From Rhodobacteraceae bacterium HTCC2083 (GTDB lineage Bacteria; Pseudomonadota; Alphaproteobacteria; Rhodobacterales; Rhodobacteraceae), in the NCBI GenBank assembly GCA_000156115.1, contig DS995276.1, positions 62,001 through 126,000 on the forward strand: a stretch of DNA of 64,000 nt. Direction: 5' to 3'. The translations under genes were made by a program, and so were the position numbers. This document shows positions 1 through 64,000 of this stretch, piece by piece. The notes under the pieces were generated by a model, which worked only from the letters and a program-made list of their open reading frames with translations, did not search any database and was not told where the DNA came from. Positions within the stretch are counted from its first letter, which is position 1, and each line of letters opens with the position of its first letter.

Positions 1-57
1 AGCCATGGATTTGCCCAATTCCTTATGCGTTGTGATACGTCGCCATGTTCAAGGCGC

Positions 58-336
58 TTAGCATCCCTCTCCAAAACGATCCGCGACAAGCACGTCAAGT
101 GCCTCGGCTAAAGCAACAGCATCAGGACCGTTTGTTTGCACCTCAATACTGGTTCCTTTCGAAGCTGCCAACATCAAAAGCCCCATAATACTATCGCCAA
201 GCGCACTTACCCCGTCGCGGCTGACCTCTGCGGTGGCGTCAAACCCTTCCACAACCTCAACAAATTTCGCTGATGCGCGCGCGTGCAGACCCTTTTCGTT
301 GATGATCTTAAGCGTTCTCAGGTTCGTCTCCGACAT
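58..336 (-). CDS. ptsH: HPr phosphocarrier protein
   Basis: HPr of a regulatory (not sugar-transporting) PTS; cytoplasmic. It is 92 aa, the usual length. The phosphorylatable histidine is His18 in GLHARAS, and the HprK target serine is about Ser49 in GDSIMGL. It is the last gene of the minus-strand run EIIA-rapZ-hprK-chvG-chvI, the standard alphaproteobacterial order. In this group HPr passes phosphate to EIIA-type proteins and is modified on serine by the short HprK encoded upstream. The start ATG is supported by the family N-terminus; only 18 bp separate it from the EIIA stop. Very secure. Confidence 0.95.
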   Translation of the reverse strand: MSETNLRTLKIINEKGLHARASAKFVEVVEGFDATAEVSRDGVSALGDSIMGLLMLAASKGTSIEVQTNGPDAVALAEALDVLVADRFGEGC

Positions 337-354
337 AGTAAAAGTACCTTTGAA

Positions 355-747
355 TCAAGATCTTGAAATGTTTTGGCTGTCTATATACTTGCGCCCTGCA
401 TCCAAGGCTTCGCGCACGGCATCCGCTATTGGCAAGCTGCGCGATTTGGCGAGCTTCACCAGCATCGGCAAATTTGCGCCATATAGGATGCGTCGCCCAT
501 CTTGACGACAGGCGCGCAGTGACAAATTCGATGGAGATCCGCCAAACATATCTGTCACCATGACGACGCCAGCGCCTGTATCAACAGACTCAGCCGCAGC
601 ACAAATCTCTGTTTCTTTTAGACTACGATCGTGATCAGGCTCTATCGCGATGCTCTTGATACCGCCTTGCACGCCGACCACGTGTTCTATCGCAGCGACG
701 TATTCCCGCGCGAGCCCACCGTGTGCAACGATCACAATTCCAATCAA
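355..747 (-). CDS. PTS mannose-family EIIA protein
   Basis: Cytoplasmic EIIA-Man type domain that accepts phosphate from HPr, most likely a regulatory output since no permease is nearby. With the TTG start chosen here it is 130 aa, the normal domain length. The active histidine is His9 in VAHGG, and the family motif TDMFGGSPSN follows in the second half. The frame stays open further upstream, but that would add about 36 non-homologous residues and overlap rapZ, so the TTG right before the first beta strand (IGIVIVAHGG) is preferred; an AAGG lies upstream. Secure on family, moderate on start. Confidence 0.88.
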   Translation of the reverse strand: MIGIVIVAHGGLAREYVAAIEHVVGVQGGIKSIAIEPDHDRSLKETEICAAAESVDTGAGVVMVTDMFGGSPSNLSLRACRQDGRRILYGANLPMLVKLAKSRSLPIADAVREALDAGRKYIDSQNISRS

Positions 748-784
748 ACCGTCAGCCTTACGTTCAAAAGTTGAGTTTTCACCA

Positions 785-1681
785 TCATTGAAGCATGCCA
801 GAGGCGCGCTGCAGCTCTCGGTGCCTACATGACACTTGCCAGCCTGCAAGTGCAAGCATCTGTGACGTCGCTTCCGTTAGGGTAACAGAGCGATGACGCC
901 CGCCCGTGCAGCCAAACGCGATGGAAAAGTGTGATTTCCCCTCCTCCAGATAGGCAGGTAACAACGTAGCACAGAGATCGGTGATTTGTTGAAAAAATGC
1001 AGCATAGCGCGGATCGTCCGCAACGTAGCGCGCAACGGCTTCGTCCAATCCAGAAAGCGCACGCAAGTCTGCTTCATAATGGGGATTTCTGAGGAAACGG
1101 CAGTCAAACACCATATCCGCGGAGCGCGGCAAGCCACGTTTGTAGGAAAAGGATTGCAGAGTAACGGAAAGTTTTTGATGGAATTCCAAGGAGAATAGGC
1201 GCGACATCTCTGCACGTAATTCATGCAGGCTAAGTTCAGAGCTATCAATCAGAATGCTTGCGCAGTCTTTCACCGTTTGCAGCATTTGTTTTTCTCGTGC
1301 AATCCCGCGCAAAGGATCGTCAGTGCCTGCCATCGGATGTCTGCGACGGGTCTCGGAAAAGCGGCGCAGCAAAACGTCGTCAGAGCAGTCGGTATAGAGC
1401 ACATCGAAATCGTATTCCGGCTGCTCGCTTAGATCTTCGATCGCCTCCATCAATGCCGCGGTGGAGAATTCGCGGTTACGGGTATCGAGACCGAGCGCGA
1501 GGGGTTTTTCATGCGCGGGACCATTTAAGAGACGCGGCAGCAAAGAGAGCGGTAAGTTGTCTATTGCCTCATAACCCAAATCTTCCAGCGCATTGATCGC
1601 GGTTGAACGCCCTGCACCCGAAGGGCCAGTAACCAAAATCAAGCGTTGTTTTTGGGATGCTGTTGAGCTGTCTTTAATCAT
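785..1681 (-). CDS. rapZ: RapZ-family P-loop nucleotide-binding protein
   Basis: RapZ/YvcJ family protein of 298 aa. The N-terminal P-loop is GPSGAGRST (residues 19-27), with Arg replacing the usual Lys of the Walker motif. The C-terminal domain carries the family motif [10 protein letters not shown]. In Enterobacteria RapZ controls GlmS through small RNAs; in alphaproteobacteria its role is less clear but it is tied to PTS signalling, matching its place between hprK and EIIA. Its start overlaps the hprK end by 8 bp, so the two are probably translationally coupled. Family certain; exact function here is inferred from context. Confidence 0.93.
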
Positions 1682-2132
1682 GCGCTGACGATTTCACCTT
1701 TTCGTTCTGAGCTGGAGCTATCTTAAGGTATTGCAAAAGTGCGAAGGGCAAAACCTCAATGCCGGGTTTGTGAAAAAGGCGGATGTTTTGGCCGCAGAAT
1801 TCTATTGTTTTTAGGTCTGGTAGTCGTTGCGCCTCGGTCAAGTCGAGATCGACCGCACAGATTATTTGGGCTTCCTGAACTGAATTGGCGTTCAAAATAC
1901 CAAACCCGCGCGCTTCAACTTTCCCTTTGATCGCGTCTGGGCAACGCGCAATCAACTTCTTGTTCTCACAGGAAAGTTGCGTTTGATCGTCGGCGACAAG
2001 ATCACATCCCAAAGCCATAAGATGCAAGGCCAGCGTGGATTTTCCACTGCCAGATGCGCCCAGGATCAGTGCACCTTGGCCTTCCCAAGCGATTGTGGTC
2101 GCGTGTACACAGACAGTCGTTTGCTGGGTCAC
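1674..2132 (-). CDS. hprK: Short HPr kinase/phosphorylase
   Basis: Alphaproteobacterial short form (152 aa) of HPr kinase/phosphorylase: it keeps the catalytic core and lacks the N-terminal domain of Firmicute HprK (about 310 aa). The P-loop is GASGSGKST (residues 25-33), followed by the [10 protein letters not shown] segment typical of the family. It should phosphorylate HPr on Ser49. The start is GTG, three bases after the chvG stop, and the end overlaps rapZ, so the locus looks like one operon linking ChvGI signalling to the PTS. Confidence 0.92.
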
Positions 2133-2135
2133 GCC

Positions 2136-3854
2136 CTAGATCGGGAGACCGACGACAAAGCGCGCACCAAGCGGTTCTGACGTGATGTCCGCAGCAGTTG
2201 GGCGAATGTTTTCGGCCCAGATCACACCGCCATGAGCTTCGACGATCTGTTTGGAGATCGCAAGACCGAGGCCGGAGTTATTGCCGAACTGCCCCTCAGG
2301 ACGTTCCGAATAGAAGCGTTTGAAGACCTTGCCCAACGCCTGCTCAGGAATGCCGGGGCCTGTATCTTCGACAACCACAAGCACACGATTTTCACGCTGG
2401 CGCGCCCACACGCGGATGGCGTCACCGTCCTCACAAAAGCTGGTGGCGTTGGTGATAAGGTTGACAAAAACCTGCGCTAGACGGCCTTCGAGGCCAGAGA
2501 TCATGATCGGATCTTTCGGCAGGTCAGAGATAAACTCGATACCTTTTTCTTGCGCCTGATCGCCAAGATAATCGGTCAAATTGCTGACCATGTGCAGCAA
2601 GTTAAAGGATTCTTCTTCTTCCTTGACCAATTCGCTGTCCAAGCGCGAGGCGTTGGAGATATCGGAAACAAGTCGATCCAAACGGCGCACATCGTGCTCG
2701 ATCACTTGCAGCAATTTTTCGCGTTGATCATCACGTTTTGCGACACGCATAGTGCCGACTGCGGAGCGCAACGAAGCGAGCGGGTTCTTAATCTCGTGAG
2801 CGACGTCAGCGGCAAATTGTTCATTACTATCAATACGATCATAGAGTGCTGCGACCATGCCACGCAGGGAGCCAGAAAGACGGCCGATTTCGTCAGGGCG
2901 GGCTGTTAGGTCAGGGATGCGGATGCGCCCAGGGCTTACTTTGCCGCGATCATTTCTGCGCCCAACTTCCGCTGCCATCGCGAGATCGGAAAGCGGGTTT
3001 GAGATGGTCGACGCCAAAACAAGGCTGAGACCAATCGACACCAAAGTCGCGATCAAGAACATTTGCAACACACGTTCGCGTTCGCTCTTCACTAACGTAT
3101 CAATTTCACCGGAGGCACTAGCCAATGCAACGACGCCGACGCTTTGACCACCCGCCATAATCGGCGTTGTGACGGTGAAAATTGCGCCGCCTTCCGGATT
3201 CAGGCCTTTACCAACAACTGTTTCGCCGTCAGTCGATTTCGCAACCAAATCGCGCAGCTGTTCTTCCAAAGACGGAATGTTCGCAGGCTCGGTCTTTGTG
3301 AAAGGTAATGTTGTGACGCTCCAAATTTTCGAAAGCGCATCAACGATAAGCGTTTTACGCTCGCTCGAGCCCAACTCAGAGCCCCAACTAGCGCTACTAC
3401 CGGTCGCATTGGCGACCAAGCCACCTTCAGAACCGAAAACGAAAACTTCTACAGAGTTGTGGAGATCGAGCGCATTTAGCGTTGCAGTGATTTGATCATC
3501 TGCTGCCGCGAGCGTCTTTTCTTCGGTAATGTCGATCTGCGCTTCAAAAACATCTGCGACTAGCTCAACCTCGCCCATCAGCGATGCGGCGCGCTGTGAT
3601 GCGAGACTGTCGCGCGATGAATTCAGGAACAAAATGCCCGCAACCAAAACATTCAGCGCGATCAAGTTAAAAGTAATGATCTTTCGCGTGAGCGGAGATT
3701 GCTTAATCGAAAAAAGACCGCGAAGTTCACGACGGTCGCGCACCTCTTTTTCAACGGTGCTGTTCGGGGCGATCCAATCGTCGCCCAAAACAACGTCCAT
3801 TTCCTGCCGCGCCCGTGGGGCACGCCGTGGCGTTATGCGTTCGGCCAGAGCCAT
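2136..3854 (-). CDS. chvG: Sensor histidine kinase ChvG
   Basis: Membrane sensor kinase of the ChvG/ChvI (ExoS/ChvI) system, 572 aa. A first membrane segment lies at about residues 55-78, then a periplasmic loop of about 180 residues, a second membrane segment near 262-285, a HAMP linker, and a HisKA domain with the phospho-accepting His in DVAHEIKNPLASLRSA. The ATPase has N box NLITNAT, DTGPGIPE and the NSGLGLAISKQIVEAHGG box. ChvG responds to acid and envelope or host conditions in relatives. It starts 1 bp inside the chvI stop, so the two are coupled. Confidence 0.94.
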   Translation of the reverse strand: MALAERITPRRAPRARQEMDVVLGDDWIAPNSTVEKEVRDRRELRGLFSIKQSPLTRKIITFNLIALNVLVAGILFLNSSRDSLASQRAASLMGEVELVADVFEAQIDITEEKTLAAADDQITATLNALDLHNSVEVFVFGSEGGLVANATGSSASWGSELGSSERKTLIVDALSKIWSVTTLPFTKTEPANIPSLEEQLRDLVAKSTDGETVVGKGLNPEGGAIFTVTTPIMAGGQSVGVVALASASGEIDTLVKSERERVLQMFLIATLVSIGLSLVLASTISNPLSDLAMAAEVGRRNDRGKVSPGRIRIPDLTARPDEIGRLSGSLRGMVAALYDRIDSNEQFAADVAHEIKNPLASLRSAVGTMRVAKRDDQREKLLQVIEHDVRRLDRLVSDISNASRLDSELVKEEEESFNLLHMVSNLTDYLGDQAQEKGIEFISDLPKDPIMISGLEGRLAQVFVNLITNATSFCEDGDAIRVWARQRENRVLVVVEDTGPGIPEQALGKVFKRFYSERPEGQFGNNSGLGLAISKQIVEAHGGVIWAENIRPTAADITSEPLGARFVVGLPI

Positions 3855-4555
3855 TATTCTTCGTTGTACCGATAACCGATGCCATAGAGTGTTTCGATTG
3901 CCGAAAACTCTTGATCAACCGAACGCATCTTTTTGCGCAAGCGCTTGATATGACTGTCGATTGTGCGATCATCTACGTAAACTTGATCATCATATGCGAC
4001 GTCCATCAACTGATCGCGGCTTTTTACGAAACCCGGACGTTGTGCCAACACTTGAAGTAGCAGAAATTCTGTAACCGTCAGGGTCACGTCCTTACCGCGC
4101 CATTTCACAGCGTGACGCAGAGGATCCATCGTCAGATCACCGCGCTCGATCACCTTATTTTCGTCGGTTTCGGCGACCACAACACCTGCTTCGGCGTCTT
4201 GGCGACGCAAGAGTGCGCGAATACGCTCAACCAAAAGCCTCTGGGAGAAAGGCTTCTTGACGTAGTCGTCAGCACCCATGCGAAGACCAAGGACCTCGTC
4301 GATTTCGTCGTCTTTGGATGTCAGGAAAATGACTGGCATAGAAGTTTTTTGGCGCAAGCGTTGTAGCAGGTCCATTCCGTCCATACGCGGCATCTTAATG
4401 TCGAGAACAGCCATATCGGGCAACTTGCGATTAAACGCATCCAGCGCGGATTGACCGTCATTATATGTTTCGACCTCAAAGCCTTCGGCTTCTAGAGTCA
4501 TTGAGACCGACGTCAGGATATTCCTGTCGTCGTCCACCAAAGCGATTTTGGACAT
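3854..4555 (-). CDS. chvI: Response regulator ChvI
   Basis: OmpR/PhoB-type response regulator of 233 aa, partner of ChvG. The receiver domain has the acidic pair (VDDD), the phospho-acceptor Asp in [10 protein letters not shown] and Lys in VKKPFS. The C-terminal winged helix contains the [15 protein letters not shown] and [11 protein letters not shown] segments. The start at 4555 has AAGGAAG seven bases upstream; a longer reading to 4630 adds 25 residues with no family match. First gene of the minus-strand operon, divergent from pckA, which relatives place under ChvI control. Confidence 0.95.
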
Positions 4556-4926
4556 GCCTGCTTCCTTATACTGCTCAAGTACCAGTTTAGTTTTTTCACC
4601 ATGACTTGCGTGTTTCTGTTCGCAGATCAATCCCCAACTGCGAATCAGCAGTGGATGCGTGACTCATTTGCCACCGAAAACGCTTATTTTCTCTCAACAG
4701 AGCTGTTTATCTTTAGTGAAATTAAATCGAAATCGATCTAAGTCGCGATGATTGCGCTAAACTTATATTGGTTGCGCTAACTACGCCAAAGCGCCCTGTT
4801 CACGAAAGAAATCATCATGTTAAGAGAAGGTGCCACGCCACAGTGGAGTGTGTTCGGTAACGCGTCGTTTCTGCGCATTTGCCGCCTAATCAGAACAGCG
4901 GTCTAACATGGCCACAGGAGTATAGT
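4556..4926. promoter_or_regulatory. Divergent chvI/pckA intergenic region
   Basis: About 370 bp without a gene between two divergent transcription units, AT-rich around 4680-4770. It must hold the promoters of both the chvI operon and pckA. I see an AGGAG ribosome site at 4916-4920 for pckA but no operator I can name. ChvI regulation of pckA is known in Agrobacterium, so ChvI binding here is plausible but not shown. Confidence 0.5.
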
Positions 4927-6525
4927 ATGACAACTGGACGGGTAAACCCTTCTTTCAAGCTCGAAGATCAAGGCATCACGGGGCTTGGGTCTGTCTATTA
5001 TAACTTGATGGAACCTGCGCTTATTGAGATCGCTTTGAAAAAAGGCGAAGGCGAACTGGGCAATGGCGGGGCCTTTCTTGTCACCACCGGGAAATTCACC
5101 GGACGCTCGCCAAAAGATAAACACGTGGTGAAGACACCCGACGTCGTTGATACGATTTGGTGGGAAAACAACGCTGAAATGAGCCCTGAGGGCTTTGATG
5201 CGCTGCACGCGGACATGGTTGAGCACATGAAGGGACGCGACTATTTCGTTCAGGACCTTGTGGGCGGTGCGGACCCCAAGCACTCCATCGACGTTCGGGT
5301 CGTCACCGAATTGGCATGGCACGGTCTGTTCATTCGCACGATGCTGCGCCGACCTGAGCGCGACGCACTTGATGATTTCACAGCTGATTTCACAGTGATC
5401 AACTGCCCAAGCTTTCAAGCGGATCCAAAACGACACAACTGTCGCTCTGAAACCGTGATCGCAATGAATTTTGAGAAAAAGCTCATCTTGATTGGTGGCA
5501 CAGAATACGCAGGCGAGAATAAGAAATCCGTCTTTTCCTTGCTCAACTATTTGTTGCCTGAAAAGGGTATCATGCCGATGCATTGCTCTGCCAATCATGC
5601 GGTTGGCAATCCTGTGGATACAGCTGTATTTTTTGGCCTGTCTGGCACGGGTAAAACCACACTGTCGGCTGATCCCGCACGCACATTGATTGGCGATGAT
5701 GAACACGGCTGGTCTGATCGAGGTACCTTCAACTTTGAGGGCGGCTGTTACGCCAAAACGATTAATCTTAGCCGCGAAGCTGAGCCGGAGATCTACGACA
5801 CCACCACCAAGTTCGGTACTGTGATTGAGAATATGATCTATGATCCAGAGACCAAAGAGCTGGATTTTGAAGATGATAGTCTAACTGCCAACATGCGCTG
5901 CGCTTACCCGCTGCATTATATTTCCAACGCCTCCGAGACAGCACTAGGTGGACACCCAAAAAACATTATCATGCTTACGTGTGACGCGTTTGGTGTATTG
6001 CCCCCAATCTCGCGCCTTACACCTGCGCAAGCGATGTATCACTTCTTGTCCGGCTTCACCTCTAAGGTTGCGGGCACAGAGCGCGGTGTCACAGAGCCTG
6101 AACCAACGTTCTCCACCTGTTTTGGTGCACCCTTCATGCCGCGTCGTCCAGAAGTGTACGGCAACCTGTTGAAAGAGAAGATCGCGGAGCATGGCGCAAC
6201 CTGCTGGCTGGTCAATACGGGCTGGACGGGTGGCGCATATGGCACTGGCTCGCGCATGCCGATCCGTGCGACGCGGGCTTTGTTGAGCGCTGCACTCAAC
6301 GGGTCCTTGGCCGATGCCACGTTCCGCAAAGATCCGAATTTCGGCTTTGACGTACCAGTGGCGGCCCCTGGTGTTGCAGAAGTTTTGCTTGATCCGCGCC
6401 GCACTTGGGATAATCCAGAGGCCTATGATCGTCAGGCCGCCAAACTGGTAAACATGTTTGCGGATAACTTTGCACAGTATTTGCCCTTTATTGATGATGA
6501 TGTGAAAGCGGCTGCGATCAACTAA
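4927..6525 (+). CDS. pckA: Phosphoenolpyruvate carboxykinase (ATP)
   Basis: Cytoplasmic ATP-dependent PEP carboxykinase: oxaloacetate + ATP to PEP + CO2 + ADP, the entry to gluconeogenesis. At 532 aa it has normal length. It shows the substrate motif TGRSPKDKH near residue 60, the kinase P-loop [11 protein letters not shown] near residue 240, and GDDEHGW after it. The ATG at 4927 is chosen because AGGAG lies 6 bp upstream; the frame is open to 4879 but those 16 residues are not family-like. Followed by a clear intrinsic terminator. Confidence 0.97.
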
Positions 6526-6548
6526 GAGCAGGCCCTTTTCGAAATAAA

Positions 6549-6582
6549 GCGCCTCCGATGTTTTCGGGGGCGTTTCTTTTTG
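6549..6582 (+). terminator. Intrinsic terminator of pckA
   Basis: A GC-rich hairpin, CGCCTCCGA pairing with TCGGGGGCG (one G-T pair) around a short T-rich loop, followed by TTTCTTTTT. It ends pckA and separates it from the next gene. Confidence 0.85.
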
Positions 6583-6607
6583 GGAATTGAAGATTAGGTT
6601 GTGTGTC

Positions 6608-7648
6608 ATGAAGTGGCTTTTTCTCACCCTGCTTTGGTTACCATTTGCGTCGCACGCCCAAGGCTTTGCTGGGCTTGGCTCGAATGCTGAAGGTTTTTTC
6701 GTGCCAAACCCTGATCGCGCTTTGGTTTTTCCGAAAGATCACGGCGCGCATGAGGATTACAGGATCGAGTGGTGGTATTTGACCGCCAATCTGAAGACTG
6801 CAGATGGCACCCCCTATGGATTGCAGTGGACTTTGTTTCGATCCGCTTTGCGCCTTGGCGAAGGTGAGGCGTGGCACAGTTCTCAACTATGGATGGGCCA
6901 TGCTGCTGTCACGACGCCAGATCAGCAGTATGTCAGCGAACGGCTTGGACGCGGCGGTATTGGTCAAGCAGGTGTGACGGTTGATGCGCAGTTCGATGCC
7001 TGGATTGACGATTGGCATCTGCGCGGGAGCAACAATTTGAACGAGCTAGCGATGCGCGCTGTCGGTAATGATTTCGCCTATGAAATGGATTTGAGCGCGC
7101 GCGGACCCTTGGTATTGCAGGGCAACGCAGGCTATTCAGTGAAATCTGCGGCTGGGCAAGCAAGCTATTATTATTCGCAGCCGTTTTATGACATCACAGG
7201 TACGCTCTCCTTGCCCGAGGGCGATATTGCAGTGACGGGGGATGCTTGGCTTGATCGCGAGTGGTCCTCACAGCCTTTGGCCAGTGATCAAACGGGCTGG
7301 GATTGGTTTTCGCTAAGTTTTGAAAGTGGCGCGCGCGTGATGGGTTTTGTTTTGCGCTCTGACACCGAAGCGCCCTACACCTCTGCCACATGGATCGCGC
7401 CGGATGGAACGCCCACGCCCCTGCCCAACGGTGCGTTTACAGCGCGCGCGATCGAGCAATCTGATGTGAACGGGCGCAGTATTCCAACGACTTGGGCGCT
7501 GTCGCTACCTCAGCAAGGTTTAGATGTAACAGTGCGTGCGTTGAACACCCAGGCTTGGATGGCGACTTCTGTTCCTTATTGGGAAGGGCCGATTTCGATT
7601 GAGGGAAGCCACTCTGGCGTCGGGTATTTGGAGATGACGGGATACTAG
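6608..7648 (+). CDS. Secreted lipocalin-like (CrtC/AttH family) protein
   Basis: 346-aa protein with a cleavable signal peptide (MKWLFLTLLWLPFASHAQG), so periplasmic. The body matches the AttH/CrtC-type lipocalin-like family: the RIEWWYLTANL motif near residue 55, GLQWTLFR after it, and DWFSLSFESG in the second half. Family members include carotenoid hydratases and the AttH subunit found beside FtsX-type ABC transporters, but no such transporter or carotenoid gene is present, so the substrate is unknown. ATG 6608 is preferred over an upstream TTG at 6587. Confidence 0.8.
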   Translation: MKWLFLTLLWLPFASHAQGFAGLGSNAEGFFVPNPDRALVFPKDHGAHEDYRIEWWYLTANLKTADGTPYGLQWTLFRSALRLGEGEAWHSSQLWMGHAAVTTPDQQYVSERLGRGGIGQAGVTVDAQFDAWIDDWHLRGSNNLNELAMRAVGNDFAYEMDLSARGPLVLQGNAGYSVKSAAGQASYYYSQPFYDITGTLSLPEGDIAVTGDAWLDREWSSQPLASDQTGWDWFSLSFESGARVMGFVLRSDTEAPYTSATWIAPDGTPTPLPNGAFTARAIEQSDVNGRSIPTTWALSLPQQGLDVTVRALNTQAWMATSVPYWEGPISIEGSHSGVGYLEMTGY

Positions 7649-7700
7649 GGGGCCCTGCCCCCGTCTGCTGCACAGCCTCCCCCGAGGTATTTTAGGACCA
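7648..7700 (+). terminator. GC-rich 3' hairpin / intergenic motif
   Basis: GGGGGC-CCT-GCCCCC hairpin directly at the stop of the lipocalin-like gene, followed by CCCCCGAGGTATTTTAGGAC. It has no long T-run. I recall similar G/C-hairpin plus CCCCGAGGTATTT blocks being frequent between genes in Rhodobacteraceae, so it is probably a shared 3'-end element. Confidence 0.45.
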
Positions 7701-7767
7701 AAGAAGCGAAAGTGGAGTCGCGAGAGTGTGTGTGGCGGTTGGCGCAGTCTCGGTGTAGCAGGTATTT

Positions 7768-9930
7768 ATGATGACTGATTTTCCTTACACCCGTGACCTT
7801 GTTCTGGTGGGCGGCGGCCATACCCATGCAATTCTGTTAAAGATGTGGGCGATGGCCCCTTTGGCGGGCGCTCGCCTGACATTGATCAACCCTGCGCCCA
7901 GCGCGCCATATAGTGGGATGTTGCCCGGGTTTGTAGCCGGACATTATACCAGTGAAGAGCTGTATATTGATTTGGTACGCTTGGCGCGGGCTGCGGGCGC
8001 ACGGATTATCTTGGGCAAGGCGAGCCATATTAATCGTGCGTTGAAACAAGTACATGTCGCAGGGCGTCCGCCAATTGGGTACGATGTATGCTCTGTCGAT
8101 ATCGGGATCACATCGGGCATGCCCGAGCTTGAGGGTTTTAGCGAACACGCGGTGCCGGCCAAACCTTTGGATGATTTCGCGCGTATTTGGGACGGGTTTT
8201 GCAAAGGCACTGGTGATGCCGAAGTAGCCGTCTTGGGCGCTGGCGTTGCTGGCGCGGAAATGGCGATGGCAGCAGCGCATCATTTGCAGAGTTTGGGGCG
8301 GACTGCACAGGTAAGTTTGATTGATCGCTCGCGTGCCTTAAGCCGCTTGGGCGCGCAAGCGCGTAAGAAAGTGTTGGCGAGTTTGGACACGCTAGATGTT
8401 GACCTAATCGAGCACGCGAAAGTCTTGCGAGTCTGGCCGGATCAAATTGAGATTGAAGGGCGCGCTCCCGTGCTCTCGCAATTGACCTTGGGTGCCGCTG
8501 GTACGCGCGCGTATGACTGGATCGCTGAACTGGGCTTAGCTTTGGAAAACGGCTATCTGCGAGTAGGTCCTACCCTGCAAAGCGAGAGCGATCCGAGTAT
8601 TTTCGCAGTTGGTGATTGCGCCCATCTCAGCCATGCGCCACGCCCCAAAGCGGGTGTGTTTGCCGTGCGCGAAACCCCTGTTTTGTTTCACAATTTACGG
8701 GCCGCGCTGACGGGTGGCATAATGAAAGAGTATCATCCGCAATCGGATTATTTAAAGCTGATCTCACTTGGCGGAAAAGAGGCGCTGGCAGAAAAACGCG
8801 GGTTTGCTGTATCAAGCACGATGATGTGGCGTTGGAAAGACCAGATTGATCGCAAGTTCATGCGCCAATTTGATGATCTGAAGTCGATGGCCGCTTTGGA
8901 CTTGCCAAGCGAGCATACACAAGGATCAGAGGTCCATCACGGTCCGATTTGCGCGGGATGTGGATCAAAGGTAGGACGCGGCGCGCTTGCAGCGGCGTTT
9001 GATCACAGCGGGGCTGCACGCGAGGATGTCGTCGCCCTGCCCGGTGATGATGCCGCACTTTTGCAGATGGGCGGTTTGCGACAGGTGCTGAGTACGGATC
9101 ATCTACGTGCATTTTGCGATGATCCCGTCGTGATGACGCGTATTGCAGCGGTACACGCGCTTGGTGATATTTGGTCTATGGGGGCCGCGCCGCAAAGCGC
9201 GATGGTGAGTTTGATTTTGCCGCGTATGAGTACCGATCTACAGGAACGCACGCTAAATGAAATCATGCAAACCGCGAGCGACGTGATGACAGAGGCTGGT
9301 GCACAAATCATCGGCGGGCACACGAGCATGGGTGCTGAGTTTACGATTGGCTTTAGCGTGACAGGTCTTGCGCGCGAACATCCAATCACCTTGGCTGGCG
9401 CGCAAGTTGGCGATGTCCTGATCCTCACGAGCCCCATCGGCACAGGCGTATTGCTGGCGGCTGAAATGCAAATGACAGCGCGCGGCGCTGATGTGGCTCG
9501 CGCTTATGCACGCATGTCGCGCAGCGTCGCTGAGGACGCTTATGCGTTGCGCAACGCACACGCGATGACGGATGTGACCGGCTTTGGCCTTGTGGGACAC
9601 TTGGCCAACATTTGTCGTGCCTCGGGCGTTGGTGCAGAGTTGAATGCGCGTGACGTTCCGCTTATGGACGGTGCCTTGGAATTGAGCGAAAAGGCTGTGC
9701 AATCGAGCCTCTATCCCGACAATCTCTCAGATGCTTTAACGATGATGAACGCACCTGAAACCCCGCGTGGACGTTTGATGCTGGATCCACAGACAGCGGG
9801 TGGTTTACTTGCTGCGATCGCGCCAGAGGACGCGCAAAAAGCTATCGCAGAAATGAAAGAACAGGGCATCAACGCGGTTCAGATCGGTCGGATCATCGAT
9901 GGCCCTATCGCCCTAAAGCTGATCGAGTAG
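7768..9930 (+). CDS. selD: Fused FAD oxidoreductase - selenide, water dikinase
   Basis: Two-domain protein, 720 aa. Residues 1 to about 380 are a pyridine-nucleotide/FAD oxidoreductase related to NADH dehydrogenase type 2 (N-terminal GGGHTHAILL, second nucleotide site VLGAGVAGAEMA, and the FAD motif IFAVGDCAH). From about residue 390 on it is SelD: the CAGCGSKVG segment with the catalytic Cys region, PGDDAALL, and IIGGHTSMGAE. SelD makes selenophosphate from selenide and ATP. The fused reductase may supply reduced selenium; this is inference. Its 3' end overlaps mnmH tail-to-tail by 18 bp, consistent with a shared selenouridine pathway. Confidence 0.92.
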   Translation: MMTDFPYTRDLVLVGGGHTHAILLKMWAMAPLAGARLTLINPAPSAPYSGMLPGFVAGHYTSEELYIDLVRLARAAGARIILGKASHINRALKQVHVAGRPPIGYDVCSVDIGITSGMPELEGFSEHAVPAKPLDDFARIWDGFCKGTGDAEVAVLGAGVAGAEMAMAAAHHLQSLGRTAQVSLIDRSRALSRLGAQARKKVLASLDTLDVDLIEHAKVLRVWPDQIEIEGRAPVLSQLTLGAAGTRAYDWIAELGLALENGYLRVGPTLQSESDPSIFAVGDCAHLSHAPRPKAGVFAVRETPVLFHNLRAALTGGIMKEYHPQSDYLKLISLGGKEALAEKRGFAVSSTMMWRWKDQIDRKFMRQFDDLKSMAALDLPSEHTQGSEVHHGPICAGCGSKVGRGALAAAFDHSGAAREDVVALPGDDAALLQMGGLRQVLSTDHLRAFCDDPVVMTRIAAVHALGDIWSMGAAPQSAMVSLILPRMSTDLQERTLNEIMQTASDVMTEAGAQIIGGHTSMGAEFTIGFSVTGLAREHPITLAGAQVGDVLILTSPIGTGVLLAAEMQMTARGADVARAYARMSRSVAEDAYALRNAHAMTDVTGFGLVGHLANICRASGVGAELNARDVPLMDGALELSEKAVQSSLYPDNLSDALTMMNAPETPRGRLMLDPQTAGGLLAAIAPEDAQKAIAEMKEQGINAVQIGRIIDGPIALKLIE

Positions 9931-10965
9931 ATCAGCTACTTGGCGCGCAAGCCCCTCGATATGGCGCGGCTCTAACCCATCAGCCTTAAGCGTTGCGAGC
10001 ACAGTGTTGTCGCGCCCTTCGCGCGAACGCTCATAGCCGCGATCATAATGGTGTTCCATTAGTTCCGCAGCGAGTTTCTCATGCTTGCCTTCACCCAAAT
10101 ATGCGAGCCATTGCTCAACACGCGCATGACTGCAAAGCGCGCGCAATTTATCCAAGCGCTCCGCCATATGCGCGGGGTCTTCCAAGACATCTGCATAGTC
10201 GCGCGTCAAGAACTGTGCACGCACCTGTAGGCTGGCGGCAATGTCTATACGTGGCGCCGAGCGCATGGCTTTCCAAACAGACGCAGGGATCAGACGTTCG
10301 CCGATCTTGCTGCTCTCCGCCTCTGCCACGATGGGTTTGCTTGGGTCCAACTCCAACAAGGCCTGCGCCAAACGGGTCTCGAACATTTTCTGGCTCGGCT
10401 GCTCATCCCGCATCGCCCCGAGCAATGAGCCGCGATGGTTCGCCAACCCCTCAAGATCAAGCATCTGCGCGCCCTGTTCATTCAGCGAATGCAGGATCGC
10501 CGTCTTGCCCGAACCCGTATTGCCATCAAGCAGCACAAAACGATATCGCAGTGCATCCTCATAAAGCATGCGCACCACTTGTGTGCGATAAGCGCGATAA
10601 CCGCCCTCCAACACATCCGTGCGCCAGCCAATCTGAGACAGGATCGACGCGAAACTGCCAGACCGCTGCCCCCCGCGCCAACAATAGACAAGCGGCTGCC
10701 AACCACCTTCTTTGTCCGCCAGCTCCGTCTCAATATGGCGCGCAGCGTTCCGCGCGACGATGGCAGCGCCGAGTTTGCGCGCGAGAAACGGGCTTTGCTG
10801 CACATAGATCGTTCCGATCTTGGCGCGCTCTTCATTGCTCATGACAGGCAGGTTTATGGCACCCGGTACATGGTCCTCGGCAAATTCTGCGGGCGAGCGT
10901 ACATCGATCACCGTATCAAACTTTGCAAGCGCATCGCGGCGCAGATGATCGAGCGTAAATCCCAT
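9913..10965 (-). CDS. mnmH: tRNA 2-selenouridine synthase
   Basis: MnmH (SelU/YbbB), 350 aa. The N-terminal rhodanese domain carries the catalytic Cys95 in CWRGGQRSGS; a P-loop (GNTGSGKTAI) near residue 146 opens the C-terminal half. It uses selenophosphate to turn 2-thiouridine into 2-selenouridine at the wobble base of Lys, Glu and Gln tRNAs, through a geranylated intermediate. Convergent with selD, its selenophosphate supplier. No selA/selB/selC is in the window, so selenium use here need not involve selenocysteine. Confidence 0.94.
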   Translation of the reverse strand: MGFTLDHLRRDALAKFDTVIDVRSPAEFAEDHVPGAINLPVMSNEERAKIGTIYVQQSPFLARKLGAAIVARNAARHIETELADKEGGWQPLVYCWRGGQRSGSFASILSQIGWRTDVLEGGYRAYRTQVVRMLYEDALRYRFVLLDGNTGSGKTAILHSLNEQGAQMLDLEGLANHRGSLLGAMRDEQPSQKMFETRLAQALLELDPSKPIVAEAESSKIGERLIPASVWKAMRSAPRIDIAASLQVRAQFLTRDYADVLEDPAHMAERLDKLRALCSHARVEQWLAYLGEGKHEKLAAELMEHHYDRGYERSREGRDNTVLATLKADGLEPRHIEGLARQVADLLDQL

Positions 10966-11034
10966 GGTGCTGCCTAACCTGCTTTCATCTTAGACGAAAG
11001 GGCGGCAGAGTATTTGCAGCATTGGAGATGAAAG

Positions 11035-11937
11035 ATGAAAATTGCGACCGCCGCCTACCCTTTGGATTGGTTCGACGATTGGGCCGCGTTTGAGAGCAAA
11101 GCGCGCGCTTGGGTAAGCGACGCCGCCGAGCAAGGCGCGGAGTTGTTGGTGTTTCCAGAATACGGCGCGATGGAACTTAGCACGCTCGCAGGGCGCAATG
11201 TCTCGATAGACCTAGAACAAAGCTTGCATGCCGTTTCTGAGCGCGTGCCGCAATCGGATGCGTTTTATGCCAAGCTTGCCGCTGAGTTTAGCGTGCATAT
11301 CCTCACCCCTTCTGCGCCTGTGTTTGACACAAACGTACATCCTGATCGCCCCGTCAATCGCACGCGCCTGATTGCCCCCAATGGCAAAAGTGCGGTGCAA
11401 GACAAGCAGATCATGACGGTGTTTGAACGTGATCCGTGGGATGTTGCGACTGGATCGGGGCCTTTGAAGCTCTTTGACACAAGCCTTGGCAAGATCGGTG
11501 TCCTGATTTGCTATGACAGTGAATTCCCTTTGCTAGGGCGTGCTTTGATCGAGGCGGGAGCTGCATATATTCTTGTACCCTCATGCACAGAAGCTTTGGC
11601 TGGCTATTGGCGTGTGCGTATCGGAGCGATCTCACGCGCGCTGGAGGGACAATGCGTGACCGCAATGGCGTCGGTTGTTGGCAACGTGGATTGGTCAAAA
11701 AGCGTTGACGCAGGGTCAGGCATGGGCGGCATCTTTGGCCCACCCGATACCGGATTTCCAAGTACGGGTGTGATTGCCGAGGGAATTTTGAACCAAGCGG
11801 GTTGGACGATCGCAGATGCCCCGCTCGGTGAAATCGAGCATGTGCGCAAGACTGGTGTTGTTCGAAACAGCACACATTGGCATGAGCAAGGGGGTGACGA
11901 GAGCACGATCCCCGTGACATATTGCGACTTACGTTGA
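11035..11937 (+). CDS. Carbon-nitrogen hydrolase (nitrilase superfamily)
   Basis: 300-aa cytoplasmic nitrilase-superfamily amidase. The Glu-Lys-Cys triad is visible: Glu in VFPEYGAMEL (about 42), Lys in QDKQIMTVFE (about 124), Cys in GVLICYDSEFP (about 160). Members hydrolyse small amides or nitriles; nothing in the neighbourhood fixes the substrate. A start with GGAG upstream fits. Divergent from mnmH, with 69 bp between the starts. Confidence 0.85.
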   Translation: MKIATAAYPLDWFDDWAAFESKARAWVSDAAEQGAELLVFPEYGAMELSTLAGRNVSIDLEQSLHAVSERVPQSDAFYAKLAAEFSVHILTPSAPVFDTNVHPDRPVNRTRLIAPNGKSAVQDKQIMTVFERDPWDVATGSGPLKLFDTSLGKIGVLICYDSEFPLLGRALIEAGAAYILVPSCTEALAGYWRVRIGAISRALEGQCVTAMASVVGNVDWSKSVDAGSGMGGIFGPPDTGFPSTGVIAEGILNQAGWTIADAPLGEIEHVRKTGVVRNSTHWHEQGGDESTIPVTYCDLR

Positions 11938-12019
11938 AAACACCTTGAAATCTGGGGCAAATGGCTCCATCTAAGCGCCAAATCCGCAAAACCGCGGAAA
12001 AGGTAACAATGGAGATACC

Positions 12020-12238
12020 ATGGCCAAGGAAGATACGCTCGAATTTCCCGGTGTCGTAAAGGAACTCCTGCCGAATGCGACATTCTTGGTCGAGCTAGAA
12101 AATGGCCATACCATCATCGCGCACACGGCAGGCAAGATGCGTAAGAACCGCATCCGTGTTCTGGCAGGCGACAAGGTTCAGGTCGAAATGACCCCTTATG
12201 ACCTCTCGAAAGGTCGTATTAACTATCGCTTCAAATAA
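12020..12238 (+). CDS. infA: Translation initiation factor IF-1
   Basis: 72-aa S1-fold (OB) protein, exactly the family length. It shows the conserved [19 protein letters not shown] start, the [21 protein letters not shown] core and [12 protein letters not shown] end. It occupies the A site of the 30S subunit during initiation. Followed by a terminator before maf. Confidence 0.98.
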
Positions 12239-12266
12239 ATTGCGCTTCACGGCGATCAGACGAATG

Positions 12267-12292
12267 AAACCGGTCCTTTGGGCCGGTTTTGC
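12267..12292 (+). terminator. Terminator after infA
   Basis: AAACCGGTCC-TTT-GGGCCGGTTTT hairpin with a short T tail just upstream of the maf ribosome site. It separates infA from the maf operon, perhaps incompletely. Confidence 0.8.
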
Positions 12293-12304
12293 TTTGAGGG
12301 ACCT

Positions 12305-12883
12305 ATGAAACTTATTCTTGGAAGCAGCAGCCCACGACGCCTTGAGTTGCTTGCGCAGATCGGCCTGACACCAGACGAAATCCGCGCGTCTGATATTGAC
12401 GAGACCCCTTTGAAGGCCGAGCTACCCCGCCCTTATTGCGCGCGCATGGCACGCGAAAAGGTGGCGGCAGTTCCAACCAACGCGGATGAGGTAGTGATCT
12501 GCGCCGATACTACGGTTGCTTTGGGCCGTCGGATCATGGGCAAACCGAGCGATGCAGGCCAAGCGGCTGAATTCTTGCTTGCCCTGTCGGGCCGTCGTCA
12601 TCGCGTGATAACAGCGGTTGCTATAAAAAAGGGCGACCAAATTTGGGCGCGCGATGTCGTAACCAACGTCAAGATGAAGCGTCTCTCGGATATTGAGCTC
12701 AATTCTTATCTCGCCACCGATGATTGGCGTGGAAAAGCAGGCGGCTATGCGATCCAAGGCCCCGCCTCTGCTTTCATCCCATGGATCAGCGGCAGCTTTA
12801 GCGCTGTCGTTGGCCTGCCATTGGCGGAAACCGCAGCCCTGCTGCAAACAGCGGGCTACCCCGTATTTGGAGATCACAGATGA
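12305..12883 (+). CDS. Maf-family nucleotide pyrophosphatase
   Basis: Maf/YceF-like nucleoside triphosphate pyrophosphatase, 192 aa, cytoplasmic. The N-terminal [14 protein letters not shown] motif and the catalytic ADTTV segment (CADTTVALG, near residue 65) are diagnostic. It hydrolyses modified or canonical NTPs to NMPs. The ATG at 12305 is chosen because the extra upstream residues run through the terminator hairpin. It overlaps the RNase G-like gene by 4 bp (ATGA), so the two are coupled. Confidence 0.93.
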
Positions 12884-13902
12884 TTGGTCGTACCATTATT
12901 CTAGACCACCTGAACGGACGCGAAGCAGCGGCGCTCATGGTTGACGGCAAGCTTGACGATTTGCTGATCTCCACCGACGCCCCTGCCCCCGGCACGATCT
13001 ATCGCGCCATTGCTGATCGTCCCATAAAGGGCCAAGGCAGGATGTTCTTAAGAACCCCTGACGGCGCAGCGTTCCTGCGTCAAATCAAAGGAATGGCACC
13101 GGGTGATGAGTTGTTGGTGCAAGTCACAGGTTACGCAGACGAGGGCAAAGCAATCCCCGTACAGAACCGCGTTCTCTTCAAGTCGCGCTATGTGATCGTC
13201 ACGCCCAATGCCCCCGGCATTAACGTGTCTCGTTCAATCCGCGATGATGAGCGGCGCGAAGAAATCTTGGCCGTCTTGCATGACACGGTGGAGAACGTGC
13301 CACATGGCATCATCATGCGATCCTCATGCGAACATGCCGACGCAGAGGATATCGCTGACGATCTTCTTTCCATGCTTGGTTTGGCGGATCAGGTTCTGAA
13401 CGACGATGGCACGGGGGGCGAAAAACTGGTTGAGGGGGATAAACCCCACCTGCTCGCGTGGCGCGATTGGGTAGAGCCGGCAGAGATCATCACAGAAGAT
13501 GGTGGCTTTGAAACTCACGCGGTGCTGGACGCGATCGACGCGCTGGAAAGCCCTCGTTTCGAATTGGGCGGCGGCGCGTTTGCCTATGTGGAACCAACCC
13601 GCGCCTTGGTCGCTGTAGACGTGAACACGGGCAAAGACACTTCGATGACGGCTGGAACGAAAGCGAATTTCGCGCTCGCCAAAGGCTTGCCGCGTGAATT
13701 GCGCTTACGGGGCCTTGGTGGTCAGATTGTATTGGACCTTGCGCCAATGCCGAAGAAAGACCGACGCGGATTTGAAAGCGCGCTGAAAGCCGCGCTGCGT
13801 AATGATAGCATAGAAACGGTCTTTGTCGGCTGGACCCCGCTTGGTCATGTTGAGCTGCAACGCAAACGCGCGCGCCTGCCGCTTGTAGAGTTGCTGAAAT
13901 GA
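12880..13902 (+). CDS. Ribonuclease E/G family protein
   Basis: Short RNase E/G-type protein, 340 aa, versus about 490 for RNase G; it keeps an N-terminal S1-like region, the [16 protein letters not shown] segment and the catalytic DNase-I-like part with [13 protein letters not shown] and IVLDLAPM. It lacks the zinc link and scaffold region of full RNase E. This compact form next to maf and yacG is common in Rhodobacterales. Role in RNA processing is inferred from family. Confidence 0.9.
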
Positions 13903-14105
13903 GCTGTCCTATTTGCGAAAAAGCGGTTGATGCCGCGTATAAGCCCTTCTGCTCCAAGCGCTGCGCGGATGTAGACCTGGCGAAATGGCTCAGCGGATCT
14001 TACGCGCTGGCCTCCAATGATCCCGACGATGCGGAGGCCTTGTTCGATGCAATGGATCAAGCTGTGCAAAGTGGCGAAAACAGTTCGGACGAAAAACTGC
14101 ATTGA
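13899..14105 (+). CDS. yacG: DNA gyrase inhibitor YacG
   Basis: 68-aa zinc protein with four zinc ligands visible as CPIC (residues 3-6) and CSKRC (about 18-22), then ADVDLAKWLSGSY. In E. coli YacG binds GyrB and inhibits gyrase. It overlaps the RNase gene by 4 bp (ATGA), so the maf-RNase-yacG operon is tightly coupled; tRNA-Phe follows. Confidence 0.93.
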   Translation: MSCPICEKAVDAAYKPFCSKRCADVDLAKWLSGSYALASNDPDDAEALFDAMDQAVQSGENSSDEKLH

Positions 14106-14179
14106 ATGGTCTGTTAGCTCTGGACACGCCCCGCCAGCCATCCTAGAACGCGCGCACCCAGACAACTAATGTCACCCGT

Positions 14180-14254
14180 GCCCGGGTAGCTCAGGGGTAG
14201 AGCAGTGGATTGAAAATCCTCGTGTCGGTGGTTCGATTCCGCCCCTGGGCACCA
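14180..14254 (+). tRNA. tRNA-Phe (GAA)
   Basis: A 75-nt tRNA with encoded CCA. The acceptor strands are GCCCGGG and CCTGGGC (one G-T pair); anticodon loop TTGAAAA gives GAA at 14212-14214, and the T loop is GGTTCGATTCC. The anticodon stem has one T-T mismatch. This is the only complete copy in the window; its 3' half is the island attachment site (see repeats at 53811 and 61678). Confidence 0.96.
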
Positions 14255-14257
14255 TTT
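14209..14257 (+). repeat. attL: 3' half of tRNA-Phe (island A left end)
   Basis: 49 bp from the anticodon stem-loop through CCA plus three bases, ATTGAAAATCC...GGGCACCATTT. It recurs exactly at 53811-53859 and 61678-61726 (there extended to 53 bp). Integration into the 3' half of a tRNA with restoration of the gene is the classical pattern for tyrosine-integrase islands. Confidence 0.9.
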
Positions 14258-14373
14258 TTACCAATAAAAACAATGACTTAATTTTGCGCGATGCGCGCTA
14301 AAGTTGTGCAGATCAAAAACACACCAAACACACACTTTTTACCGTGTTGCTGACTATTTTTAGGGCGGATTCG

Positions 14374-14388
14374 CTGTGTTGAACACAG
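14374..14388. repeat. End palindrome CTGTGTT-G-AACACAG
   Basis: Perfect 7-bp inverted repeat with a one-base centre, 120 bp inside the left end of island A, with further half-sites at 14413-14421 (CACTGTGTT) and 14450-14466 (AACACAG, TGTGTT). The same palindrome with another centre base lies at 53691-53705. Likely a binding site for an island protein; see findings. Confidence 0.75.
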
Positions 14389-14479
14389 TGTAGGCTAGTG
14401 CTGTGTTGCGAACACTGTGTTGGCGGAGTTTTGGGACAACATGGTTGGGAACACAGATAATGTGTTTGCTGGCTTTCCA

Positions 14480-14640
14480 CCCAGAGCGGACATTTACGTC
14501 AGGCGCGGCGAATGGCAGCTGTGAGCCCACACTGTGAGTTCAGTTATTGTGTTGCGAGCACTCGTAGTGCGAAAAATGCTGCATCTGCAACATATCTGAT
14601 GCCGGTGTGCAGCAAAATGACCGGCCATTCATGCCGAACG
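14480..14640. repeat. Dispersed noncoding repeat, copy 1
   Basis: Member of a family of GC-rich intergenic repeats. Shared pieces: GGCAGCTGTGAGCCCAC, GCGAGCACTCGTAGTGCG (inverted repeat), AAATGCTGC, ACCGGCCATTCATGC. Other copies lie near 27340, 36190, 45500, 48890 and 53465. No ORF in it looks real. The rest of 14258-14786 holds the AACACAG motifs and no gene. Confidence 0.6.
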
Positions 14641-14786
14641 CAGCAAGGATCTGATTTTGAATTGGTGAGCTGGGAATTCATCTAGATCTGTGACAACCCC
14701 TATCGGTGCTTTCTTTAAATAGGTTGCAAATGCGGAATAAAGTCCGGCGACACAATGCGCCCATCTCCACCTAAAGATAAGATCAC

Positions 14787-15794
14787 TCAGCGGTCGCCGA
14801 GTGAGAGTGCCTCCCCGCGTGCGCGGACATGGTTCGGACCTTGTCCTGGCTGGCGAAAGAAACTTCTATCGGGCGTGCCAGCGAAACCGCGCGGCACGTG
14901 AGGGAAAGCATCGGTCACGACATAGTGGTAGACCCCCGTGGGAAATTCCAGCGTGACACCGAAGCGGCCATTCAACCGGTCAAGGTCGCCACTTGCAGGT
15001 GCGAAGTAAAAATCTGCAGTGTATGCGCCGTCAGACACGCCGCCGGGGCCTTCTGGCGGCTGAGGCCTTGGGCTATTGTTGAGCTGCCAAGATGACGACA
15101 GTTCAACAAGCGGCGAAGATGCGTCCATCGGATCGGCGAAACCAAGTGGCCCATAGATCGGATAGCCGTCTGCAGCATAGCCAATCAAGGTTGGCGCATC
15201 CTGCGCAATCATCGGCACTGGTACGCCGTGATAGTGGTAGGCACCGGTGCGCTGCACATGCGCGTTGGCATGATCGACACCAAAATCGACCGATCCGCCA
15301 ATGGCCTCAAAGACCCAGTCGCCAGGGCGCCCGTCGCGATGGATGCCCGCAGGCGTCCAGTTCATGCCCGTCGCTGGCTCAAACGGTACGCCGTTAAGGG
15401 CTACGCCAAAAAGGTAGCCACGGTCGGGGGTTATGTCGGAAGGATTGAGGATTGCCCCGAGCGGCGCTGCGGGATCAAGAGGTACCTGGAAGGTATAGCT
15501 CTGTGCGCTGACGTTGTTGGGGTTGCCTCTATTTGGGAACCGCCCCGGGGGATGATCGGGAATGCCGTTGGATGTAAACAACCGCATTTGGCCACTGATC
15601 GTCATGTTCACCGCGCTATCGGGCAGGGTGGTCGGTGCGCTGGCGACTGGCAGTTGGCCTGTCTCGTGGCTGCGGGCATCCCGCGGCGTCATCCGGTTGT
15701 CGGAATGATTATGCGTGTTGGCAGCACCATGTCCCAAGGCCGCGGCAGGCAGCGCCATGATAGCGACAAGCGCAAAAGAAAATTTAGGTGTCAT
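14787..15794 (-). CDS. YHYH-domain secreted protein
   Basis: 335-aa exported protein: signal peptide MTPKFSFALVAIMALPAAALG, then a His/Asn-rich linker (HGAANTHNHSDN) and a YHYH domain with the defining GAYHYHGVPVP motif near residue 210. YHYH proteins are common in marine bacteria and suspected metal-binding; function unknown. The ATG at 15794 has GGAG seven bases upstream; an upstream extension to 15902 would bury the signal peptide. First gene of island A, apparently monocistronic. Confidence 0.85.
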   Translation of the reverse strand: MTPKFSFALVAIMALPAAALGHGAANTHNHSDNRMTPRDARSHETGQLPVASAPTTLPDSAVNMTISGQMRLFTSNGIPDHPPGRFPNRGNPNNVSAQSYTFQVPLDPAAPLGAILNPSDITPDRGYLFGVALNGVPFEPATGMNWTPAGIHRDGRPGDWVFEAIGGSVDFGVDHANAHVQRTGAYHYHGVPVPMIAQDAPTLIGYAADGYPIYGPLGFADPMDASSPLVELSSSWQLNNSPRPQPPEGPGGVSDGAYTADFYFAPASGDLDRLNGRFGVTLEFPTGVYHYVVTDAFPHVPRGFAGTPDRSFFRQPGQGPNHVRARGEALSLGDR

Positions 15795-15979
15795 GAGGGG
15801 CTCCGATAGTTTTGTGTCGGTTACGCGAATGGCTTCATGTTTCTCTAACGTCGCAGTCACATCATTCCGTCGCATAAAATCGGCCAGAACGGAGGCGTGC
15901 ATGAATTAGCGCTGCGTTCAATCGCGCCAGAGCAGTCCTATCGAAAGGGTCAGAAATAAAAGTTCAGGAATTGATTGCC

Positions 15980-17206
15980 TCAGTTGAATGCAGAGACCGA
16001 ATTCGACCTTAGCAAAGCGCTTACCGCCGCTGCTGTCGCGGGGGCGAGTGTGATGCCAATGTGCCCGTGCCCAAATGCCATAATGACGTTTGGGTTCTTC
16101 TTGGTCGGCCGAATGACGGGGATTGAATCGGGCATTGATGGGCGAAACCCAAACCACGTACGGCTTGGCTCGCCAAGTTCAGGGAACATCGCACGCGCGC
16201 CCAGTTCAAGTGTCTTGATGCGATGCTGAGCCGCTGGAAGGGTCAGCCCGCCAAGTTCGACTAGCCCTGCGAACCTCAGGCGGCCCCGCATCGGCGACGC
16301 GTAAAAGCCGCGCTTGGATGAACAAACCGGCCTTGAAATGGGCAATTCAGCCATATCAAATTCAATATGGTAGCCGCGTTCAGTGTCCAGTCGGACGGCC
16401 TCACCGGCTGATTTCGCGAGTGGCTTGGAATAGGCGCCAGCCGAGATAACTACCTTGGAGGCCCTTAGGACGACATCATCGCAAAGCACGTCTACTGGTG
16501 TATCGTCGCTGTTGATCGCATGCGCGCGGGTTTGATAGATCGTGACACCCAGTGCACGCAAGTTTTCGGCAAAAATCTCCATGACTTTGCCCGGATCGTC
16601 GATGCTGGTGGCATTTGCAAAATAATGCGCGCCACCCTCAAACGGGCTCAAATTTGGCTCCAGTTCACGTACTTGGGCAGCCGAGATCGCTTCAACCTCG
16701 ACCCCGTTTTGGCGGCGCAAGCGTTCATCGTATTTTGCCGCAGCGAAAGCTTTATGCGACTCGTAGAGGTACAAGCAGCCACGCTTATGCAAGTGCTGCG
16801 AGGCGCCCAATTCATCCGCCATTTCTTGCCACATGCCACTCGCGTTCTTGAGCAGTGAGCCAATACTTTTAGCGTTGGCCTCTGCCTGCGCGGGCAGGCT
16901 TTGACGCGCGAAATCCAGCAGCCATGGCATCAGGGATGGCAGTGTTCTGTAGCGGACAGACAGTGGGCTGGAGCGATCCAGAAAAAGACTAGGCAGATTG
17001 CGCAGAACGTTCGGTGTGCCGACAGGGATTGTCGCGTAGTCAGAAATCGTACCTGCATTGCCGTAAGACGCACCCATACCCAGCTGATGTGGTTCGACCA
17101 AAGCGACTTCGCGGCCTTCTTTTGCAAGGCGAAATGCAATGTTCATCCCGATCACGCCACCGCCGATTACCACCACTTCGTGTGCATGGTGGGTGCGTTC
17201 AGACAT
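15980..17206 (-). CDS. DadA-type FAD amino-acid dehydrogenase
   Basis: 408-aa FAD enzyme of the D-amino acid dehydrogenase / DAO family. The dinucleotide motif is VVIGGGVIGMNIAFRLAKEG (residues 11-30), followed by GASYGNAGTIS; the C-terminus has GHGHIGITLAPATA. Such enzymes oxidise amino acids or secondary amines to imines. Its start overlaps the end of the MocR gene by 8 bp, so both are one unit divergent from the glutamyl-ligase operon, and it may act on the amino acid that operon releases (inference). Confidence 0.85.
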   Translation of the reverse strand: MSERTHHAHEVVVIGGGVIGMNIAFRLAKEGREVALVEPHQLGMGASYGNAGTISDYATIPVGTPNVLRNLPSLFLDRSSPLSVRYRTLPSLMPWLLDFARQSLPAQAEANAKSIGSLLKNASGMWQEMADELGASQHLHKRGCLYLYESHKAFAAAKYDERLRRQNGVEVEAISAAQVRELEPNLSPFEGGAHYFANATSIDDPGKVMEIFAENLRALGVTIYQTRAHAINSDDTPVDVLCDDVVLRASKVVISAGAYSKPLAKSAGEAVRLDTERGYHIEFDMAELPISRPVCSSKRGFYASPMRGRLRFAGLVELGGLTLPAAQHRIKTLELGARAMFPELGEPSRTWFGFRPSMPDSIPVIRPTKKNPNVIMAFGHGHIGITLAPATAAAVSALLRSNSVSAFN

Positions 17207-18623
17207 CCAAGTTCACTTTTCTGAACCCACCCGAAAGAACGCCAAGAATGGCATTTGCAGCTTGGGTCAGCTCATCGCGGGACCTTGCCGCATTCAGGTT
17301 CAAACGAATTGCATGAACAGGTGCTTGGTTACGGTCTACCGTGAAGGCATCACTCGAGAGAACACAAACCCCCGCAGCACGTGCCGCGCGTGTGAAGCCA
17401 GAGCCATGCCAAGGCTCTGGCAAGGTCAGCCAAGCGTGCGGCGATGTCGGCGCACTATGAAGGTATTCCGGCGGAAGAATGCGCGTCAGAATTTTATGTC
17501 GGGCCTTCAATTCTGTCATTTGCTCTTCGATGATCTCGTCTAGTTTGCCTTGCTCAGCAAGCTGGGTAACGGTGAGCCCTGTCGAGAAACTGGTGCTCCA
17601 ACAGTTAACTTGCAGAAAGGTCTTTATGTCTCGCAGCAAATCAACAGGTGCCGAAACTATGCCAAAGCGGATGCCCGCCGCCACACATTTGGACAGGCTC
17701 GTGATATAGACAGTGATGTCTGGATATTGCGACGCGATTGATGCAATCGGTTTTGCGATCAACGGGCGGTAGACATCATCTTCTATGATGATGACATTAT
17801 GTTTTCGTGCGACCTCAGCCAATGCTGTACGTCGCGCCATGCTGAGTGTGATCGTCGTGGGGTTGTGGAAGTTCGGCATCAGATAAACGGCGACTGGGTC
17901 ATGCAGTATGCAGGCCTGCTCAAAAGCTGCAGGGATCATGCCTTCGTTATCCATTTCCACCGGTTTCAAATCGACATGCTGTAATGCACACAGCGAAACA
18001 AACCCTTGAAACGTGATTGCGTCAGCGAGGACAACTTGCCCCGGGTTTGCGATTGCCCCCAATGTGCAAGCAAGACCATGCTGCGCCCCGTTCACCGCGA
18101 TAATGCGGCCCGGGTCTGAGTGGTTCGTTGCTCCGCTTGCCCATTCTGCCATCGCGGTCCTGACGGCAAGATGACCTTCAGGCGGGTGATAATCTTGCAC
18201 CGCCTCAAACCGCGGATCGTCGCTGAATTTCGGTAATAGCGTGCGCAGCGCCCGCAAATAAGAGTCGGTCGCCGGACGGTTGATTGACAGATCGCACAGC
18301 CCCGGATTTTCCGAAACACCAGAGCGTGGACTGTCAAACGACTTAGGTGCTGTAATGACCGTCCCTTTCCCCGGTTTTCCATCAATCACGCCTCTTTCGT
18401 GCAAGATCGAAAAAGCGCGGGTTACCGTGGTCAGATTGACATTTGCCATGCCTGCTATCTTGCGTTGCGACGGCAACCGATCGCCGGGAACCAAGCGTTT
18501 GGCAGCAATCAAAGACAGGATTTGATCGGCGAGTTGGCGGTAGATAGGCACATCACTACTGGATGCCTCTAGTGGCTCAAACATTTGTCTATCATTCGCT
18601 CCCAGCACGTTGCCAAACACCAA
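17199..18623 (-). CDS. MocR-type GntR/aminotransferase regulator
   Basis: 474-aa transcription factor: GntR winged helix (VPIYRQLADQI through ERGVIDGKPGKGTVI, about residues 25-95) fused to a PLP-dependent aminotransferase fold (FHNPTTITLS, and PLP-binding Lys in TSLSKCVAAGIRFG). MocR proteins sense amino compounds and control nearby catabolic genes. A TTG at 18623 or GTG at 18620 has AAGGGGA 4-7 bp upstream; ATG 18584 lacks a ribosome site. It should control its own operon and the divergent 18801 operon. Confidence 0.88.
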   Translation of the reverse strand: MVFGNVLGANDRQMFEPLEASSSDVPIYRQLADQILSLIAAKRLVPGDRLPSQRKIAGMANVNLTTVTRAFSILHERGVIDGKPGKGTVITAPKSFDSPRSGVSENPGLCDLSINRPATDSYLRALRTLLPKFSDDPRFEAVQDYHPPEGHLAVRTAMAEWASGATNHSDPGRIIAVNGAQHGLACTLGAIANPGQVVLADAITFQGFVSLCALQHVDLKPVEMDNEGMIPAAFEQACILHDPVAVYLMPNFHNPTTITLSMARRTALAEVARKHNVIIIEDDVYRPLIAKPIASIASQYPDITVYITSLSKCVAAGIRFGIVSAPVDLLRDIKTFLQVNCWSTSFSTGLTVTQLAEQGKLDEIIEEQMTELKARHKILTRILPPEYLHSAPTSPHAWLTLPEPWHGSGFTRAARAAGVCVLSSDAFTVDRNQAPVHAIRLNLNAARSRDELTQAANAILGVLSGGFRKVNLDV

Positions 18624-18724
18624 TAGTCCCCTTCGTCAGATAAGTTAAGCGCCTTACAGCCTCATTTGGTCATTCATCGCAGAATGCAGATTCTGTTTGA
18701 CCGAATCAGTTTCGCTTATTAGAC

Positions 18725-18745
18725 CATACAACTATGTAATGTATG
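18725..18745. promoter_or_regulatory. Candidate MocR operator
   Basis: CATACA-N9-TGTATG, a perfect 6-bp inverted repeat between the divergent MocR and amidohydrolase genes. A second weaker one (AGAAT-GCAG-ATTCT) is at 18681-18694. Position fits a MocR binding site; not proven. Confidence 0.45.
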
Positions 18746-18800
18746 ATCCAACTTGAAAACTTACGGTCATGCAACTTTACACGGAAAGTCTGGGGATATA

Positions 18801-19613
18801 GTGGCTGACGCGCTTCTTGAATTAAATCTATCGCATGCATCGGCAAGTGTGATCAATAACAATGGGTTATCGCCTGTTGTCCTAGTTTGCGAGCATGCAA
18901 GCGACTACATTCCAGAAGCATTGGGTGACTTGGGACTTGCCAAGGCTGACCGTCAATCCCACGCGGTTTGGGATATTGGCGCGCGAGAGTTGTCCCGTCT
19001 TCTTAGCCGAAAACTCGATGCGGCTCTGATTGAAGGGTGTATTTCTCGTCTAGTGTATGACTGCAATCGACCCCCCAATGTACCATCAGCTTTTCCCGCC
19101 CAATCAGAACGTATCGTTGTTCCCGGAAACGAAGGGCTCGACGCTGCGGCGCGTCATGAACGGTCCGAGGCCGTGTATGTCCCGTTCCGCACGACAGTGC
19201 AGTCGCTTCTCGAGCAACGCCAACGGGGTAGTGCATCGCGGCCGATCGTGGTCACCGTTCACAGCTTTGCACCTATTTATCATGGCATGCAGCGCAGTGT
19301 GGAAATCGGGATCCTTCACGATGATGATCCGGATCTTGCGCTGGCAATGATGAACAACGCCGACCGTTTATCGGGCCGCGTGATCGCGCTCAATGAACCT
19401 TACGCGCAATCGGATGGCGTCACGCATTCGCTGGTGATTTACGGCGTCGCGAACGGCTTGCCAAACGTGATGCTGGAAGTGCGCAACGATCTTTTGACCA
19501 ATGAAACTGAAATCGAAGCGATGGCGGAGGATCTGTTGGCGCTGCTTTTGCCCGCGCTCCGCGCCATGGCAGCGCCTGCGCAAGAGAAAGATAACAAATG
19601 CCCAGCCAATTAG
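18801..19613 (+). CDS. N-formylglutamate amidohydrolase family protein
   Basis: 270-aa amidohydrolase of the HutG/N-formylglutamate deformylase family: VVLVCEHASDYIPEALG near the start, DIGARELSRLL, the YDCNRPPN segment, VVTVHSFAP and MLEVRNDLLT. The GTG at 18801 has GGGGA 6 bp upstream; an in-frame TTG at 18753 lacks one. No histidine-degradation genes are near; sitting directly before a glutamine-synthetase-like ligase suggests it hydrolyses a gamma-glutamyl amide instead (inference). Overlaps the next gene by 16 bp. Confidence 0.82.
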   Translation: MADALLELNLSHASASVINNNGLSPVVLVCEHASDYIPEALGDLGLAKADRQSHAVWDIGARELSRLLSRKLDAALIEGCISRLVYDCNRPPNVPSAFPAQSERIVVPGNEGLDAAARHERSEAVYVPFRTTVQSLLEQRQRGSASRPIVVTVHSFAPIYHGMQRSVEIGILHDDDPDLALAMMNNADRLSGRVIALNEPYAQSDGVTHSLVIYGVANGLPNVMLEVRNDLLTNETEIEAMAEDLLALLLPALRAMAAPAQEKDNKCPAN

Positions 19614-20962
19614 ATTTTGAAACACTGAAAACGCAGGTCGCCGAAGGATCAATTGATACCGTTCTGGTTTGCCTTGTGGACATGCAGGGTCGACTGATGG
19701 GCAAGCGGTTTCTGGCCCAGCATTTTGTCGATACTGGATGGGAAGAGACCCATTGCTGCAACTATCTGCTGGCAACCGACCTCGCGATGTCGACACCTGA
19801 CGGGTATAAAAGCACAAGCTGGGAAGCTGGATATGGCGACTACGTCATGCGGCCAGACCTAAGCACATTGCGCCCCGTGCCTTGGCTTGAAGGGACCGTG
19901 ATGGTGCTTTGTGATGTGTTGGATCACGCGACACATAAAGATGTCCCCCATTCGCCGCGCGCCATCCTGAAATCGCAGATCGCCCGCCTTGAGCAGATGG
20001 GTTTGACAGCAATGGCTGCGACCGAATTGGAGTTCTTTCTGTTTGCCAAGAGCTTTGATGAAATTAGCAAAGTTGGCTTCCAGGATCTCACGCCGATTTC
20101 GGCGTGCAACGAAGATTATCACATCCTTCAGACCACCAAAGAAGAACATGTGATGCGCCCCATTCGCAATCACCTCTATGCCGCAGGGCTGCCGATTGAG
20201 GGCAGCAAAGGCGAGGCCGAAACAGGCCAAGAAGAGCTGAACATTAAATACGCCGCAGCCTTGGATTGCGCCGATCATCACGCGATTGCGAAACATGGCA
20301 TCAAGGAAATTGCTTGGCAGCAAGGCCATGCCGTGACGTTTATGCCGAAATGGCATCATGAAAAAGTGGGCTCCTCCAGCCACATTCATCAATCGCTTTG
20401 GGAAGACGGCGCACCTGCGTTTTTCGATGCGGATGGTCAGTTTGGGATGTCAAAACTGATGTCCCAGTATGTTGCCGGATTGATCAAATACGCGCCGGAT
20501 GTGACGTATTTTCTGGCGCCTTATGTCAATAGCTACAAACGGTTCCAAAAGGGTACGTTCGCCCCAACTGGCCGCGTGTGGTCCGTGGATAATCGCACCG
20601 CTGGTTTCCGCCTGTGTGGTGCACATTCAAAGGCTGTGCGGATCGAATGCCGTATCGGCGGCTCTGACCTGAACCCCTATCTCGCGATGGCTACGCAGAT
20701 TGCTTGCGGCATCGCGGGCATTGAAGAAGCGCTGGAGTTGCAGCCGCCGCTGGATGGCGATGCATATGCCACCAAAGAGGGTGGCACGATCCCTGAAAAC
20801 CTGCGCGATGCGCGTGATGCGCTGCACGGCTCGGACATGCTGCGCGCTGCCATCGGCGACGATGTTGTCGCGCACTACAGTCGCTGTGCGGAAGTGGAAC
20901 TGGAGTGGTTTGACAAGGTGGTCACCGACCAAGAAATCGCTCGCGGTTTTGAGCAGGCATAG
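19598..20962 (+). CDS. Glutamine-synthetase-like gamma-glutamyl-amine ligase
   Basis: 454-aa GS-fold protein. Metal/glutamate motifs visible: ATELEFFLF, the SKGEAETGQEELN segment, MPKWHHEKVGSSSHIHQSLW, and NSYKRFQKGTFAP. Sequence and context differ from nitrogen-assimilating GlnA and fit the PuuA / IpuC / GlnA3-GlnA4 group that ligates glutamate to amines (putrescine, isopropylamine, ethanolamine). The following dehydrogenases would act on the glutamylated product. Substrate not readable from sequence. Confidence 0.82.
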   Translation: MPSQLDFETLKTQVAEGSIDTVLVCLVDMQGRLMGKRFLAQHFVDTGWEETHCCNYLLATDLAMSTPDGYKSTSWEAGYGDYVMRPDLSTLRPVPWLEGTVMVLCDVLDHATHKDVPHSPRAILKSQIARLEQMGLTAMAATELEFFLFAKSFDEISKVGFQDLTPISACNEDYHILQTTKEEHVMRPIRNHLYAAGLPIEGSKGEAETGQEELNIKYAAALDCADHHAIAKHGIKEIAWQQGHAVTFMPKWHHEKVGSSSHIHQSLWEDGAPAFFDADGQFGMSKLMSQYVAGLIKYAPDVTYFLAPYVNSYKRFQKGTFAPTGRVWSVDNRTAGFRLCGAHSKAVRIECRIGGSDLNPYLAMATQIACGIAGIEEALELQPPLDGDAYATKEGGTIPENLRDARDALHGSDMLRAAIGDDVVAHYSRCAEVELEWFDKVVTDQEIARGFEQA

Positions 20963-20968
20963 CGGAAA

Positions 20969-22351
20969 ATGACAATGGCACAGCAACTTACATGTATTTC
21001 CCCCATTGATGGAACCGTCTACGAATCGCGCGATGCGGCATCATTCGCAGCCGCGAAAACAGCGGTTGAGACTGCCGCGCTGGCGCAAAGGGCATGGCGT
21101 GCGCACACAATCCAGCAGCGTGCAGATATTGTCATGGCAGGCATCGCCAATCTCGGTGCGATGAATGATGAAATCGTGCCTGCACTTGCCCAGATGATGG
21201 GGCGGCCTGTGCGCTATGGCGGCGAATTCGGCGGTGTTCAGGAACGTGCGGGACATATGGCATCGATTGCCCAATCTGCCCTCGCAGATATCGTTGTCGA
21301 AGACAGTGACAAGTTCCGCCGCGTCATCAAACGCGAACCCCATGGGACTGTGCTGGTGATAGCACCCTGGAATTACCCCTACATGACCGCGATAAACACG
21401 GTTGCACCTGCGCTGATCGCGGGCAACGCCGTGGTGCTGAAAGTGGCGACACAAACATTGCTGACGGGCGAACATCTGGTCCAAGCCTTCGTCGCGGCCG
21501 GCGTGCCAGCGGAGGTTTTCCAGAACCTCTTTTTGGATCATGCGACGACGTCACAGCTGATTGCAGAAAACTGCTTTGATTTTGTGAACTTCACGGGGTC
21601 GGTTGGTGGCGGCAAAGCGGTTGAGACTGCGGCGGCGGGCACATTCACAGGTGTCGGGCTAGAGCTTGGCGGCAAGGACCCGGGCTATGTTTGCGAAGAC
21701 GCGGATGTTGATGTTGCGGTCGAGACGTTGATCGACGGGGCGATGTTTAACGCCGGTCAGTGTTGCTGCGGCATTGAACGGATTTATGTCCACGAAACCC
21801 ACTTTGACACATTCGTTGCCAAGGCCGTTGCGATCGTCAAAGCCTACAAGCTTGGCGATCCACGCGATCAAGCAACAACCCTTGGCCCGATGGCCCATGT
21901 CCGCTTTGCCACAGAAGTGCGCGCGCAAATCGCCGAGGCAATCGCCGACGGTGCGACCGCCCATATCGAGACCTTCCCACAGGACGACGGCGGTGCCTAT
22001 CTGACACCCCAAATCCTGACCGATGTGAACCATGACATGCGGGTCATGCAGGACGAGAGCTTTGGACCAGTCGTCGGCATTATGAAGGTGTCATCAGACC
22101 AACAGGCCATAGCGCTGATGAATGACAGCGAGTTCGGGCTGACAGCATCAATCTGGACCAAGGACGCCGACCGCGCAGAACGTATCGGCGCGCAACTTGA
22201 GACCGGCACCGTGTTCTTGAACCGCGCGGACTATCTGGACCCAGCCCTTTGTTGGACTGGTTGCAAGGACACCGGACGCGGCGGCGGTTTGTCCGTCATT
22301 GGCTACCACAATCTGACCCGCCCCAAATCATACCACCTAAAGAAAGCCTAA
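20969..22351 (+). CDS. NAD(P)-dependent aldehyde dehydrogenase
   Basis: 460-aa ALDH. Seen: APWNYPYMTAINTVAPALIAG (cofactor and oxyanion Asn), FTGSVGGGKAV, active-site Glu in LELGGKDPGYV, catalytic Cys in MFNAGQCCCGIERIYV (about residue 266), and ESFGPVVGIM. It would oxidise the aldehyde formed by the alcohol dehydrogenase encoded next, 3 bp after its stop. Confidence 0.93.
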   Translation: MTMAQQLTCISPIDGTVYESRDAASFAAAKTAVETAALAQRAWRAHTIQQRADIVMAGIANLGAMNDEIVPALAQMMGRPVRYGGEFGGVQERAGHMASIAQSALADIVVEDSDKFRRVIKREPHGTVLVIAPWNYPYMTAINTVAPALIAGNAVVLKVATQTLLTGEHLVQAFVAAGVPAEVFQNLFLDHATTSQLIAENCFDFVNFTGSVGGGKAVETAAAGTFTGVGLELGGKDPGYVCEDADVDVAVETLIDGAMFNAGQCCCGIERIYVHETHFDTFVAKAVAIVKAYKLGDPRDQATTLGPMAHVRFATEVRAQIAEAIADGATAHIETFPQDDGGAYLTPQILTDVNHDMRVMQDESFGPVVGIMKVSSDQQAIALMNDSEFGLTASIWTKDADRAERIGAQLETGTVFLNRADYLDPALCWTGCKDTGRGGGLSVIGYHNLTRPKSYHLKKA

Positions 22352-22354
22352 GAC

Positions 22355-23503
22355 ATGAATCTCGTTGGAAACTGGTCCTACCCGACCACGATCAAGTTTG
22401 GTGCAGGCCGGATAGCAGAATTGCCCGACGCATGCGCATCCGCTGGCATGAAGAACCCGTTGCTGGTGACAGACAAGGGTCTGGCGAACTTGCCAGTCAC
22501 ACAAGATACGCTTGCGATACTGGACGCTGCCGGATTGGGCCGGAGCATGTTCTCGGATGTTGATCCGAACCCGTCCGAAATCAATCTTGCCGCTGGCGTT
22601 GCCGCATATAAAGCGGGCGGCCATGACGGCGTTATCGCGTTTGGCGGGGGGTCGGGTCTCGATCTGGGCAAGATGGTCGCATTTATGGCGGGCCAGACAC
22701 GTCCCATCTGGGATTTTGAGGATATCGGCGACTATTGGACACGCGCCGACACAGCCGCGATTGCACCCATCATTGCTGTTCCCACAACGGCTGGCACCGG
22801 ATCCGAGGTCGGGCGCGCGTCGGTCATCACGGATTCCGTTTCACACGTCAAAAAGATCATCTTTCACCCCAAGGTTTTGCCGACGGTCGTCATCTGCGAT
22901 CCGGCGCTTACCGTTGGGATGCCAAAATTTATCACCGCAGGCACCGGATTGGATGCTTTCGCCCACTGCGTCGAGGCTTTCTCAAGCCCGCATTACCACC
23001 CGATGAGCCAAGGCATGGCGTTAGAAGGGATGCGATTGGTCAAGGAATATCTGCCACGCGCATACGCTGACGGCGCCGACCTTGAGGCCCGAGCACACAT
23101 GATGTCAGCCGCGGCGATGGGGGCAACGGCGTTCCAGAAAGGGCTCGGTGCGATTCACGCATTATCCCACCCGGTTGGCGCGGTTTACAACACGCACCAT
23201 GGCACGACGAATGCCGTATTCATGCCGGCCGTTTTGAAGTTCAACGCCCCCGCGATCCACGACAGATTTGACGCCGCCGCTGCATACCTTGGCATTGACG
23301 GCGGGTTTGACGGCTTTTGCACCTATGTCCAAGACCTGAACAATTCCCTCATGATCCCGTCGAACCTGGGCGCCTTAGGCGTTGGAACCGACCGCTTGGA
23401 TGACCTTGTCACTATGGCGCTGAAAGATCCGTCCTGTGGGGGAAATCCGATTGAACTGACTGCGCAGAATTTGTGCGAAATTCTGGATGATGCGCTGAGG
23501 TAA
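22355..23503 (+). CDS. Iron-containing alcohol dehydrogenase
   Basis: 382-aa Fe-ADH (group III). NAD-binding GGGSGLDLGK near residue 97, PTTAGTGSEVGRASVI, and the metal ligands in AGTGLDAFAHCVEAF and GAIHALSHPVGAVYNTHHGTTNA. Acts in the cytoplasm on a primary alcohol. Its place between a glutamyl ligase plus ALDH and a transporter implies a hydroxyl-bearing substrate such as an amino alcohol (inference). Confidence 0.93.
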   Translation: MNLVGNWSYPTTIKFGAGRIAELPDACASAGMKNPLLVTDKGLANLPVTQDTLAILDAAGLGRSMFSDVDPNPSEINLAAGVAAYKAGGHDGVIAFGGGSGLDLGKMVAFMAGQTRPIWDFEDIGDYWTRADTAAIAPIIAVPTTAGTGSEVGRASVITDSVSHVKKIIFHPKVLPTVVICDPALTVGMPKFITAGTGLDAFAHCVEAFSSPHYHPMSQGMALEGMRLVKEYLPRAYADGADLEARAHMMSAAAMGATAFQKGLGAIHALSHPVGAVYNTHHGTTNAVFMPAVLKFNAPAIHDRFDAAAAYLGIDGGFDGFCTYVQDLNNSLMIPSNLGALGVGTDRLDDLVTMALKDPSCGGNPIELTAQNLCEILDDALR

Positions 23504-23661
23504 GGCATGCGTCAGCCCCGCAATAAACACCCAAAGTACTGAATTATAACACTAAAAATGAAAGGCAAAAGAGAACTTCAAGCTTCAGCAGAAACTGCTG
23601 TCTGCGGTTTATCTACCAAACCTTTCGAACCGCACCACAAAAAACCAACGGGAGAAAAAAC

Positions 23662-24669
23662 ATGAAAACTACAACAATTGCCAAGGCCCTGACCGGTGGC
23701 GCGATCTGCGCGTTACTGTCGACGGCTGCTTTCGCCGAAGACGTGAAACTGCGTTTCGCTGGCGTCTTTCCCATCGACCACTACGGCACAAAAATGATGG
23801 AACAAGTTGCTGCTGACGTGAATGCCGCAGGCGTTGGTCTGAACATGGAAGTGTTCCCGGCTAACCAGCTAGGGTCCGGCGAAGCCCTGTTTGAAGATGT
23901 GGCGCGCGGCAACATCGATTTCGCAGGCGCGTTCATTTATGCGGATACGGATCAACGCCTTGAATTCCTGTCCATGCCATTCCTTGTTTCCGGCTGGGAC
24001 GACATGGACAGCATCCTGCGTAACCTGGATTCCGAATATAACCAAATCCTTCAGGAAATCACGGACGAGTACGGCGTGAGTGTTATGGCGCAGAACCCCG
24101 AAGGCTTTGTCGGTATCGTCGCCAACCAAGAGCCAGACAACTGGAACAACTTCGAAGACAAGGGCATGAACATCCGTGTTTGGTCTTCGAATGCTGTGAA
24201 AGCCATGGTTGAATCCTTTGGATACCGCGCGACAACAATGGCATGGGGCGATATTTTCCCTGCGCTTCAGTCTGGCATTGTCGACGGCGCGATTTGTTGC
24301 ACAAAGACGGCGACATATTCGATCTTTGCACAGTCCGGCGTTGGTACGCATTTCGTCGAATACAACTCGATTTCGGAAATCACGACATTCTACGGATCGC
24401 AGCGCACATTGGACAAATTGAACGATGAGCAACGCGACGTTGTTCAAGCAGCTATGTCCAAAGCCTCCGAAGACTTCTTTGCCTACAACCGCGAGAACGA
24501 CGCGCTGTTTGGCGACAAGCTTGTCGAAGAGGGTTACACAATCTTGCGGCTGAACGATGAAGATCAGCTTGCGATGGCGTCACAAGTCCAAGAAACAATC
24601 TGGCCATTGATGGCCGAGACAGTCGGCCAAGAGATCATCGATCGGCTGCTCGCCTCAATGAACCAATAA
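23662..24669 (+). CDS. TRAP transporter solute-binding protein (DctP)
   Basis: 335-aa periplasmic receptor with a signal peptide (MKTTTIAKALTGGAICALLS... to AFAED). DctP-family features: LRFAGVFPIDHYGT, NIDFAGAF, NIRVWSSNAVKAMVESFG and the GIVDGAICC segment. The binding Arg is in NIRVWSS. TRAP systems import mostly carboxylate-bearing solutes using the Na+ gradient. GGGAG 7 bp upstream. A terminator-like hairpin separates it from dctQ, which would keep receptor in excess. Confidence 0.92.
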   Translation: MKTTTIAKALTGGAICALLSTAAFAEDVKLRFAGVFPIDHYGTKMMEQVAADVNAAGVGLNMEVFPANQLGSGEALFEDVARGNIDFAGAFIYADTDQRLEFLSMPFLVSGWDDMDSILRNLDSEYNQILQEITDEYGVSVMAQNPEGFVGIVANQEPDNWNNFEDKGMNIRVWSSNAVKAMVESFGYRATTMAWGDIFPALQSGIVDGAICCTKTATYSIFAQSGVGTHFVEYNSISEITTFYGSQRTLDKLNDEQRDVVQAAMSKASEDFFAYNRENDALFGDKLVEEGYTILRLNDEDQLAMASQVQETIWPLMAETVGQEIIDRLLASMNQ

Positions 24670-24680
24670 ATCAAAGCAAG

Positions 24681-24711
24681 GAAGGCCGGCGTCAATCGCC
24701 GGCCTTTTTTG
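24681..24711 (+). terminator. Intercistronic hairpin after dctP
   Basis: AAGGCCGGCG-TCAAT-CGCCGGCCTTTTTT: a 10-bp perfect stem with T-run. A full intrinsic terminator by sequence, probably leaky, giving more binding protein than permease. Confidence 0.85.
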
Positions 24712-24740
24712 ATTGAAGCGACACCAGGAGGGACCAAGGC

Positions 24741-25355
24741 ATGTCGAATTCTACAGACGAACTGCCAGCGGACGTCAGCGATGAAAGCGGCGAACGTTTA
24801 ATAAGAATAACAGATGAGCTGCCACAGTTCATCGGCGCACCAATGAACTGGATGCTCTTTGGCATGAAAGCCATCGTGACGATTTCAGGCTTTCTGATGG
24901 CGTTCACATTTGGCGCCGTCGTCGTCATCCGCTACGGGTTTGGCGGCGATCTATTCGCCTATGAAGAATGGCTTTTGGCGATCAGCATCGTCGGCTTTTT
25001 CGCAGGTGCCGTTTTGGCGTCCGAGCGTAAGCTACACATTAACGCCGACATACTCAGCATTGTGATCAGCGATCCGAAACTGATCTGGTGGCGCGGATTT
25101 GCCGTGCTGGTAATCGAACTGCTGGTGATCCTGTTTATCGTTTATGCCTGCTACATTTCGCTGCTTGATGACTTTTCGTTTCCGCGTTTGCGCGCAACAC
25201 CCGTGCTGCGCATTCCGTTTGTGTCGTGGCGCATCGCTATCATGATTGCATTCAGCTTTATGGCCATGTTCTCGGCTGCATATCTTTATGTGCATATCCG
25301 GCAAGGTCTTGGCCTTCCCTTGAAATCTGACACCCCCAAAGGAGCCGCCCAATGA
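24741..25355 (+). CDS. TRAP transporter small permease (DctQ)
   Basis: 204-aa inner-membrane protein with four hydrophobic segments (about residues 40-68, 82-100, 118-145, 160-185) and a longer hydrophilic N-terminus of about 35 residues. Standard size for DctQ. GGAGG ribosome site. Overlaps dctM by 4 bp (ATGA). Confidence 0.9.
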   Translation: MSNSTDELPADVSDESGERLIRITDELPQFIGAPMNWMLFGMKAIVTISGFLMAFTFGAVVVIRYGFGGDLFAYEEWLLAISIVGFFAGAVLASERKLHINADILSIVISDPKLIWWRGFAVLVIELLVILFIVYACYISLLDDFSFPRLRATPVLRIPFVSWRIAIMIAFSFMAMFSAAYLYVHIRQGLGLPLKSDTPKGAAQ

Positions 25356-26644
25356 TTATCACAGGAAGTCTTCTCATTGTTTGTGTGATGCTGCTGCTTG
25401 GCGTCAGCGTCTATATCGCCTTCGGCTCAGTTCTGATGTTCATCGCACTTGTCGGAGATCAATCGATCTCAGGCTATTTGCCAACCGGCTCAACCGGGAT
25501 CCGTTCTTTGGTATTGCTGGCCATTCCGCTCTTTATGATTGCCGGTGGCATCATGGAGAAAGGCAAGATTGCAGCTCCTCTTGTGTCATTGGCACAGATG
25601 TTTATCGGGCATATAAAGGGCGGTCTCAGTGCGGCTGGCGTTTTGGCATGTGGTGTCTTCGGCTCGATCTCGGGTAGTGCAAATGCGACATTGACCTGCA
25701 TCGGTGGCATCATGATGCCGCATTTGAAAAAGGCGAACTACCCCAAGGGGCAGTCGGCTGCTTTGATCGTTGCGGCGGCACCTCTTGGGCTTTTGATCCC
25801 ACCCAGTGCTTCGCACATTCTCTACGGCTGGGTTGCGCAACAACATGTTCTGAAGTGTTTTTTGTCGACAGTGATCCCAGCGTTCATTTTGATTACGCTG
25901 CTTATCCTCACCAACCAGTTCTTGTTGCGCAAGCATCACGATATCATCTTGTCAGAGCGGCCAACGCCATTCATGCCGACATTCGTGCGCCAAGGCCGTT
26001 TGGCGGGACCCGCTTTGATGATGCCTGTCATCATCTTGGGCGGCATCTATGGAGGGATCATGACCCCGACAGAAGCTGCCGGTATTGCGGTTGTCTATGC
26101 CGTCCCGATCGCGATTTACTATTACCGCGGACTGACATGGAAAACGATGGCTACAACCATCCAGACCTCCGGTGTGACAATCGGCGTTGTGATGGTGATG
26201 ATCTTTATGGTTCTGATCGTGTCTGACAATCTGATCGCGCAAGGCGCGCCCGCGCTGGCCAAACAGATGGTCTATTCCGTTTCTGAAAACCCGATTGTGA
26301 TCTTGTTGATGATCAACGTTGTGATGATCCTTATTGGCATGCTGATGGACGATATCTCGGGCTTGCTTCTGGCAACTCCGATTTTGCTGCCCATCGCGCA
26401 AAGCACGGGCATGGACCCCATCCATTTTGCGGCCGTCATCGGTGTGAACTTGGGGATGGCGAATATCACGCCACCAACTGCGCCACTGCTGTATCTGGGC
26501 GCGCAGGTTTGCGACGTACCCGTGTCGCGGATGCTTTGGCCAACTTTGATCTTCATCACGTTCGCATGGTTGCCAACGTTGATGCTGACCACGTTCATTC
26601 CAGAACTAGCTTTGTTCCTTCCTGACCTCTTGCTCGGCGATTAG
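25352..26644 (+). CDS. TRAP transporter large permease (DctM)
   Basis: 430-aa polytopic membrane protein, family length. Seen: GSISGSANATLTCIGGIMMP, AAAPLGLLIPPS, GIMTPTEAAGIA and GMANITPPTAPLLYLGA, all DctM signatures. Forms the transport channel with DctQ. Confidence 0.95.
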   Translation: MIITGSLLIVCVMLLLGVSVYIAFGSVLMFIALVGDQSISGYLPTGSTGIRSLVLLAIPLFMIAGGIMEKGKIAAPLVSLAQMFIGHIKGGLSAAGVLACGVFGSISGSANATLTCIGGIMMPHLKKANYPKGQSAALIVAAAPLGLLIPPSASHILYGWVAQQHVLKCFLSTVIPAFILITLLILTNQFLLRKHHDIILSERPTPFMPTFVRQGRLAGPALMMPVIILGGIYGGIMTPTEAAGIAVVYAVPIAIYYYRGLTWKTMATTIQTSGVTIGVVMVMIFMVLIVSDNLIAQGAPALAKQMVYSVSENPIVILLMINVVMILIGMLMDDISGLLLATPILLPIAQSTGMDPIHFAAVIGVNLGMANITPPTAPLLYLGAQVCDVPVSRMLWPTLIFITFAWLPTLMLTTFIPELALFLPDLLLGD

Positions 26645-26661
26645 AGCAATCAGGTAAGAAA

Positions 26662-26696
26662 GGTCGGGCGGTTACTTCTTCCTGAGCCGCCCGACC
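26662..26696 (+). other. RNA hairpin between dctM and usp
   Basis: GGTCGGGCGG and CCGCCCGACC form a perfect 10-bp stem around a 15-nt loop. No T-run follows, so more likely an mRNA stability or partial-termination element than a full terminator. Confidence 0.65.
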
Positions 26697-26754
26697 GGAA
26701 GTATCGGCACTGAACTTGCTTTCAGTGTGCCAAATAGAAACTGAGGATACCCAG

Positions 26755-27165
26755 ATGTATAACAATATTTTCGTAGCACTTTCCTTGGAACACGGCATCA
26801 GCGACCTTGCGCTGTCGGCGGCGCGTCAGTTGGTTTCCGAGGGCGGAAAGATTACAGCGATCCACGTCTATGAGCCGCCAAACAGTTCAGTTCTGGCGTT
26901 CCTTGAGGAGGATGCCGCTGAAAAGTCGCATCAACGCGCAAAGTCGCTCTTGGCTGAGCGGGTGAAGGGCGAAGTTGGTATCTCTTCTGTTTTGCTTAAA
27001 GGGCAATCCGCTGGGCACTCTATTACAGAATACGCCAACACGCATAATGCGGACTGCGTTGTGATCGCGTCACACCGGCCGGGATTGAAGGATTTTTTCC
27101 TTGGTTCCACGGCGGCACGCGTCGTGCGTCACGCACATTGTGCAGTGCATGTGCTGCGTTTTTGA
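26755..27165 (+). CDS. Universal stress protein (TeaD-like)
   Basis: 136-aa UspA-fold protein: MYNNIFVALSLE start, CVVIASHRPGLKDFFLGSTAARVVRHAHCAVHV end, i.e. the ATP-binding G-x2-G-x9-G(S/T) region is only partly kept. ATG 26755 with GAGGA upstream; the longer reading is not family-like. USP genes close TRAP operons elsewhere (TeaD of the ectoine transporter modulates uptake), so a transport-regulating role is likely. Confidence 0.85.
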   Translation: MYNNIFVALSLEHGISDLALSAARQLVSEGGKITAIHVYEPPNSSVLAFLEEDAAEKSHQRAKSLLAERVKGEVGISSVLLKGQSAGHSITEYANTHNADCVVIASHRPGLKDFFLGSTAARVVRHAHCAVHVLRF

Positions 27166-27339
27166 CGATTGAGTTGCCAGTTTTGATCGTAACTGCAACG
27201 ACCCAAGAGCAGTAGAAGCACATTATGCGCGTAGCGTCTGATGTCGACGATGCCTAGCCAAAAGATGGACGCAACGGTTTCGCGAAAAAACGATGCTGGT
27301 TGATGTAAAAGGAGACTCGTAATTGACCGGTTCGGCGAA

Positions 27340-27620
27340 ACGCGCTGCGCCTGAAACGACCGCGTGCGGGACTTGCGAGGAAGTGTTGGGCCAGCATTAG
27401 CTGCGAGTGCGATCGGCCGGTTTGTCCACGACCCACTAGTTCGACATCGCTGGTAGCGAAAGTTTGGTTTGGACTTGGCACCTGATCTCGGATTTCAATG
27501 GCTGCTTCAGTGATGTGCGCTGCATCGCGGCGATGAACATGCTGCAAGCGCGAAGAAATGCTGCGTCAGCAATAGCTGCGGATGCATAAGGCGGCTTTTC
27601 CCGCATAGCAGACCTTAATA
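27340..27620. repeat. Dispersed noncoding repeat, copy 2 (double)
   Basis: Two partial copies in tandem: AGCATTAGCTGCGAGTGC with CCGGTTTGTCC (27393-27428) and AATGGCTGCTTCAGTGATG, GCGCGAAGAAATGCTGCGTC, AGCAATAGCTGCGGATGC (27496-27595). The stretch 27166-27711 has no convincing gene. Confidence 0.6.
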
Positions 27621-27711
27621 CAGAGCGCAGCGAATGCCCTAAACGCTCAAACACACACTTTGATAGACTTGTTGGTGTACCCTGCCGTAGTGTTGTGGCA
27701 AGGAGCATGAC

Positions 27712-28947
27712 ATGCGGCAGCTGCGCGACGACACACATCTGATACTAGACGGCGAGGTGCGTGTGTATCGGCGCGAGCGCAGCAAGCGCTGGCAGGCAGC
27801 CTTTGTCATCAATGGACACACTATTCGCATCAGCACGGGTAAGCGCGATTTGGCTGAGGCCAAGGAGTACGCCCGCGAGACGTTCCTTGAGTACAAGTTC
27901 CGACACAAGAATGATCTGCCTGTTGTTACCAAGAAGTTCTCTGATGTGGCCAAGCTGGCAATTGCGGATATGCGCAAGCAGCTGGACGCAGGTTTAGGGC
28001 GCAAGGTGTTTGCGGATTACATCGTGTGCATTGAGCGTTATCTGATCCCGTTCTTCGGCGCGCAGTATGTGACCACCATCGATTATGAGAAGGTGCAGCA
28101 GTTCTATGAGTGGCGTCGCGAGAAGATGGGCCGTGAGCCAAAGGCCAGTACGCTCAACACGCATAACTCAGCCATGAACCGTGTGTTTGAAGAAGCCGTG
28201 GCTCGTGGCTTTCTGGCGCATAAGAATGTGCCGCTACTTGTGAACCGTGGTGAGAAAAGCGAACGCCGCCCTGACTTTACCCGTGAAGAATACGCGACAA
28301 TGATCCGCAAGATGCCAAGCTGGATCACCAAGGGTAAAACTGGCTAGCCCACAGACATGCGCCACCTCATGCGTGACTATGTGTTGATCATGGCAAATAC
28401 GGGCATGAGGCACGGTACAGAGGCGCTGAACCTCATGTGGAAGCATGTGACCCTATTTGAGGATGGTGGTCAGCAGTATCTGGAGATGAGCGTGTCAGGT
28501 AAAACTGGGCGCAGGGATATCATCTGTAGGTCGGGCACCATCAACTACCTCAAGCGTATCCATGAGCGATCTGAGGACATACGGCATATCCCATTTGAAG
28601 ACCTGCTCAAGCAGCGGGTCGATCTGCCCGTGTTCAGACTGCCTGATGGCACAGTATCAAAGAATATCCACCAAACATTCCGCAAGTTTGTCACCGACGC
28701 GGGGCTGATCACATGCCCACGTACAGGACAGAACCGCACCCTATACAGCCTACGCCACACCTATGCGACCTTTGCCTTGCTCAACGACGGCATGGATATA
28801 CACGCGCTTGCTGTGCAGATGGGCACAAGCATTGGCATGATTGAGCGGCATTACAGTCATTTGACGCCGCGCCTCAAGAAGGACATGCTCACGGGCAAAA
28901 GATATGAACTCAGTAGAGAAGAATACCATGAAAAGGATTTGCAATGA
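27712..28947 (+). pseudogene. Tyrosine integrase split by an in-frame TAG
   Basis: A continuous 412-codon frame interrupted only by TAG at 28345-28347. Upstream part: arm/core-binding N-terminus (VRVYRRERSKRWQAAFVING; Phe/Lys-rich SAM-like domain). Downstream part: whole catalytic domain with Arg in NTGMRHGTEAL, SLRHTYATFAL, and the Tyr in GMIERHYSHL. Good ribosome site (AAGGAG) before ATG 27712, and an in-frame ATG at 28357 could restart. Not homologous along its length to the 53954 and 61821 integrases. Most simply a recent nonsense mutation. Confidence 0.85.
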
Positions 28948-29492
28948 ACGACACTGTTGATGCCTCATCAAAATATCAGGACAGCCTTCCAATCTCATCA
29001 GATGCGATAATGGAACAGCTTGATAATTGGGGTATTACCTACATCCGTTCAGACCACGTGCCTTTGAGAACCGTAGCGGATTCCAAAAAGGTTCAAGGAC
29101 AGTTTTTATCCTCAGAGCAGGGGGGAGGTCATATCAAAAATCTCTACCTGCGTGATAATAAAAAGCGCAACATATTATTGGTCGCTGAGCAGGATAGACA
29201 GATAGATCTAAAGACGCTGCATACCAAACTGGAAACTGGACGATTGTCATTTGGATCTGCAGAAAGATTGATGCAAAATTTAGGGGTTCGCCCTGGAGCT
29301 GTAACACCGCTCTCAATGATCAATGGGGTTGAAGCGGGAGTGCAGTTGTTCCTCGATAGTGGATTAAAAAGTTGTAATCAGATTTATGTCCACCCTTTGG
29401 TTAATGATCGAACACTGGGTATAACGATGGAAGGGTTGCAGCAGTTCTTTGATAAAATCAAAGTCGAACCTGTTTGGGTAGATTTAGAGTAA
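28944..29492 (+). CDS. ProXp-type aminoacyl-tRNA deacylase
   Basis: 182-aa YbaK/ProX (prolyl-tRNA synthetase-associated) domain: ITYIRSDHVPLRTVADSK, GGGHIKNLYLRDNKKR, SAERLMQNLGVRPGAVTPLSM and NDRTLGITMEGLQQF. Such free-standing proteins clear mischarged Ala-tRNA-Pro in trans; it has the family Lys in DNKKRNILL. Its ATG overlaps the integrase stop (ATGA), so it was co-translated with the integrase. AT-richer than the chromosome. Role as element cargo is inference. Confidence 0.85.
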   Translation: MNDTVDASSKYQDSLPISSDAIMEQLDNWGITYIRSDHVPLRTVADSKKVQGQFLSSEQGGGHIKNLYLRDNKKRNILLVAEQDRQIDLKTLHTKLETGRLSFGSAERLMQNLGVRPGAVTPLSMINGVEAGVQLFLDSGLKSCNQIYVHPLVNDRTLGITMEGLQQFFDKIKVEPVWVDLE

Positions 29493-30050
29493 CTCCACCG
29501 CCTCACTCAGTTGCTCAGAATTTACGTCGATGTATCTCTGCGTGGTGGATATATGCGAATGCCCTGCTAACTCTGCAAGCAAACGCACTCCTACGCCCTT
29601 GTTGGCCAGCCTCGTGATGTATGTCCTGCGCCCTGAGTGACTGCTTGCATCCTTAAGACCAACAGCTTTGTAAATGTCCAAGAACAGCTGACACATTGTG
29701 TTGGCTGAGAAGTGACCGCCTTTCTGGCTCACAAACAGTGGGCGCTGCGGGTCAGTAATGCGTATGCAAGCGCTGTATTCCAGCAGTGCCTTACGAAAGC
29801 GCTGGTTGAGATACACCGTGCGTGTCTGCCCACCTTTGCTCTATGCCGCTGATAGAATGAACTGTGTGCGAACGTTACCTTCCTCATCAAACACATTGCC
29901 CACGGTAAGTGCAGCAATCTCCTTGGCCCTTAGCCCTGCGTAGAAGCTGGTAAGGATGATGGTCTCATCGCGTGTTGGATGACGGCGACTGCGGCAGTAC
30001 TGTATAACCCTGCGCAGCTGAGCCTCGTTGAGCGTTTGTGCTTGGCGCAT
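29484..30050 (-). pseudogene. Short tyrosine recombinase split by an in-frame TAG
   Basis: 189-codon frame with one TAG after FILSAA (about 29841-29843). Before it: FYAGLRAKEIAALTVG with the first catalytic Arg. After it: SKGGQTRTVYLNQRFRK, SSHSGRRTYITRLA (His-x-x-Arg) and GHSHISTTQRYIDV (His and catalytic Tyr). Lacks an N-terminal core-binding domain, like its relative at 60263. Ends 9 bp into the deacylase gene tail-to-tail. Apart from the stop the protein looks intact. Confidence 0.85.
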
Positions 30051-30289
30051 TGTGCTATCTCCTCAAACCTAACGTTATGTTAGCTTTGAGTATAAAGTCT
30101 GAGGTATTGGTCTTCCTACCGGAAAGACGCCTTGCCTGAAGCGTATATTTTACAATGACTTACGCAATAATCTCATACTATATACATTCTATGAGGTTTT
30201 GGGCTGTGTGATCGCGCTCGTTGCAGTGCAGCGCTCGTTGCAGCGCAACGATGCATTGGTTGGCTGTGTTTGAAGATCTAATAATGACG
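30051..30289. other. Intergenic with inverted repeats
   Basis: No gene. CTAAC-GTTAT-GTTAG at 30069-30083 lies just upstream of the broken recombinase. At 30208-30246 the segment GCGCTCGTTGCAG occurs twice and CGTTGC-AGC-GCAACG forms a hairpin, possibly the terminator region of the AAA gene. Confidence 0.5.
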
Positions 30290-30931
30290 TTACTGTTTTA
30301 TAGCCTTACTGGCCATTACGGTCTCTTCAATCAGGTCGATCAGATCTCGTGCGCTGCCATCAAAGCTCTGCAGCATCAGGGTGACATCTTGGCGATCTGG
30401 GTTAAGTCCCTCTGCGTGAAGAATGCTGAGTGCACGCAGGACCCAGTCTGTGCTTGAGGGTGGGTCTAAATCAAGCAAGCGGAACCTGCTGAGAAGCGCA
30501 CTCATAATACGGCTTTTGTGATTGGTCGTAGCCACAAAGCGGATCAGATGACGTTTAGCATCCATAAACTCTCGAAACTTTGGCTGTACGCTGCGCAAGT
30601 CCATCTCATCAATCTCGTTGATGACGATCAAGGCTCTGTCAGGATTGGCGAACATTTGATGGTTCACCTCAGCCATTATTTTGGCTTCATAGTCTTTACC
30701 GAGGCTGGCAGCGTTAAATTCCCAGTGCATGTGCTGGATGTTGTGACGCTCAAAATGACTGTAAGCAATCACACGCGCAGCTTCTGTTTTGCAAGCACCT
30801 GGTGGCCCTGCAAGCAACAGCGGCTTTGAAGGCGGCTGCGTACAGTATTGTTGGATGACAGTTGCATTGAGTGGGTCTGCAATGACCAAATCGTCAAATG
30901 TGCGTGGCAGGTGTTTGAGGTCAAATGACAT
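30290..30931 (-). CDS. Clamp-loader-like AAA+ ATPase
   Basis: 213-aa AAA+ protein most like RFC small subunits or phage gp44: LPRTFDDLVI start, P-loop GPPGACKTEAARV, WEFNAASLGKDYEAKI, Walker B VINEIDEMD, sensor 1 VATTNHKSRI, SRF box LLSRFRLLDLD, and sensor 2 region SFDGSARDLIDLI. Two oddities: Cys replaces the invariant Gly of Walker A, and Asn the Asp of Walker B. It ends without a collar domain. AAAGGA before ATG 30931. 68 bp downstream of the 31000-31803 gene, likely same transcript; replication role inferred. Confidence 0.75.
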   Translation of the reverse strand: MSFDLKHLPRTFDDLVIADPLNATVIQQYCTQPPSKPLLLAGPPGACKTEAARVIAYSHFERHNIQHMHWEFNAASLGKDYEAKIMAEVNHQMFANPDRALIVINEIDEMDLRSVQPKFREFMDAKRHLIRFVATTNHKSRIMSALLSRFRLLDLDPPSSTDWVLRALSILHAEGLNPDRQDVTLMLQSFDGSARDLIDLIEETVMASKAIKQ

Positions 30932-30999
30932 ACTCAAATCCTTTCGATTTATAAGCATTGAGTGGGGCAACATGCAGCTGCCCCACTGGGTGTGTGGTC

Positions 31000-31803
31000 T
31001 CAGCCGTAGGTGTGAGACAAAGCACTGTTGGTTTGAGCCGAGACTGTTGCATTCGCCCCGACGCGGATCATCTTGGAGGCGAACTCACGTACGTCGCGTG
31101 CGCGTTTGGATGCGAGATCACCTGCATCAAGCTTAGCCAGGCTTTCTTGGGCGCGCTCATCAAGGTCTTTGCCGGATGAGACGAGGACTGCGTCGATGAT
31201 ACCTGCTTCATTGCAGCCATACACAATTGTGCCAGTGCCGTTGTCGTTGCAGCGCACAAGTGCAACTGCATAGTCTTCCTCATAGTCAGTATTGGGCTGA
31301 ATGAATGTTGGTAAATCAAATGTGCTCACTCCAACCTGGACTTCTATGAGGCCTTCGAGTGCCAGCTTCTTGAAGTCGTCTTTGGACATAGCTGAAGCTT
31401 TATTTGACATTGGCACACGACGTACTTCTTCAAGACCGCCACATTCCTGCACATAGCTGGTAAAGCTTTGATCTGGGCCCTTCATGTCGTGAGCGATTGC
31501 AACCACACGTGCGTAAGCATCTTCACGACGACCTTGCGTTCCAAATACATAGCGGATCACTTTAAGCGCTAAGCTGGTGTTGGCTTGCGCCTTAAGTTCA
31601 AGGTCCGTGAGCAAAGCTGCAAACGCGCGACGCTTGCCAACTTCAGCTTTGAGTTCAGCATACATGGCGAACACGCCTTCGAGGATCACGTAAAGTTCAT
31701 CGTTTGATGCGCGCAGTGTACCCTCTTCCCACGTTACACGAGCGGTGTGCATTGCATCCAGGCGTTTATGGATATCGGTTTTGATTTGAGATTGAACAGA
31801 CAT
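31000..31803 (-). CDS. Unknown 267-aa protein next to the AAA ATPase
   Basis: Not recognised. Soluble, no signal or membrane segment. N-terminal two thirds helical and charged (about residues 1-100), with a later beta-rich part (VQVGVSTFDLPTFI, GTIVYGCNEAGIIDAVLV) and a helical C-terminus. AAGGAAG before ATG 31803 supports this start over the longer frame. Being first in the transcript with the clamp-loader-like ATPase, it may be its partner or a DNA-binding factor; this is only context. Confidence 0.7.
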   Translation of the reverse strand: MSVQSQIKTDIHKRLDAMHTARVTWEEGTLRASNDELYVILEGVFAMYAELKAEVGKRRAFAALLTDLELKAQANTSLALKVIRYVFGTQGRREDAYARVVAIAHDMKGPDQSFTSYVQECGGLEEVRRVPMSNKASAMSKDDFKKLALEGLIEVQVGVSTFDLPTFIQPNTDYEEDYAVALVRCNDNGTGTIVYGCNEAGIIDAVLVSSGKDLDERAQESLAKLDAGDLASKRARDVREFASKMIRVGANATVSAQTNSALSHTYG

Positions 31804-31985
31804 GGTTCTTCCTTTCAATTGTCGTTTACAGCAATGTGCAAACTGTTGAGTAAAAGCCCAAATCCTTACGAGCAGTGTTCTCAGGATACAGTGGACCACA
31901 GCATTTAAATGTCATTCTGGGACTCGTTTAATCGAAAAAGTGCCCTAGATTTTGACTCCATATTCATCATGAAGGAGATGGAGTC

Positions 31986-32765
31986 ATGGTTGTGGAAATG
32001 ATCAAGGGCAAAGAGCGGCCAATGATTTTTTTGACTGCACCGCCCGAAATAAAGCAGACAGCATGTTTAAGATTCCGTGTGCCGCGCAATCTGCCCTACC
32101 GTGATGCGCCACCTTATAAATCGTCAATTTACTATTGGTGGTGGGCATTTTTGAAGCGCGATCAAAATTACGCAGACACTTGTGCAAGCCGAGGTAGGGG
32201 CCAATCTGCAAAGCTCTACAAAGATTTTGGCAATGTATTTAAAAGTGATTTCTTAACGTGGTGGCGATGCCATCAGGGTCTTTTTGCAGAACAAAGCGCA
32301 GCTGAAGACCATAAAATTCCCTGTGACACAGAAAGTAGAATTTGGTATCAAATTGACCCTAAGCGGCCATTTAATCAGATACATGAAGAGATACGAGCGC
32401 TTCACCTACAAGCACACGCCATCATGCCTAAAAAGCGCGCCTCACCCAGTTCGACAGCGCAGTATCCAGTTTATGCAAATGTATCAGCACATACTTTGCA
32501 CCGCGTACTGGCTATTTGGGATTTACGCTCAGTTAACCCGGAGGCATCCGCCTATGAGTTAGGAGTATTAGCTGGATACAAAGCCAACCTCATACCGACA
32601 TCCGTGTTTGGAGAAACTCGTACACGGCGGGCACTAGACGCCCAATTGCACAACAAGCGTGTGCGTGTGAGTATCGCCAATAAAGCCAATCGCTACTTAC
32701 GTACCGCTGCTCAATACATCAAAAATGTCGGCCGTGGTGAGTTTCCTAAGGCTCAAAACCGGTAG
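31986..32765 (+). CDS. Unknown 259-aa protein, divergent from the AAA operon
   Basis: Not recognised. Basic, soluble, aromatic-rich: SIYYWWWAFLKRDQNYADTC and KLYKDFGNVFKSDFLTWWRC form the best conserved-looking part (residues 45-95). The C-terminal third resembles a helical DNA-binding region (YELGVLAGYK, RVRVSIANKANRYLRTAAQY). AAGGAG 8 bp before ATG. Ends in TAG. Divergent from the 31803 gene with 182 bp between. Confidence 0.7.
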   Translation: MVVEMIKGKERPMIFLTAPPEIKQTACLRFRVPRNLPYRDAPPYKSSIYYWWWAFLKRDQNYADTCASRGRGQSAKLYKDFGNVFKSDFLTWWRCHQGLFAEQSAAEDHKIPCDTESRIWYQIDPKRPFNQIHEEIRALHLQAHAIMPKKRASPSSTAQYPVYANVSAHTLHRVLAIWDLRSVNPEASAYELGVLAGYKANLIPTSVFGETRTRRALDAQLHNKRVRVSIANKANRYLRTAAQYIKNVGRGEFPKAQNR

Positions 32766-32830
32766 CACTGAGGGCTTTTCCGAAATACTATCCAATTGTT
32801 TTTATTAAATAATAAGGCAAACACATGGGT

Positions 32831-32910
32831 TTGGAAGTGCAGTGTTTGCTATTTTTGCCAAACACTGCACTTCCAAGTGCAGTGTTAACACTGCATGTTT
32901 AAACACAGTG
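32831..32910. repeat. Cluster of nested palindromes
   Basis: A perfect 18-bp inverted repeat with a 10-bp loop (arms TTGGAAGTGCAGTGTTTG, 32831-32848 and 32859-32876), then the palindrome TGCAGTGTTAACACTGCA (32878-32895), TGTTTAAACA (32896-32905) and the half-site AACACAGTG (32902-32910). The first could terminate the 31986 gene; the rest look like protein-binding or origin sites. The remainder of 32766-33043 has no gene. Confidence 0.7.
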
Positions 32911-33043
32911 TTTAACCTGCAAACCGTCAAGCGTTCTCACTTTGACGAGGGCAGTCTTGCTGTGTTTGTGTTGAGATGTTTTGGAGTTGAGCTGCTGCAC
33001 TGTCCTGCTTGAGTATGCATCAGCGGTTTAACCAACACTCTGA

Positions 33044-33370
33044 CTAATACTCCTCTGCCAGCATGATGGTCAGCACACGCGCAGTGACAGTCTCGTCACT
33101 TGGATCTGGCGAGTGCATGTGCAGATCAAGATCGTAGTAGTCAATCTTCCAAAAAAACGTTGTGCCCTCAAGTGTGATTTGGCCGAAGTCATGCTCCCCA
33201 TATGGGTCATTGTTAGGTGTGAAGGCATCATACCTGCGCACTTGATCCAAAAGGTCGGGCACATCTTTCAACCCCTGTACGCCTTGAGTGATCACGACAC
33301 GACACTCCTTGAAGGTCTGCCGTGCTCGATCATTAAGTGCTGTTATAATGGAAGCATTTACGTCAGGCAT
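33044..33370 (-). CDS. DUF3768 family protein
   Basis: 108 aa. Matches DUF3768 by the RARQTFKECRVVITQGV opening, DAFTPNNDPYGEHDFGQI, and KIDYYDLDLHMHSPDPSDE, which are hallmarks of this plasmid- and island-associated alphaproteobacterial family. Function unknown. Start ATG 33370 lies inside the end of the upstream gene (8-bp overlap), so the pair is coupled. Confidence 0.85.
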   Translation of the reverse strand: MPDVNASIITALNDRARQTFKECRVVITQGVQGLKDVPDLLDQVRRYDAFTPNNDPYGEHDFGQITLEGTTFFWKIDYYDLDLHMHSPDPSDETVTARVLTIMLAEEY

Positions 33371-33821
33371 TGGCTGCTGCTTTAGCAGCACCTGGCTTGA
33401 GTGCAGGCCTACGCTCTGCCACTCGGGTAATGGCTGCATCCAGTTCTCCTGCGGCTGCTGCCTGGAGCAATGCATCTAAAACCCCAGCTACATCAGCAAG
33501 TGTCTTGACCAGTACTGCATTGTTGGTGCCATCAGCTGCGATCACACGCGCCCCATACCGACACTGCACATACCAACCGCCATCTTGTTCAAAGAACCAT
33601 GGGCGAATGCGACGATGCGTTTTGACCAGTACACGTTCACCCATGTCATTGGTCATCCACTTGTCGCGCTCAACGCGGTGATCTTCTTTTTTGAGTGCTG
33701 CGGCATGTACCAGCTTTTGCTCTTTAAGTCCTGCTACGAGCTTGTCACGTCGCGCTATGATGGGATCGCGCTTCATACTGCGATCAACTGTTTTGAATGT
33801 AAGCTTTGCCAAATGTGTCAT
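33363..33821 (-). CDS. Unknown 152-aa protein (DUF6641-like)
   Basis: Basic soluble protein with IIARRDKLVAGLKEQ, the RRIRPWFFEQDGGWYVQCRYG segment and an Ala-rich C-terminus. I believe it resembles the family named DUF6641, also common on Rhodobacterales mobile DNA, but that assignment is from memory. Coupled to the DUF3768 gene. Confidence 0.7.
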   Translation of the reverse strand: MTHLAKLTFKTVDRSMKRDPIIARRDKLVAGLKEQKLVHAAALKKEDHRVERDKWMTNDMGERVLVKTHRRIRPWFFEQDGGWYVQCRYGARVIAADGTNNAVLVKTLADVAGVLDALLQAAAAGELDAAITRVAERRPALKPGAAKAAANA

Positions 33822-34026
33822 ATGCGCTCCTTGCTGCTTGGTTACAGCTAAAGCGTATGTTCACTTTGATGTTTGGACTACCGAAAAGACAGTCAAGATA
33901 CTGATTTAATGATACAAAATTAGATTATAGGTTGCTGAATATATACGTGCAGTATCGATGCTGTTTACTTGCATATGGAGTAATGCATCACTTTAGGGCG
34001 CGTAGATATACCGACCCTACGCCCAT

Positions 34027-34061
34027 AAAAAAAGCGTCTAACGGTTTGCTCCGCTGACGCT
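34027..34061 (-). terminator. Terminator of the Rep-like gene
   Basis: Read on the minus strand: AGCGTC, 17-nt loop, GACGCT, then seven T. It lies 235 bp beyond the stop of the Rep-like gene. The rest of 33822-34295 shows no gene. Confidence 0.75.
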
Positions 34062-34295
34062 GTATATCTTACTGTCTATTTGATCATCTTCGTTTGAGCA
34101 TTTGTTGATGTTCTGTGTTGTTTATCAACTGTAGTTTGAACAATTGCTCGTGAACAAGGATGTGCCAAGACCTGCGCCTCTGGCATTCGTTCTGTTCAAA
34201 CTGCTCAGGTGTTTGCTGCGTGAAGGGGCTTAGCCACGCTCCATCATCTGCAAATCACCGCATGCCTCATATCGTGCCTTTTGATCGTTTAATGC

Positions 34296-34856
34296 CTATT
34301 GTGCCTGCCTAAGCCAGAGTGGGCTGGCTGCCCTTTGAATGCGATATGTCTGTTGTGCATGTGCATACTGCGCCATCGTATCGGACAAAGTTTGGTCCCA
34401 GCACAATTCATCTAAAATGGTATCACTGCCCATGCGCCAATACTCGTGGGTGACGTAACCGGCCACAGCGGCACGGTCTTGCACGGGCATGATCCAGTTC
34501 TTTGTCAGCGGCGCGGTCTGTGCGTGATGCTGCGCCCAGAGTGCGTTTAGTAAGCAGCACATGTGTTCTGTGTCCTGCAGTGGGCTCGGCATCACAAAGT
34601 GGATGTGGAAGTTCTCATTGTCTGATCCCTCGTGTGCAAAGCACCAGCGTGGCACGCGCATGTTCTGGCGCTCAGCAGCTTTGCCGTAGATCACGCGGTC
34701 TATCTTGTTCCAGTAGCTGCGAAGAAGCTTATGGGCTGTTTGCCTGCAAATGGTCCTGCCGTTCACAAACTTGAGCGTGCCGAACACATTCCAGTCCTGT
34801 GCCAGAAGGTGCTCGCTAAGTGCCTGTCGTTCCTGTCTGCGTTGTTCAAATCCCAT
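34296..34856 (-). CDS. HUH-type Rep-like endonuclease
   Basis: 186 aa. Order of motifs fits rolling-circle Rep/relaxase HUH enzymes: motif I FGTLKF (about residue 25), motif II FHIHFVMP with the His-x-His metal site (about 85), motif III VAGYVTHEYWR with the candidate nicking Tyr (about 135). GGAG 8 bp before ATG 34856. About 80 bp upstream sit large inverted repeats (34937-34990) suited to be its origin or operator. Could initiate replication of an excised circle or mobilise it; which one is not visible. Confidence 0.72.
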   Translation of the reverse strand: MGFEQRRQERQALSEHLLAQDWNVFGTLKFVNGRTICRQTAHKLLRSYWNKIDRVIYGKAAERQNMRVPRWCFAHEGSDNENFHIHFVMPSPLQDTEHMCCLLNALWAQHHAQTAPLTKNWIMPVQDRAAVAGYVTHEYWRMGSDTILDELCWDQTLSDTMAQYAHAQQTYRIQRAASPLWLRQAQ

Positions 34857-34936
34857 TGCGGTTCTCCGCATGTATTTATCAACGAAGAAGAAAAGGCGGC
34901 AGAAACGGCAAGATTGTGTTGCATCAATTGTGTTGA

Positions 34937-35126
34937 AACCACTGTGTTGTCGGTTTGTGGTTGCAACATAGTCTTTAGAACACAGTGGTTGCCCCGCAGC
35001 GTCGTAAGAAATTTCCGTAACACAGTCCCGCACCAAAGTGTCGCAAGAAGTTTTCGCACCACAGTTTCCGACTCATGTGCTGAGGGACAATATCTGCCCT
35101 CGTGTTTGCTTCAGCACCACTGTGTT
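34937..35126. repeat. Inverted repeats upstream of the Rep-like gene
   Basis: AACCACTGTGTT (34937-34948) and AACACAGTGGTT (34979-34990) are perfect 12-bp inverted repeats; further half-sites AACACAGTC at 35019 and CACTGTGTT at 35118. Located between the divergent Rep-like gene and the 35166 operon. Same core as the palindromes at both ends of island A. Confidence 0.75.
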
Positions 35127-35165
35127 TTGATAAATACTTGTGAGACCAAAACACTGGAGAATTGG

Positions 35166-35492
35166 ATGAGCATAAGACTATTAGAACACATGCGCGATGA
35201 ATTGATCGCAACGGGTATCGTGCAGAACACACCAGAGTTTTGTCGCAGCTGGCTAGGGCGCAGTGAGGGCTATATCCGCGTGCTGCGCTATCACAACACA
35301 GAACCAAGTGTAGAAACGCTGAGTATTTGTGCAAGCAAGCTTGGATACTACGGGGCAAGGCTGGCAAACAGTGAGTTACACGAGCATCAAATCTGGGCCA
35401 AACGTCTATCAGACCTAAAGATGCAGTGTGACAGTGCAATTGGGCGGCAGGCAGAGGCAGTGTGGCGTGCGCCAGAACGGATGGCAGTATGA
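35166..35492 (+). CDS. Small helical protein (DUF6626-like)
   Basis: 108 aa. Region TPEFCRSWLGRSEGYIRVLR with EPSVETLSICASKLG resembles a helix-turn-helix and, from memory, the DUF6626 family of Rhodobacterales mobile DNA. Start ATG 35166 has GGAGAATTGG upstream. Its stop overlaps a 42-codon frame (ATGA), suggesting coupling. Possible small regulator divergent from rep. Confidence 0.7.
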   Translation: MSIRLLEHMRDELIATGIVQNTPEFCRSWLGRSEGYIRVLRYHNTEPSVETLSICASKLGYYGARLANSELHEHQIWAKRLSDLKMQCDSAIGRQAEAVWRAPERMAV

Positions 35493-35617
35493 GCCGCTGG
35501 TCCGAAATGGGTTCTGCGACTGCAAAAATCTGCGCTGCGGTTTTTTGTAGACCAGTACTTACGCTTTTGGGGTGGTCTTTTGCGTACCCCACTCCCCCAG
35601 CTAGGAGTGGTACATGA
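35489..35617 (+). CDS. Coupled 42-aa hydrophobic small protein
   Basis: Small frame that overlaps the previous stop by 4 bp (ATGA) and the next start by 4 bp (ATGA), so three frames in a row are chained. Protein has a hydrophobic centre (AKICAAVFCRPVLTLLGWSF), possibly one membrane helix. No family recognised; reality argued from the double overlap. Confidence 0.5.
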   Translation: MSRWSEMGSATAKICAAVFCRPVLTLLGWSFAYPTPPARSGT

Positions 35618-35964
35618 CTGACCGGGACGAACTCCGCCGATTGATTGATGTAATTGAGAAGGCTTCCGGCAATGGCAGAGTCGAGCAGGCTGTCCATGAC
35701 ATCAAGACCTTTGCCAACACAGTTAGCTTTTTAGCTAACAAACTGGATGCCAGGATTAAGGGTGGTAATTTAAAGACCAAACCCAAGTCACGTATTGGCA
35801 AAGCCATTGCACCGCCTATTCCTAAGCGTAATGTTCCGCAGCAACAGGCCACTTCGAACTCCACAGCTAGCGGCATGCCTTCCGCTGTATCGAGCTCAAC
35901 ATCGCAGGCTGACTACGACAGGCTCAAGCCGCAGGGTGCGCAGGGGCCAATCTCAACATCGTAA
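35614..35964 (+). CDS. Unknown 116-aa protein
   Basis: Not recognised. N-terminal half predicted helical (RDELRRLIDVIEKASGNGR, FANTVSFLANKLDARI), basic middle (KTKPKSRIGK), Ser/Gln-rich C-terminus, likely disordered. Last gene of the chained 35166 operon. GGAG before ATG. Confidence 0.6.
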   Translation: MTDRDELRRLIDVIEKASGNGRVEQAVHDIKTFANTVSFLANKLDARIKGGNLKTKPKSRIGKAIAPPIPKRNVPQQQATSNSTASGMPSAVSSSTSQADYDRLKPQGAQGPISTS

Positions 35965-36189
35965 ACAGCTGGCGTCGTACAGTGCGTATAAGCGTCGTGT
36001 TGGCGGCGACCTGTCCGTATCAGCATCTCGTGGCGTTCAGCGTGGGTTGGGGCTGTACGCGGTGTTTTGAGCGTTTTTAATGCGAAAAGCGTCGTAACGA
36101 AGTACTGCGAAATTCCATTGACCGTCAGGCTGAGAGGTATGCCTTAGAAGGTTACTACTGAGACTTTCGCAAAGCGGTCGTTGGTGCAG

Positions 36190-36400
36190 GACGCAGCTAA
36201 CGGCAGTTGCGAGCCCACACCGGACCTGTTGATTTTGTGTTGCGTGCGCTCGCAGCGCGAAAATTTCGGCAATAGCGAAAATTTTTATGCCCTTGCGCGG
36301 CGGTAAAACCGGTCATTCATTCGAGCCGCGGCGAAGCAACGACGGCGATGGATCAAGCCGCGGCCAACCCAACCTTCGCTGAGTTGGTCACAATGACCGC
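36190..36400. repeat. Dispersed noncoding repeat, copy 3
   Basis: GGCAGTTGCGAGCCCACACC, GTGCGCTCGCAGCGCGAAAA and GGCGGTAAAACCGGTCATTC match copies 1, 4 and 5. A short piece (GGCGGAAAGACCGGTAATTC) recurs at 36840. No gene in 35965-36549. Confidence 0.55.
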
Positions 36401-36549
36401 TTGCGGATACCTGTTTCGCGATGGAAAATAGCGCGGGCTGTGGAGCACCGATGTTGCAAGGCGCAGTTTCATAAATCAAAATTTCCTTGACAAGGTGCGG
36501 GTTCTCGCAAACCTGATCCAAGTAAATCCACAAAGGTAATGAAAACCAA

Positions 36550-36750
36550 ATGCAGGTTAGTGTTCGCGACAACAACGTCGATCAAGCCCTTCGGGTTTTG
36601 AAGAAAAAGCTACAACGCGAAGGCGTATTCCAAGAAATGAAACTGAAGCAACACTTCGAAAAACCGTCTGAGAAAAAAGCGCGGGAAAAAGGTGAAGCAA
36701 TCCGCCGTGCTCGCAAACTGGCGCGAAAAAAACTAGAGCGCGAAGGCTAA
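36550..36750 (+). CDS. rpsU: 30S ribosomal protein S21
   Basis: 66-aa S21: [20 protein letters not shown] start, [20 protein letters not shown] core and the basic tail [15 protein letters not shown]. Probably an accessory copy, as it sits inside the island next to groESL. Ends in a perfect 14-bp hairpin. Confidence 0.95.
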
Positions 36751-36759
36751 CCACTCATC

Positions 36760-36794
36760 CTTCTGATCTGTTTCGTTGAAAAACAGATCAGAAG
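36760..36794 (+). terminator. Hairpin after rpsU
   Basis: CTTCTGATCTGTTT-N7-AAACAGATCAGAAG, a perfect 14-bp stem 10 bp after the stop. No immediate T-run, so termination strength is unsure. Confidence 0.7.
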
Positions 36795-37009
36795 TAGGCC
36801 CGATGAGTTTTTCATTATGGATTGATCCGGACCGCACTGGCGGAAAGACCGGTAATTCATCAAACTTCAGCGAAAGCTAAACGCTGAAGGATCAACTGGC
36901 CGAAGCTACCCTACAGTTCAAGTTTAGCTTGATCTGCTTTGACCACTTCGAAATTATTGACGGTGCCGCTCTTTGGCAATCGAGACAGCACTCACGGTGC
37001 AATTTCTAG

Positions 37010-37558
37010 CTACCGAAACTTAGGACCATGTGCCCATACAGTCAGCGAATGGAGGGTCCCTCGTGTCACTGGCGTCACTTGATGCAGATGAAAACTTGGG
37101 AAGATAGTGATAGAGCCTTGCGTACGGTTTGACGCAATAATGTGCGCGCCCGGCATAACTTCCAGATCACCACCATCATAGCTGCCGGGTTTGCAAAGCT
37201 GCGCGACCAAGGTCAGTTTTCGTTTACGTGCCATTTGGCCATCACCAATATCGGAATGCCACGTAAAATGACCGGATTCCGACGCATTGTAGCTGGCAAC
37301 CTGCGGGCTCTCCGCGAATTCGCTGAGATCAAAATCGAACCAGTTTCGGTTTGCGGTTCGGACTACTTCGATTAGCCGCTCCATGACCCACCCCATGCTG
37401 TCAACCTCATCCAGCCAAACGAGCTTTGCACGGCGCAGATTATGATCCCGGTTGTGACCAACAAGCAAAGCATCGCTGGCTGGAGCTGGCGCCACGGCGT
37501 TGAGGATTGTGTTGCATTCAGCTTGGGTGAAACCATCAACAATAGAATGTACGTTCAC
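37010..37558 (-). CDS. 2OG-Fe(II) oxygenase, copy 1
   Basis: 182-aa PKHD/prolyl-4-hydroxylase-like oxygenase. Iron ligands: HxD in WHSDIGDG (about residues 100-102) and the distal His in FHLHQVTPV; the 2OG-binding Arg is in TRGTLHSL. GTG start with AAGGAA upstream. Close paralogue at 46934-47485; both begin the protein with a lid-like segment and end in WAHGPxFR. Substrate unknown; free-standing forms modify proteins or small molecules. Confidence 0.85.
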   Translation of the reverse strand: MNVHSIVDGFTQAECNTILNAVAPAPASDALLVGHNRDHNLRRAKLVWLDEVDSMGWVMERLIEVVRTANRNWFDFDLSEFAESPQVASYNASESGHFTWHSDIGDGQMARKRKLTLVAQLCKPGSYDGGDLEVMPGAHIIASNRTQGSITIFPSFHLHQVTPVTRGTLHSLTVWAHGPKFR

Positions 37559-37969
37559 CTGCTAAGTTCCTTGTCCAAGATTGTACTCGATACTGCGGGT
37601 CATTTTGCACGCCATGCTGATCCATTTTCGACCAAAGCGCGGGAATGCGACTTAAATCTAAAGCGGCACGCTGCCTTTTGAGGGGGGTAGTGTTCAGTCG
37701 AGACCTATGAAGTGCCGCCAATTTGAATGCCCTCGAGAGCAACAAGGCGCAATTAGGGGTTCAGAGAATGAATTTATAGCTGCCTGCGCAGTCAGGACAG
37801 TTTATGTGCCCCTACAAAACCTCTAATGCCGCAACGCGCCGTAACAACCGACCATTCGTACGCACTGTATCCATCAAAAGGTAGTCAATGTCATATTGCG
37901 CGACAATCCCCACAAATATTTACGATCAGTCTATTGTACTCGATCTCGGCGATAGCCACTTATCTCATA

Positions 37970-37996
37970 TTAGCACTCTGGTGTGGCGAGTGCCAA
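37970..37996. promoter_or_regulatory. CIRCE operator (HrcA site) of groESL
   Basis: TTAGCACTC-N9-GAGTGCCAA; matches the CIRCE consensus TTAGCACTC-N9-GAGTGCTAA with one mismatch. It lies 54 bp upstream of groES, so HrcA repression and heat induction are expected. The rest of 37559-37969 has no gene. Confidence 0.88.
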
Positions 37997-38049
37997 TGGG
38001 TTTCTAAGCACGCCATCCACCCCCGTAAATCTTGAAAGGCAGCATTGCT

Positions 38050-38337
38050 ATGTTGTTTACCCCACTCCACGACCGCGTTTTGGTTCGTCTCATTGAAAGT
38101 GACGAAAAGACATCAGGCGGTCTGATTATCCCCGATACTGCCAAGGAAAAACCACAAGAAGGCGAAGTGGTATCTGTTGGTGCAGGTGCAAAGGACGAAG
38201 CTGGCGCACGTATCGCCATGGACGTCAAAGCTGGCGACAAGATTTTGTTCGGCAAATGGTCCGGAACGGAGATCAAGATCGATGGCGAAGAACTGATGAT
38301 CATGAAGGAGAGCGACATTCTCGGCATTATGGCCTGA
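38050..38337 (+). CDS. groES: Co-chaperonin GroES
   Basis: 95-aa Gro[21 protein letters not shown] mobile-loop region, [18 protein letters not shown] and the YG-less [16 protein letters not shown] end. Caps GroEL. ATG at 38050 follows AAAGG. Under the CIRCE element and 44 bp from groEL. Island copy, probably additional to a chromosomal one. Confidence 0.96.
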
Positions 38338-38360
38338 ACGACGCTGCAAATTTCACATAA

Positions 38361-40016
<1,656 letters not shown>

Positions 40017-40028
40017 ATTGCGACCTAC

Positions 40029-40066
40029 TGGCCCGCAGGCAAATGCTTGTGGGCCAACCATGTTTT
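40029..40066 (+). terminator. Terminator of groESL
   Basis: TGGCCCGCAGGC paired with GCTTGTGGGCCA (G-T pairs allowed), then ACCATGTTTTT. 13 bp after the groEL stop. Confidence 0.7.
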
Positions 40067-40089
40067 TCAATGCTCTCGCGATTTTGAAG

Positions 40090-40365
40090 TCAATCCTGCT
40101 CAGGAACAGACCCAAGTCTCACTAAAAATGTAGGGTCTCCGACTTCGCCGCTACTGCTGTCTTCTATCACCATATAGGCGTCAACACCGACGCAACTTTC
40201 CGCGCGAAATTCCCGTTCTGCCCGCTCTTGAGCTTCATGAGGCGTTGAATATTGTAGTTGCTTGTCGATTTGAAGGTTGCCTTGCTGCCCGCGCGCAGTC
40301 GTCTTGGCAATGTATGTCTGGCAGACATAGTGAACCTTTGTGCCAGTCTCTTTTGTTTCGCTCAT
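40090..40365 (-). CDS. Unknown small protein, copy 1 (paired with oxygenase)
   Basis: 91 aa, soluble. Pattern: HYVCQTYI, IDKQLQYSTPHEAQERAE, VDAYMVIEDSSSGEVGDPTFLVRLG. Closely paralogous to the 46621-46902 protein, whose neighbour is the second 2OG oxygenase. GGAAG 6 bp before ATG 40365. No family known to me. Codon and strand arrangement suggest separate transcription from groESL. Confidence 0.75.
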   Translation of the reverse strand: MSETKETGTKVHYVCQTYIAKTTARGQQGNLQIDKQLQYSTPHEAQERAEREFRAESCVGVDAYMVIEDSSSGEVGDPTFLVRLGSVPEQD

Positions 40366-40484
40366 CGGGGCTTCCAAATCTAAATCAAAGGCGTTTCGAG
40401 ACACTTCACGGACGTCGCCCGCGCCGAGGCGCACAACTGCTCTAAGTTGAATATCTCAGGCGGACGAAATCCGTTACCACTTGG

Positions 40485-40622
40485 TTACTTTACCTTTTTA
40501 CCGCCAATTGCGAGTGCGGGTTTTCCATCCAGCGAGTTGGCCGTCGCGGAAACCTTTGCCTTCTCTTGCTTAGGTTTTTTGGCTTCTTTGTTGCCACGCT
40601 TACTGTTGTTGCCTTTGGCCAT
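40485..40622 (-). CDS. 45-aa lysine-rich small protein
   Basis: Very basic small protein starting MAKGNNSKRGNKEAKKPKQ and ending in AIGGKKVK. AGGA lies 6 bp before the ATG. Similar short Lys-rich proteins starting MAKG..NREAKKPK are widespread in alphaproteobacteria, so it is probably a real gene. Function unknown; nucleic-acid binding is possible. Confidence 0.7.
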   Translation of the reverse strand: MAKGNNSKRGNKEAKKPKQEKAKVSATANSLDGKPALAIGGKKVK

Positions 40623-40722
40623 AAGAGGTCCTTTCAAATGCAGCGATCCTGTGCCGGGATGGCAAGGGCATCACTGCGCTGTACACCGCGCGCCAAATTT
40701 GTGGCCCACGGCAGTAGATGCA

Positions 40723-41550
40723 TCAGACGTGCGTCTGAATGGGCGCTTCTTCCGCAGCCTCGTCCAGCACCTTTTGCTGGTCACGGGATATGGTTGTGAC
40801 TGGGCTGCTAAACATCGCATTTGCAGCGGCAAAATCTATGGCTGTGTCGATCTCAGTCCAGTCCAGACCGCTGATATCAAGAGCATGGAACTGCGTATCT
40901 TGGTCGACCAGTTGCGCGTAAGCCGCCTCGTAATACGCCTGAAGGTTTCCACGGCTCTCCATCATTTCTGAAAGCTCTGTGAATAACAGTGCGCCCGTTC
41001 CGGCGCTGATCTTTTCAATGCCGATGGATTCGCCCAAAGCCAGTTTGGGATCGACGGACTTGCCAACTTCAATGACCTGCATCTGATCGTTTGCGATGAC
41101 CTTAACCTCCTCGTCCTCAAGCGCGATGTTGCGGTCGATACACAAGACGTTTGCGTGGTCGCTGTCCAAAAGCTGGCGCAGAATTTTGACATCAAACACG
41201 ACGTCCGCGTCGAATTTCACAAACTCAGCTGTGCCAATCGCTTCAGAGGCCAGCATCAGGGAGTAGCCTGTGTTCGTCTCGCGGTACCGGTCGTTGATCA
41301 CATAGGTGACACGGATGCCGCGAAACGTCTTCTCTACAAATTTCTGTATCTCGTCGGCCCTGTGCCCCAGCACGAGAATAAATTGTGACATTCCGCAGCT
41401 CAGGCAATTGCGGATCATGCGTTCAAGGATGATAGACCCGCCAACAGTCAGTAGGCTTTTTGGACAATTGTCGGTCAGGGGACTGAGGCGCGAGCCAATG
41501 CCAGCGGCCAGAATGACGGCAACCGGTGCACGGTGTTTTTCGTTTTTCAT
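40723..41550 (-). CDS. LicC/PntC-like cytidylyltransferase
   Basis: 275-aa nucleotidyltransferase. Signature VILAAGIGSRLSPLTDNCPKSLL at the start (nucleotide loop and Lys), metal Asp in FVKFDADVVF, and the YYEAAYAQLV..ALDISGLDWTEIDTAIDF end typical of phosphocholine (LicC) and 2-aminoethylphosphonate (PntC) cytidylyltransferases. It should make a CMP-activated headgroup. Last of a three-gene operon with a CDP-alcohol transferase and an AEP-transaminase-like enzyme, which favours AEP over choline (inference). Confidence 0.85.
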   Translation of the reverse strand: MKNEKHRAPVAVILAAGIGSRLSPLTDNCPKSLLTVGGSIILERMIRNCLSCGMSQFILVLGHRADEIQKFVEKTFRGIRVTYVINDRYRETNTGYSLMLASEAIGTAEFVKFDADVVFDVKILRQLLDSDHANVLCIDRNIALEDEEVKVIANDQMQVIEVGKSVDPKLALGESIGIEKISAGTGALLFTELSEMMESRGNLQAYYEAAYAQLVDQDTQFHALDISGLDWTEIDTAIDFAAANAMFSSPVTTISRDQQKVLDEAAEEAPIQTHV

Positions 41551-41586
41551 AATACTTGAATCCTAAATGAGCCGCATTGAAACAGG

Positions 41587-42354
41587 CTATTTTTGAGTTG
41601 GAACCTTCAGATTTTCGTCGATGTTTTTCCCGCGAAGCCACGATTTGTAGAGGCCCCAGAACACTTGGCTGGCCGCAAACACCCAAAGCATAGGTATGAG
41701 TTGATCAAGGATGAGTGCCGCAGAGAGCATGAAGATGAAGACGCCTTCATCAAAGGCGAGCACCTTGCTTTGTTCACGCCCGAACCACGCCAGATTTGCC
41801 TTCAAGCCAAACCCGAGACCTGCGGTGGTCTGTACCTGTTTCATTTGCGCGATCTGAGCGGGGTAATCTGGGTTACGTCCCGTTTCGATCTCTAACGCCA
41901 CATATTTCGCGTAGCCGCGCAATCCGTAGAACGCGATACCGAGTAGCGACAGAAAAACCGGCGTGACGCTATTTGTCTGCGCAAATGCAGCAAAGCCTGC
42001 CGCCCCGAACCACAACGTGACCTGCACTTGATCCGTGATACGGTCGTAATAGCTGCCAACGGGGGACGAAACCTTTCTATAGCGTGCCATCTGACCGTCC
42101 ATGCAATCCAGAACATGGCTGATATGGATCAGGATGGCCGCTGCAATGAAACACGCAGTCCCCCCGATCAGAATTGCAAACGTTGCCACGATAGCCACAA
42201 GGAACGAAGCCGCTGTGATCCGGTTGGGTGTGATCCAAGGGATGTCGACAGCGCCATAATTGGCGACGATAGCCAGCGGTGCCGTGACAAAGGACGACCA
42301 CCATTCGTCATCTTGGGTCTTGGTTGCCCAGAGTCGTTTCAGCTTATCGTTCAT
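41587..42354 (-). CDS. CDP-alcohol phosphotransferase
   Basis: 255-aa membrane enzyme. The CDP-alcohol motif DG-x2-AR-x8-G-x3-D-x3-D appears as DCMDGQMARYRKVSSPVGSY, then YDRITDQ. Several membrane segments follow (about 40-75, 110-140, 195-235). It would transfer a CMP-linked headgroup phosphate or phosphonate to an acceptor lipid or glycan. Overlaps the aminotransferase gene by 4 bp. Confidence 0.85.
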   Translation of the reverse strand: MNDKLKRLWATKTQDDEWWSSFVTAPLAIVANYGAVDIPWITPNRITAASFLVAIVATFAILIGGTACFIAAAILIHISHVLDCMDGQMARYRKVSSPVGSYYDRITDQVQVTLWFGAAGFAAFAQTNSVTPVFLSLLGIAFYGLRGYAKYVALEIETGRNPDYPAQIAQMKQVQTTAGLGFGLKANLAWFGREQSKVLAFDEGVFIFMLSAALILDQLIPMLWVFAASQVFWGLYKSWLRGKNIDENLKVPTQK

Positions 42355-43559
42355 GACACCACCCGCACATGTGCGGGCACAGGCGACACGGCGGGGAGCG
42401 TTTGCTTTGTTCTGACCGGATTAACAAGGTCTGCCGCATCTGCCTGAAGCGTCAGCAACACGTCCTTGAGGGTGGACAGGAAATACCGGATGTCTTCATC
42501 CGAGAGCTCCCCGATATTACCGACCTGAAAAACCTTACCTGCAAAGCATCCCTTTCCTTCATAGATGATGATGGACTTTTCACGTAGACGCGCACGCAGA
42601 TCATGCACTGATACTGATGCCGGAACCTGCACCGTAGTCAGAACCGAACACATATCCGCCTCATCGATCAGGAAGTCGAGATTGAGCCTGCGCATGCCGT
42701 TCCGCAGCAGATCAGCCCGCGCCTTGATGCGAGCATAGCGCTTAAGGACGCCTTCGCGCAGAATGTCCGTTAGCGCTTGATCCAGTGCAAAAAACAACGG
42801 TACGGCGGGTGTATTTGGCGTCTGACTGTGGGTCTTGAGGAATGCGTAGAACGTCGCGAGGTTCAGGTAAGTGGTCTTGGCTGCGTGGTGTTTGAGACGT
42901 TTGAACTGTTTCTTGCGACCCACGACAAAAGACAGCCCCGGATATGAACCCAAGGCCTTGGAGCTGGAACTAGACACAAACGCGATGTTGCACGCCTCCA
43001 TGTCGATCACCTCTGCGCCGACCGAACTGACACCGTCAACAACAAATAGCGCGCCACTGGCCTTGGCCAAAGCACCGACCTGGGCTAGCGGGTTGAGCAT
43101 GCCGGAACACGTCTCATGGTGGACCATGGCCACCACATCAATCTTGTTTGCCAGCAGATAGGCCGCGATTTGTGCAACATCAAATGGCACGCCCCACGGC
43201 ATTTCGATCAGGTGGGTCTGTTTATTGTGGATCAACGATGTTTTGTGCAACCGTCCGCCAAATTCACCATTGGACAGAATCAGAATGGCACCATTGCCCA
43301 CGACGGATGACAAGATCGCCTCGTTGGCCGCCGTGCCGGAACCTGTGATCACCACTGCGCGATAGCGTTCCCGTTTCCTGATCTGAAAAAGCGAAATCAG
43401 TTTGTGCTCGATGCCCTCAAGAAGGTCATCGAAATCGGTTTCCCGATGACAGATATCCTCTTTGCAGATCGCAGCGCGCAGGGTCTCGGCCACATTTACA
43501 GGGCCGGGTGTGAACAGCAGGTATTTTTCCAAAATCAGGTCATGCTCCAACAACATCAT
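42351..43559 (-). CDS. AEP transaminase-like class V aminotransferase
   Basis: 402-aa PLP enzyme. KYLLFTPGPVNV start, ITGSGTAANEAIL, VVDGVSSVGAEVIDM and PLP Lys in SSSSKALGSYPG are typical of PhnW and serine/alanine-glyoxylate aminotransferases; the TPGPVN..CHRE pattern favours PhnW. AEP transaminase interconverts phosphonoacetaldehyde and AEP. ATG 43559 chosen: the longer frame to 43679 has no family match. The C-terminal 30 residues are a Pro/Val-rich extension. Confidence 0.78.
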   Translation of the reverse strand: MMLLEHDLILEKYLLFTPGPVNVAETLRAAICKEDICHRETDFDDLLEGIEHKLISLFQIRKRERYRAVVITGSGTAANEAILSSVVGNGAILILSNGEFGGRLHKTSLIHNKQTHLIEMPWGVPFDVAQIAAYLLANKIDVVAMVHHETCSGMLNPLAQVGALAKASGALFVVDGVSSVGAEVIDMEACNIAFVSSSSSKALGSYPGLSFVVGRKKQFKRLKHHAAKTTYLNLATFYAFLKTHSQTPNTPAVPLFFALDQALTDILREGVLKRYARIKARADLLRNGMRRLNLDFLIDEADMCSVLTTVQVPASVSVHDLRARLREKSIIIYEGKGCFAGKVFQVGNIGELSDEDIRYFLSTLKDVLLTLQADAADLVNPVRTKQTLPAVSPVPAHVRVVS

Positions 43560-43989
43560 AACCCTTTGGTCACCATGTCGGTTTGCCCATGTTGCATCCC
43601 CGTGCGCGAACCGCGCAGGGATATCGAGAGGGCACAAATCGAGTTCAAAAGCGCAGCCCAAAAAGAAGGCCGTTGTCATGTCGTCCTGAAATTGGACGCT
43701 TGCAGCAATAAATTTGAATGACCCGATCCTGCCAATGGGTAAGGATCAAGCGTGCTTCGGGTGCCGTTTATCAGCATCTTTGCAATTGTGTCGTAGGGTC
43801 GAACAAAAACGACAGTCGATCAGATTATCTTGAGGCTGGAAAATCCAGCATCAGGTCAGACAACTTCATTTATCGAGACTGTTCGAAAAGACCCGCAGCA
43901 CTTGATTATTTTGCATGCGGTGATGAAGCCTTAGGGCCAAAGCCTGATGATAGCAACAATTAGATTGGCACATCAGAGTCCTGCGATCA

Positions 43990-45243
43990 CTAAGGACCAC
44001 CCTCTAGCACGGGCTGTTCAAACGTCGATATGGCTACCGGCTTTAGTCGCGCGTCACCCAGTCTAGGGTGTAAGCGTCCGGCAATGCCCCAAGCCAGCAA
44101 GCTTGCGATCCCCGCAGCTGCGAAGATGCCTGAAATCGGGGCGGTCAACAGGATCAGCCATGCGACACCTGGCGTTAGTATCCCTGATACATCGCGATAT
44201 GATGAATACACGGCCGACATCTCAGTGCGCTCAGATGGTTTGACCGCCATCAAGAATGGCAGCCCGGCACAAATATCCAACAGGATCAGGAAAAAACTCC
44301 CGGCAAAGAGCAACGCAATCGTCGCCGTTGGGGCAGCGGCTGCGATACTGGCGGACGTGAACAATATTGCGCAGGCGGCAAACCCTGTTTGAACCGAATA
44401 GCGCACTGACCGTTTCTGCATCCATCGCAGCATTATCGGTGACAAGAAAAGCGCAGCGTTCGTTACCGACAACAGTATCCCACCTAGGCTATCTCCTAAG
44501 CCATTTTCGACTGCGAATATCGGCAAATAGACGACGTAAGCCCACCAGCCGCAGGAGCGGATAACAGCAAATAGCCAACCCGCAATCAAGCGTGGTTGCT
44601 GAAAAAAGCGCCCAAGGTAAGCCACCGGGTTCGTTGGTTCACGTTTGCTACGCGTGATCAGCTTACCGTTGCCCATCCGCAAATAAAGGAACACGCCTAA
44701 CATAAGCATTGCTGACGTGCCTGAGATCAAAAAGGGTGCGGGTTTCCACCATCCCCACAAGACGACGCCGAGCACAGGTCCAACAGTCCATCCCAAAGCA
44801 GAATAGAACATTCGGAGTGTTTCGCATTTCCCCAACTCAACCCGAGAGATGTAATCTAGGACATAGGCATTGAAGCAAACAAAGGTTGTTACCGTTGCCA
44901 ACGAACTCAAGACTAGAGCGAGAATGATCATCTCTGGCGTGCCAATAACTGCCAAGAATGCACCAACAACAAAACCCGACGCACCGATGCTATACATCCA
45001 GCGCCTTGGGATCTTCCGGCTCAAAAAGGGAACTAAAAGACCCGTTAGTAGCGAAATGAATCCAATCGAAAAGTATATTGAACTGATCAAAGCGGCATCT
45101 TGAAGAGCATCATACATCGCGATTGGAAACACAGAAATCAAAATGCCACGTGTCACAGCTTCGAACGCGGCAAGCGACGCAAAGCCTCGCACCGACGGTG
45201 CAGGCGAGTGTCGTAGCCATTCTGGTATGCGGCGCTCAAACAT
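43990..45243 (-). CDS. MFS transporter
   Basis: 417-aa inner-membrane protein with about 12 hydrophobic helices and the MFS loop RKIPRRWMYSIGASGF between helices 2 and 3. Substrate not deducible. May export or import something for the neighbouring headgroup cluster, but it is 430 bp away, a stretch that shows no gene. Confidence 0.85.
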   Translation of the reverse strand: MFERRIPEWLRHSPAPSVRGFASLAAFEAVTRGILISVFPIAMYDALQDAALISSIYFSIGFISLLTGLLVPFLSRKIPRRWMYSIGASGFVVGAFLAVIGTPEMIILALVLSSLATVTTFVCFNAYVLDYISRVELGKCETLRMFYSALGWTVGPVLGVVLWGWWKPAPFLISGTSAMLMLGVFLYLRMGNGKLITRSKREPTNPVAYLGRFFQQPRLIAGWLFAVIRSCGWWAYVVYLPIFAVENGLGDSLGGILLSVTNAALFLSPIMLRWMQKRSVRYSVQTGFAACAILFTSASIAAAAPTATIALLFAGSFFLILLDICAGLPFLMAVKPSERTEMSAVYSSYRDVSGILTPGVAWLILLTAPISGIFAAAGIASLLAWGIAGRLHPRLGDARLKPVAISTFEQPVLEGGP

Positions 45244-45499
45244 CTTTTCACCGGCTCTGGATTTCTCAAACGAGTTTGAGACGAATGCTTTTGGCGTCTA
45301 TTCACCCCGCGACACCAACGCCAGTTCGCGACAAAATTTGCGACACCACGAAACCCCGTGCTGCAATACATCTGTTCTGACACCGCGAATTTAAGCTGTC
45401 GGCGAGCCATCGGTTGCAAAGCCCGAAGCTTGAATGTTGATCCCCGGCGCATCGAATGGAAGGTTTGGATTCGACGGGTCTTGCCCCCATAGAATGGCC

Positions 45500-45830
45500 A
45501 GTTTGGTGAAATCCGCTGCGCTGCAAAATGCAGGCTGCTGCACATGCGAGGAAATGCTGCGTCAGCAGTAGCTGCACCAGCAAAAGGCGGGTTTGTCCGC
45601 ATCTTACCAGTTCGTGCACCGCGCAGCGAACGGCGCGATTTCCCGAAGCAGCCACTCGTGTCCGGTGCAGCAAAGGTGTCGAGAGAGCCCACTTTGTGAA
45701 TTTGGGTTTCTCGCTGCATGCGCTCGCAGCGTGGAGAATGCCGCATCAGCGCAAAGCTCGGTGCTGCCGCGCGGCGGGAAAACCAGCCATTCGTGGAGGG
45801 TGCAGCAGGGATCAGAGGTCGAATTCACAC
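45500..45830. repeat. Dispersed noncoding repeat, copy 4
   Basis: Longest copy with copy 5: GAGGAAATGCTGCGTCAGCA, GCGGGTTTGTCCGCAT, TTACCAGTTCGTGC, CGCGCAGCGAACGGCG, CGAGAGAGCCCACTTTGTG, GCGCTCGCAGCGTGGA, GGCGGGAAAACCAGCCATTC. No gene in 45244-45893. Confidence 0.65.
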
Positions 45831-45893
45831 ACTGCGGACTTTGTTGCCGTTCTTTGAAATCGGTTCAACGACTGCAATTGGTTAGGCAGCTGT

Positions 45894-46313
45894 TCATCTG
45901 GAGTGTTCCGGTCCAGCATTCTTGGCTACGCTTTCGAACATGCCAACAATTTCAGTCTGAGGAATGCGCCCGAGTATGCCTTCTGAAATTTCATCCTGCG
46001 TCCATATCAATGACTTCGCAGGATCATGAAGCATCGCCCAATCCTCAAACATGCGGTTGGTAACCTGGCGGCTGACAAGCTTGTTAATCCCGGCATGACG
46101 GTCATCGCGAGAAATACGCATATAAGCGGCACTTACCTGTTCAGAAGGACCTTCGAGCAATTGCAGGTATAGGTCATGTCGACAAACAAGTGCTCCTGTA
46201 ATGCCATCCCGCGTGTTGCACCTTCGCGCATCAATCAAGATACCGCCAAGAATTGCACTATCATAACCGAAGGGTTGTGAAGCATAGATCAGTTGAGTGA
46301 ACTCGGTGATGAT
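45894..46313 (-). CDS. BLUF-domain blue-light sensor (AUC start or lost start)
   Basis: 139-aa BLUF protein with all flavin-contact residues: Tyr in FTQLIYAS, Asn in RRCNTRDGITG, Gln in LYLQLLEG, and Trp/Met in EDWAMLH. The frame has no ATG, GTG or TTG at the family N-terminus. AAGGAG stands 5 bp before ATC-ATC-ACC-GAG, where an ATG would be expected, and an in-frame TAA is 12 bp further up. Either it initiates at the near-cognate AUC, or the start was mutated; a TTG at 46238 would delete the light-sensing beta strand. Confidence 0.75.
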   Translation of the reverse strand: MITEFTQLIYASQPFGYDSAILGGILIDARRCNTRDGITGALVCRHDLYLQLLEGPSEQVSAAYMRISRDDRHAGINKLVSRQVTNRMFEDWAMLHDPAKSLIWTQDEISEGILGRIPQTEIVGMFESVAKNAGPEHSR

Positions 46314-46435
46314 CGTCGCTCCTTATGAGACCATACAATCTGAGGGCCGATCGCAAGCTGGCTGGGTCGTTTCTAGATCACTTAAGCTTAGTGTGCATTG
46401 GGTGAAACGCAAGGTGACAATACTAATGGGATGTA

Positions 46436-46500
46436 CCGGCTGCGGGGCGGGAAAACCGGTCATTTATGCGAACCACAGCGGTGAAGAAACACCCAAAGGT
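46436..46500. repeat. Fragment of the dispersed repeat
   Basis: GGCGGGAAAACCGGTCATTT with flanking CGGTGAAG resembles the end of copies 3-5. The surrounding 46314-46620 has no gene. Confidence 0.4.
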
Positions 46501-46620
46501 CATCTCACCAGATTGAACCTTGGGAAACCGTCAGCCTTTTTTACGAAATTTGCGACGGACTCTTTAATTCATGTAGGATAGTGGCCATTGATCTCTAAAG
46601 TTCTTTCAAGGATTGCCCAA

Positions 46621-46902
46621 ATGTCAGACGATAACGGCGACACGTCAAAAACCCATTACATTTGTCAAACCTATGTCGAAGCCAAGGGGGCAAAGGGCGC
46701 ACCAGCGGGTGTAAAAATTGACAAACAGTTCCAGTATTCAACGGCACAAGAAGCCGAAAGCCGAGCGGAACGTGCGAGCCAATCGCCAGATTGCGCCGGT
46801 GCAGATGCCTATATGATTGTTGAAGATCCAAGTTCGGGCAAGGTAAGTTCTCCGACGTTTCTTGTTCGGATCGGAAATGTGCCCGAATTCGACGACTTTT
46901 AA
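46621..46902 (+). CDS. Unknown small protein, copy 2 (paired with oxygenase)
   Basis: 93 aa, paralogue of the 40090-40365 protein: HYICQTYVEAKGAKG, VKIDKQFQYSTAQEAESRAE, ADAYMIVEDPSSGKVSSPTFLVRIG. ATG 46621 is preferred over an upstream in-frame start. Convergent with the second 2OG oxygenase (31 bp between ends). Confidence 0.75.
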   Translation: MSDDNGDTSKTHYICQTYVEAKGAKGAPAGVKIDKQFQYSTAQEAESRAERASQSPDCAGADAYMIVEDPSSGKVSSPTFLVRIGNVPEFDDF

Positions 46903-46933
46903 CGCGCCAATGCAAAGCAATCCTTAGGGCGCG

Positions 46934-47485
46934 TCATCTGAACGCGGGCCCATGTGCCCAAAGCGTCAAGGAATGGCGCACGCCGTGTTGCACGGGAACC
47001 ACCTGATGAAGCGCAAAGCTGGGGAAGATGCTGACACACCCTTGAGCGCGGCTTGCAGATAAAACCTGAGCCCCTGGCATAACCTCTAGATCGCCACCCT
47101 CATACGAGCTTGGCAAACTAAGCTGTAGTACCAATGTGAGCTTGCGTTTACGTGCCACAGGGCCATCGCCAATATCGGAATGCCAAGCAAAATGGCCGCT
47201 GTCTGAGGCCTTGTAACTTGCGACCTGAGGGCTCTCGGCGAACTCGCGCAGGTCAAAGTCAAATTGGTCGACATTGGATTTTCGGACAATTTCGATCAGG
47301 CGGTCCATGACCCAGCCCAGCCCGTCGATGTCATCCACCCAGACCAGTTTTGCTCTGCGCAAAGACGTGTTCTTCGTCTGGCCAACAAGCATCGCATCTT
47401 TGGACGGGACAGCGGTGATGGCCGCTATGATACGCTCACACTCGCCCGCGCTGAACGCCGCTGACTTGGAGTAGAGTGCCATCAT
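46934..47485 (-). CDS. 2OG-Fe(II) oxygenase, copy 2
   Basis: 183-aa paralogue of the 37010 gene, easily aligned over its full length (LRRAKLVWVDDIDGLGWVMD, WHSDIGDG with HxD, FALHQVVPV distal His, HGVRHSL with the 2OG Arg). ATG 47485 has AAGGTG 6 bp upstream; a GTG three codons earlier is possible. Substrate unknown. Confidence 0.85.
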   Translation of the reverse strand: MMALYSKSAAFSAGECERIIAAITAVPSKDAMLVGQTKNTSLRRAKLVWVDDIDGLGWVMDRLIEIVRKSNVDQFDFDLREFAESPQVASYKASDSGHFAWHSDIGDGPVARKRKLTLVLQLSLPSSYEGGDLEVMPGAQVLSASRAQGCVSIFPSFALHQVVPVQHGVRHSLTLWAHGPAFR

Positions 47486-47556
47486 ATGGGTCACCTTTTA
47501 TGAGACAAATGGGCGAGGGTGGACGCTGAATAGAGGCCGCAAACCGACGGGTCGTC

Positions 47557-47988
47557 TTAGTGTGGTCGATTGCTGGCTTGGGACTGTGCCAGAACCATCT
47601 GTTTTATTTTTGTGGACGATGTGCGTGGGTTGTAACGCACCTGCGCGATCTCTTTGCCCATCTCTTTCAGATAGGCATCAACATCGAGGTTGTGGGAATT
47701 GGTGCCCCAATCTTCGCCAATTACGAAGATATCGGCACCGACAGCTATGCAGCCCGAAACGTATTCTAGCGCGTGATAGGGGCGCACAATGTCGACACAA
47801 CTAAGAGCTTCAAGCATCTCAACCCGTTGTTCTAATGGGACAACCGGAACGTTGGGTTTGTACAGGTTGACGACCTCATCAGAGGCTACTCCGACGGCCA
47901 AGGTATCGCCCAAAGATTTACAGTGTTTCAACAATGCCAGATGGCCAACATGAAGCAGGTCGAACGTGCCAACGGTATAGACGATCAT
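47557..47988 (-). CDS. Glycerol-3-phosphate/alcohol-phosphate cytidylyltransferase
   Basis: 143-aa small cytidylyltransferase of the TagD/GCT type: YTVGTFDLLHVGHLALL with the HxGH motif, and the RTSSTKIKQ motif near the end (RTxxxST). Makes CDP-glycerol or CDP-ethanolamine from CTP. Divergent from the second CDP-alcohol transferase at 48156, which could use its product. Confidence 0.82.
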   Translation of the reverse strand: MIVYTVGTFDLLHVGHLALLKHCKSLGDTLAVGVASDEVVNLYKPNVPVVPLEQRVEMLEALSCVDIVRPYHALEYVSGCIAVGADIFVIGEDWGTNSHNLDVDAYLKEMGKEIAQVRYNPRTSSTKIKQMVLAQSQASNRPH

Positions 47989-48155
47989 TTTTGCTTTGTC
48001 CTTTTGCCCACCCGTCATCGGTGGTAGCACGAGGCATCTGAATGCGCGTGTGCGTGAATTTTGTTCAGTTGTTTCAAATGCACTCAGAATGGAAAGCAGA
48101 GATTGCCTGTCAAATGTTGACTAGGTGTGAGGTCTGTTAACTCAAAGGATGTCTC

Positions 48156-48809
48156 ATGACAATCGAAAACGCTGCCGCGCCGAACCCACCGATCCTATCC
48201 TATATCAAAGATCTGCCCAATATTTGCTCGCTTGCGGGCTTGGGGTGTTCGCTGTTGGCGATCTATTTTTTGATCATTGGGCTGTACCCGGCAGCGATGA
48301 TCGGCATGATCTGGGCCGTGGGATTTGATTGGGCCGATGGATTGATTGCACGAAAAATGAAAGGCCGCACGGGGGATGATCGGGCCTTCGGCGGTACGCT
48401 CGATCTGCTGATCGATATTGTCAGTTACGGCGTGACGCCTGCCATTCTCATCCTGAGTTACGCCGATTTTAGTGCCGTGTTTCTGCCCGTCGTATTCGTG
48501 ACGTTGGTCTTTGGTGCGATCCGCCTGAGCTATTTCAGTACCTTTGGGTTGTCAGGGGATGCTAAATATACCGGGCTCGCCATTGATAACAACAGCATCA
48601 TTCTTGTGTTTGTCGTCATGTTTGCGGGATACTTTGAGCGCCCAACGTTTGCGATCATTCTGGCGGTATGTGGTCTGTGCCTTGCGGGATTGAATGTTTC
48701 CCAGATCAAGACACCAAAACTGTCTGGAAATCCGGTCAATGTGGTCATTCTTGCGATTTATACACTTTGTATGACCCTGTTTTATGGCTGGTCAATGCTG
48801 CAAACGTAG
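48156..48809 (+). CDS. CDP-alcohol phosphatidyltransferase (PssA-like)
   Basis: 217-aa membrane enzyme. Motif DWADGLIARKMKGRTGDDRA, then GGTLDLLIDIVSYG, supplies the metal-binding Asp residues. Resembles phosphatidylserine synthase type II in the position of the motif after one helix pair. With the divergent cytidylyltransferase it may form a second headgroup pathway in the island (inference). Confidence 0.85.
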   Translation: MTIENAAAPNPPILSYIKDLPNICSLAGLGCSLLAIYFLIIGLYPAAMIGMIWAVGFDWADGLIARKMKGRTGDDRAFGGTLDLLIDIVSYGVTPAILILSYADFSAVFLPVVFVTLVFGAIRLSYFSTFGLSGDAKYTGLAIDNNSIILVFVVMFAGYFERPTFAIILAVCGLCLAGLNVSQIKTPKLSGNPVNVVILAIYTLCMTLFYGWSMLQT

Positions 48810-48889
48810 TTTGAAAGTACTTAGGCCGAAGCAACCATTGGCACAGCAGCAGAGAAAAGGTGCTTCGAATTTCCCGTCTGATCTCGAAT

Positions 48890-49215
48890 TCTAATGACTG
48901 CTTTGGTGATGTATGCTGCGTAGCGGCAAGAGGTCTGCTGCAAGTGCGAGAGAATGCTGCGCTAGCGAAGTCGAGAAATCCAAGGTCGGCTTAGTCCGCA
49001 TTTTACCAGTTCGTGCGCCGCGCAGCGAACGGCGATGCTTCCCGAACCGGCCACTCGTGACCGGCGCGGCGAAGGTTCCAAGAGAGCCCATTCTGTGAAT
49101 TCATTTTGCTGCTGCTTGCACTCGCAGCGTGGAAAAGGCTGCAATTGCTTAAGTTCTTATGTCGTTGCGCTACGGGAAAACCAGTCATTCAACCAAGGGG
49201 CCGCGAGAATGATGC
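48890..49215. repeat. Dispersed noncoding repeat, copy 5
   Basis: Parallels copy 4 over most of its length: GAGAGAATGCTGCGC, GCTTAGTCCGCATTTTACC, AGTTCGTGCGCCGCGCAGCG, CAAGAGAGCCCATTCTGTG, GCACTCGCAGCGTGGAAA, GGGAAAACCAGTCATTC. No gene in 48810-49319. Confidence 0.65.
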
Positions 49216-49319
49216 GCTCGAACTTCAAATTGCGGACGTAGCTGGCCTTGCGTGTTTGAATGGCTGGTTGGTCTTGGTGCTTTGCAAGCGAAATCCCGTT
49301 AGAAAGAATGCCCAAGTAT

Positions 49320-50312
49320 CTATTTTGCCTTTGACCTTTTGAATTCAAAAGGGCTGATGGAATACTCTGTTTTGAAACACTTCGAAAAGTGGCTGGGTGA
49401 TGTGAAGCCACACGCGAGAGCCACTTCCGCAATGCCCAATTGGGATTGTATCAGTAGGCGATAAGCCTCACGCAATCGTAGCCGCATATAGTGACGTTTC
49501 GGAGACGTCCCGATATAGCGCTGGAACAACCGCTCTAGTTGCCGCGTAGAGATGCCAAAATCTTTCGCAAGAACAGATGGAGAAACAGGATACTCAATCG
49601 TGTTTTCCATCGTCGCAATAGCCCGTGAGACAGTTGGATGTAGAACCGACATGCTACTGGGGGATCCAGTATCGACAGATTTCTGGACCAATCGAATTGG
49701 TGCGTAACAAAGGCTTTCCGACACGTCATTCGAAAATGTGGCCCCATGTTCCAACGCAACGAGATCCAGGAACAGATCAATGCCGGACACGCCGCCAGAC
49801 GCAGAACAGCGCAGTCCTTTGGCAAGATGTGTTTGGCGACTAAGTGTAACACTTGGGTAAAGCTCGGTGAAACCGGTACGGTACCACGGGTGCACGGCCG
49901 CCGATTTACCGTCCAACAAACCTATCCGTGCCATTATTATTGACCCAGTGCCTATTGCGGTAACGCGTGTTTGACCGCGACCAACGCGGGCAAGCCACAC
50001 TTTAAGACGCCCAATATCAATCTCGAACGCGCCTTCGCCTGATACAATGACGATGTCTTGCGGGTGCGCGATGTCGCGAACATCAAAATCCACCGGTAGT
50101 GCGAGCCCAACGCTGGAACGGACGGGATCCCCTGATAGACTGCATGTTTTCCAATCATAAAGCCGGGACCCTGCCACGAGGTTTGCAGCCTGAAGCGTTT
50201 CAAGCGCAGACACCAAAGACAGATGAGAAAACCCATCAAGTAGAACGAAAGTGAACAGGTGTGCCTCGCACTGCTTGTCATAAGCAGCGCGCGCGCCCGC
50301 GGCTTGGGTCAT
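49320..50312 (-). CDS. GlxA-family AraC-type regulator
   Basis: 330-aa transcription factor: N-terminal DJ-1/PfpI-like domain (FTFVLLDGFSHLSLVSALE, then GTGSIIMARIGLLDGKSA) and C-terminal AraC HTH (LAKDFGISTRQLERLFQRY, GIAEVALACGFTSPSHFSKCF). GlxA-type regulators such as GbdR and CdhR control betaine, carnitine and related catabolism, matching the MttB gene directly upstream. ATG 50312 has GAAGAG; ATG 50327 is also possible. Confidence 0.88.
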   Translation of the reverse strand: MTQAAGARAAYDKQCEAHLFTFVLLDGFSHLSLVSALETLQAANLVAGSRLYDWKTCSLSGDPVRSSVGLALPVDFDVRDIAHPQDIVIVSGEGAFEIDIGRLKVWLARVGRGQTRVTAIGTGSIIMARIGLLDGKSAAVHPWYRTGFTELYPSVTLSRQTHLAKGLRCSASGGVSGIDLFLDLVALEHGATFSNDVSESLCYAPIRLVQKSVDTGSPSSMSVLHPTVSRAIATMENTIEYPVSPSVLAKDFGISTRQLERLFQRYIGTSPKRHYMRLRLREAYRLLIQSQLGIAEVALACGFTSPSHFSKCFKTEYSISPFEFKRSKAK

Positions 50313-50350
50313 CGGCTCTTCTTTCATGCTTTGGTCTGTGCAAACCCGTC

Positions 50351-51889
50351 TTAAGTTGGCAGATGAATATTATGCGTCGCACGCAATTTTGCATCGAGCG
50401 TTGGATCAAAACGCGCAGCAGAACGTTTGGCCAAAATATCCTCTTTGCGCTGTGTTGCCTTGACCAGCAGATTTGGTTTGTCCAATTCGGCCCATTCCTT
50501 TGGCGAGGTGCGATCGCCCAGAGCGGGATAGACAAAGTCCGACTGCATCCGGCTGAGCGTTTGATCGGTCCCAAGGTAGTGACCGGGTCCGCCGACGCAA
50601 ACTTGTTCGATTTGATCGAGTGCGAGGGTTTCATCGTTCACTTCGATACCGCGGACACACCGCAGTGCTTGACCGATAATGTCATCGCTGAGGATCAGGC
50701 TTTCATGACAGAACCCCAGTAGCGACGCATGCATGCCAGCAGCCTCATAAACCATGTTCAATCCAGAAAGGCCCGCCATGACGTTGGAACACATCTGTTC
50801 CCAACCCGCTTGCATGTCGGGCATTTTGGAATCTGACGCGCCAGCAGCAGCACCACCGGGCAGGCCATAGAACTTGTGCATTTGGGAACATCCCGCGGTC
50901 AGCAACGCCTGCTCGCCCGATCCGACAGACATAGCCCCCGTGCGCAGATCAAGGCCGAAAGGCCACGTGCCAAAGATAGCTGGATGCCCCGGTGCGATGG
51001 CGTTGACATAGACGAGGCCAGCAAGACATTCAGCGGTCGCCTGCGTGATCGCACCGGCGATGGTTGACGGGGCTGTCGCCCCAGCCATGCCTGCCGACAG
51101 CAATAAAACGGGCATGCCGCCCCGAATACAGGCCTCCATGACCTCGCAACTTTCAGTCGCGAACTTCATCGGTGGCACAACGAAACAGTTCGAGTTTGAG
51201 ACAAAGGGGCGTTCGCGGTATTGGGCTTCGCCACCCGCGATTTCATACAACATTTCAAACGCACCCGCGACGAAATTGGGTTCGGTGAATGACACGCCTA
51301 CGTGTTTGGTCGTGCCTGACGTACACGCATAAATCGAATTCAGATCCATTTCGTAATTGTCGGGGATGTCGCGGCAAATCATCGGGCGTTGTAAGAAGTG
51401 GACGTTGTCGAGCTCGTCCACAATGCGTGCGGCGTCGTGCAAGTCTTGAACAGTGCATTCGCGGTATTCATTGCCATGAACGTCGACAATATGAACCGCC
51501 GCGCCCGCCGTGCCGTAGTGCACGCGATGGCCCGATAGCTGCAGATCGTTTTTGCCGTCACGGCTGAAAAGGGTCACTTCACGCCGCGCTTTGGACAGCA
51601 TGTCTTCGACAAGCGCGCGCGGGAACCGGATGCGGCCGTCATCGCCTTGGATCGCACCGGCTTTTGTCAAGATTTCGACGCCAGACGGCGGAGCATCAGC
51701 CAGCCCGATACGTTCGAGAGCTTCTAATGCTGCGTTGTGGATTTTTTGAATGTCGATGTCGGACAGCGGTTTGTAGGTGCCGCCCTCCATACCTGCACGG
51801 ATCGGACGGACATCCTCGGTCAGAGGTGCTGCGCGAAGCGCTTGGCGGGCAGAACGACCGCCTGAACGGCGCGGGCTATTTGAAGACAT
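50351..51889 (-). CDS. MttB-family (non-pyrrolysine) methyltransferase
   Basis: 512-aa trimethylamine methyltransferase family protein. Seen: GMEGGTYKPLSDIDIQKIH, HYGTAGAAVHIVD, GATAPSTIAGAI, and GGAAAGASDSKMPDMQAG where true MttB carries pyrrolysine; there is no in-frame TAG. Such proteins demethylate quaternary amines (glycine betaine, proline betaine, carnitine) onto a corrinoid protein. No corrinoid partner gene lies nearby. Confidence 0.9.
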   Translation of the reverse strand: MSSNSPRRSGGRSARQALRAAPLTEDVRPIRAGMEGGTYKPLSDIDIQKIHNAALEALERIGLADAPPSGVEILTKAGAIQGDDGRIRFPRALVEDMLSKARREVTLFSRDGKNDLQLSGHRVHYGTAGAAVHIVDVHGNEYRECTVQDLHDAARIVDELDNVHFLQRPMICRDIPDNYEMDLNSIYACTSGTTKHVGVSFTEPNFVAGAFEMLYEIAGGEAQYRERPFVSNSNCFVVPPMKFATESCEVMEACIRGGMPVLLLSAGMAGATAPSTIAGAITQATAECLAGLVYVNAIAPGHPAIFGTWPFGLDLRTGAMSVGSGEQALLTAGCSQMHKFYGLPGGAAAGASDSKMPDMQAGWEQMCSNVMAGLSGLNMVYEAAGMHASLLGFCHESLILSDDIIGQALRCVRGIEVNDETLALDQIEQVCVGGPGHYLGTDQTLSRMQSDFVYPALGDRTSPKEWAELDKPNLLVKATQRKEDILAKRSAARFDPTLDAKLRATHNIHLPT

Positions 51890-51925
51890 CGTGAAAATCG
51901 CCTTTGTTAAGAAGGTTTGCTGCCG

Positions 51926-52372
51926 TCAAGCAGTAAACCGGTATTCAATTTCGGAAAAGGCATTTTCACCAAAGCCATAAGCGAACTTCAAACCCTCAGC
52001 ACCTGCACGTACACCGTGTTCCACATTTCCCGGAATGAAAATCGCCGATCCCGGTGCAATGTGGTGGGGTTGCCCATCCATCGTGACAACGCCAGATCCC
52101 GAAAGGCAGAAGTAAAATTCTGGGGGTGCATGGCGATGCAGATGCAAAACACCATCTGCGGCAAACGTGGCAACGCCCAGCACCAAGCCGTTTGACGCCG
52201 TCTTGTCGCCCGAGATGAGCGTTTGCCATGTCACATCCCCGAAGACGGGATCAAACCCACCCTCAATCGCTTGATCGTCCAAAGCGGCGACAAAAGCAGT
52301 CGGGGTATCGTTCGCGGCTTTTGGTGCGACAAGTGTTTCATCAAGAAGATCGTTTAAAGAAGATAGCGGCAT
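51926..52372 (-). CDS. Cupin-domain protein
   Basis: 148-aa single cupin. Motif 1 HLHRHAPPEFYFCLSGSG (metal His/His/Glu) and motif 2 GSAIFIPGNVEHGV (last His). Small cupins of this kind include DMSP lyases in marine bacteria and binding or isomerase proteins; here it precedes MttB on the same strand, so a role with a quaternary amine or sulfonium compound is a guess. Confidence 0.8.
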   Translation of the reverse strand: MPLSSLNDLLDETLVAPKAANDTPTAFVAALDDQAIEGGFDPVFGDVTWQTLISGDKTASNGLVLGVATFAADGVLHLHRHAPPEFYFCLSGSGVVTMDGQPHHIAPGSAIFIPGNVEHGVRAGAEGLKFAYGFGENAFSEIEYRFTA

Positions 52373-52488
52373 GAGGGTGTTCCAAAAGATTGGCGTTGAC
52401 CTTGTTGCCGCAAAATATCCAACACTTGCGCATAAAATTAAAACGAGGAAAGATACGCTTTATAAACAAATAAATTTGGTGGTAAGCC

Positions 52489-53376
52489 GTGCTAGAAAAA
52501 CAGATTAACCTTACATGGCTTCGCACATTCGAAGTTGCAGCACGGCATTTAAATTTCACCGAAACAGCGGCAGAACTTGGACTGACGCAAACAGCCGTCA
52601 GCCTACACATCCGGTCATTGGAAGGCCGGTTGGGCAATCGCTTGTTCCATAGACGTGCGCGGCATCTTTCCCTGACAGACATTGGTCAGGCCTATGCGCC
52701 GACCGTGCGGCAATCATTGTCAGACATTGCTCTTGCCACAACCAGTCTGTTTGGCACGACGACAAGCCGCATGGTCACGCTAAAAGCGCCCATATCGACA
52801 TCCGCCCTCTGGCTCGCTCCGCGGCTTCCTAAATTCAGGGCGTTGCACCCTGATATTGAACTGCGTTTGGTGTCTAATATTTGGACGGACACAACTGGGG
52901 TCGACGATGTTGATATTGAGTTGCGTGTTGGACGCGGGGATTGGACAGATGCCGCGTCTGAAAAGCTGTCGGACGAAACTATTGTCCCGATTTGCGGTGT
53001 TGGTGCGCACAATAGCGCCAACAAAACTATGGAGAATTCAGCAGGGCCGCTGATCCACGTTTTGGGACAAGAAGCCGACTGGGGGCGTTACTTTGCGGCC
53101 CAAGACGTTGCCATGCCAACGGGGATTTCAGAGTACTTCGTCGATACAATGACAGCAGCAATTGAGCTGGCTGCAACAGGCGGTGGATACGCTGTGGTTA
53201 TGACACAGTTGGTGGAAATGGCGAACGCAACAAACCAAAGAGTTTCAGTCGCGGGTGGAAAAGTCCCGATCCCGAATGGCTACTACCTGATGCGACCACG
53301 CACTAAACGCTCCAATCGGCCCGAGGTGCAGCTATTTGAGGATTGGCTGTTTGAAGAATTTGCGGACAGAAGCTGA
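52489..53376 (+). CDS. LysR-type regulator (GcvA-like)
   Basis: 295-aa LTTR: HTH FEVAARHLNFTETAAELGLTQTAVSLHIRSLE, followed by a substrate-binding domain. GTG start with GGTGG upstream. Divergent from the cupin-MttB genes by 116 bp, hence probably their regulator. Last gene before the right end of island A. Confidence 0.9.
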   Translation: MLEKQINLTWLRTFEVAARHLNFTETAAELGLTQTAVSLHIRSLEGRLGNRLFHRRARHLSLTDIGQAYAPTVRQSLSDIALATTSLFGTTTSRMVTLKAPISTSALWLAPRLPKFRALHPDIELRLVSNIWTDTTGVDDVDIELRVGRGDWTDAASEKLSDETIVPICGVGAHNSANKTMENSAGPLIHVLGQEADWGRYFAAQDVAMPTGISEYFVDTMTAAIELAATGGGYAVVMTQLVEMANATNQRVSVAGGKVPIPNGYYLMRPRTKRSNRPEVQLFEDWLFEEFADRS

Positions 53377-53464
53377 ACCATTGCTAAAGTCGGACAGGTT
53401 CAGGCCTGCTCAAGTAGCGTTTGCAAAGTAGAATTGGGGTCAGTTTGAAGATCACCAAACTAAC

Positions 53465-53590
53465 TAGCTTTAAATGGCTGCTTTCACGACATGGCCGCAG
53501 CAAAGTAAAAAATGTGCCGCAAGAGCGAAGAAATGCTGCGTGAGCATTAGCTGCGACTGCATAGGTCTGGTTCGTCCGCATAGCGGCCAT
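53465..53590. repeat. Dispersed noncoding repeat, copy 6
   Basis: AAATGGCTGCTTTCACGACA, GAGCGAAGAAATGCTGCGTG, AGCATTAGCTGCGACTGC, GGTTCGTCCGCATAGCGGCC. Closest to copy 2. It sits just inside the right end of island A. Confidence 0.6.
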
Positions 53591-53690
53591 AAACAATAGT
53601 TAGAGTGAACGTCCACTTCATTTAGTCCGTGTCCAGTCTTGCGTCTTTTGGAATGTTGAACAGTGTGTTAGAATTAGATGCTTGCGATTA

Positions 53691-53705
53691 CTGTGTTAAA
53701 CACAG
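53691..53705. repeat. End palindrome CTGTGTT-A-AACACAG
   Basis: Same 7-1-7 palindrome as at 14374-14388, here 106 bp inside the right end of island A. Confidence 0.75.
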
Positions 53706-53810
53706 CATTTTTGCCCTAGCCATAAAATACCGCAAAAACACACTTGCACGCACACCAAAAATATCACCACGTAAACTATTAAATATAAACGTATAATTTA
53801 CACCACCTCC

Positions 53811-53859
53811 ATTGAAAATCCTCGTGTCGGTGGTTCGATTCCGCCCCTGGGCACCATTT
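53811..53859 (+). repeat. attR of island A / attL of island B
   Basis: Exact 49-bp copy of the tRNA-Phe 3' half without the 5' half, so not a tRNA. Followed 95 bp later by an integrase gene. Confidence 0.92.
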
Positions 53860-53917
53860 ATTACTTTAAATCAATAAGTTACAGCCTGGTTGATTTCAAG
53901 ATTATCGCCAGCAATAC

Positions 53918-53936
53918 TTAGACACAGTTAGACACT
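53918..53936 (+). repeat. Tandem TTAGACACA/TTAGACACT sites by att
   Basis: TTAGACACAGTTAGACACT; exactly the same 19 bp lies at 61785-61803 by the third att. Spaced 10 bp apart, upstream of each integrase, these look like integrase or excisionase arm sites. Confidence 0.65.
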
Positions 53937-53953
53937 GGATCTAAGGCGTTCGC

Positions 53954-55162
53954 TTGGTTGAAGAATCTCAAAACAGCAAGAAGACGATCAAGCATCTGCG
54001 GCGTGGTCTGAGTATTTATAAGACTGGTCGTTCACCATTTTGGCACGCTCGTATCTATGATGCAGTGAAGAAGAAGTATGTTGTTCGCAGTACCAAAGAA
54101 ACGAACAGGATCGAGGCTGCAGAAGTCGCTGAAGAGATCGTCGAGACCTACAAGAAGAAGCAGAACTCATCTCACGCTGTAAGCAAGGACAGATCGTTTG
54201 AGCGCTACGCCAAGATGCTGAGCGAGATCACAAAGCAGAAGGTAAAAGCATCTCGCAACAAGTATGCGTTTTCTGATCAGTCAAAGATCCTGTTTCGTGA
54301 GAAAGACGGTCTCGTCAGTTACTTCGGGAAGCATGACGTGGGAAAGATCACGTCGGGAATGGTGCGGGACTATTTGCTGTTTCTGGACAAGCGGCGGGAT
54401 CAACCGCTAGCGATGTCTACGAAGTCAAAGCAATGTGGCGTCATTCGACAGGTGCTGATGCTGGCGCTCGAAGACGGTGTGATTGATATCATTCCACCGA
54501 TGCCGAAGCAGCGCACGGTTGATAAGCCTCGTGTGAGCTTCTCAGACGCCGAGTATGCGCTTCTATTGGAAACAGCGCGTGAGCTAGCAGATGCTGGCGA
54601 GACAAGCGTCAGAGGCGTCCCTGTGACACGAGAGCACTACAACGTCATCGTCTTTGCTGTGCATTCGTTCTTGCGCCCAACTGAGACAGAACTGTTTGGC
54701 ATTCGTCACTGCGATATTGAGATGATGGATACAGACCCAAGGCACTTGCTGATGACGCTCACAGGCAAGACTGGGTATCGCAAGTCAGCAACATTGGATG
54801 CGGCTGTTGATATCTATGCAAAGCAGAGAGTGCTTCACTGTGATGCTAAGCCGACTGACTATGTGTTTATGCCTGAGTACTCAAACAGAACGACTGCCGT
54901 GAATACATACAGGCGCATCTTCAATCATTTCTTACAAGAAACGGGGTTGAAGAAAGACAAAGACGGCAATGACAGATCCCCCTACTCTCTTCGGCACTAT
55001 GCGCTTCAAACACGGCTGGTGAAGTCGGAGGGCAAAGTGAACATCTACTGGCTTGCTGAGAATGCTGGCACGAGTGTTGATCAACTAGAGCGCTTCTATC
55101 TGAAGAACTTGGCTCCGAGTGCTGCGAAGGTCAGAAACATCCAGAGCTTTGGCGATGGCTAA
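53954..55162 (+). CDS. Tyrosine integrase of island B
   Basis: 402-aa integrase adjacent to its att site. N-terminal SLSIYKTGRSPFWHARIYDA arm-type domain, SAM-like core domain (about 95-190), catalytic Arg in SFLRPTETELFGI, SLRHYALQTRLV, and Tyr in VDQLERFYLKNL. TTG start after AAGG, the same as in the island C copy. From about residue 135 on it is nearly identical to the integrase at 61821, while the N-terminal part differs more. It presumably directs insertion at tRNA-Phe. Confidence 0.92.
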   Translation: MVEESQNSKKTIKHLRRGLSIYKTGRSPFWHARIYDAVKKKYVVRSTKETNRIEAAEVAEEIVETYKKKQNSSHAVSKDRSFERYAKMLSEITKQKVKASRNKYAFSDQSKILFREKDGLVSYFGKHDVGKITSGMVRDYLLFLDKRRDQPLAMSTKSKQCGVIRQVLMLALEDGVIDIIPPMPKQRTVDKPRVSFSDAEYALLLETARELADAGETSVRGVPVTREHYNVIVFAVHSFLRPTETELFGIRHCDIEMMDTDPRHLLMTLTGKTGYRKSATLDAAVDIYAKQRVLHCDAKPTDYVFMPEYSNRTTAVNTYRRIFNHFLQETGLKKDKDGNDRSPYSLRHYALQTRLVKSEGKVNIYWLAENAGTSVDQLERFYLKNLAPSAAKVRNIQSFGDG

Positions 55163-55713
55163 GCGCCATTCGCGTTCGCGAGCAGTCTGGCAAATCTGAA
55201 CGCATACATCAAAATAAGAAAGCAGACGATCGCCCCGGAAACGTCACCAATCAAGTAACCCATCACGCTAACGATTTCAGCACCTTGGTGTTGCAGAACA
55301 CTCAGAGCAACACCGTTTGCAAATGAGGAGATTGCACCAGCAAATAGAAGAAATTTCCATAAATTCAGCGTGAAGGCTCTCTCTCCAAGCAAGGGGAGAA
55401 ATGTAGCTATTTTATAGCCTAAATAGCACGCAATCAAGCTTACAACAGGCGACAAGCCGTTGAGCTCAGCGCCCGAATAATTCGTGAGTATTAGGAATAG
55501 ATAACTTGCTGGCAGTAAGTACAAGATTGCCCACCAGCCTAAAAAGTAAAAGGCAAGCACCCTGACGCCATGAGGCAGAAACAATAAACCAATTTCGAGC
55601 TGAAAATTGCTTAATAACATGCTTTGGAGCGGAAAAATAAAGCCAAGTGTCAGTGAAAAAGCCGTGATATAAGCAACACTCACGACTAGAAAGTTCTGAA
55701 AGTGTTCTTTCAC
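55159..55713 (-). CDS. Unknown membrane protein
   Basis: 184 aa with five or six hydrophobic segments covering most of the length (for example SVAYITAFSLTLGFIF, VLAFYFLGWWAILYLLP, VMGYLIGDVSGAIVCFLILMY). The outline resembles integral sensor domains, but no family is certain. GTG start with AAGGG. Overlaps the integrase end by 4 bp, tail-to-tail. Confidence 0.7.
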   Translation of the reverse strand: MKEHFQNFLVVSVAYITAFSLTLGFIFPLQSMLLSNFQLEIGLLFLPHGVRVLAFYFLGWWAILYLLPASYLFLILTNYSGAELNGLSPVVSLIACYLGYKIATFLPLLGERAFTLNLWKFLLFAGAISSFANGVALSVLQHQGAEIVSVMGYLIGDVSGAIVCFLILMYAFRFARLLANANGA

Positions 55714-55736
55714 GCGCGATTACCCTTACTAAGAGT

Positions 55737-56030
55737 TTATGCGCTTTCCCCTGAAAGTGTGTACAAGCCGCGCTTGTCACCACCTTTAGAGATTTTTCCC
55801 AAAGTCTCAAGGTTCTTCAGTGCTCGAAACAGTGATGGGCGAGAATAAACGTTGTTTAACGGGTGCTGTAGAATGTCTCTTGTGTGCACGAGAGTTGCAT
55901 CATCTGCTAAATCAACAATCGTGATCAGAACAGACTTTTCTATAGCCCCAATATCTCTGATACCTATTTTAGCTTCCATATCAGCAAGCATAATCTGCAT
56001 TTTTGCGATGTTCTTGAGAAGTGAACTCAT
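55737..56030 (-). CDS. Winged-helix regulator
   Basis: 97-aa protein: GAIEKSVLITIVDLADD, HTRDILQHPLNNVYSRPSLF and RALKNLETLGKISKGGDKRG form a MarR-like winged helix. AGGGAT before ATG 56030. Just upstream of the membrane protein, so probably one operon. Confidence 0.75.
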   Translation of the reverse strand: MSSLLKNIAKMQIMLADMEAKIGIRDIGAIEKSVLITIVDLADDATLVHTRDILQHPLNNVYSRPSLFRALKNLETLGKISKGGDKRGLYTLSGESA

Positions 56031-56221
56031 ATTGAGATCCCTTTTTGTTTTGTCCCTTGGCTTAATGGAATATAGCAAAAAAAATAATGTTGCAAAAGCA
56101 ACATAAGTATCATGTTAGTACTTTAAAACCCCTCCCCTTAAGTGGCTTTTTGTATCGCAAAGCCGGGCTGATCTGCTATCGACGCGGATCAGCCATTTTT
56201 TTACGCGACTTCATTAAAGCT

Positions 56222-56338
56222 GACTGGCTAGCTGAGAATGCTGGCACGAACATTGATCAACGTGAGCGCTTCTATCTCAAGAAACTTGCGCCGAGTGCTG
56301 CGAAAGTCTGGAAGATTCAGAGCTTTGGCGATGGCTAA
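56222..56338 (+). pseudogene. Integrase C-terminal remnant
   Basis: 38 codons to the stop matching the last residues of the 53954 integrase (WLAENAGTNIDQRERFYLKK, then APSAAKVWKIQSFGDG), including the catalytic Tyr. The rest of the gene is missing. Marks a former third copy. Confidence 0.9.
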
Positions 56339-56340
56339 GC

Positions 56341-56940
56341 CCTACTCTGACAGTACGAAAAAACTTCAAAAAAGTGTAAATAAATTCAGTAAATCAGCAA
56401 ATAACACATAAATTTTGTATATATACTACGTCAGACAAAGACACACATTTAGGAAGTCAAACCTGATGAGCAATTGAGCGACTTGAATGAAGCCAAGTGC
56501 AGATAATATCGGTTTAGGATCCGCCGAGATTGCTCTTGGTAACTAACAGCAAAGACGGACTGGCTGAATAAAGATTTCCGTTACGATGAAGGCGCTGCTG
56601 CACTGCAACCTTCAATGATTGATCAAAGTCGTCTCATTGGCTGATCAATTATACCGCTGGATGAAGCGGAACATAAAAGGAGACCGGCTAACCGCCCTTT
56701 CCCGTCATCAAGCGGGTTGTTCTAATGAGATGTGGAAGACGGCAGTAGACACAAGCCAGTTGGACACACGTCGCCTCTTCGGAAGGTGAAGTGTGTCTAA
56801 CAACAAAACCACAAATGATTGATCTGATGCAGCTGAATTGATGATCATTCAGTCATCTGGGTTTTGCTAAATAATACATAAATTGATCAATCAAATAACC
56901 AATAAATCAATAGTAACTACGTCTAGAGGCAGCAACAAAT
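56341..56940. other. 600-bp leader with RNA structure
   Basis: No gene. AT-rich at both ends with a structured middle: a long hairpin at 56759-56801 (GTTGGACACAC..GTGTGTCTAAC, UUCG loop) and a TGATCAATTATACC-rich part with repeated TTGATCA at 56616-56650 and 56818-56890. Could be a structured leader, an ncRNA or the element's origin region for the downstream RHH operon. Confidence 0.5.
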
Positions 56941-57249
56941 ATGTCTAATCAAACACTTCAAGAATACAAATTAATCAACTTCAATGTACCCATTCACGTC
57001 ATTAACTCATTTGATCATCTCGTCAGATACAAAGGTGTCAGCAGGACGTCTCAGTTACTTCATTTAATGGACGACTTCATGAGATCAGAGCAACTGGCAT
57101 TGAACAAAGATCACGAACTAAGCACGTTCATTGACAGTGTTTCTTTGCAAGAGCGTCAGAAGGTCACGAAGCAACTGATCGAAGATCACGAGCCAGCAAT
57201 GATCCCGTCTGCTTCTGATGATTTTGACTGGGAAGAACGCTTCAGATGA
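56941..57249 (+). CDS. Ribbon-helix-helix protein
   Basis: 102 aa. YKLINFNVPIHVINSFDHLV and RTSQLLHLMDDFMRSE fit an RHH fold of the kind used by plasmid repressors and relaxosome accessory proteins; the C-terminus is acidic (DDFDWEERF). First of four closely packed genes. Confidence 0.7.
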   Translation: MSNQTLQEYKLINFNVPIHVINSFDHLVRYKGVSRTSQLLHLMDDFMRSEQLALNKDHELSTFIDSVSLQERQKVTKQLIEDHEPAMIPSASDDFDWEERFR

Positions 57250-57425
57250 TCGCTCAAAGCCCAAAGACAAAGCAGCAATTGCTCAGATTTGTGCTGTCGT
57301 TGAAGTCACCGAAGATTGCTTCTGTTGATGTCTTATCTCGCGATGACAAAGCCAGTGTTCAGAAAGAGTTTGATGCAATGCTCAGACAAGGTTCGTTCTC
57401 TGTCTTGTTCATCAAGGATCACTGA
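57246..57425 (+). CDS. 59-aa protein coupled to the RHH gene
   Basis: Starts inside the previous stop (ATGA). MIAQSPKTKQQLLRFVLSL then SVDVLSRDDKASVQKEFD; small helical protein, no family known. Reality rests on the overlap and operon setting. Confidence 0.6.
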   Translation: MIAQSPKTKQQLLRFVLSLKSPKIASVDVLSRDDKASVQKEFDAMLRQGSFSVLFIKDH

Positions 57426-57462
57426 CGATGCAGAGCAAACGATCATTAAAAGGAACGAGTAC

Positions 57463-57627
57463 ATGAGCGATATGGAAATTGAATACGAGATTGTCACGAT
57501 GCTGGCTGAGCAGCGATGGAAACTACAGCAGCAGCTTGCAGCGATTGACGACCAACTGAAGAAGCATTCGCACAACTTCTATGTTGCTGATGATGGGCTG
57601 GTTGAAGTCGGGCTCGGTGTGCTCTGA
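57463..57627 (+). CDS. 54-aa protein
   Basis: MSDMEIEYEIVTMLAEQRWK then a Gln-rich helix and GLVEVGLGVL. AAGGA 8 bp upstream of ATG 57463; a longer frame to 57316 overlaps the previous gene. Likely coiled-coil; function unknown. Confidence 0.6.
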   Translation: MSDMEIEYEIVTMLAEQRWKLQQQLAAIDDQLKKHSHNFYVADDGLVEVGLGVL

Positions 57628-57932
57628 TGAAGTCGTTTCAATCATTACAGGTAGAATTAGGCGAGAGAGTTGTGCGCACTGGTGCAGTTGCAGCTTATGG
57701 GATGAAGTCACGGCGTGAGGGCAATGCAGCGGTACAGTCATATAGACGAGGGCAACAGGCTTTGCGCAAAGGTGGCAATGATGTTGATATCGAAGGGCGC
57801 ATCAAGCGGATCGAGCAGGCGCTGGATCACTTGCTTGATGGTCTTGTAAAGCAGCGCGAGCAGATTGGCTCAGGTGTCGCAGTGGATGTGGCGGGGCATA
57901 CGCTGACGGCAAAGGCACGTGGCAGGCGTTGA
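57627..57932 (+). CDS. 101-aa basic protein
   Basis: Starts one base into the previous stop (TGATG). Basic helical protein (SRREGNAAVQSYRRGQQAL, EGRIKRIEQALDHLLDGLVK). Its last 24 codons and the next 50 bp are duplicated at 60003-60113 beyond htpG. Possibly a mobilisation accessory protein; not recognised. Confidence 0.6.
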   Translation: MKSFQSLQVELGERVVRTGAVAAYGMKSRREGNAAVQSYRRGQQALRKGGNDVDIEGRIKRIEQALDHLLDGLVKQREQIGSGVAVDVAGHTLTAKARGRR

Positions 57933-57980
57933 ATAGCGTTTCCGTATGGAAACGCTGATCGTCATTTCTTGCAAGAAATT
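57861..57980 (+). repeat. Left copy of the repeat flanking htpG
   Basis: End of the 101-aa gene, the hairpin AGCGTTTCC-GTAT-GGAAACGCT (57935-57956) and the palindrome ATTTCTTGCAAGAAAT (57964-57979). The second, more divergent copy is at 60003-60113, in the same orientation. Confidence 0.75.
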
Positions 57981-58047
57981 CATGTCCTTGTGCATGAGAG
58001 ACCGTTGAATTGGATAAGCAGGATTAATACCCGCTTATCCCATTACT

Positions 58048-59889
58048 TTAGAGTGCAGTGCCGATTACAATTAGATCCTTCGAGAACTGCTGTGCGTCTG
58101 AAGGCATCTCACCGTCCAAAACCCTGGCTTGTTCAAAGAGAACTCGGCTTAGAGATTTTTGTAGCTCGGGAGGAAGATCCGGAATCTTACGAACCAGTGT
58201 GTGGTCTGCATTTACTTCTAAGGTCTTTTTGCTGCCCTCAAATTCAGGGTTCTGCGCTTTGAGGATGCGCTCTAAATTGAAGTCCAACCCACCTTCACCA
58301 GCAACTAGCCTGACAGGGCTTTCGACAAGTGATGTTGTCGCTTTTACATCTTCGACAACATCGCCCAAACAATCCTTGATTAACAATGCGATCGAATTGG
58401 TCTCGACTTCGTTCGTTGCTTCATTCGGGGTTTCTTCAGACAGCTCAGAAAGATCATACTTGTCACGAGAGATGGATAAGAAAGATTTTTCTTTGTAAGC
58501 ACCCATCTGTGACATCCAAAACGCATCGATGGGGTCAGTCATCAGTAACACATCGATATCTTTGGCTCTAAAGCCCTCTAGGTGGGGACTAGTCTTAGCT
58601 TGCTTCAAGTTATCAGCGGTAAGGTAGTAGATCTTATCTTGCTTATCTGTCATCTCGTCCAGATAGGTATCCAGGTTGATCAGCTTTTGATGCTTGAGTG
58701 AGTATGCACGAGTGATCTCTGCGATCTTGTCACGATATTCAAAGTCTTCGTAGAGCCCCTCTTTCAAGACTTTGCCAAATTGCTCCCAGAATGCGTCATA
58801 CCCTGCTTGGTCTTTTTTTAACTTCTTCTTGAGTTCAGAGAGGACCCTTTTTGTAACTGACTTCGAAATCTTTTTGATGACAGGGCTGTTTTGAACCATT
58901 TCTCTGCTGACGTTTAGGTCAAGACTCGTGGTGTCAAGAATACCCTTTACAAAGCGCAGCCAACTAGGGACGACCCCATCAACGTCCTGGCTGATGAATA
59001 CTCGGTTGATATAAAGACTGACTTTTGTTTTTCGTTCAGGCTCAAAAAGATCAAAAGGTGCGGTTTGAGGGATAAACAAAAGATTGGTAAAATCTATCGA
59101 ACCTTCAGTCTTATTGTGCAGAGTAATATAAGGCTCATCGAAAGCGCCTAAACTGCCCTTATAGAACTCAGAATACTCTTCTTCTGAGACTTCGGAAGGC
59201 GGCTTTGTCCACAATGCTTGCGCACTGTTTGCTTGTTCTCTTTCTACATCTTTGGATTGCACAAAAATCGGAACTAGTATGTGATCCGAATATTTTTTGA
59301 TTAGCTCTTTGAGCTTATGCATTTCAGCATATTCTTTGGCACCCTTGCGCAAGAACAGTTTAATGGAAGTCCCAACGGGCTGTTCGTCATTTGAAGCGGT
59401 AATTGTATATCCCGCTTTACCATCACTCTCCCAAATGCTGGCTCCAACTTCACCCGCTTTCCTCGTGTTCACGACGACTTTCTCTGCAACCATGAAAGCA
59501 GAGTAAAAGCCTACGCCAAACTTACCAATGAGTGCTTTGGCTGCATTTTTGCTATCAGAGGCTTCCTCTATGCTGTCTAAAAATGAAGAAGTCCCTGATC
59601 GTGCAATCGTGCCCAGCGTTTCTGTGAGATCATCAGCATTCAGACCGATACCAGTATCTATAATTTCAACTGTTTTCTTCTTTTCATCAACGGCAACCAA
59701 GATCTGATCTTCGTCCGAATTTAAGATTTCGGGCTGTGTCTGACCCAAGAGCTTTCGCTTGTGAATCGCATCTGATGCATTCGATAAAAGCTCACGCAGA
59801 AAGATGTCTCGATCTGAATACAGTGAGTTGATGACGATGTTCAGGATTTTGCCAGTGTCGGCTTCAAAACTATGAGTGTTTGCGGTCAT
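58048..59889 (-). CDS. htpG: Chaperone HtpG (Hsp90)
   Basis: 613-aa Hsp90. GHKL ATP site: FLRELLSNASDAIHKRKLL, IIDTGIGLNADDL, GKFGVGFYSAFMVAEKV and GTSIKLFL; middle-domain Arg in LNVSREMVQNSP. Complete. GGAGG 5 bp before ATG 59889. No second heat-shock gene beside it; it stands between two copies of an element repeat, so it was acquired as cargo. Confidence 0.95.
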   Translation of the reverse strand: MTANTHSFEADTGKILNIVINSLYSDRDIFLRELLSNASDAIHKRKLLGQTQPEILNSDEDQILVAVDEKKKTVEIIDTGIGLNADDLTETLGTIARSGTSSFLDSIEEASDSKNAAKALIGKFGVGFYSAFMVAEKVVVNTRKAGEVGASIWESDGKAGYTITASNDEQPVGTSIKLFLRKGAKEYAEMHKLKELIKKYSDHILVPIFVQSKDVEREQANSAQALWTKPPSEVSEEEYSEFYKGSLGAFDEPYITLHNKTEGSIDFTNLLFIPQTAPFDLFEPERKTKVSLYINRVFISQDVDGVVPSWLRFVKGILDTTSLDLNVSREMVQNSPVIKKISKSVTKRVLSELKKKLKKDQAGYDAFWEQFGKVLKEGLYEDFEYRDKIAEITRAYSLKHQKLINLDTYLDEMTDKQDKIYYLTADNLKQAKTSPHLEGFRAKDIDVLLMTDPIDAFWMSQMGAYKEKSFLSISRDKYDLSELSEETPNEATNEVETNSIALLIKDCLGDVVEDVKATTSLVESPVRLVAGEGGLDFNLERILKAQNPEFEGSKKTLEVNADHTLVRKIPDLPPELQKSLSRVLFEQARVLDGEMPSDAQQFSKDLIVIGTAL

Positions 59890-60002
59890 ATTTGCCTCCA
59901 TTACTTTACATCCTAATTGGTATCCCGATCAGCTAATGCAATACTGAATGTGTCTAAAAATCGTTAGGCACGCTGGACGCGCTGCCTAATGGGTTCGTGG
60001 CA

Positions 60003-60113
60003 CAGATTGGCTCAGAATTCGCCGTGGCTGTTGCTGGGCATACGCTGACAGCAAAGGCACGTGTTGACTATTATTTCCATATGGAAACGCTATTGTCATT
60101 TCTTACAAGAAAT
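60003..60113 (+). repeat. Right copy of the repeat flanking htpG
   Basis: CAGATTGGCTCAG, GGGCATACGCTGAC, GCAAAGGCACGTG, TTTCCATATGGAAA and CATTTCTTACAAGAAATG align with the copy at 57861. The rest of 59890-60262 has no gene. Confidence 0.75.
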
Positions 60114-60262
60114 GACCCCGCTCAACTCAGTAGCAAATCAGCATTTCAACATCAGTCTCTGTAAGTGTCTGACAGGACTCAGGACTTTTTAATTGGTTGC
60201 AAGGCTGGGCTTTCCAGTCAGTATATAAAGGTAAAAAGCATTGGAAATATAACAGGTTAGCC

Positions 60263-60862
60263 ATGTCACTTGGAAAACAAGCAAAGACACTCAACAAGAA
60301 ACAGATCGATCAACTGCTCTGGTATGTCAGCATTCTGCGGCACGCACAGCGTAATGAGATTGTGGTTCTGCTGTCGGTTCGTGCGGGGCTTCGCGCAAAA
60401 GAGATCGCGGGGCTGAAGTGGGCGATGCTCACAGATGCTGGTGGCGAGATTGGCGACAGTATTCGTCTGACAGACATTGCATCGAAGGGGCGCTCTGGGC
60501 GTATCATTCCGATCAATATACAGCTAAGATTGAAGTTGGCGGATCTACTCGAAAAGGAACGCCAACATCATCGTTTCGATCTGACTAAATCTCACGTGGT
60601 CCGAACTGAGCGTTCAGATAAAACGTCACCGCAAGCAATCGTGAACATGTTTGCGTAATGGTTCGGTGAGATAGGGTTAATTGGCTGCTCGTCACACAGC
60701 GGTCGCCGCACATTTATCACCAACGCAGCACGCAAGATCAGTAGCGTTGGTGGATCATTGCGCGATGTTCAGGCGCTTGCAGGGCATTCGTCGCTCGCTG
60801 TCACTCAGAGATACATCGATGGAAGTGAAGATGCGCGAATGAGGGTCGTGGAATTGGTTTGA
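60263..60862 (+). pseudogene. Short tyrosine recombinase split by an in-frame TAA
   Basis: 200-codon frame interrupted only by TAA at 60656-60658. Contains Arg (RAGLRAKEIAGLKW), SSHSGRRTFITNAA (His-x-x-Arg) and GHSSLAVTQRYIDG (His, Tyr). Related to the 29484 recombinase; both lack an N-terminal domain and both have one stop. Otherwise well preserved. Confidence 0.85.
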
Positions 60863-60975
60863 GAGCAAGATATTAGGGCTTTGCAAGCAAACAACAATGT
60901 ACTGCTTCCCGTAAAGAATACTATCCGAAGATCGCCCTTTTTAATTTCTATAAGTGCTGCAATACGTCGTGAAAC

Positions 60976-61344
60976 TTACTTGCAATCAAAATGTGAGACC
61001 GTCATCTGTATTAGATTTGTTTTGTTCCCCATGAACATTGCTGTCTTCTCAAAACGGCTACAGTGATCCACTGCCAGCTGCTTGACGTTTTCTGGAAGCT
61101 TAGCACATTGGTTGAGTTTCGTGCTCATTACCCGAAAAGCGCCACAGCTTGCATCAAATCCCATTGATATCTGGGGATAGGTAATCTGAATGCCATCAGC
61201 GCTCATCTTCTTGATCTTGGGCGGAAGTAATGTTGCGGTGTTTGCGCTTGAAACAGTTGCTGCTTCACGCGGTGGCTCGCTTGGGGCACAAGCTGCAAGT
61301 GTAAGTGACGCAGAGATAAGTGCAGATAGAATTTTTGTGGTCAT
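60976..61344 (-). CDS. Putative lipoprotein
   Basis: 122 aa with a lipoprotein signal (SASLTLAAC, lipid Cys19), then a Ser/Ala-rich linker and a small domain with three more Cys. Probably anchored in the outer membrane. AAGGAA before ATG. Function unknown. The following 61345-61677 shows no gene, only GTTAGACACT at 61620-61629. Confidence 0.75.
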   Translation of the reverse strand: MTTKILSALISASLTLAACAPSEPPREAATVSSANTATLLPPKIKKMSADGIQITYPQISMGFDASCGAFRVMSTKLNQCAKLPENVKQLAVDHCSRFEKTAMFMGNKTNLIQMTVSHFDCK

Positions 61345-61677
61345 TTCATTTCCTTACGTCAAATCTGATACCAGCAGCCGTTTGGACTTGGCGCTGGCAT
61401 TCGGCAAACGATGACTGCTTAAAAGTTGAACGATACGCCAAATTCCAGGCTGAAAAGAGAGCTAGCTCTTTCAAAAGAGCGGTGTAATAATTTGTCATAT
61501 CTTCGGTGACAAGTACGTTTAAAATAAGCTTCTACGAGGAACTGAACACAAATGCGAGCGATGGTACATTCACACATTGCACCATGCGAACCGTGTGATC
61601 AAATTAGCACAGGTATACAGTTAGACACTAAATTAGACAAACAGTTGTAAATCTCTGATTTTAAATATCGTCCGTGT

Positions 61678-61730
61678 ATTGAAAATCCTCGTGTCGGTGG
61701 TTCGATTCCGCCCCTGGGCACCATTTTTAC
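61678..61730 (+). repeat. attR of island B / attL of island C
   Basis: 53-bp copy of the tRNA-Phe 3' half plus TTTTTAC. Arm-like GTTAGACACT stands 49 bp to its left and TTAGACACAGTTAGACACT 55 bp to its right. Confidence 0.92.
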
Positions 61731-61820
61731 TTTAAAATCAGTAGCATACGTGCCAGTTGATTTTGCTAAAATCACCAGCAATACTTAGACACAGTTAGAC
61801 ACTAAATCTAAGGCATTGGA

Positions 61821-63029
61821 TTGACCGAAGAATCTCTCAACAGCAAGAAACTGATCAAACATCTTCGCCGTGGTCTGAGTATCTATAAGACTGGAAGGTC
61901 GCCTTTCTGGCACGCTCGGATCTATGATGCTGTTAAGAAGAAGTATGTTGTTCGCAGCACGAAAGAGACAAAGCGGATCGAAGCGGCTGACGTTGCTGAA
62001 GAGATATTGGAAACATTCAAGTCAAAGCAGAACTCGGCTCACGCTGTGTCGCGCGACAGATCGTTTGAGCACTATGGCAAATTGCTGGCAGAGATCACGC
62101 TGCAAAAGAGCAAATCTACGCGCAGTAAGTATGCGTCAAAGGATCAGGCAAAAATCTTGTTTCGGGAGACTGACGGGCTGATCAGCTACTTCGGCAAATA
62201 TGATGTGGGCAAGATTACGTCAGGAATGGTTCGGGACTATCTGCTGTTTCTGGATAAGCGGCGAGATCAACCGCTAGCGATGTCTACGAAGTCAAAGCAA
62301 TGTGGCGTCATTCGTCAGGTGCTGATGCTGGCGCTTGAAGACGGCGTGATTGATATCATTCCACCAATGCCTAAGCAGCGCACCGTTGATAAGCCTCGTG
62401 TGAGCTTCTCAGACGCTGAGTATGGTCTGTTGCTAGAGAAAGCACGGCAGATAGCCGATGATGGCGAGACGAGCGTCAGGGGCGTCCCTGTGACACGAGA
62501 GCATTACAACGTCATCGTCTTTGCTGTGCATTCATTCTTGCGCCCAACTGAGACAGAACTCTTTGGCATTCGTCACTGCGATATTGAGATGATGGATACT
62601 GAGCCAAGGCACTTGTTGATGACGCTGACGGGCAAGACTGGGTATCGCAAGTCTGCAACTTTGGGTGCGGCTGTTGATATCTATGCAAAGCAGAGAGTGC
62701 TTCACTGTGATGCTAAGCCGACTGACTATGTGTTCATGCCTGAGTATGAGAACAGAACAACTGCGGTGAACACATACAGACGCATCTTCAATCATTTCTT
62801 ACAAGAAACGGGGCTGAAGAAGGACAAGGACGGCAACGACAGATCGCCTTACTCTCTTCGTCACTATGCTTTGCAAACACGGCTCGTGAAGTCGGATGGC
62901 AAAGTGAACATCTACTGGCTTGCTGAGAATGCTGGCACGAGTGTTGATCAACTAGAGCGCTTCTATCTCAAGAACCTTGCGCCAAGTGCTGCAAAGGTCA
63001 GGAATATCCAAAGTTTCGGGGATGTGTAA
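61821..63029 (+). CDS. Tyrosine integrase of island C
   Basis: 402 aa, same length, TTG start, domains and catalytic residues as the island B integrase. Divergent in about the first 135 residues (for example KSKSTRSKYASKDQAKILF versus KVKASRNKYAFSDQSKILF), nearly identical after that. Island C runs off the window. Confidence 0.92.
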   Translation: MTEESLNSKKLIKHLRRGLSIYKTGRSPFWHARIYDAVKKKYVVRSTKETKRIEAADVAEEILETFKSKQNSAHAVSRDRSFEHYGKLLAEITLQKSKSTRSKYASKDQAKILFRETDGLISYFGKYDVGKITSGMVRDYLLFLDKRRDQPLAMSTKSKQCGVIRQVLMLALEDGVIDIIPPMPKQRTVDKPRVSFSDAEYGLLLEKARQIADDGETSVRGVPVTREHYNVIVFAVHSFLRPTETELFGIRHCDIEMMDTEPRHLLMTLTGKTGYRKSATLGAAVDIYAKQRVLHCDAKPTDYVFMPEYENRTTAVNTYRRIFNHFLQETGLKKDKDGNDRSPYSLRHYALQTRLVKSDGKVNIYWLAENAGTSVDQLERFYLKNLAPSAAKVRNIQSFGDV

Positions 63030-63294
63030 CGGATATTCATAAGGGGAACCTAAGTAAATCAATTGGATGCAGGTATAATGTTGCAGTGTCCTCACTCTTG
63101 GATATGGTTGAAGTGGCGAGCGATAATAAGCGAGCTGGGCTGAATTCTTGTTAGAAATGGCTTTTGAAATTATACTTAAACTAGGTCGTCCTTTATGTTG
63201 AGCATTCAATTTCTATTGATAGGATAAGGGCAATCAGAGCCCCTGTGATTGGCAAATATGTAAAGCAGCTAATTGAGCTAGAACAAGGATTGCT
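63030..63294. other. Short noncoding stretch
   Basis: 265 bp, AT-rich, no convincing gene, promoter site or repeat that I can name. Confidence 0.5.
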
Positions 63295-63906
63295 ATGATT
63301 AGGCTAATGTTGCTACTAATTTTTATGATGATTGGCACTTCTGCATTTGCCGATTGGAGGTTGCCCGAGAGACGCATAGTAGCCGGCTATTTCCAGGTGA
63401 CTGGTGTCGCTGCGAACGACGTTTTAAACATTAGAGAAACACCATCTGGATCTAGTGCTAAAATTGGCTATCTGGGCTATGATCAACCAATCGTCGAAGT
63501 GCTGGGAACTAATCCATCGGGCACATGGGGCTACGTTCAAACAGGCGACACCATGGGGTGGACGAGTATGCGATATCTGACTCCAACAGCCATTTTAACG
63601 TTTGGCGGCACTGATATTCCCGTGGGCATAGCCTGCTATACTACGGAGCCGTTCGTAACTTACACTTTAGGCAATGGATTTGTAAAAATAGAGCATATGA
63701 GCCTTGCGACATCTATTGTACCAATTTTGAACATCGAGAAAATACGTGAGAACTACGAAGTTATTTATGAATTAGACGGAACTGAACAAAGACTACTACT
63801 ATCCCTTGCTGCTAAGGGCAGTGATGGTATGTCTGATATAGAGTACCCATGGTCGTTCAACGCCGGAGCCTATTACCTCAATGGGGGCTGCACATACATG
63901 ATGTGA
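63295..63906 (+). CDS. Secreted SH3b-domain protein
   Basis: 203 aa. Signal peptide MIRLMLLLIFMMIGTSAFA, then a bacterial SH3 domain (VTGVAANDVLNIRETPSGSS, IVEVLGTNPSGTWGYVQ, GWTSMRYL, about residues 35-95) and a C-terminal domain not recognised. Periplasmic, probably cell-wall or protein binding. AAGGA before ATG. First cargo gene of island C seen. Confidence 0.8.
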   Translation: MIRLMLLLIFMMIGTSAFADWRLPERRIVAGYFQVTGVAANDVLNIRETPSGSSAKIGYLGYDQPIVEVLGTNPSGTWGYVQTGDTMGWTSMRYLTPTAILTFGGTDIPVGIACYTTEPFVTYTLGNGFVKIEHMSLATSIVPILNIEKIRENYEVIYELDGTEQRLLLSLAAKGSDGMSDIEYPWSFNAGAYYLNGGCTYMM

Positions 63907-64000
63907 TGTAATGCTAAAAAACACACCTGATATCTGCTAATTTGGTATGCGCCTTTCGTAAGCGCTAAAGACCTTCATGACAGTGAATTGGCGGGGAATG

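Follow-up and report, generated by a model that had tools for sequence, protein, structure and literature searches.

Tycheposons are tRNA-associated islands of marine origin, described from cyanobacteria, that carry a tyrosine recombinase and varied cargo. AICEs, such as pSAM2, combine a tyrosine integrase, acting mostly at the 3' end of a tRNA gene, with an HUH rolling-circle initiator, RepSA, and in pSAM2-type elements elongation is carried out by host replication proteins, according to the portions of PMC3218068 that deal with them. Strand-biased circularizing elements (SEs) are built as intA-tfp-intB-srap and have no HUH endonuclease in the excerpted account of PMC10214605. The window analysed here (the whole 64,000-nucleotide stretch) comes from a Planktotalea-group roseobacter and holds a compact gene set, 27,641-36,264, hereafter the core. 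We give an even chance to the reading that this core is the mobility and replication unit of a tRNA-associated roseobacter integrative island, with excision, HUH rolling-circle copying and a clamp-loader-type cassette that would aid replication or maintenance. No description of the island family was found in the literature searched, which covered few subscription journals.

The core belongs to an island of 39.6 kb whose borders are 40-nt repeats of the 3' end of tRNA-Phe; a repeat search of the window placed copies at 14215, 53817 and 61684. The borders are as follows.

14180..14254, plus strand: tRNA-Phe gene (ARAGORN), whose last 40 nt (14215-14254) form the left attachment repeat
14255..14455, no strand: left terminal region of the island, carrying AAACACACACTTT and AACACTGTGTT (14411)
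53515..53856, no strand: right terminal region with the right attachment repeat (53817-53856)

The left terminal region is conserved in five other loci (L064, L068, L106, L107 and L108), in all of which an INT2-type recombinase gene follows, and the right end is matched in L102 (53515-53864), L108 (53569-53864) and L067 (53690-53822). Three further islands of the same family (L037, L039 and L042) lie at tRNA-Cys between 40-nt repeats; these and the window island all have direct repeats of a tRNA 3' end at both borders together with an integrase. A reading of the sequence alone had called the locus an integrative element, and the tRNA-Phe repeats, the recombinase genes and the conserved ends bear this out. 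Exact repeats near INT2 or beyond the p35614 gene were absent from the window, where the tRNA repeats came from a later search, and were found at L040 (18 nt) and L031 (14 nt). Rfam gave no match at the gathering threshold within 24,000-40,000. The assignment of the window's groEL gene to host DNA as a sole copy was rejected, since a second copy, 78% identical, exists.

The genes related to mobility are distributed across the core.

27712..28947, plus strand: INT2, a tyrosine recombinase in a 411-codon frame with one in-frame TAG at 28345-28347
28944..29492, plus strand: passenger gene with an aminoacyl-tRNA editing domain (PF04073, 2.8e-22), between the two recombinases
29484..30050, minus strand: small tyrosine recombinase of 188 codons, catalytic domain only (PF00589, phrog_216), with an in-frame TAG at 29841-29843
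34230..34856, minus strand: HUH Rep-type protein with an in-frame TAG at 34296-34298; H84, H86 and Y134 lie before the TAG

Homology of the INT2 region to other copies begins at 27641-27649, and the INT2 relative in L029 matches Pfam Phage_integrase. The passenger slot between the recombinases is occupied by an rpsU-like gene in Planktotalea frisia (L064), whose small recombinase has many plasmid relatives (1617 records, all below 60% identity). INT2, the small recombinase and HUH each contain a single in-frame TAG, that of the HUH gene removing a conserved tail of 21 residues. With a premature TAG in both recombinase genes and in the HUH gene, the window copy of the island may be immobile and is probably fixed in place.

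The HUH protein was read by its motifs across 11 aligned members. Motif I of HUH proteins is an FTLTF-like strand, and relaxases have the reverse of the Rep-type motif order. At the corresponding position F25 and G26 are invariant and T27, L28, K29 and F30 are each kept in 10 of the 11; motif II, a His-hydrophobic-His triplet, is formed by H84 and H86 in all members with I, V or F in between. The single tyrosine, Y134, is likewise invariant and follows motif II, giving the order I-II-III, and the residue three positions on is K or H in seven members and R in four. The portion of PMC5714925 that defines motif III gives it as YxxK/H in a helix, and in the structural model (pLDDT 69.9) Tyr134 sits in a helix spanning 128-141. 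On these conserved motifs, the product of 34,230-34,856 is probably an HUH Rep-type protein, as had been proposed, and of the one-tyrosine class. A fold comparison with SIRV1 ORF119 (2x3g), which we take to be a Rep, gave Z 8.4 with an rmsd of 3.1 over 108 aligned residues, a Z of about 8 lying inside the tool's stated background. AAV Rep and the IS608-type transposases (TnpA) scored about 7, ribosomal-protein and other ferredoxin-like folds scored equally high, and Foldseek returned no match at E <= 0.001.

The presence of IS608-type transposases in that comparison, and of the gene in mobile-type elements, would suit a relaxase-like or transposase-like mobilisation enzyme in place of a vegetative replication initiator. 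We consider this unlikely: the HUH triplet precedes the tyrosine, which is the Rep-type order, and seven of the 11 members show weak, sub-threshold matches to Pfam REP_ORF2-G2P (best 0.0022). The one phage match, with a protein annotated 'replication gene A protein' in a phage of 7 kb, is non-significant (E 0.8).

Three adjoining genes form the cassette.

30290..30931, minus strand: RFC/gp44-type AAA+ ATPase of 213 aa with no collar domain, identified by profile matches and alignment
31000..31803, minus strand: PART, the partner protein of 267 aa, encoded immediately upstream of AAA
31986..32765, plus strand: 259-aa protein (p31986), divergent from PART and adjoining it in 15 of 16 cassette loci

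The claim of an RFC/gp44-like ATPase without a collar proved sound. The protein matches Pfam AAA (7e-10) and the PHROG clamp loader phrog_168 (2.2e-21), and the family profile fits clamp-loader subunits best (RFC5, 8.5e-32). Residues G42, G45, K48, E106, T136, N137, R149 and R195, presumably representing Walker A, the catalytic glutamate, sensor 1, the SRC arginine and sensor 2, are invariant in the 10 aligned members, so that the AAA+ motifs of a clamp-loader subunit, including an SRC-type arginine finger, are present; three of the 10, the window copy among them, have N in place of the first Walker B acid. When the AAA protein of L037 was the query against phages, 11 of the 12 records listed were annotated as clamp loader or RFC. 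The 10 members are 209-246 aa long and end after the AAA+ lid, matches of the profile to full-length RFC chains stop near residue 205-245 of 320-360, and a C-terminal collar domain was found in none of the 10. A protein in which the collar domain is missing would not be expected to form a canonical clamp loader.

PART adjoins the AAA gene at all 16 distinct loci, which span three alphaproteobacterial families. An AAA-only search matched 155 of 196 genomes; PART adjoined the AAA gene at all nine places with a short frame, and the long frames (mostly ~440 aa) were set aside as other AAA proteins. Three distant PART-like loci have no adjoining AAA gene; in one of them the PART-like stretch belongs to a protein that matches PAS_5 weakly. 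Such constant adjacency raises the idea of a split loader, in which PART would supply the missing collar and recruit the host clamp to rolling-circle intermediates. We regard it as distinctly unlikely; if true, it would amount to a new way for integrative elements to replicate. PART matched no solved structure by fold (AF2 model with pLDDT 66.7; best E 1.5) or by sequence (best 0.054), its PHROG matches involved one member each (best 0.039), and a profile comparison of AAA with PART found no relation (probability 0.6). That several members match no known family had been anticipated, and PART is an example.

The aromatic richness claimed for the 259-aa protein corresponds to W, Y and F at 11.5% of residues, a figure given here on its own, with no background value. 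The member in L121 approached PF20109, presumably DUF6499, below the cut-off (E 0.029), and hhalign gave the family a probability of 24% over 16 columns (4 of 9 PF20109 loci, selected by pattern); PF20109 matches occurred in seven of 61 genomes and not in the window's own. As a side observation, an FseA-type (DUF6499-DUF2285) activator was considered for this protein by way of the AWEFLRRN domain of DUF6499.

A known phage or plasmid family containing the set was sought. Neither AAA nor HUH matched plasmids (E limit 1e-5), the two gave pattern matches in viral contigs of which none was confirmed, and PART and the DUF6641-like protein encoded beside them were found in neither plasmids nor phages. 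Co-occurrence elsewhere, which had also been proposed for checking, is clear: among 196 genomes from the order, 10 had HUH, seven had PART and five had both (0.36 expected, P = 2e-6).

The further suggestion of a dedicated HUH and ATPase machine was not supported. HUH was undetected beside the cassette at five of the 16 loci, where L036 and L122 are placed at the start of their contigs. Conversely, the cassette is absent from several loci with HUH, among them L028 and L039, the cores of which were seen in full. Across 19 DUF6626 loci the association of HUH with the cassette had p = 0.07. The window PART is 85% identical to that of L067 and 27% to that of P. frisia, and the window HUH is closest to the P. 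frisia copy (89%); on these identities, HUH and cassette alleles have been exchanged independently. The two modules are often found in one island, but because each also occurs alone and alleles are exchanged independently, a single obligate machine is not supported.

The five cassette loci with no HUH detected, together with L121, where INT2, the small recombinase, DUF6626 and the cassette are all intact, would fit a cassette that replaces HUH as an alternative initiation module, PART or the 259-aa protein binding the origin and the AAA protein loading helicase or polymerase. This is quite improbable, as the ATPase profile best fits clamp-loader subunits and no either/or rule holds: of the 19 DUF6626 loci, viewed to about 10 kb per side, seven combine the two modules and seven have neither HUH nor a full cassette. 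A rule of either HUH or the cassette for every island was accordingly rejected.

It is somewhat unlikely, in our estimate, that the cassette is cargo, for example for defence or counter-defence, and that island replication needs HUH alone. The cassette is optional, its alleles move independently of HUH, and it sits at two different core positions: in the window and L067 it follows DUF3768, and in L029, L032, L033, L064, L068 and L077 it lies between DUF6626 and HUH. Defence genes also occur in or near such islands: L124 encodes a type ISP enzyme in the interval from INT2 to DUF6626, and L033 and L032, whose island limits are not fixed, have DrmD-like and type I restriction genes close to their cores. 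Against the cargo view, PART and p31986 gave no PADLOC match at 0.01, the AAA protein resembles IetA over a short Walker A stretch only, and the p31986/PART/AAA trio is intact beside core genes at 15 of the 16 loci in three families. We prefer, by inference, a role for the cassette in replication or maintenance. Given the restriction genes in some related marine roseobacter islands (L124), replication and spread of these islands bear on phage resistance in the sea.

The remaining core features include a possible site of action.

32831..32912, no strand: palindrome with AACACTG-type repeats and AACACAGTGTT (32902), a candidate origin or operator
33044..33370, minus strand: DUF3768 protein (PF12599, 4.7e-33)
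33363..33821, minus strand: DUF6641-like protein (PF20346 6.4e-4, below the cut-off; phrog_31551 1.2e-14)
34857..35165, no strand: HUH-DUF6626 intergenic region with inverted TTGATAAATAC copies and repeated ACACAGT sites
35166..35492, plus strand: DUF6626 protein (PF20331, 8.3e-39)
35614..35964, plus strand: p35614, a small core protein of 116 aa, located downstream of DUF6626 in relatives

The genes named in the sequence-only reading, including DUF3768, open at or near the places it gave, with three starts corrected by conservation: HUH to 34,856 instead of 35,036, PART to 31,803 instead of 31,899, and DUF3768 to 33,370, where it overlaps the upstream DUF6641-like gene by eight bases. Against one to three of the copies in L064, L066 and L067 per gene, dN/dS was 0.10-0.16 for HUH, 0.13 for AAA, 0.03 for PART (dS near saturation), 0.06-0.11 for the DUF6641-like gene, 0.21 and 0.36 for DUF3768, 0.12-0.14 for DUF6626 and 0.12 for p35614; no ratio is given for the 31,986 gene, whose dS is saturated.

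The palindrome reported in that reading is real: a perfect 18-bp stem with a 10-nt loop occupies 32,831-32,876, DNA folding of 32,815-32,925 has z = -5.0 with none of 200 shuffles equally stable, and L066 has a near-identical palindrome. AACACWGTGTT occurs at four places in the 4.0-Mb own genome, all within two islands of the family (two places for the reversed control), and its candidacy as a general host motif was rejected on that count. In the fetched loci it occurs 14 times in 179 kb inside the drawn island spans and eight times in 223 kb outside them, which leaves the own genome as the sole basis for calling it element-specific.

Under the preferred reading of a mobility and replication unit, INT2 would excise the island as a circle and the HUH protein would nick an origin in the palindrome or repeat regions, starting rolling-circle copying by means of the host's helicase and polymerase. 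A ring of PART and the ATPase might help replication proteins, the host beta clamp perhaps among them, to be loaded or kept on the island; individual islands would gain or lose this aid to maintenance. Either the 259-aa protein or DUF6626, which we infer to be regulator-like, could regulate the core gene set.

Compared by description only, the island shares tRNA association, a recombinase and cargo with tycheposons, and an integrase at a tRNA gene plus an HUH initiator with AICEs. AICEs belong to a different phylum, the actinomycetes, and the portions of PMC3218068 concerned with them do not mention a clamp-loader-type cassette; when 10 core frames were scanned for family matches, neither a RepSA-type initiator nor a TraB-type transfer gene, the two hallmarks of AICEs, came up. 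SEs and GInts resemble the island in having two tyrosine recombinases and no known mobilisation genes, as far as the excerpted account goes (PMC10214605), and are characterised by tfp and srap genes with two large recombinases. The island differs in that one of its recombinases has just 188 aa and in that it carries an HUH gene. SIRV1 ORF119 Rep and REP_ORF2-G2P have an HUH Rep-type fold with one tyrosine; the island HUH has the single tyrosine and a putative fold of that type, its sequence match lying below the Pfam cut-off and its fold match within background. T4 gp44 and the RFC small subunit have the conserved AAA+ residues in common with the AAA protein, but the island protein stops after the lid and its partner PART is unmatched among solved proteins. 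PART and AAA offer a small two-protein system in which to ask what a collarless clamp-loader motor can do. The element is of a kind already known, integrated at a tRNA gene with a rolling-circle initiator; the clamp-loader-type cassette is its unusual part, and with an exchangeable, conserved RFC/gp44-type cassette, the replication or maintenance of such islands would be subject to a new layer of control.

The island family is real and conserved, and no description of it was found in the literature searched. Profiles from the window genes were searched against the fetched loci (L numbers, from this and other genomes; G numbers are genomes). The recurrent set consisted of a larger tyrosine recombinase (INT2, mostly 400-500 aa), a small recombinase of about 190 aa, DUF6626, the small protein p35614, a DUF6641-like protein, DUF3768, the HUH Rep-type protein (HUH), and a cassette composed of a 259-aa protein (p31986), a 267-aa partner (PART) and an RFC/gp44-type AAA+ ATPase (AAA). 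Every gene listed in the sequence-only reading was present at the right coordinates, except that three starts had to be moved (HUH, 34,856; PART, 31,803; DUF3768, 33,370). The window corresponds to G000:C5:62001-126000 and has the following features.

14,180-14,254: tRNA-Phe gene
14,411 and 32,902: AACACWGTGTT
28345-28347: in-frame TAG in INT2
29841-29843: in-frame TAG in the small recombinase
30290-30931, minus strand: AAA
31000-31803, minus strand: PART
31986-32765, plus strand: p31986
32,831-32,876: palindrome
34230-34856, minus strand: HUH
34296-34298: in-frame TAG in HUH
53,515-53,864: right end matched in L102
53,569-53,864: right end matched in L108
53,690-53,822: right end matched in L067
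53,954-55,162: integrase frame opening island 2
61,821-63,029: integrase frame opening island 3

The last 40 nt of the tRNA-Phe gene are repeated at 53,817-53,856 and 61,684-61,723. Left of this gene, host DNA is collinear with Planktotalea frisia (L064/L104), P. arctica (L107) and a third genus member (L106) until about 14,400-14,455, and the 200 bp 3' of the gene are also present in L068 and L108. An INT2-type gene comes next after the left end in L064/L104, L106, L107, L108 and L068. From the 40-nt repeats and the ends matched in other loci, the DNA right of the tRNA-Phe gene may be read as a 39.6-kb island 1 (14,255-53,856), an island 2 of 7.9 kb and the beginning of an island 3, with the cassette and HUH core genes in the middle of island 1. 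Other family members (L037, L039 and L042) use tRNA-Cys as their site, where 40-nt repeats also occur. The two further tandem tRNA-Phe islands that start within 53857-64000 each carry a 402-aa integrase directly after the 40-nt repeat; island 2 also holds a small-recombinase fragment (60197-60658) and a frame that is presumably HtpG-like (58048-59901).

Additional genes accompany the islands. The slot between the two recombinases is occupied by a tRNA-editing gene in island 1 and by an rpsU-like gene in P. frisia (L064 13050-13256); another rpsU-like gene lies at window 36550-36750. Within the island, 38032-40016 is what we take to be groES-groEL, its groEL being a second copy with 78% identity to G000:C5:482592-484226. 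In or near related islands are a type ISP restriction enzyme (L124 3256-8193), a DrmD-like helicase (L033 3498-6350) and a type I restriction subunit (L032 128-2392).

After removal of loci fetched twice, 16 distinct loci contained PART and AAA: the window, L029, L030, L031, L032, L033, L035, L036, L037, L042, L064, L067, L068, L077, L121 and L122, of which L121 and L122 come from two further families of the class. In all 16, PART and AAA share a strand and PART comes immediately before AAA (the L042 PART being split into two frames); p31986 lies divergently next to PART in 15, the exception being L037. PART matched in 6 of 385 genomes, three of them with distant matches lacking AAA that were excluded from the 16 loci. 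A search with AAA only gave nine short-frame places in six of 196 genomes (E <= 1.4e-8), and a PART gene adjoins every one.

By sequence, AAA falls within the clamp-loader branch of AAA+ proteins: its family profile matched RFC5 (8.5e-32), archaeal RFC (2.2e-30), T4-type gp44 (7.4e-20 to 7.7e-20), DnaX (9.8e-20) and VCP-like proteins (1.7e-15). What we take to be the key AAA+ motif residues are retained in 10/10 aligned proteins, save the first Walker B acid, which is N in three, the window copy included. Since AAA ends where the collar would start, we call it clamp-loader-type and not a clamp loader.

The first 130 residues of the PART model are helical (pLDDT 66.7, moderate confidence), and a fold search with this model gave no match. 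PART-like domains, distantly related to PART, occur in chromosomal proteins of other class members.

L118, 7698-9662
L119, 3552-4829
L120, 7622-8074

The L118 domain aligned over 153 columns at a probability of 97%, and its protein has a weak PAS_5 match (0.01).

All 11 aligned HUH proteins, some of them only 22-26% identical, keep F25-G26, the HxH pair and Y134. The residue at Y134 +3 is H or K in seven and R in four, and the model places Y134 within helix 128-141; a passage in PMC5714925 gives a YxxK/H motif in a helix as the hallmark. Seven of the 11 matched Pfam REP_ORF2-G2P below cut-off (best 0.0022). Structural comparison of the model is only suggestive: 2x3g (SIRV1 ORF119) ranked second with Z 8.4, ribosomal-protein folds scored 8.0-8.7, and Foldseek returned no match at E <= 0.001.

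Ten of the 16 PART and AAA loci also contain HUH, and for the L035 cassette the genome has an HUH on a different contig (L034). HUH was undetected in L030, L036, L042, L121 and L122, with L036 and L122 situated at contig starts; for L036 and L042, an HUH search found none anywhere in the genome. The sequence-only reading had asked whether its proposed replication module co-occurs elsewhere, and it does: among 196 genomes of the order, HUH is in 10, PART in 7 and both in 5, against 0.36 expected (P = 2e-6). This mainly shows membership of one element family. HUH- or PART-selected loci are unusable for counting association because they were picked by those genes, and a DUF6626-based sample was used (PF20331, E <= 0.001, 196 genomes), yielding 19 places in 13 genomes, with 11 genomes over cut-off and 0/14 controls. 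Seven places had both modules (in G140 on different short contigs, in L037 without p31986), two HUH only, three the cassette only and seven neither complete, two of these with p31986 alone (Fisher p = 0.07).

Window PART is 85% identical to that of L067, 49% to L075 and 27-30% to L064, L068, L074, L077 and L079; window HUH is 89% identical to that of L064, 81% to L067 and 63-69% to L074, L075, L077 and L079. The cassette follows DUF3768 in the window and L067, and lies between DUF6626 and HUH in L029, L032, L033, L064, L068 and L077. The modules are exchanged between islands.

The palindrome is predicted to be stable by DNA folding. In L066, which showed no cassette, DUF3768 is followed by a near-identical palindrome; it thus goes with the island and not the cassette. 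The genome contains four AACACWGTGTT sites (reversed control pattern, 2): the two listed above and two more in L043, where a second island of the family lies near what is presumably rplM. Inverted copies of TTGATAAATAC lie in the HUH-DUF6626 intergenic region. Intergenic 36234-36333 belongs to a dispersed repeat family whose copies (about 72-81% identity) are numerous in this genome and in related ones.

Three strand-transfer genes of the window copy, those for INT2, the small recombinase and HUH, have exactly one internal stop apiece, always TAG, and the other core frames are open. These positions are sense codons in L064 and L068 (INT2), L064 and L066 (small recombinase) and most aligned HUH rows. 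The stop leaves the HUH catalytic residues intact, and both recombinases lose catalytic parts; the window copy is probably immobile. A tblastn survey (28, 28 and 30 matches for INT2, small recombinase and HUH, counting one-locus repeats) found other interior stops in the L036 INT2 fragment and the island 2 small recombinase, and stops at frame ends in L031, L028/L072 and L030. Stops were also flagged in HUH of G109, G135 and G031 and PART of G007, and L042 INT2 is split; decay is thus not limited to the window copy. dN/dS is 0.04-0.16 across the three frames, and the TAG stops are therefore recent or read through. Either amber suppression or recent joint inactivation may explain them. For one AICE, a passage of PMC3218068 reports that the integrase gene contains a stop codon, with ribosomal slippage proposed.

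The unusual part of the island is the clamp-loader-type cassette, whose function we infer. The conserved YYWWxYLRR-like core of its p31986 recalls the AWEFLRRN motif given for DUF6499 activators in a section of PMC10359603. Compared with PF20109 (DUF6499), the L121 member matched below cut-off (E 0.029) and a profile alignment reached a probability of 24% over 16 columns; the window's own genome gave no PF20109 match. The HUH half of the island resembles known rolling-circle integrative elements.
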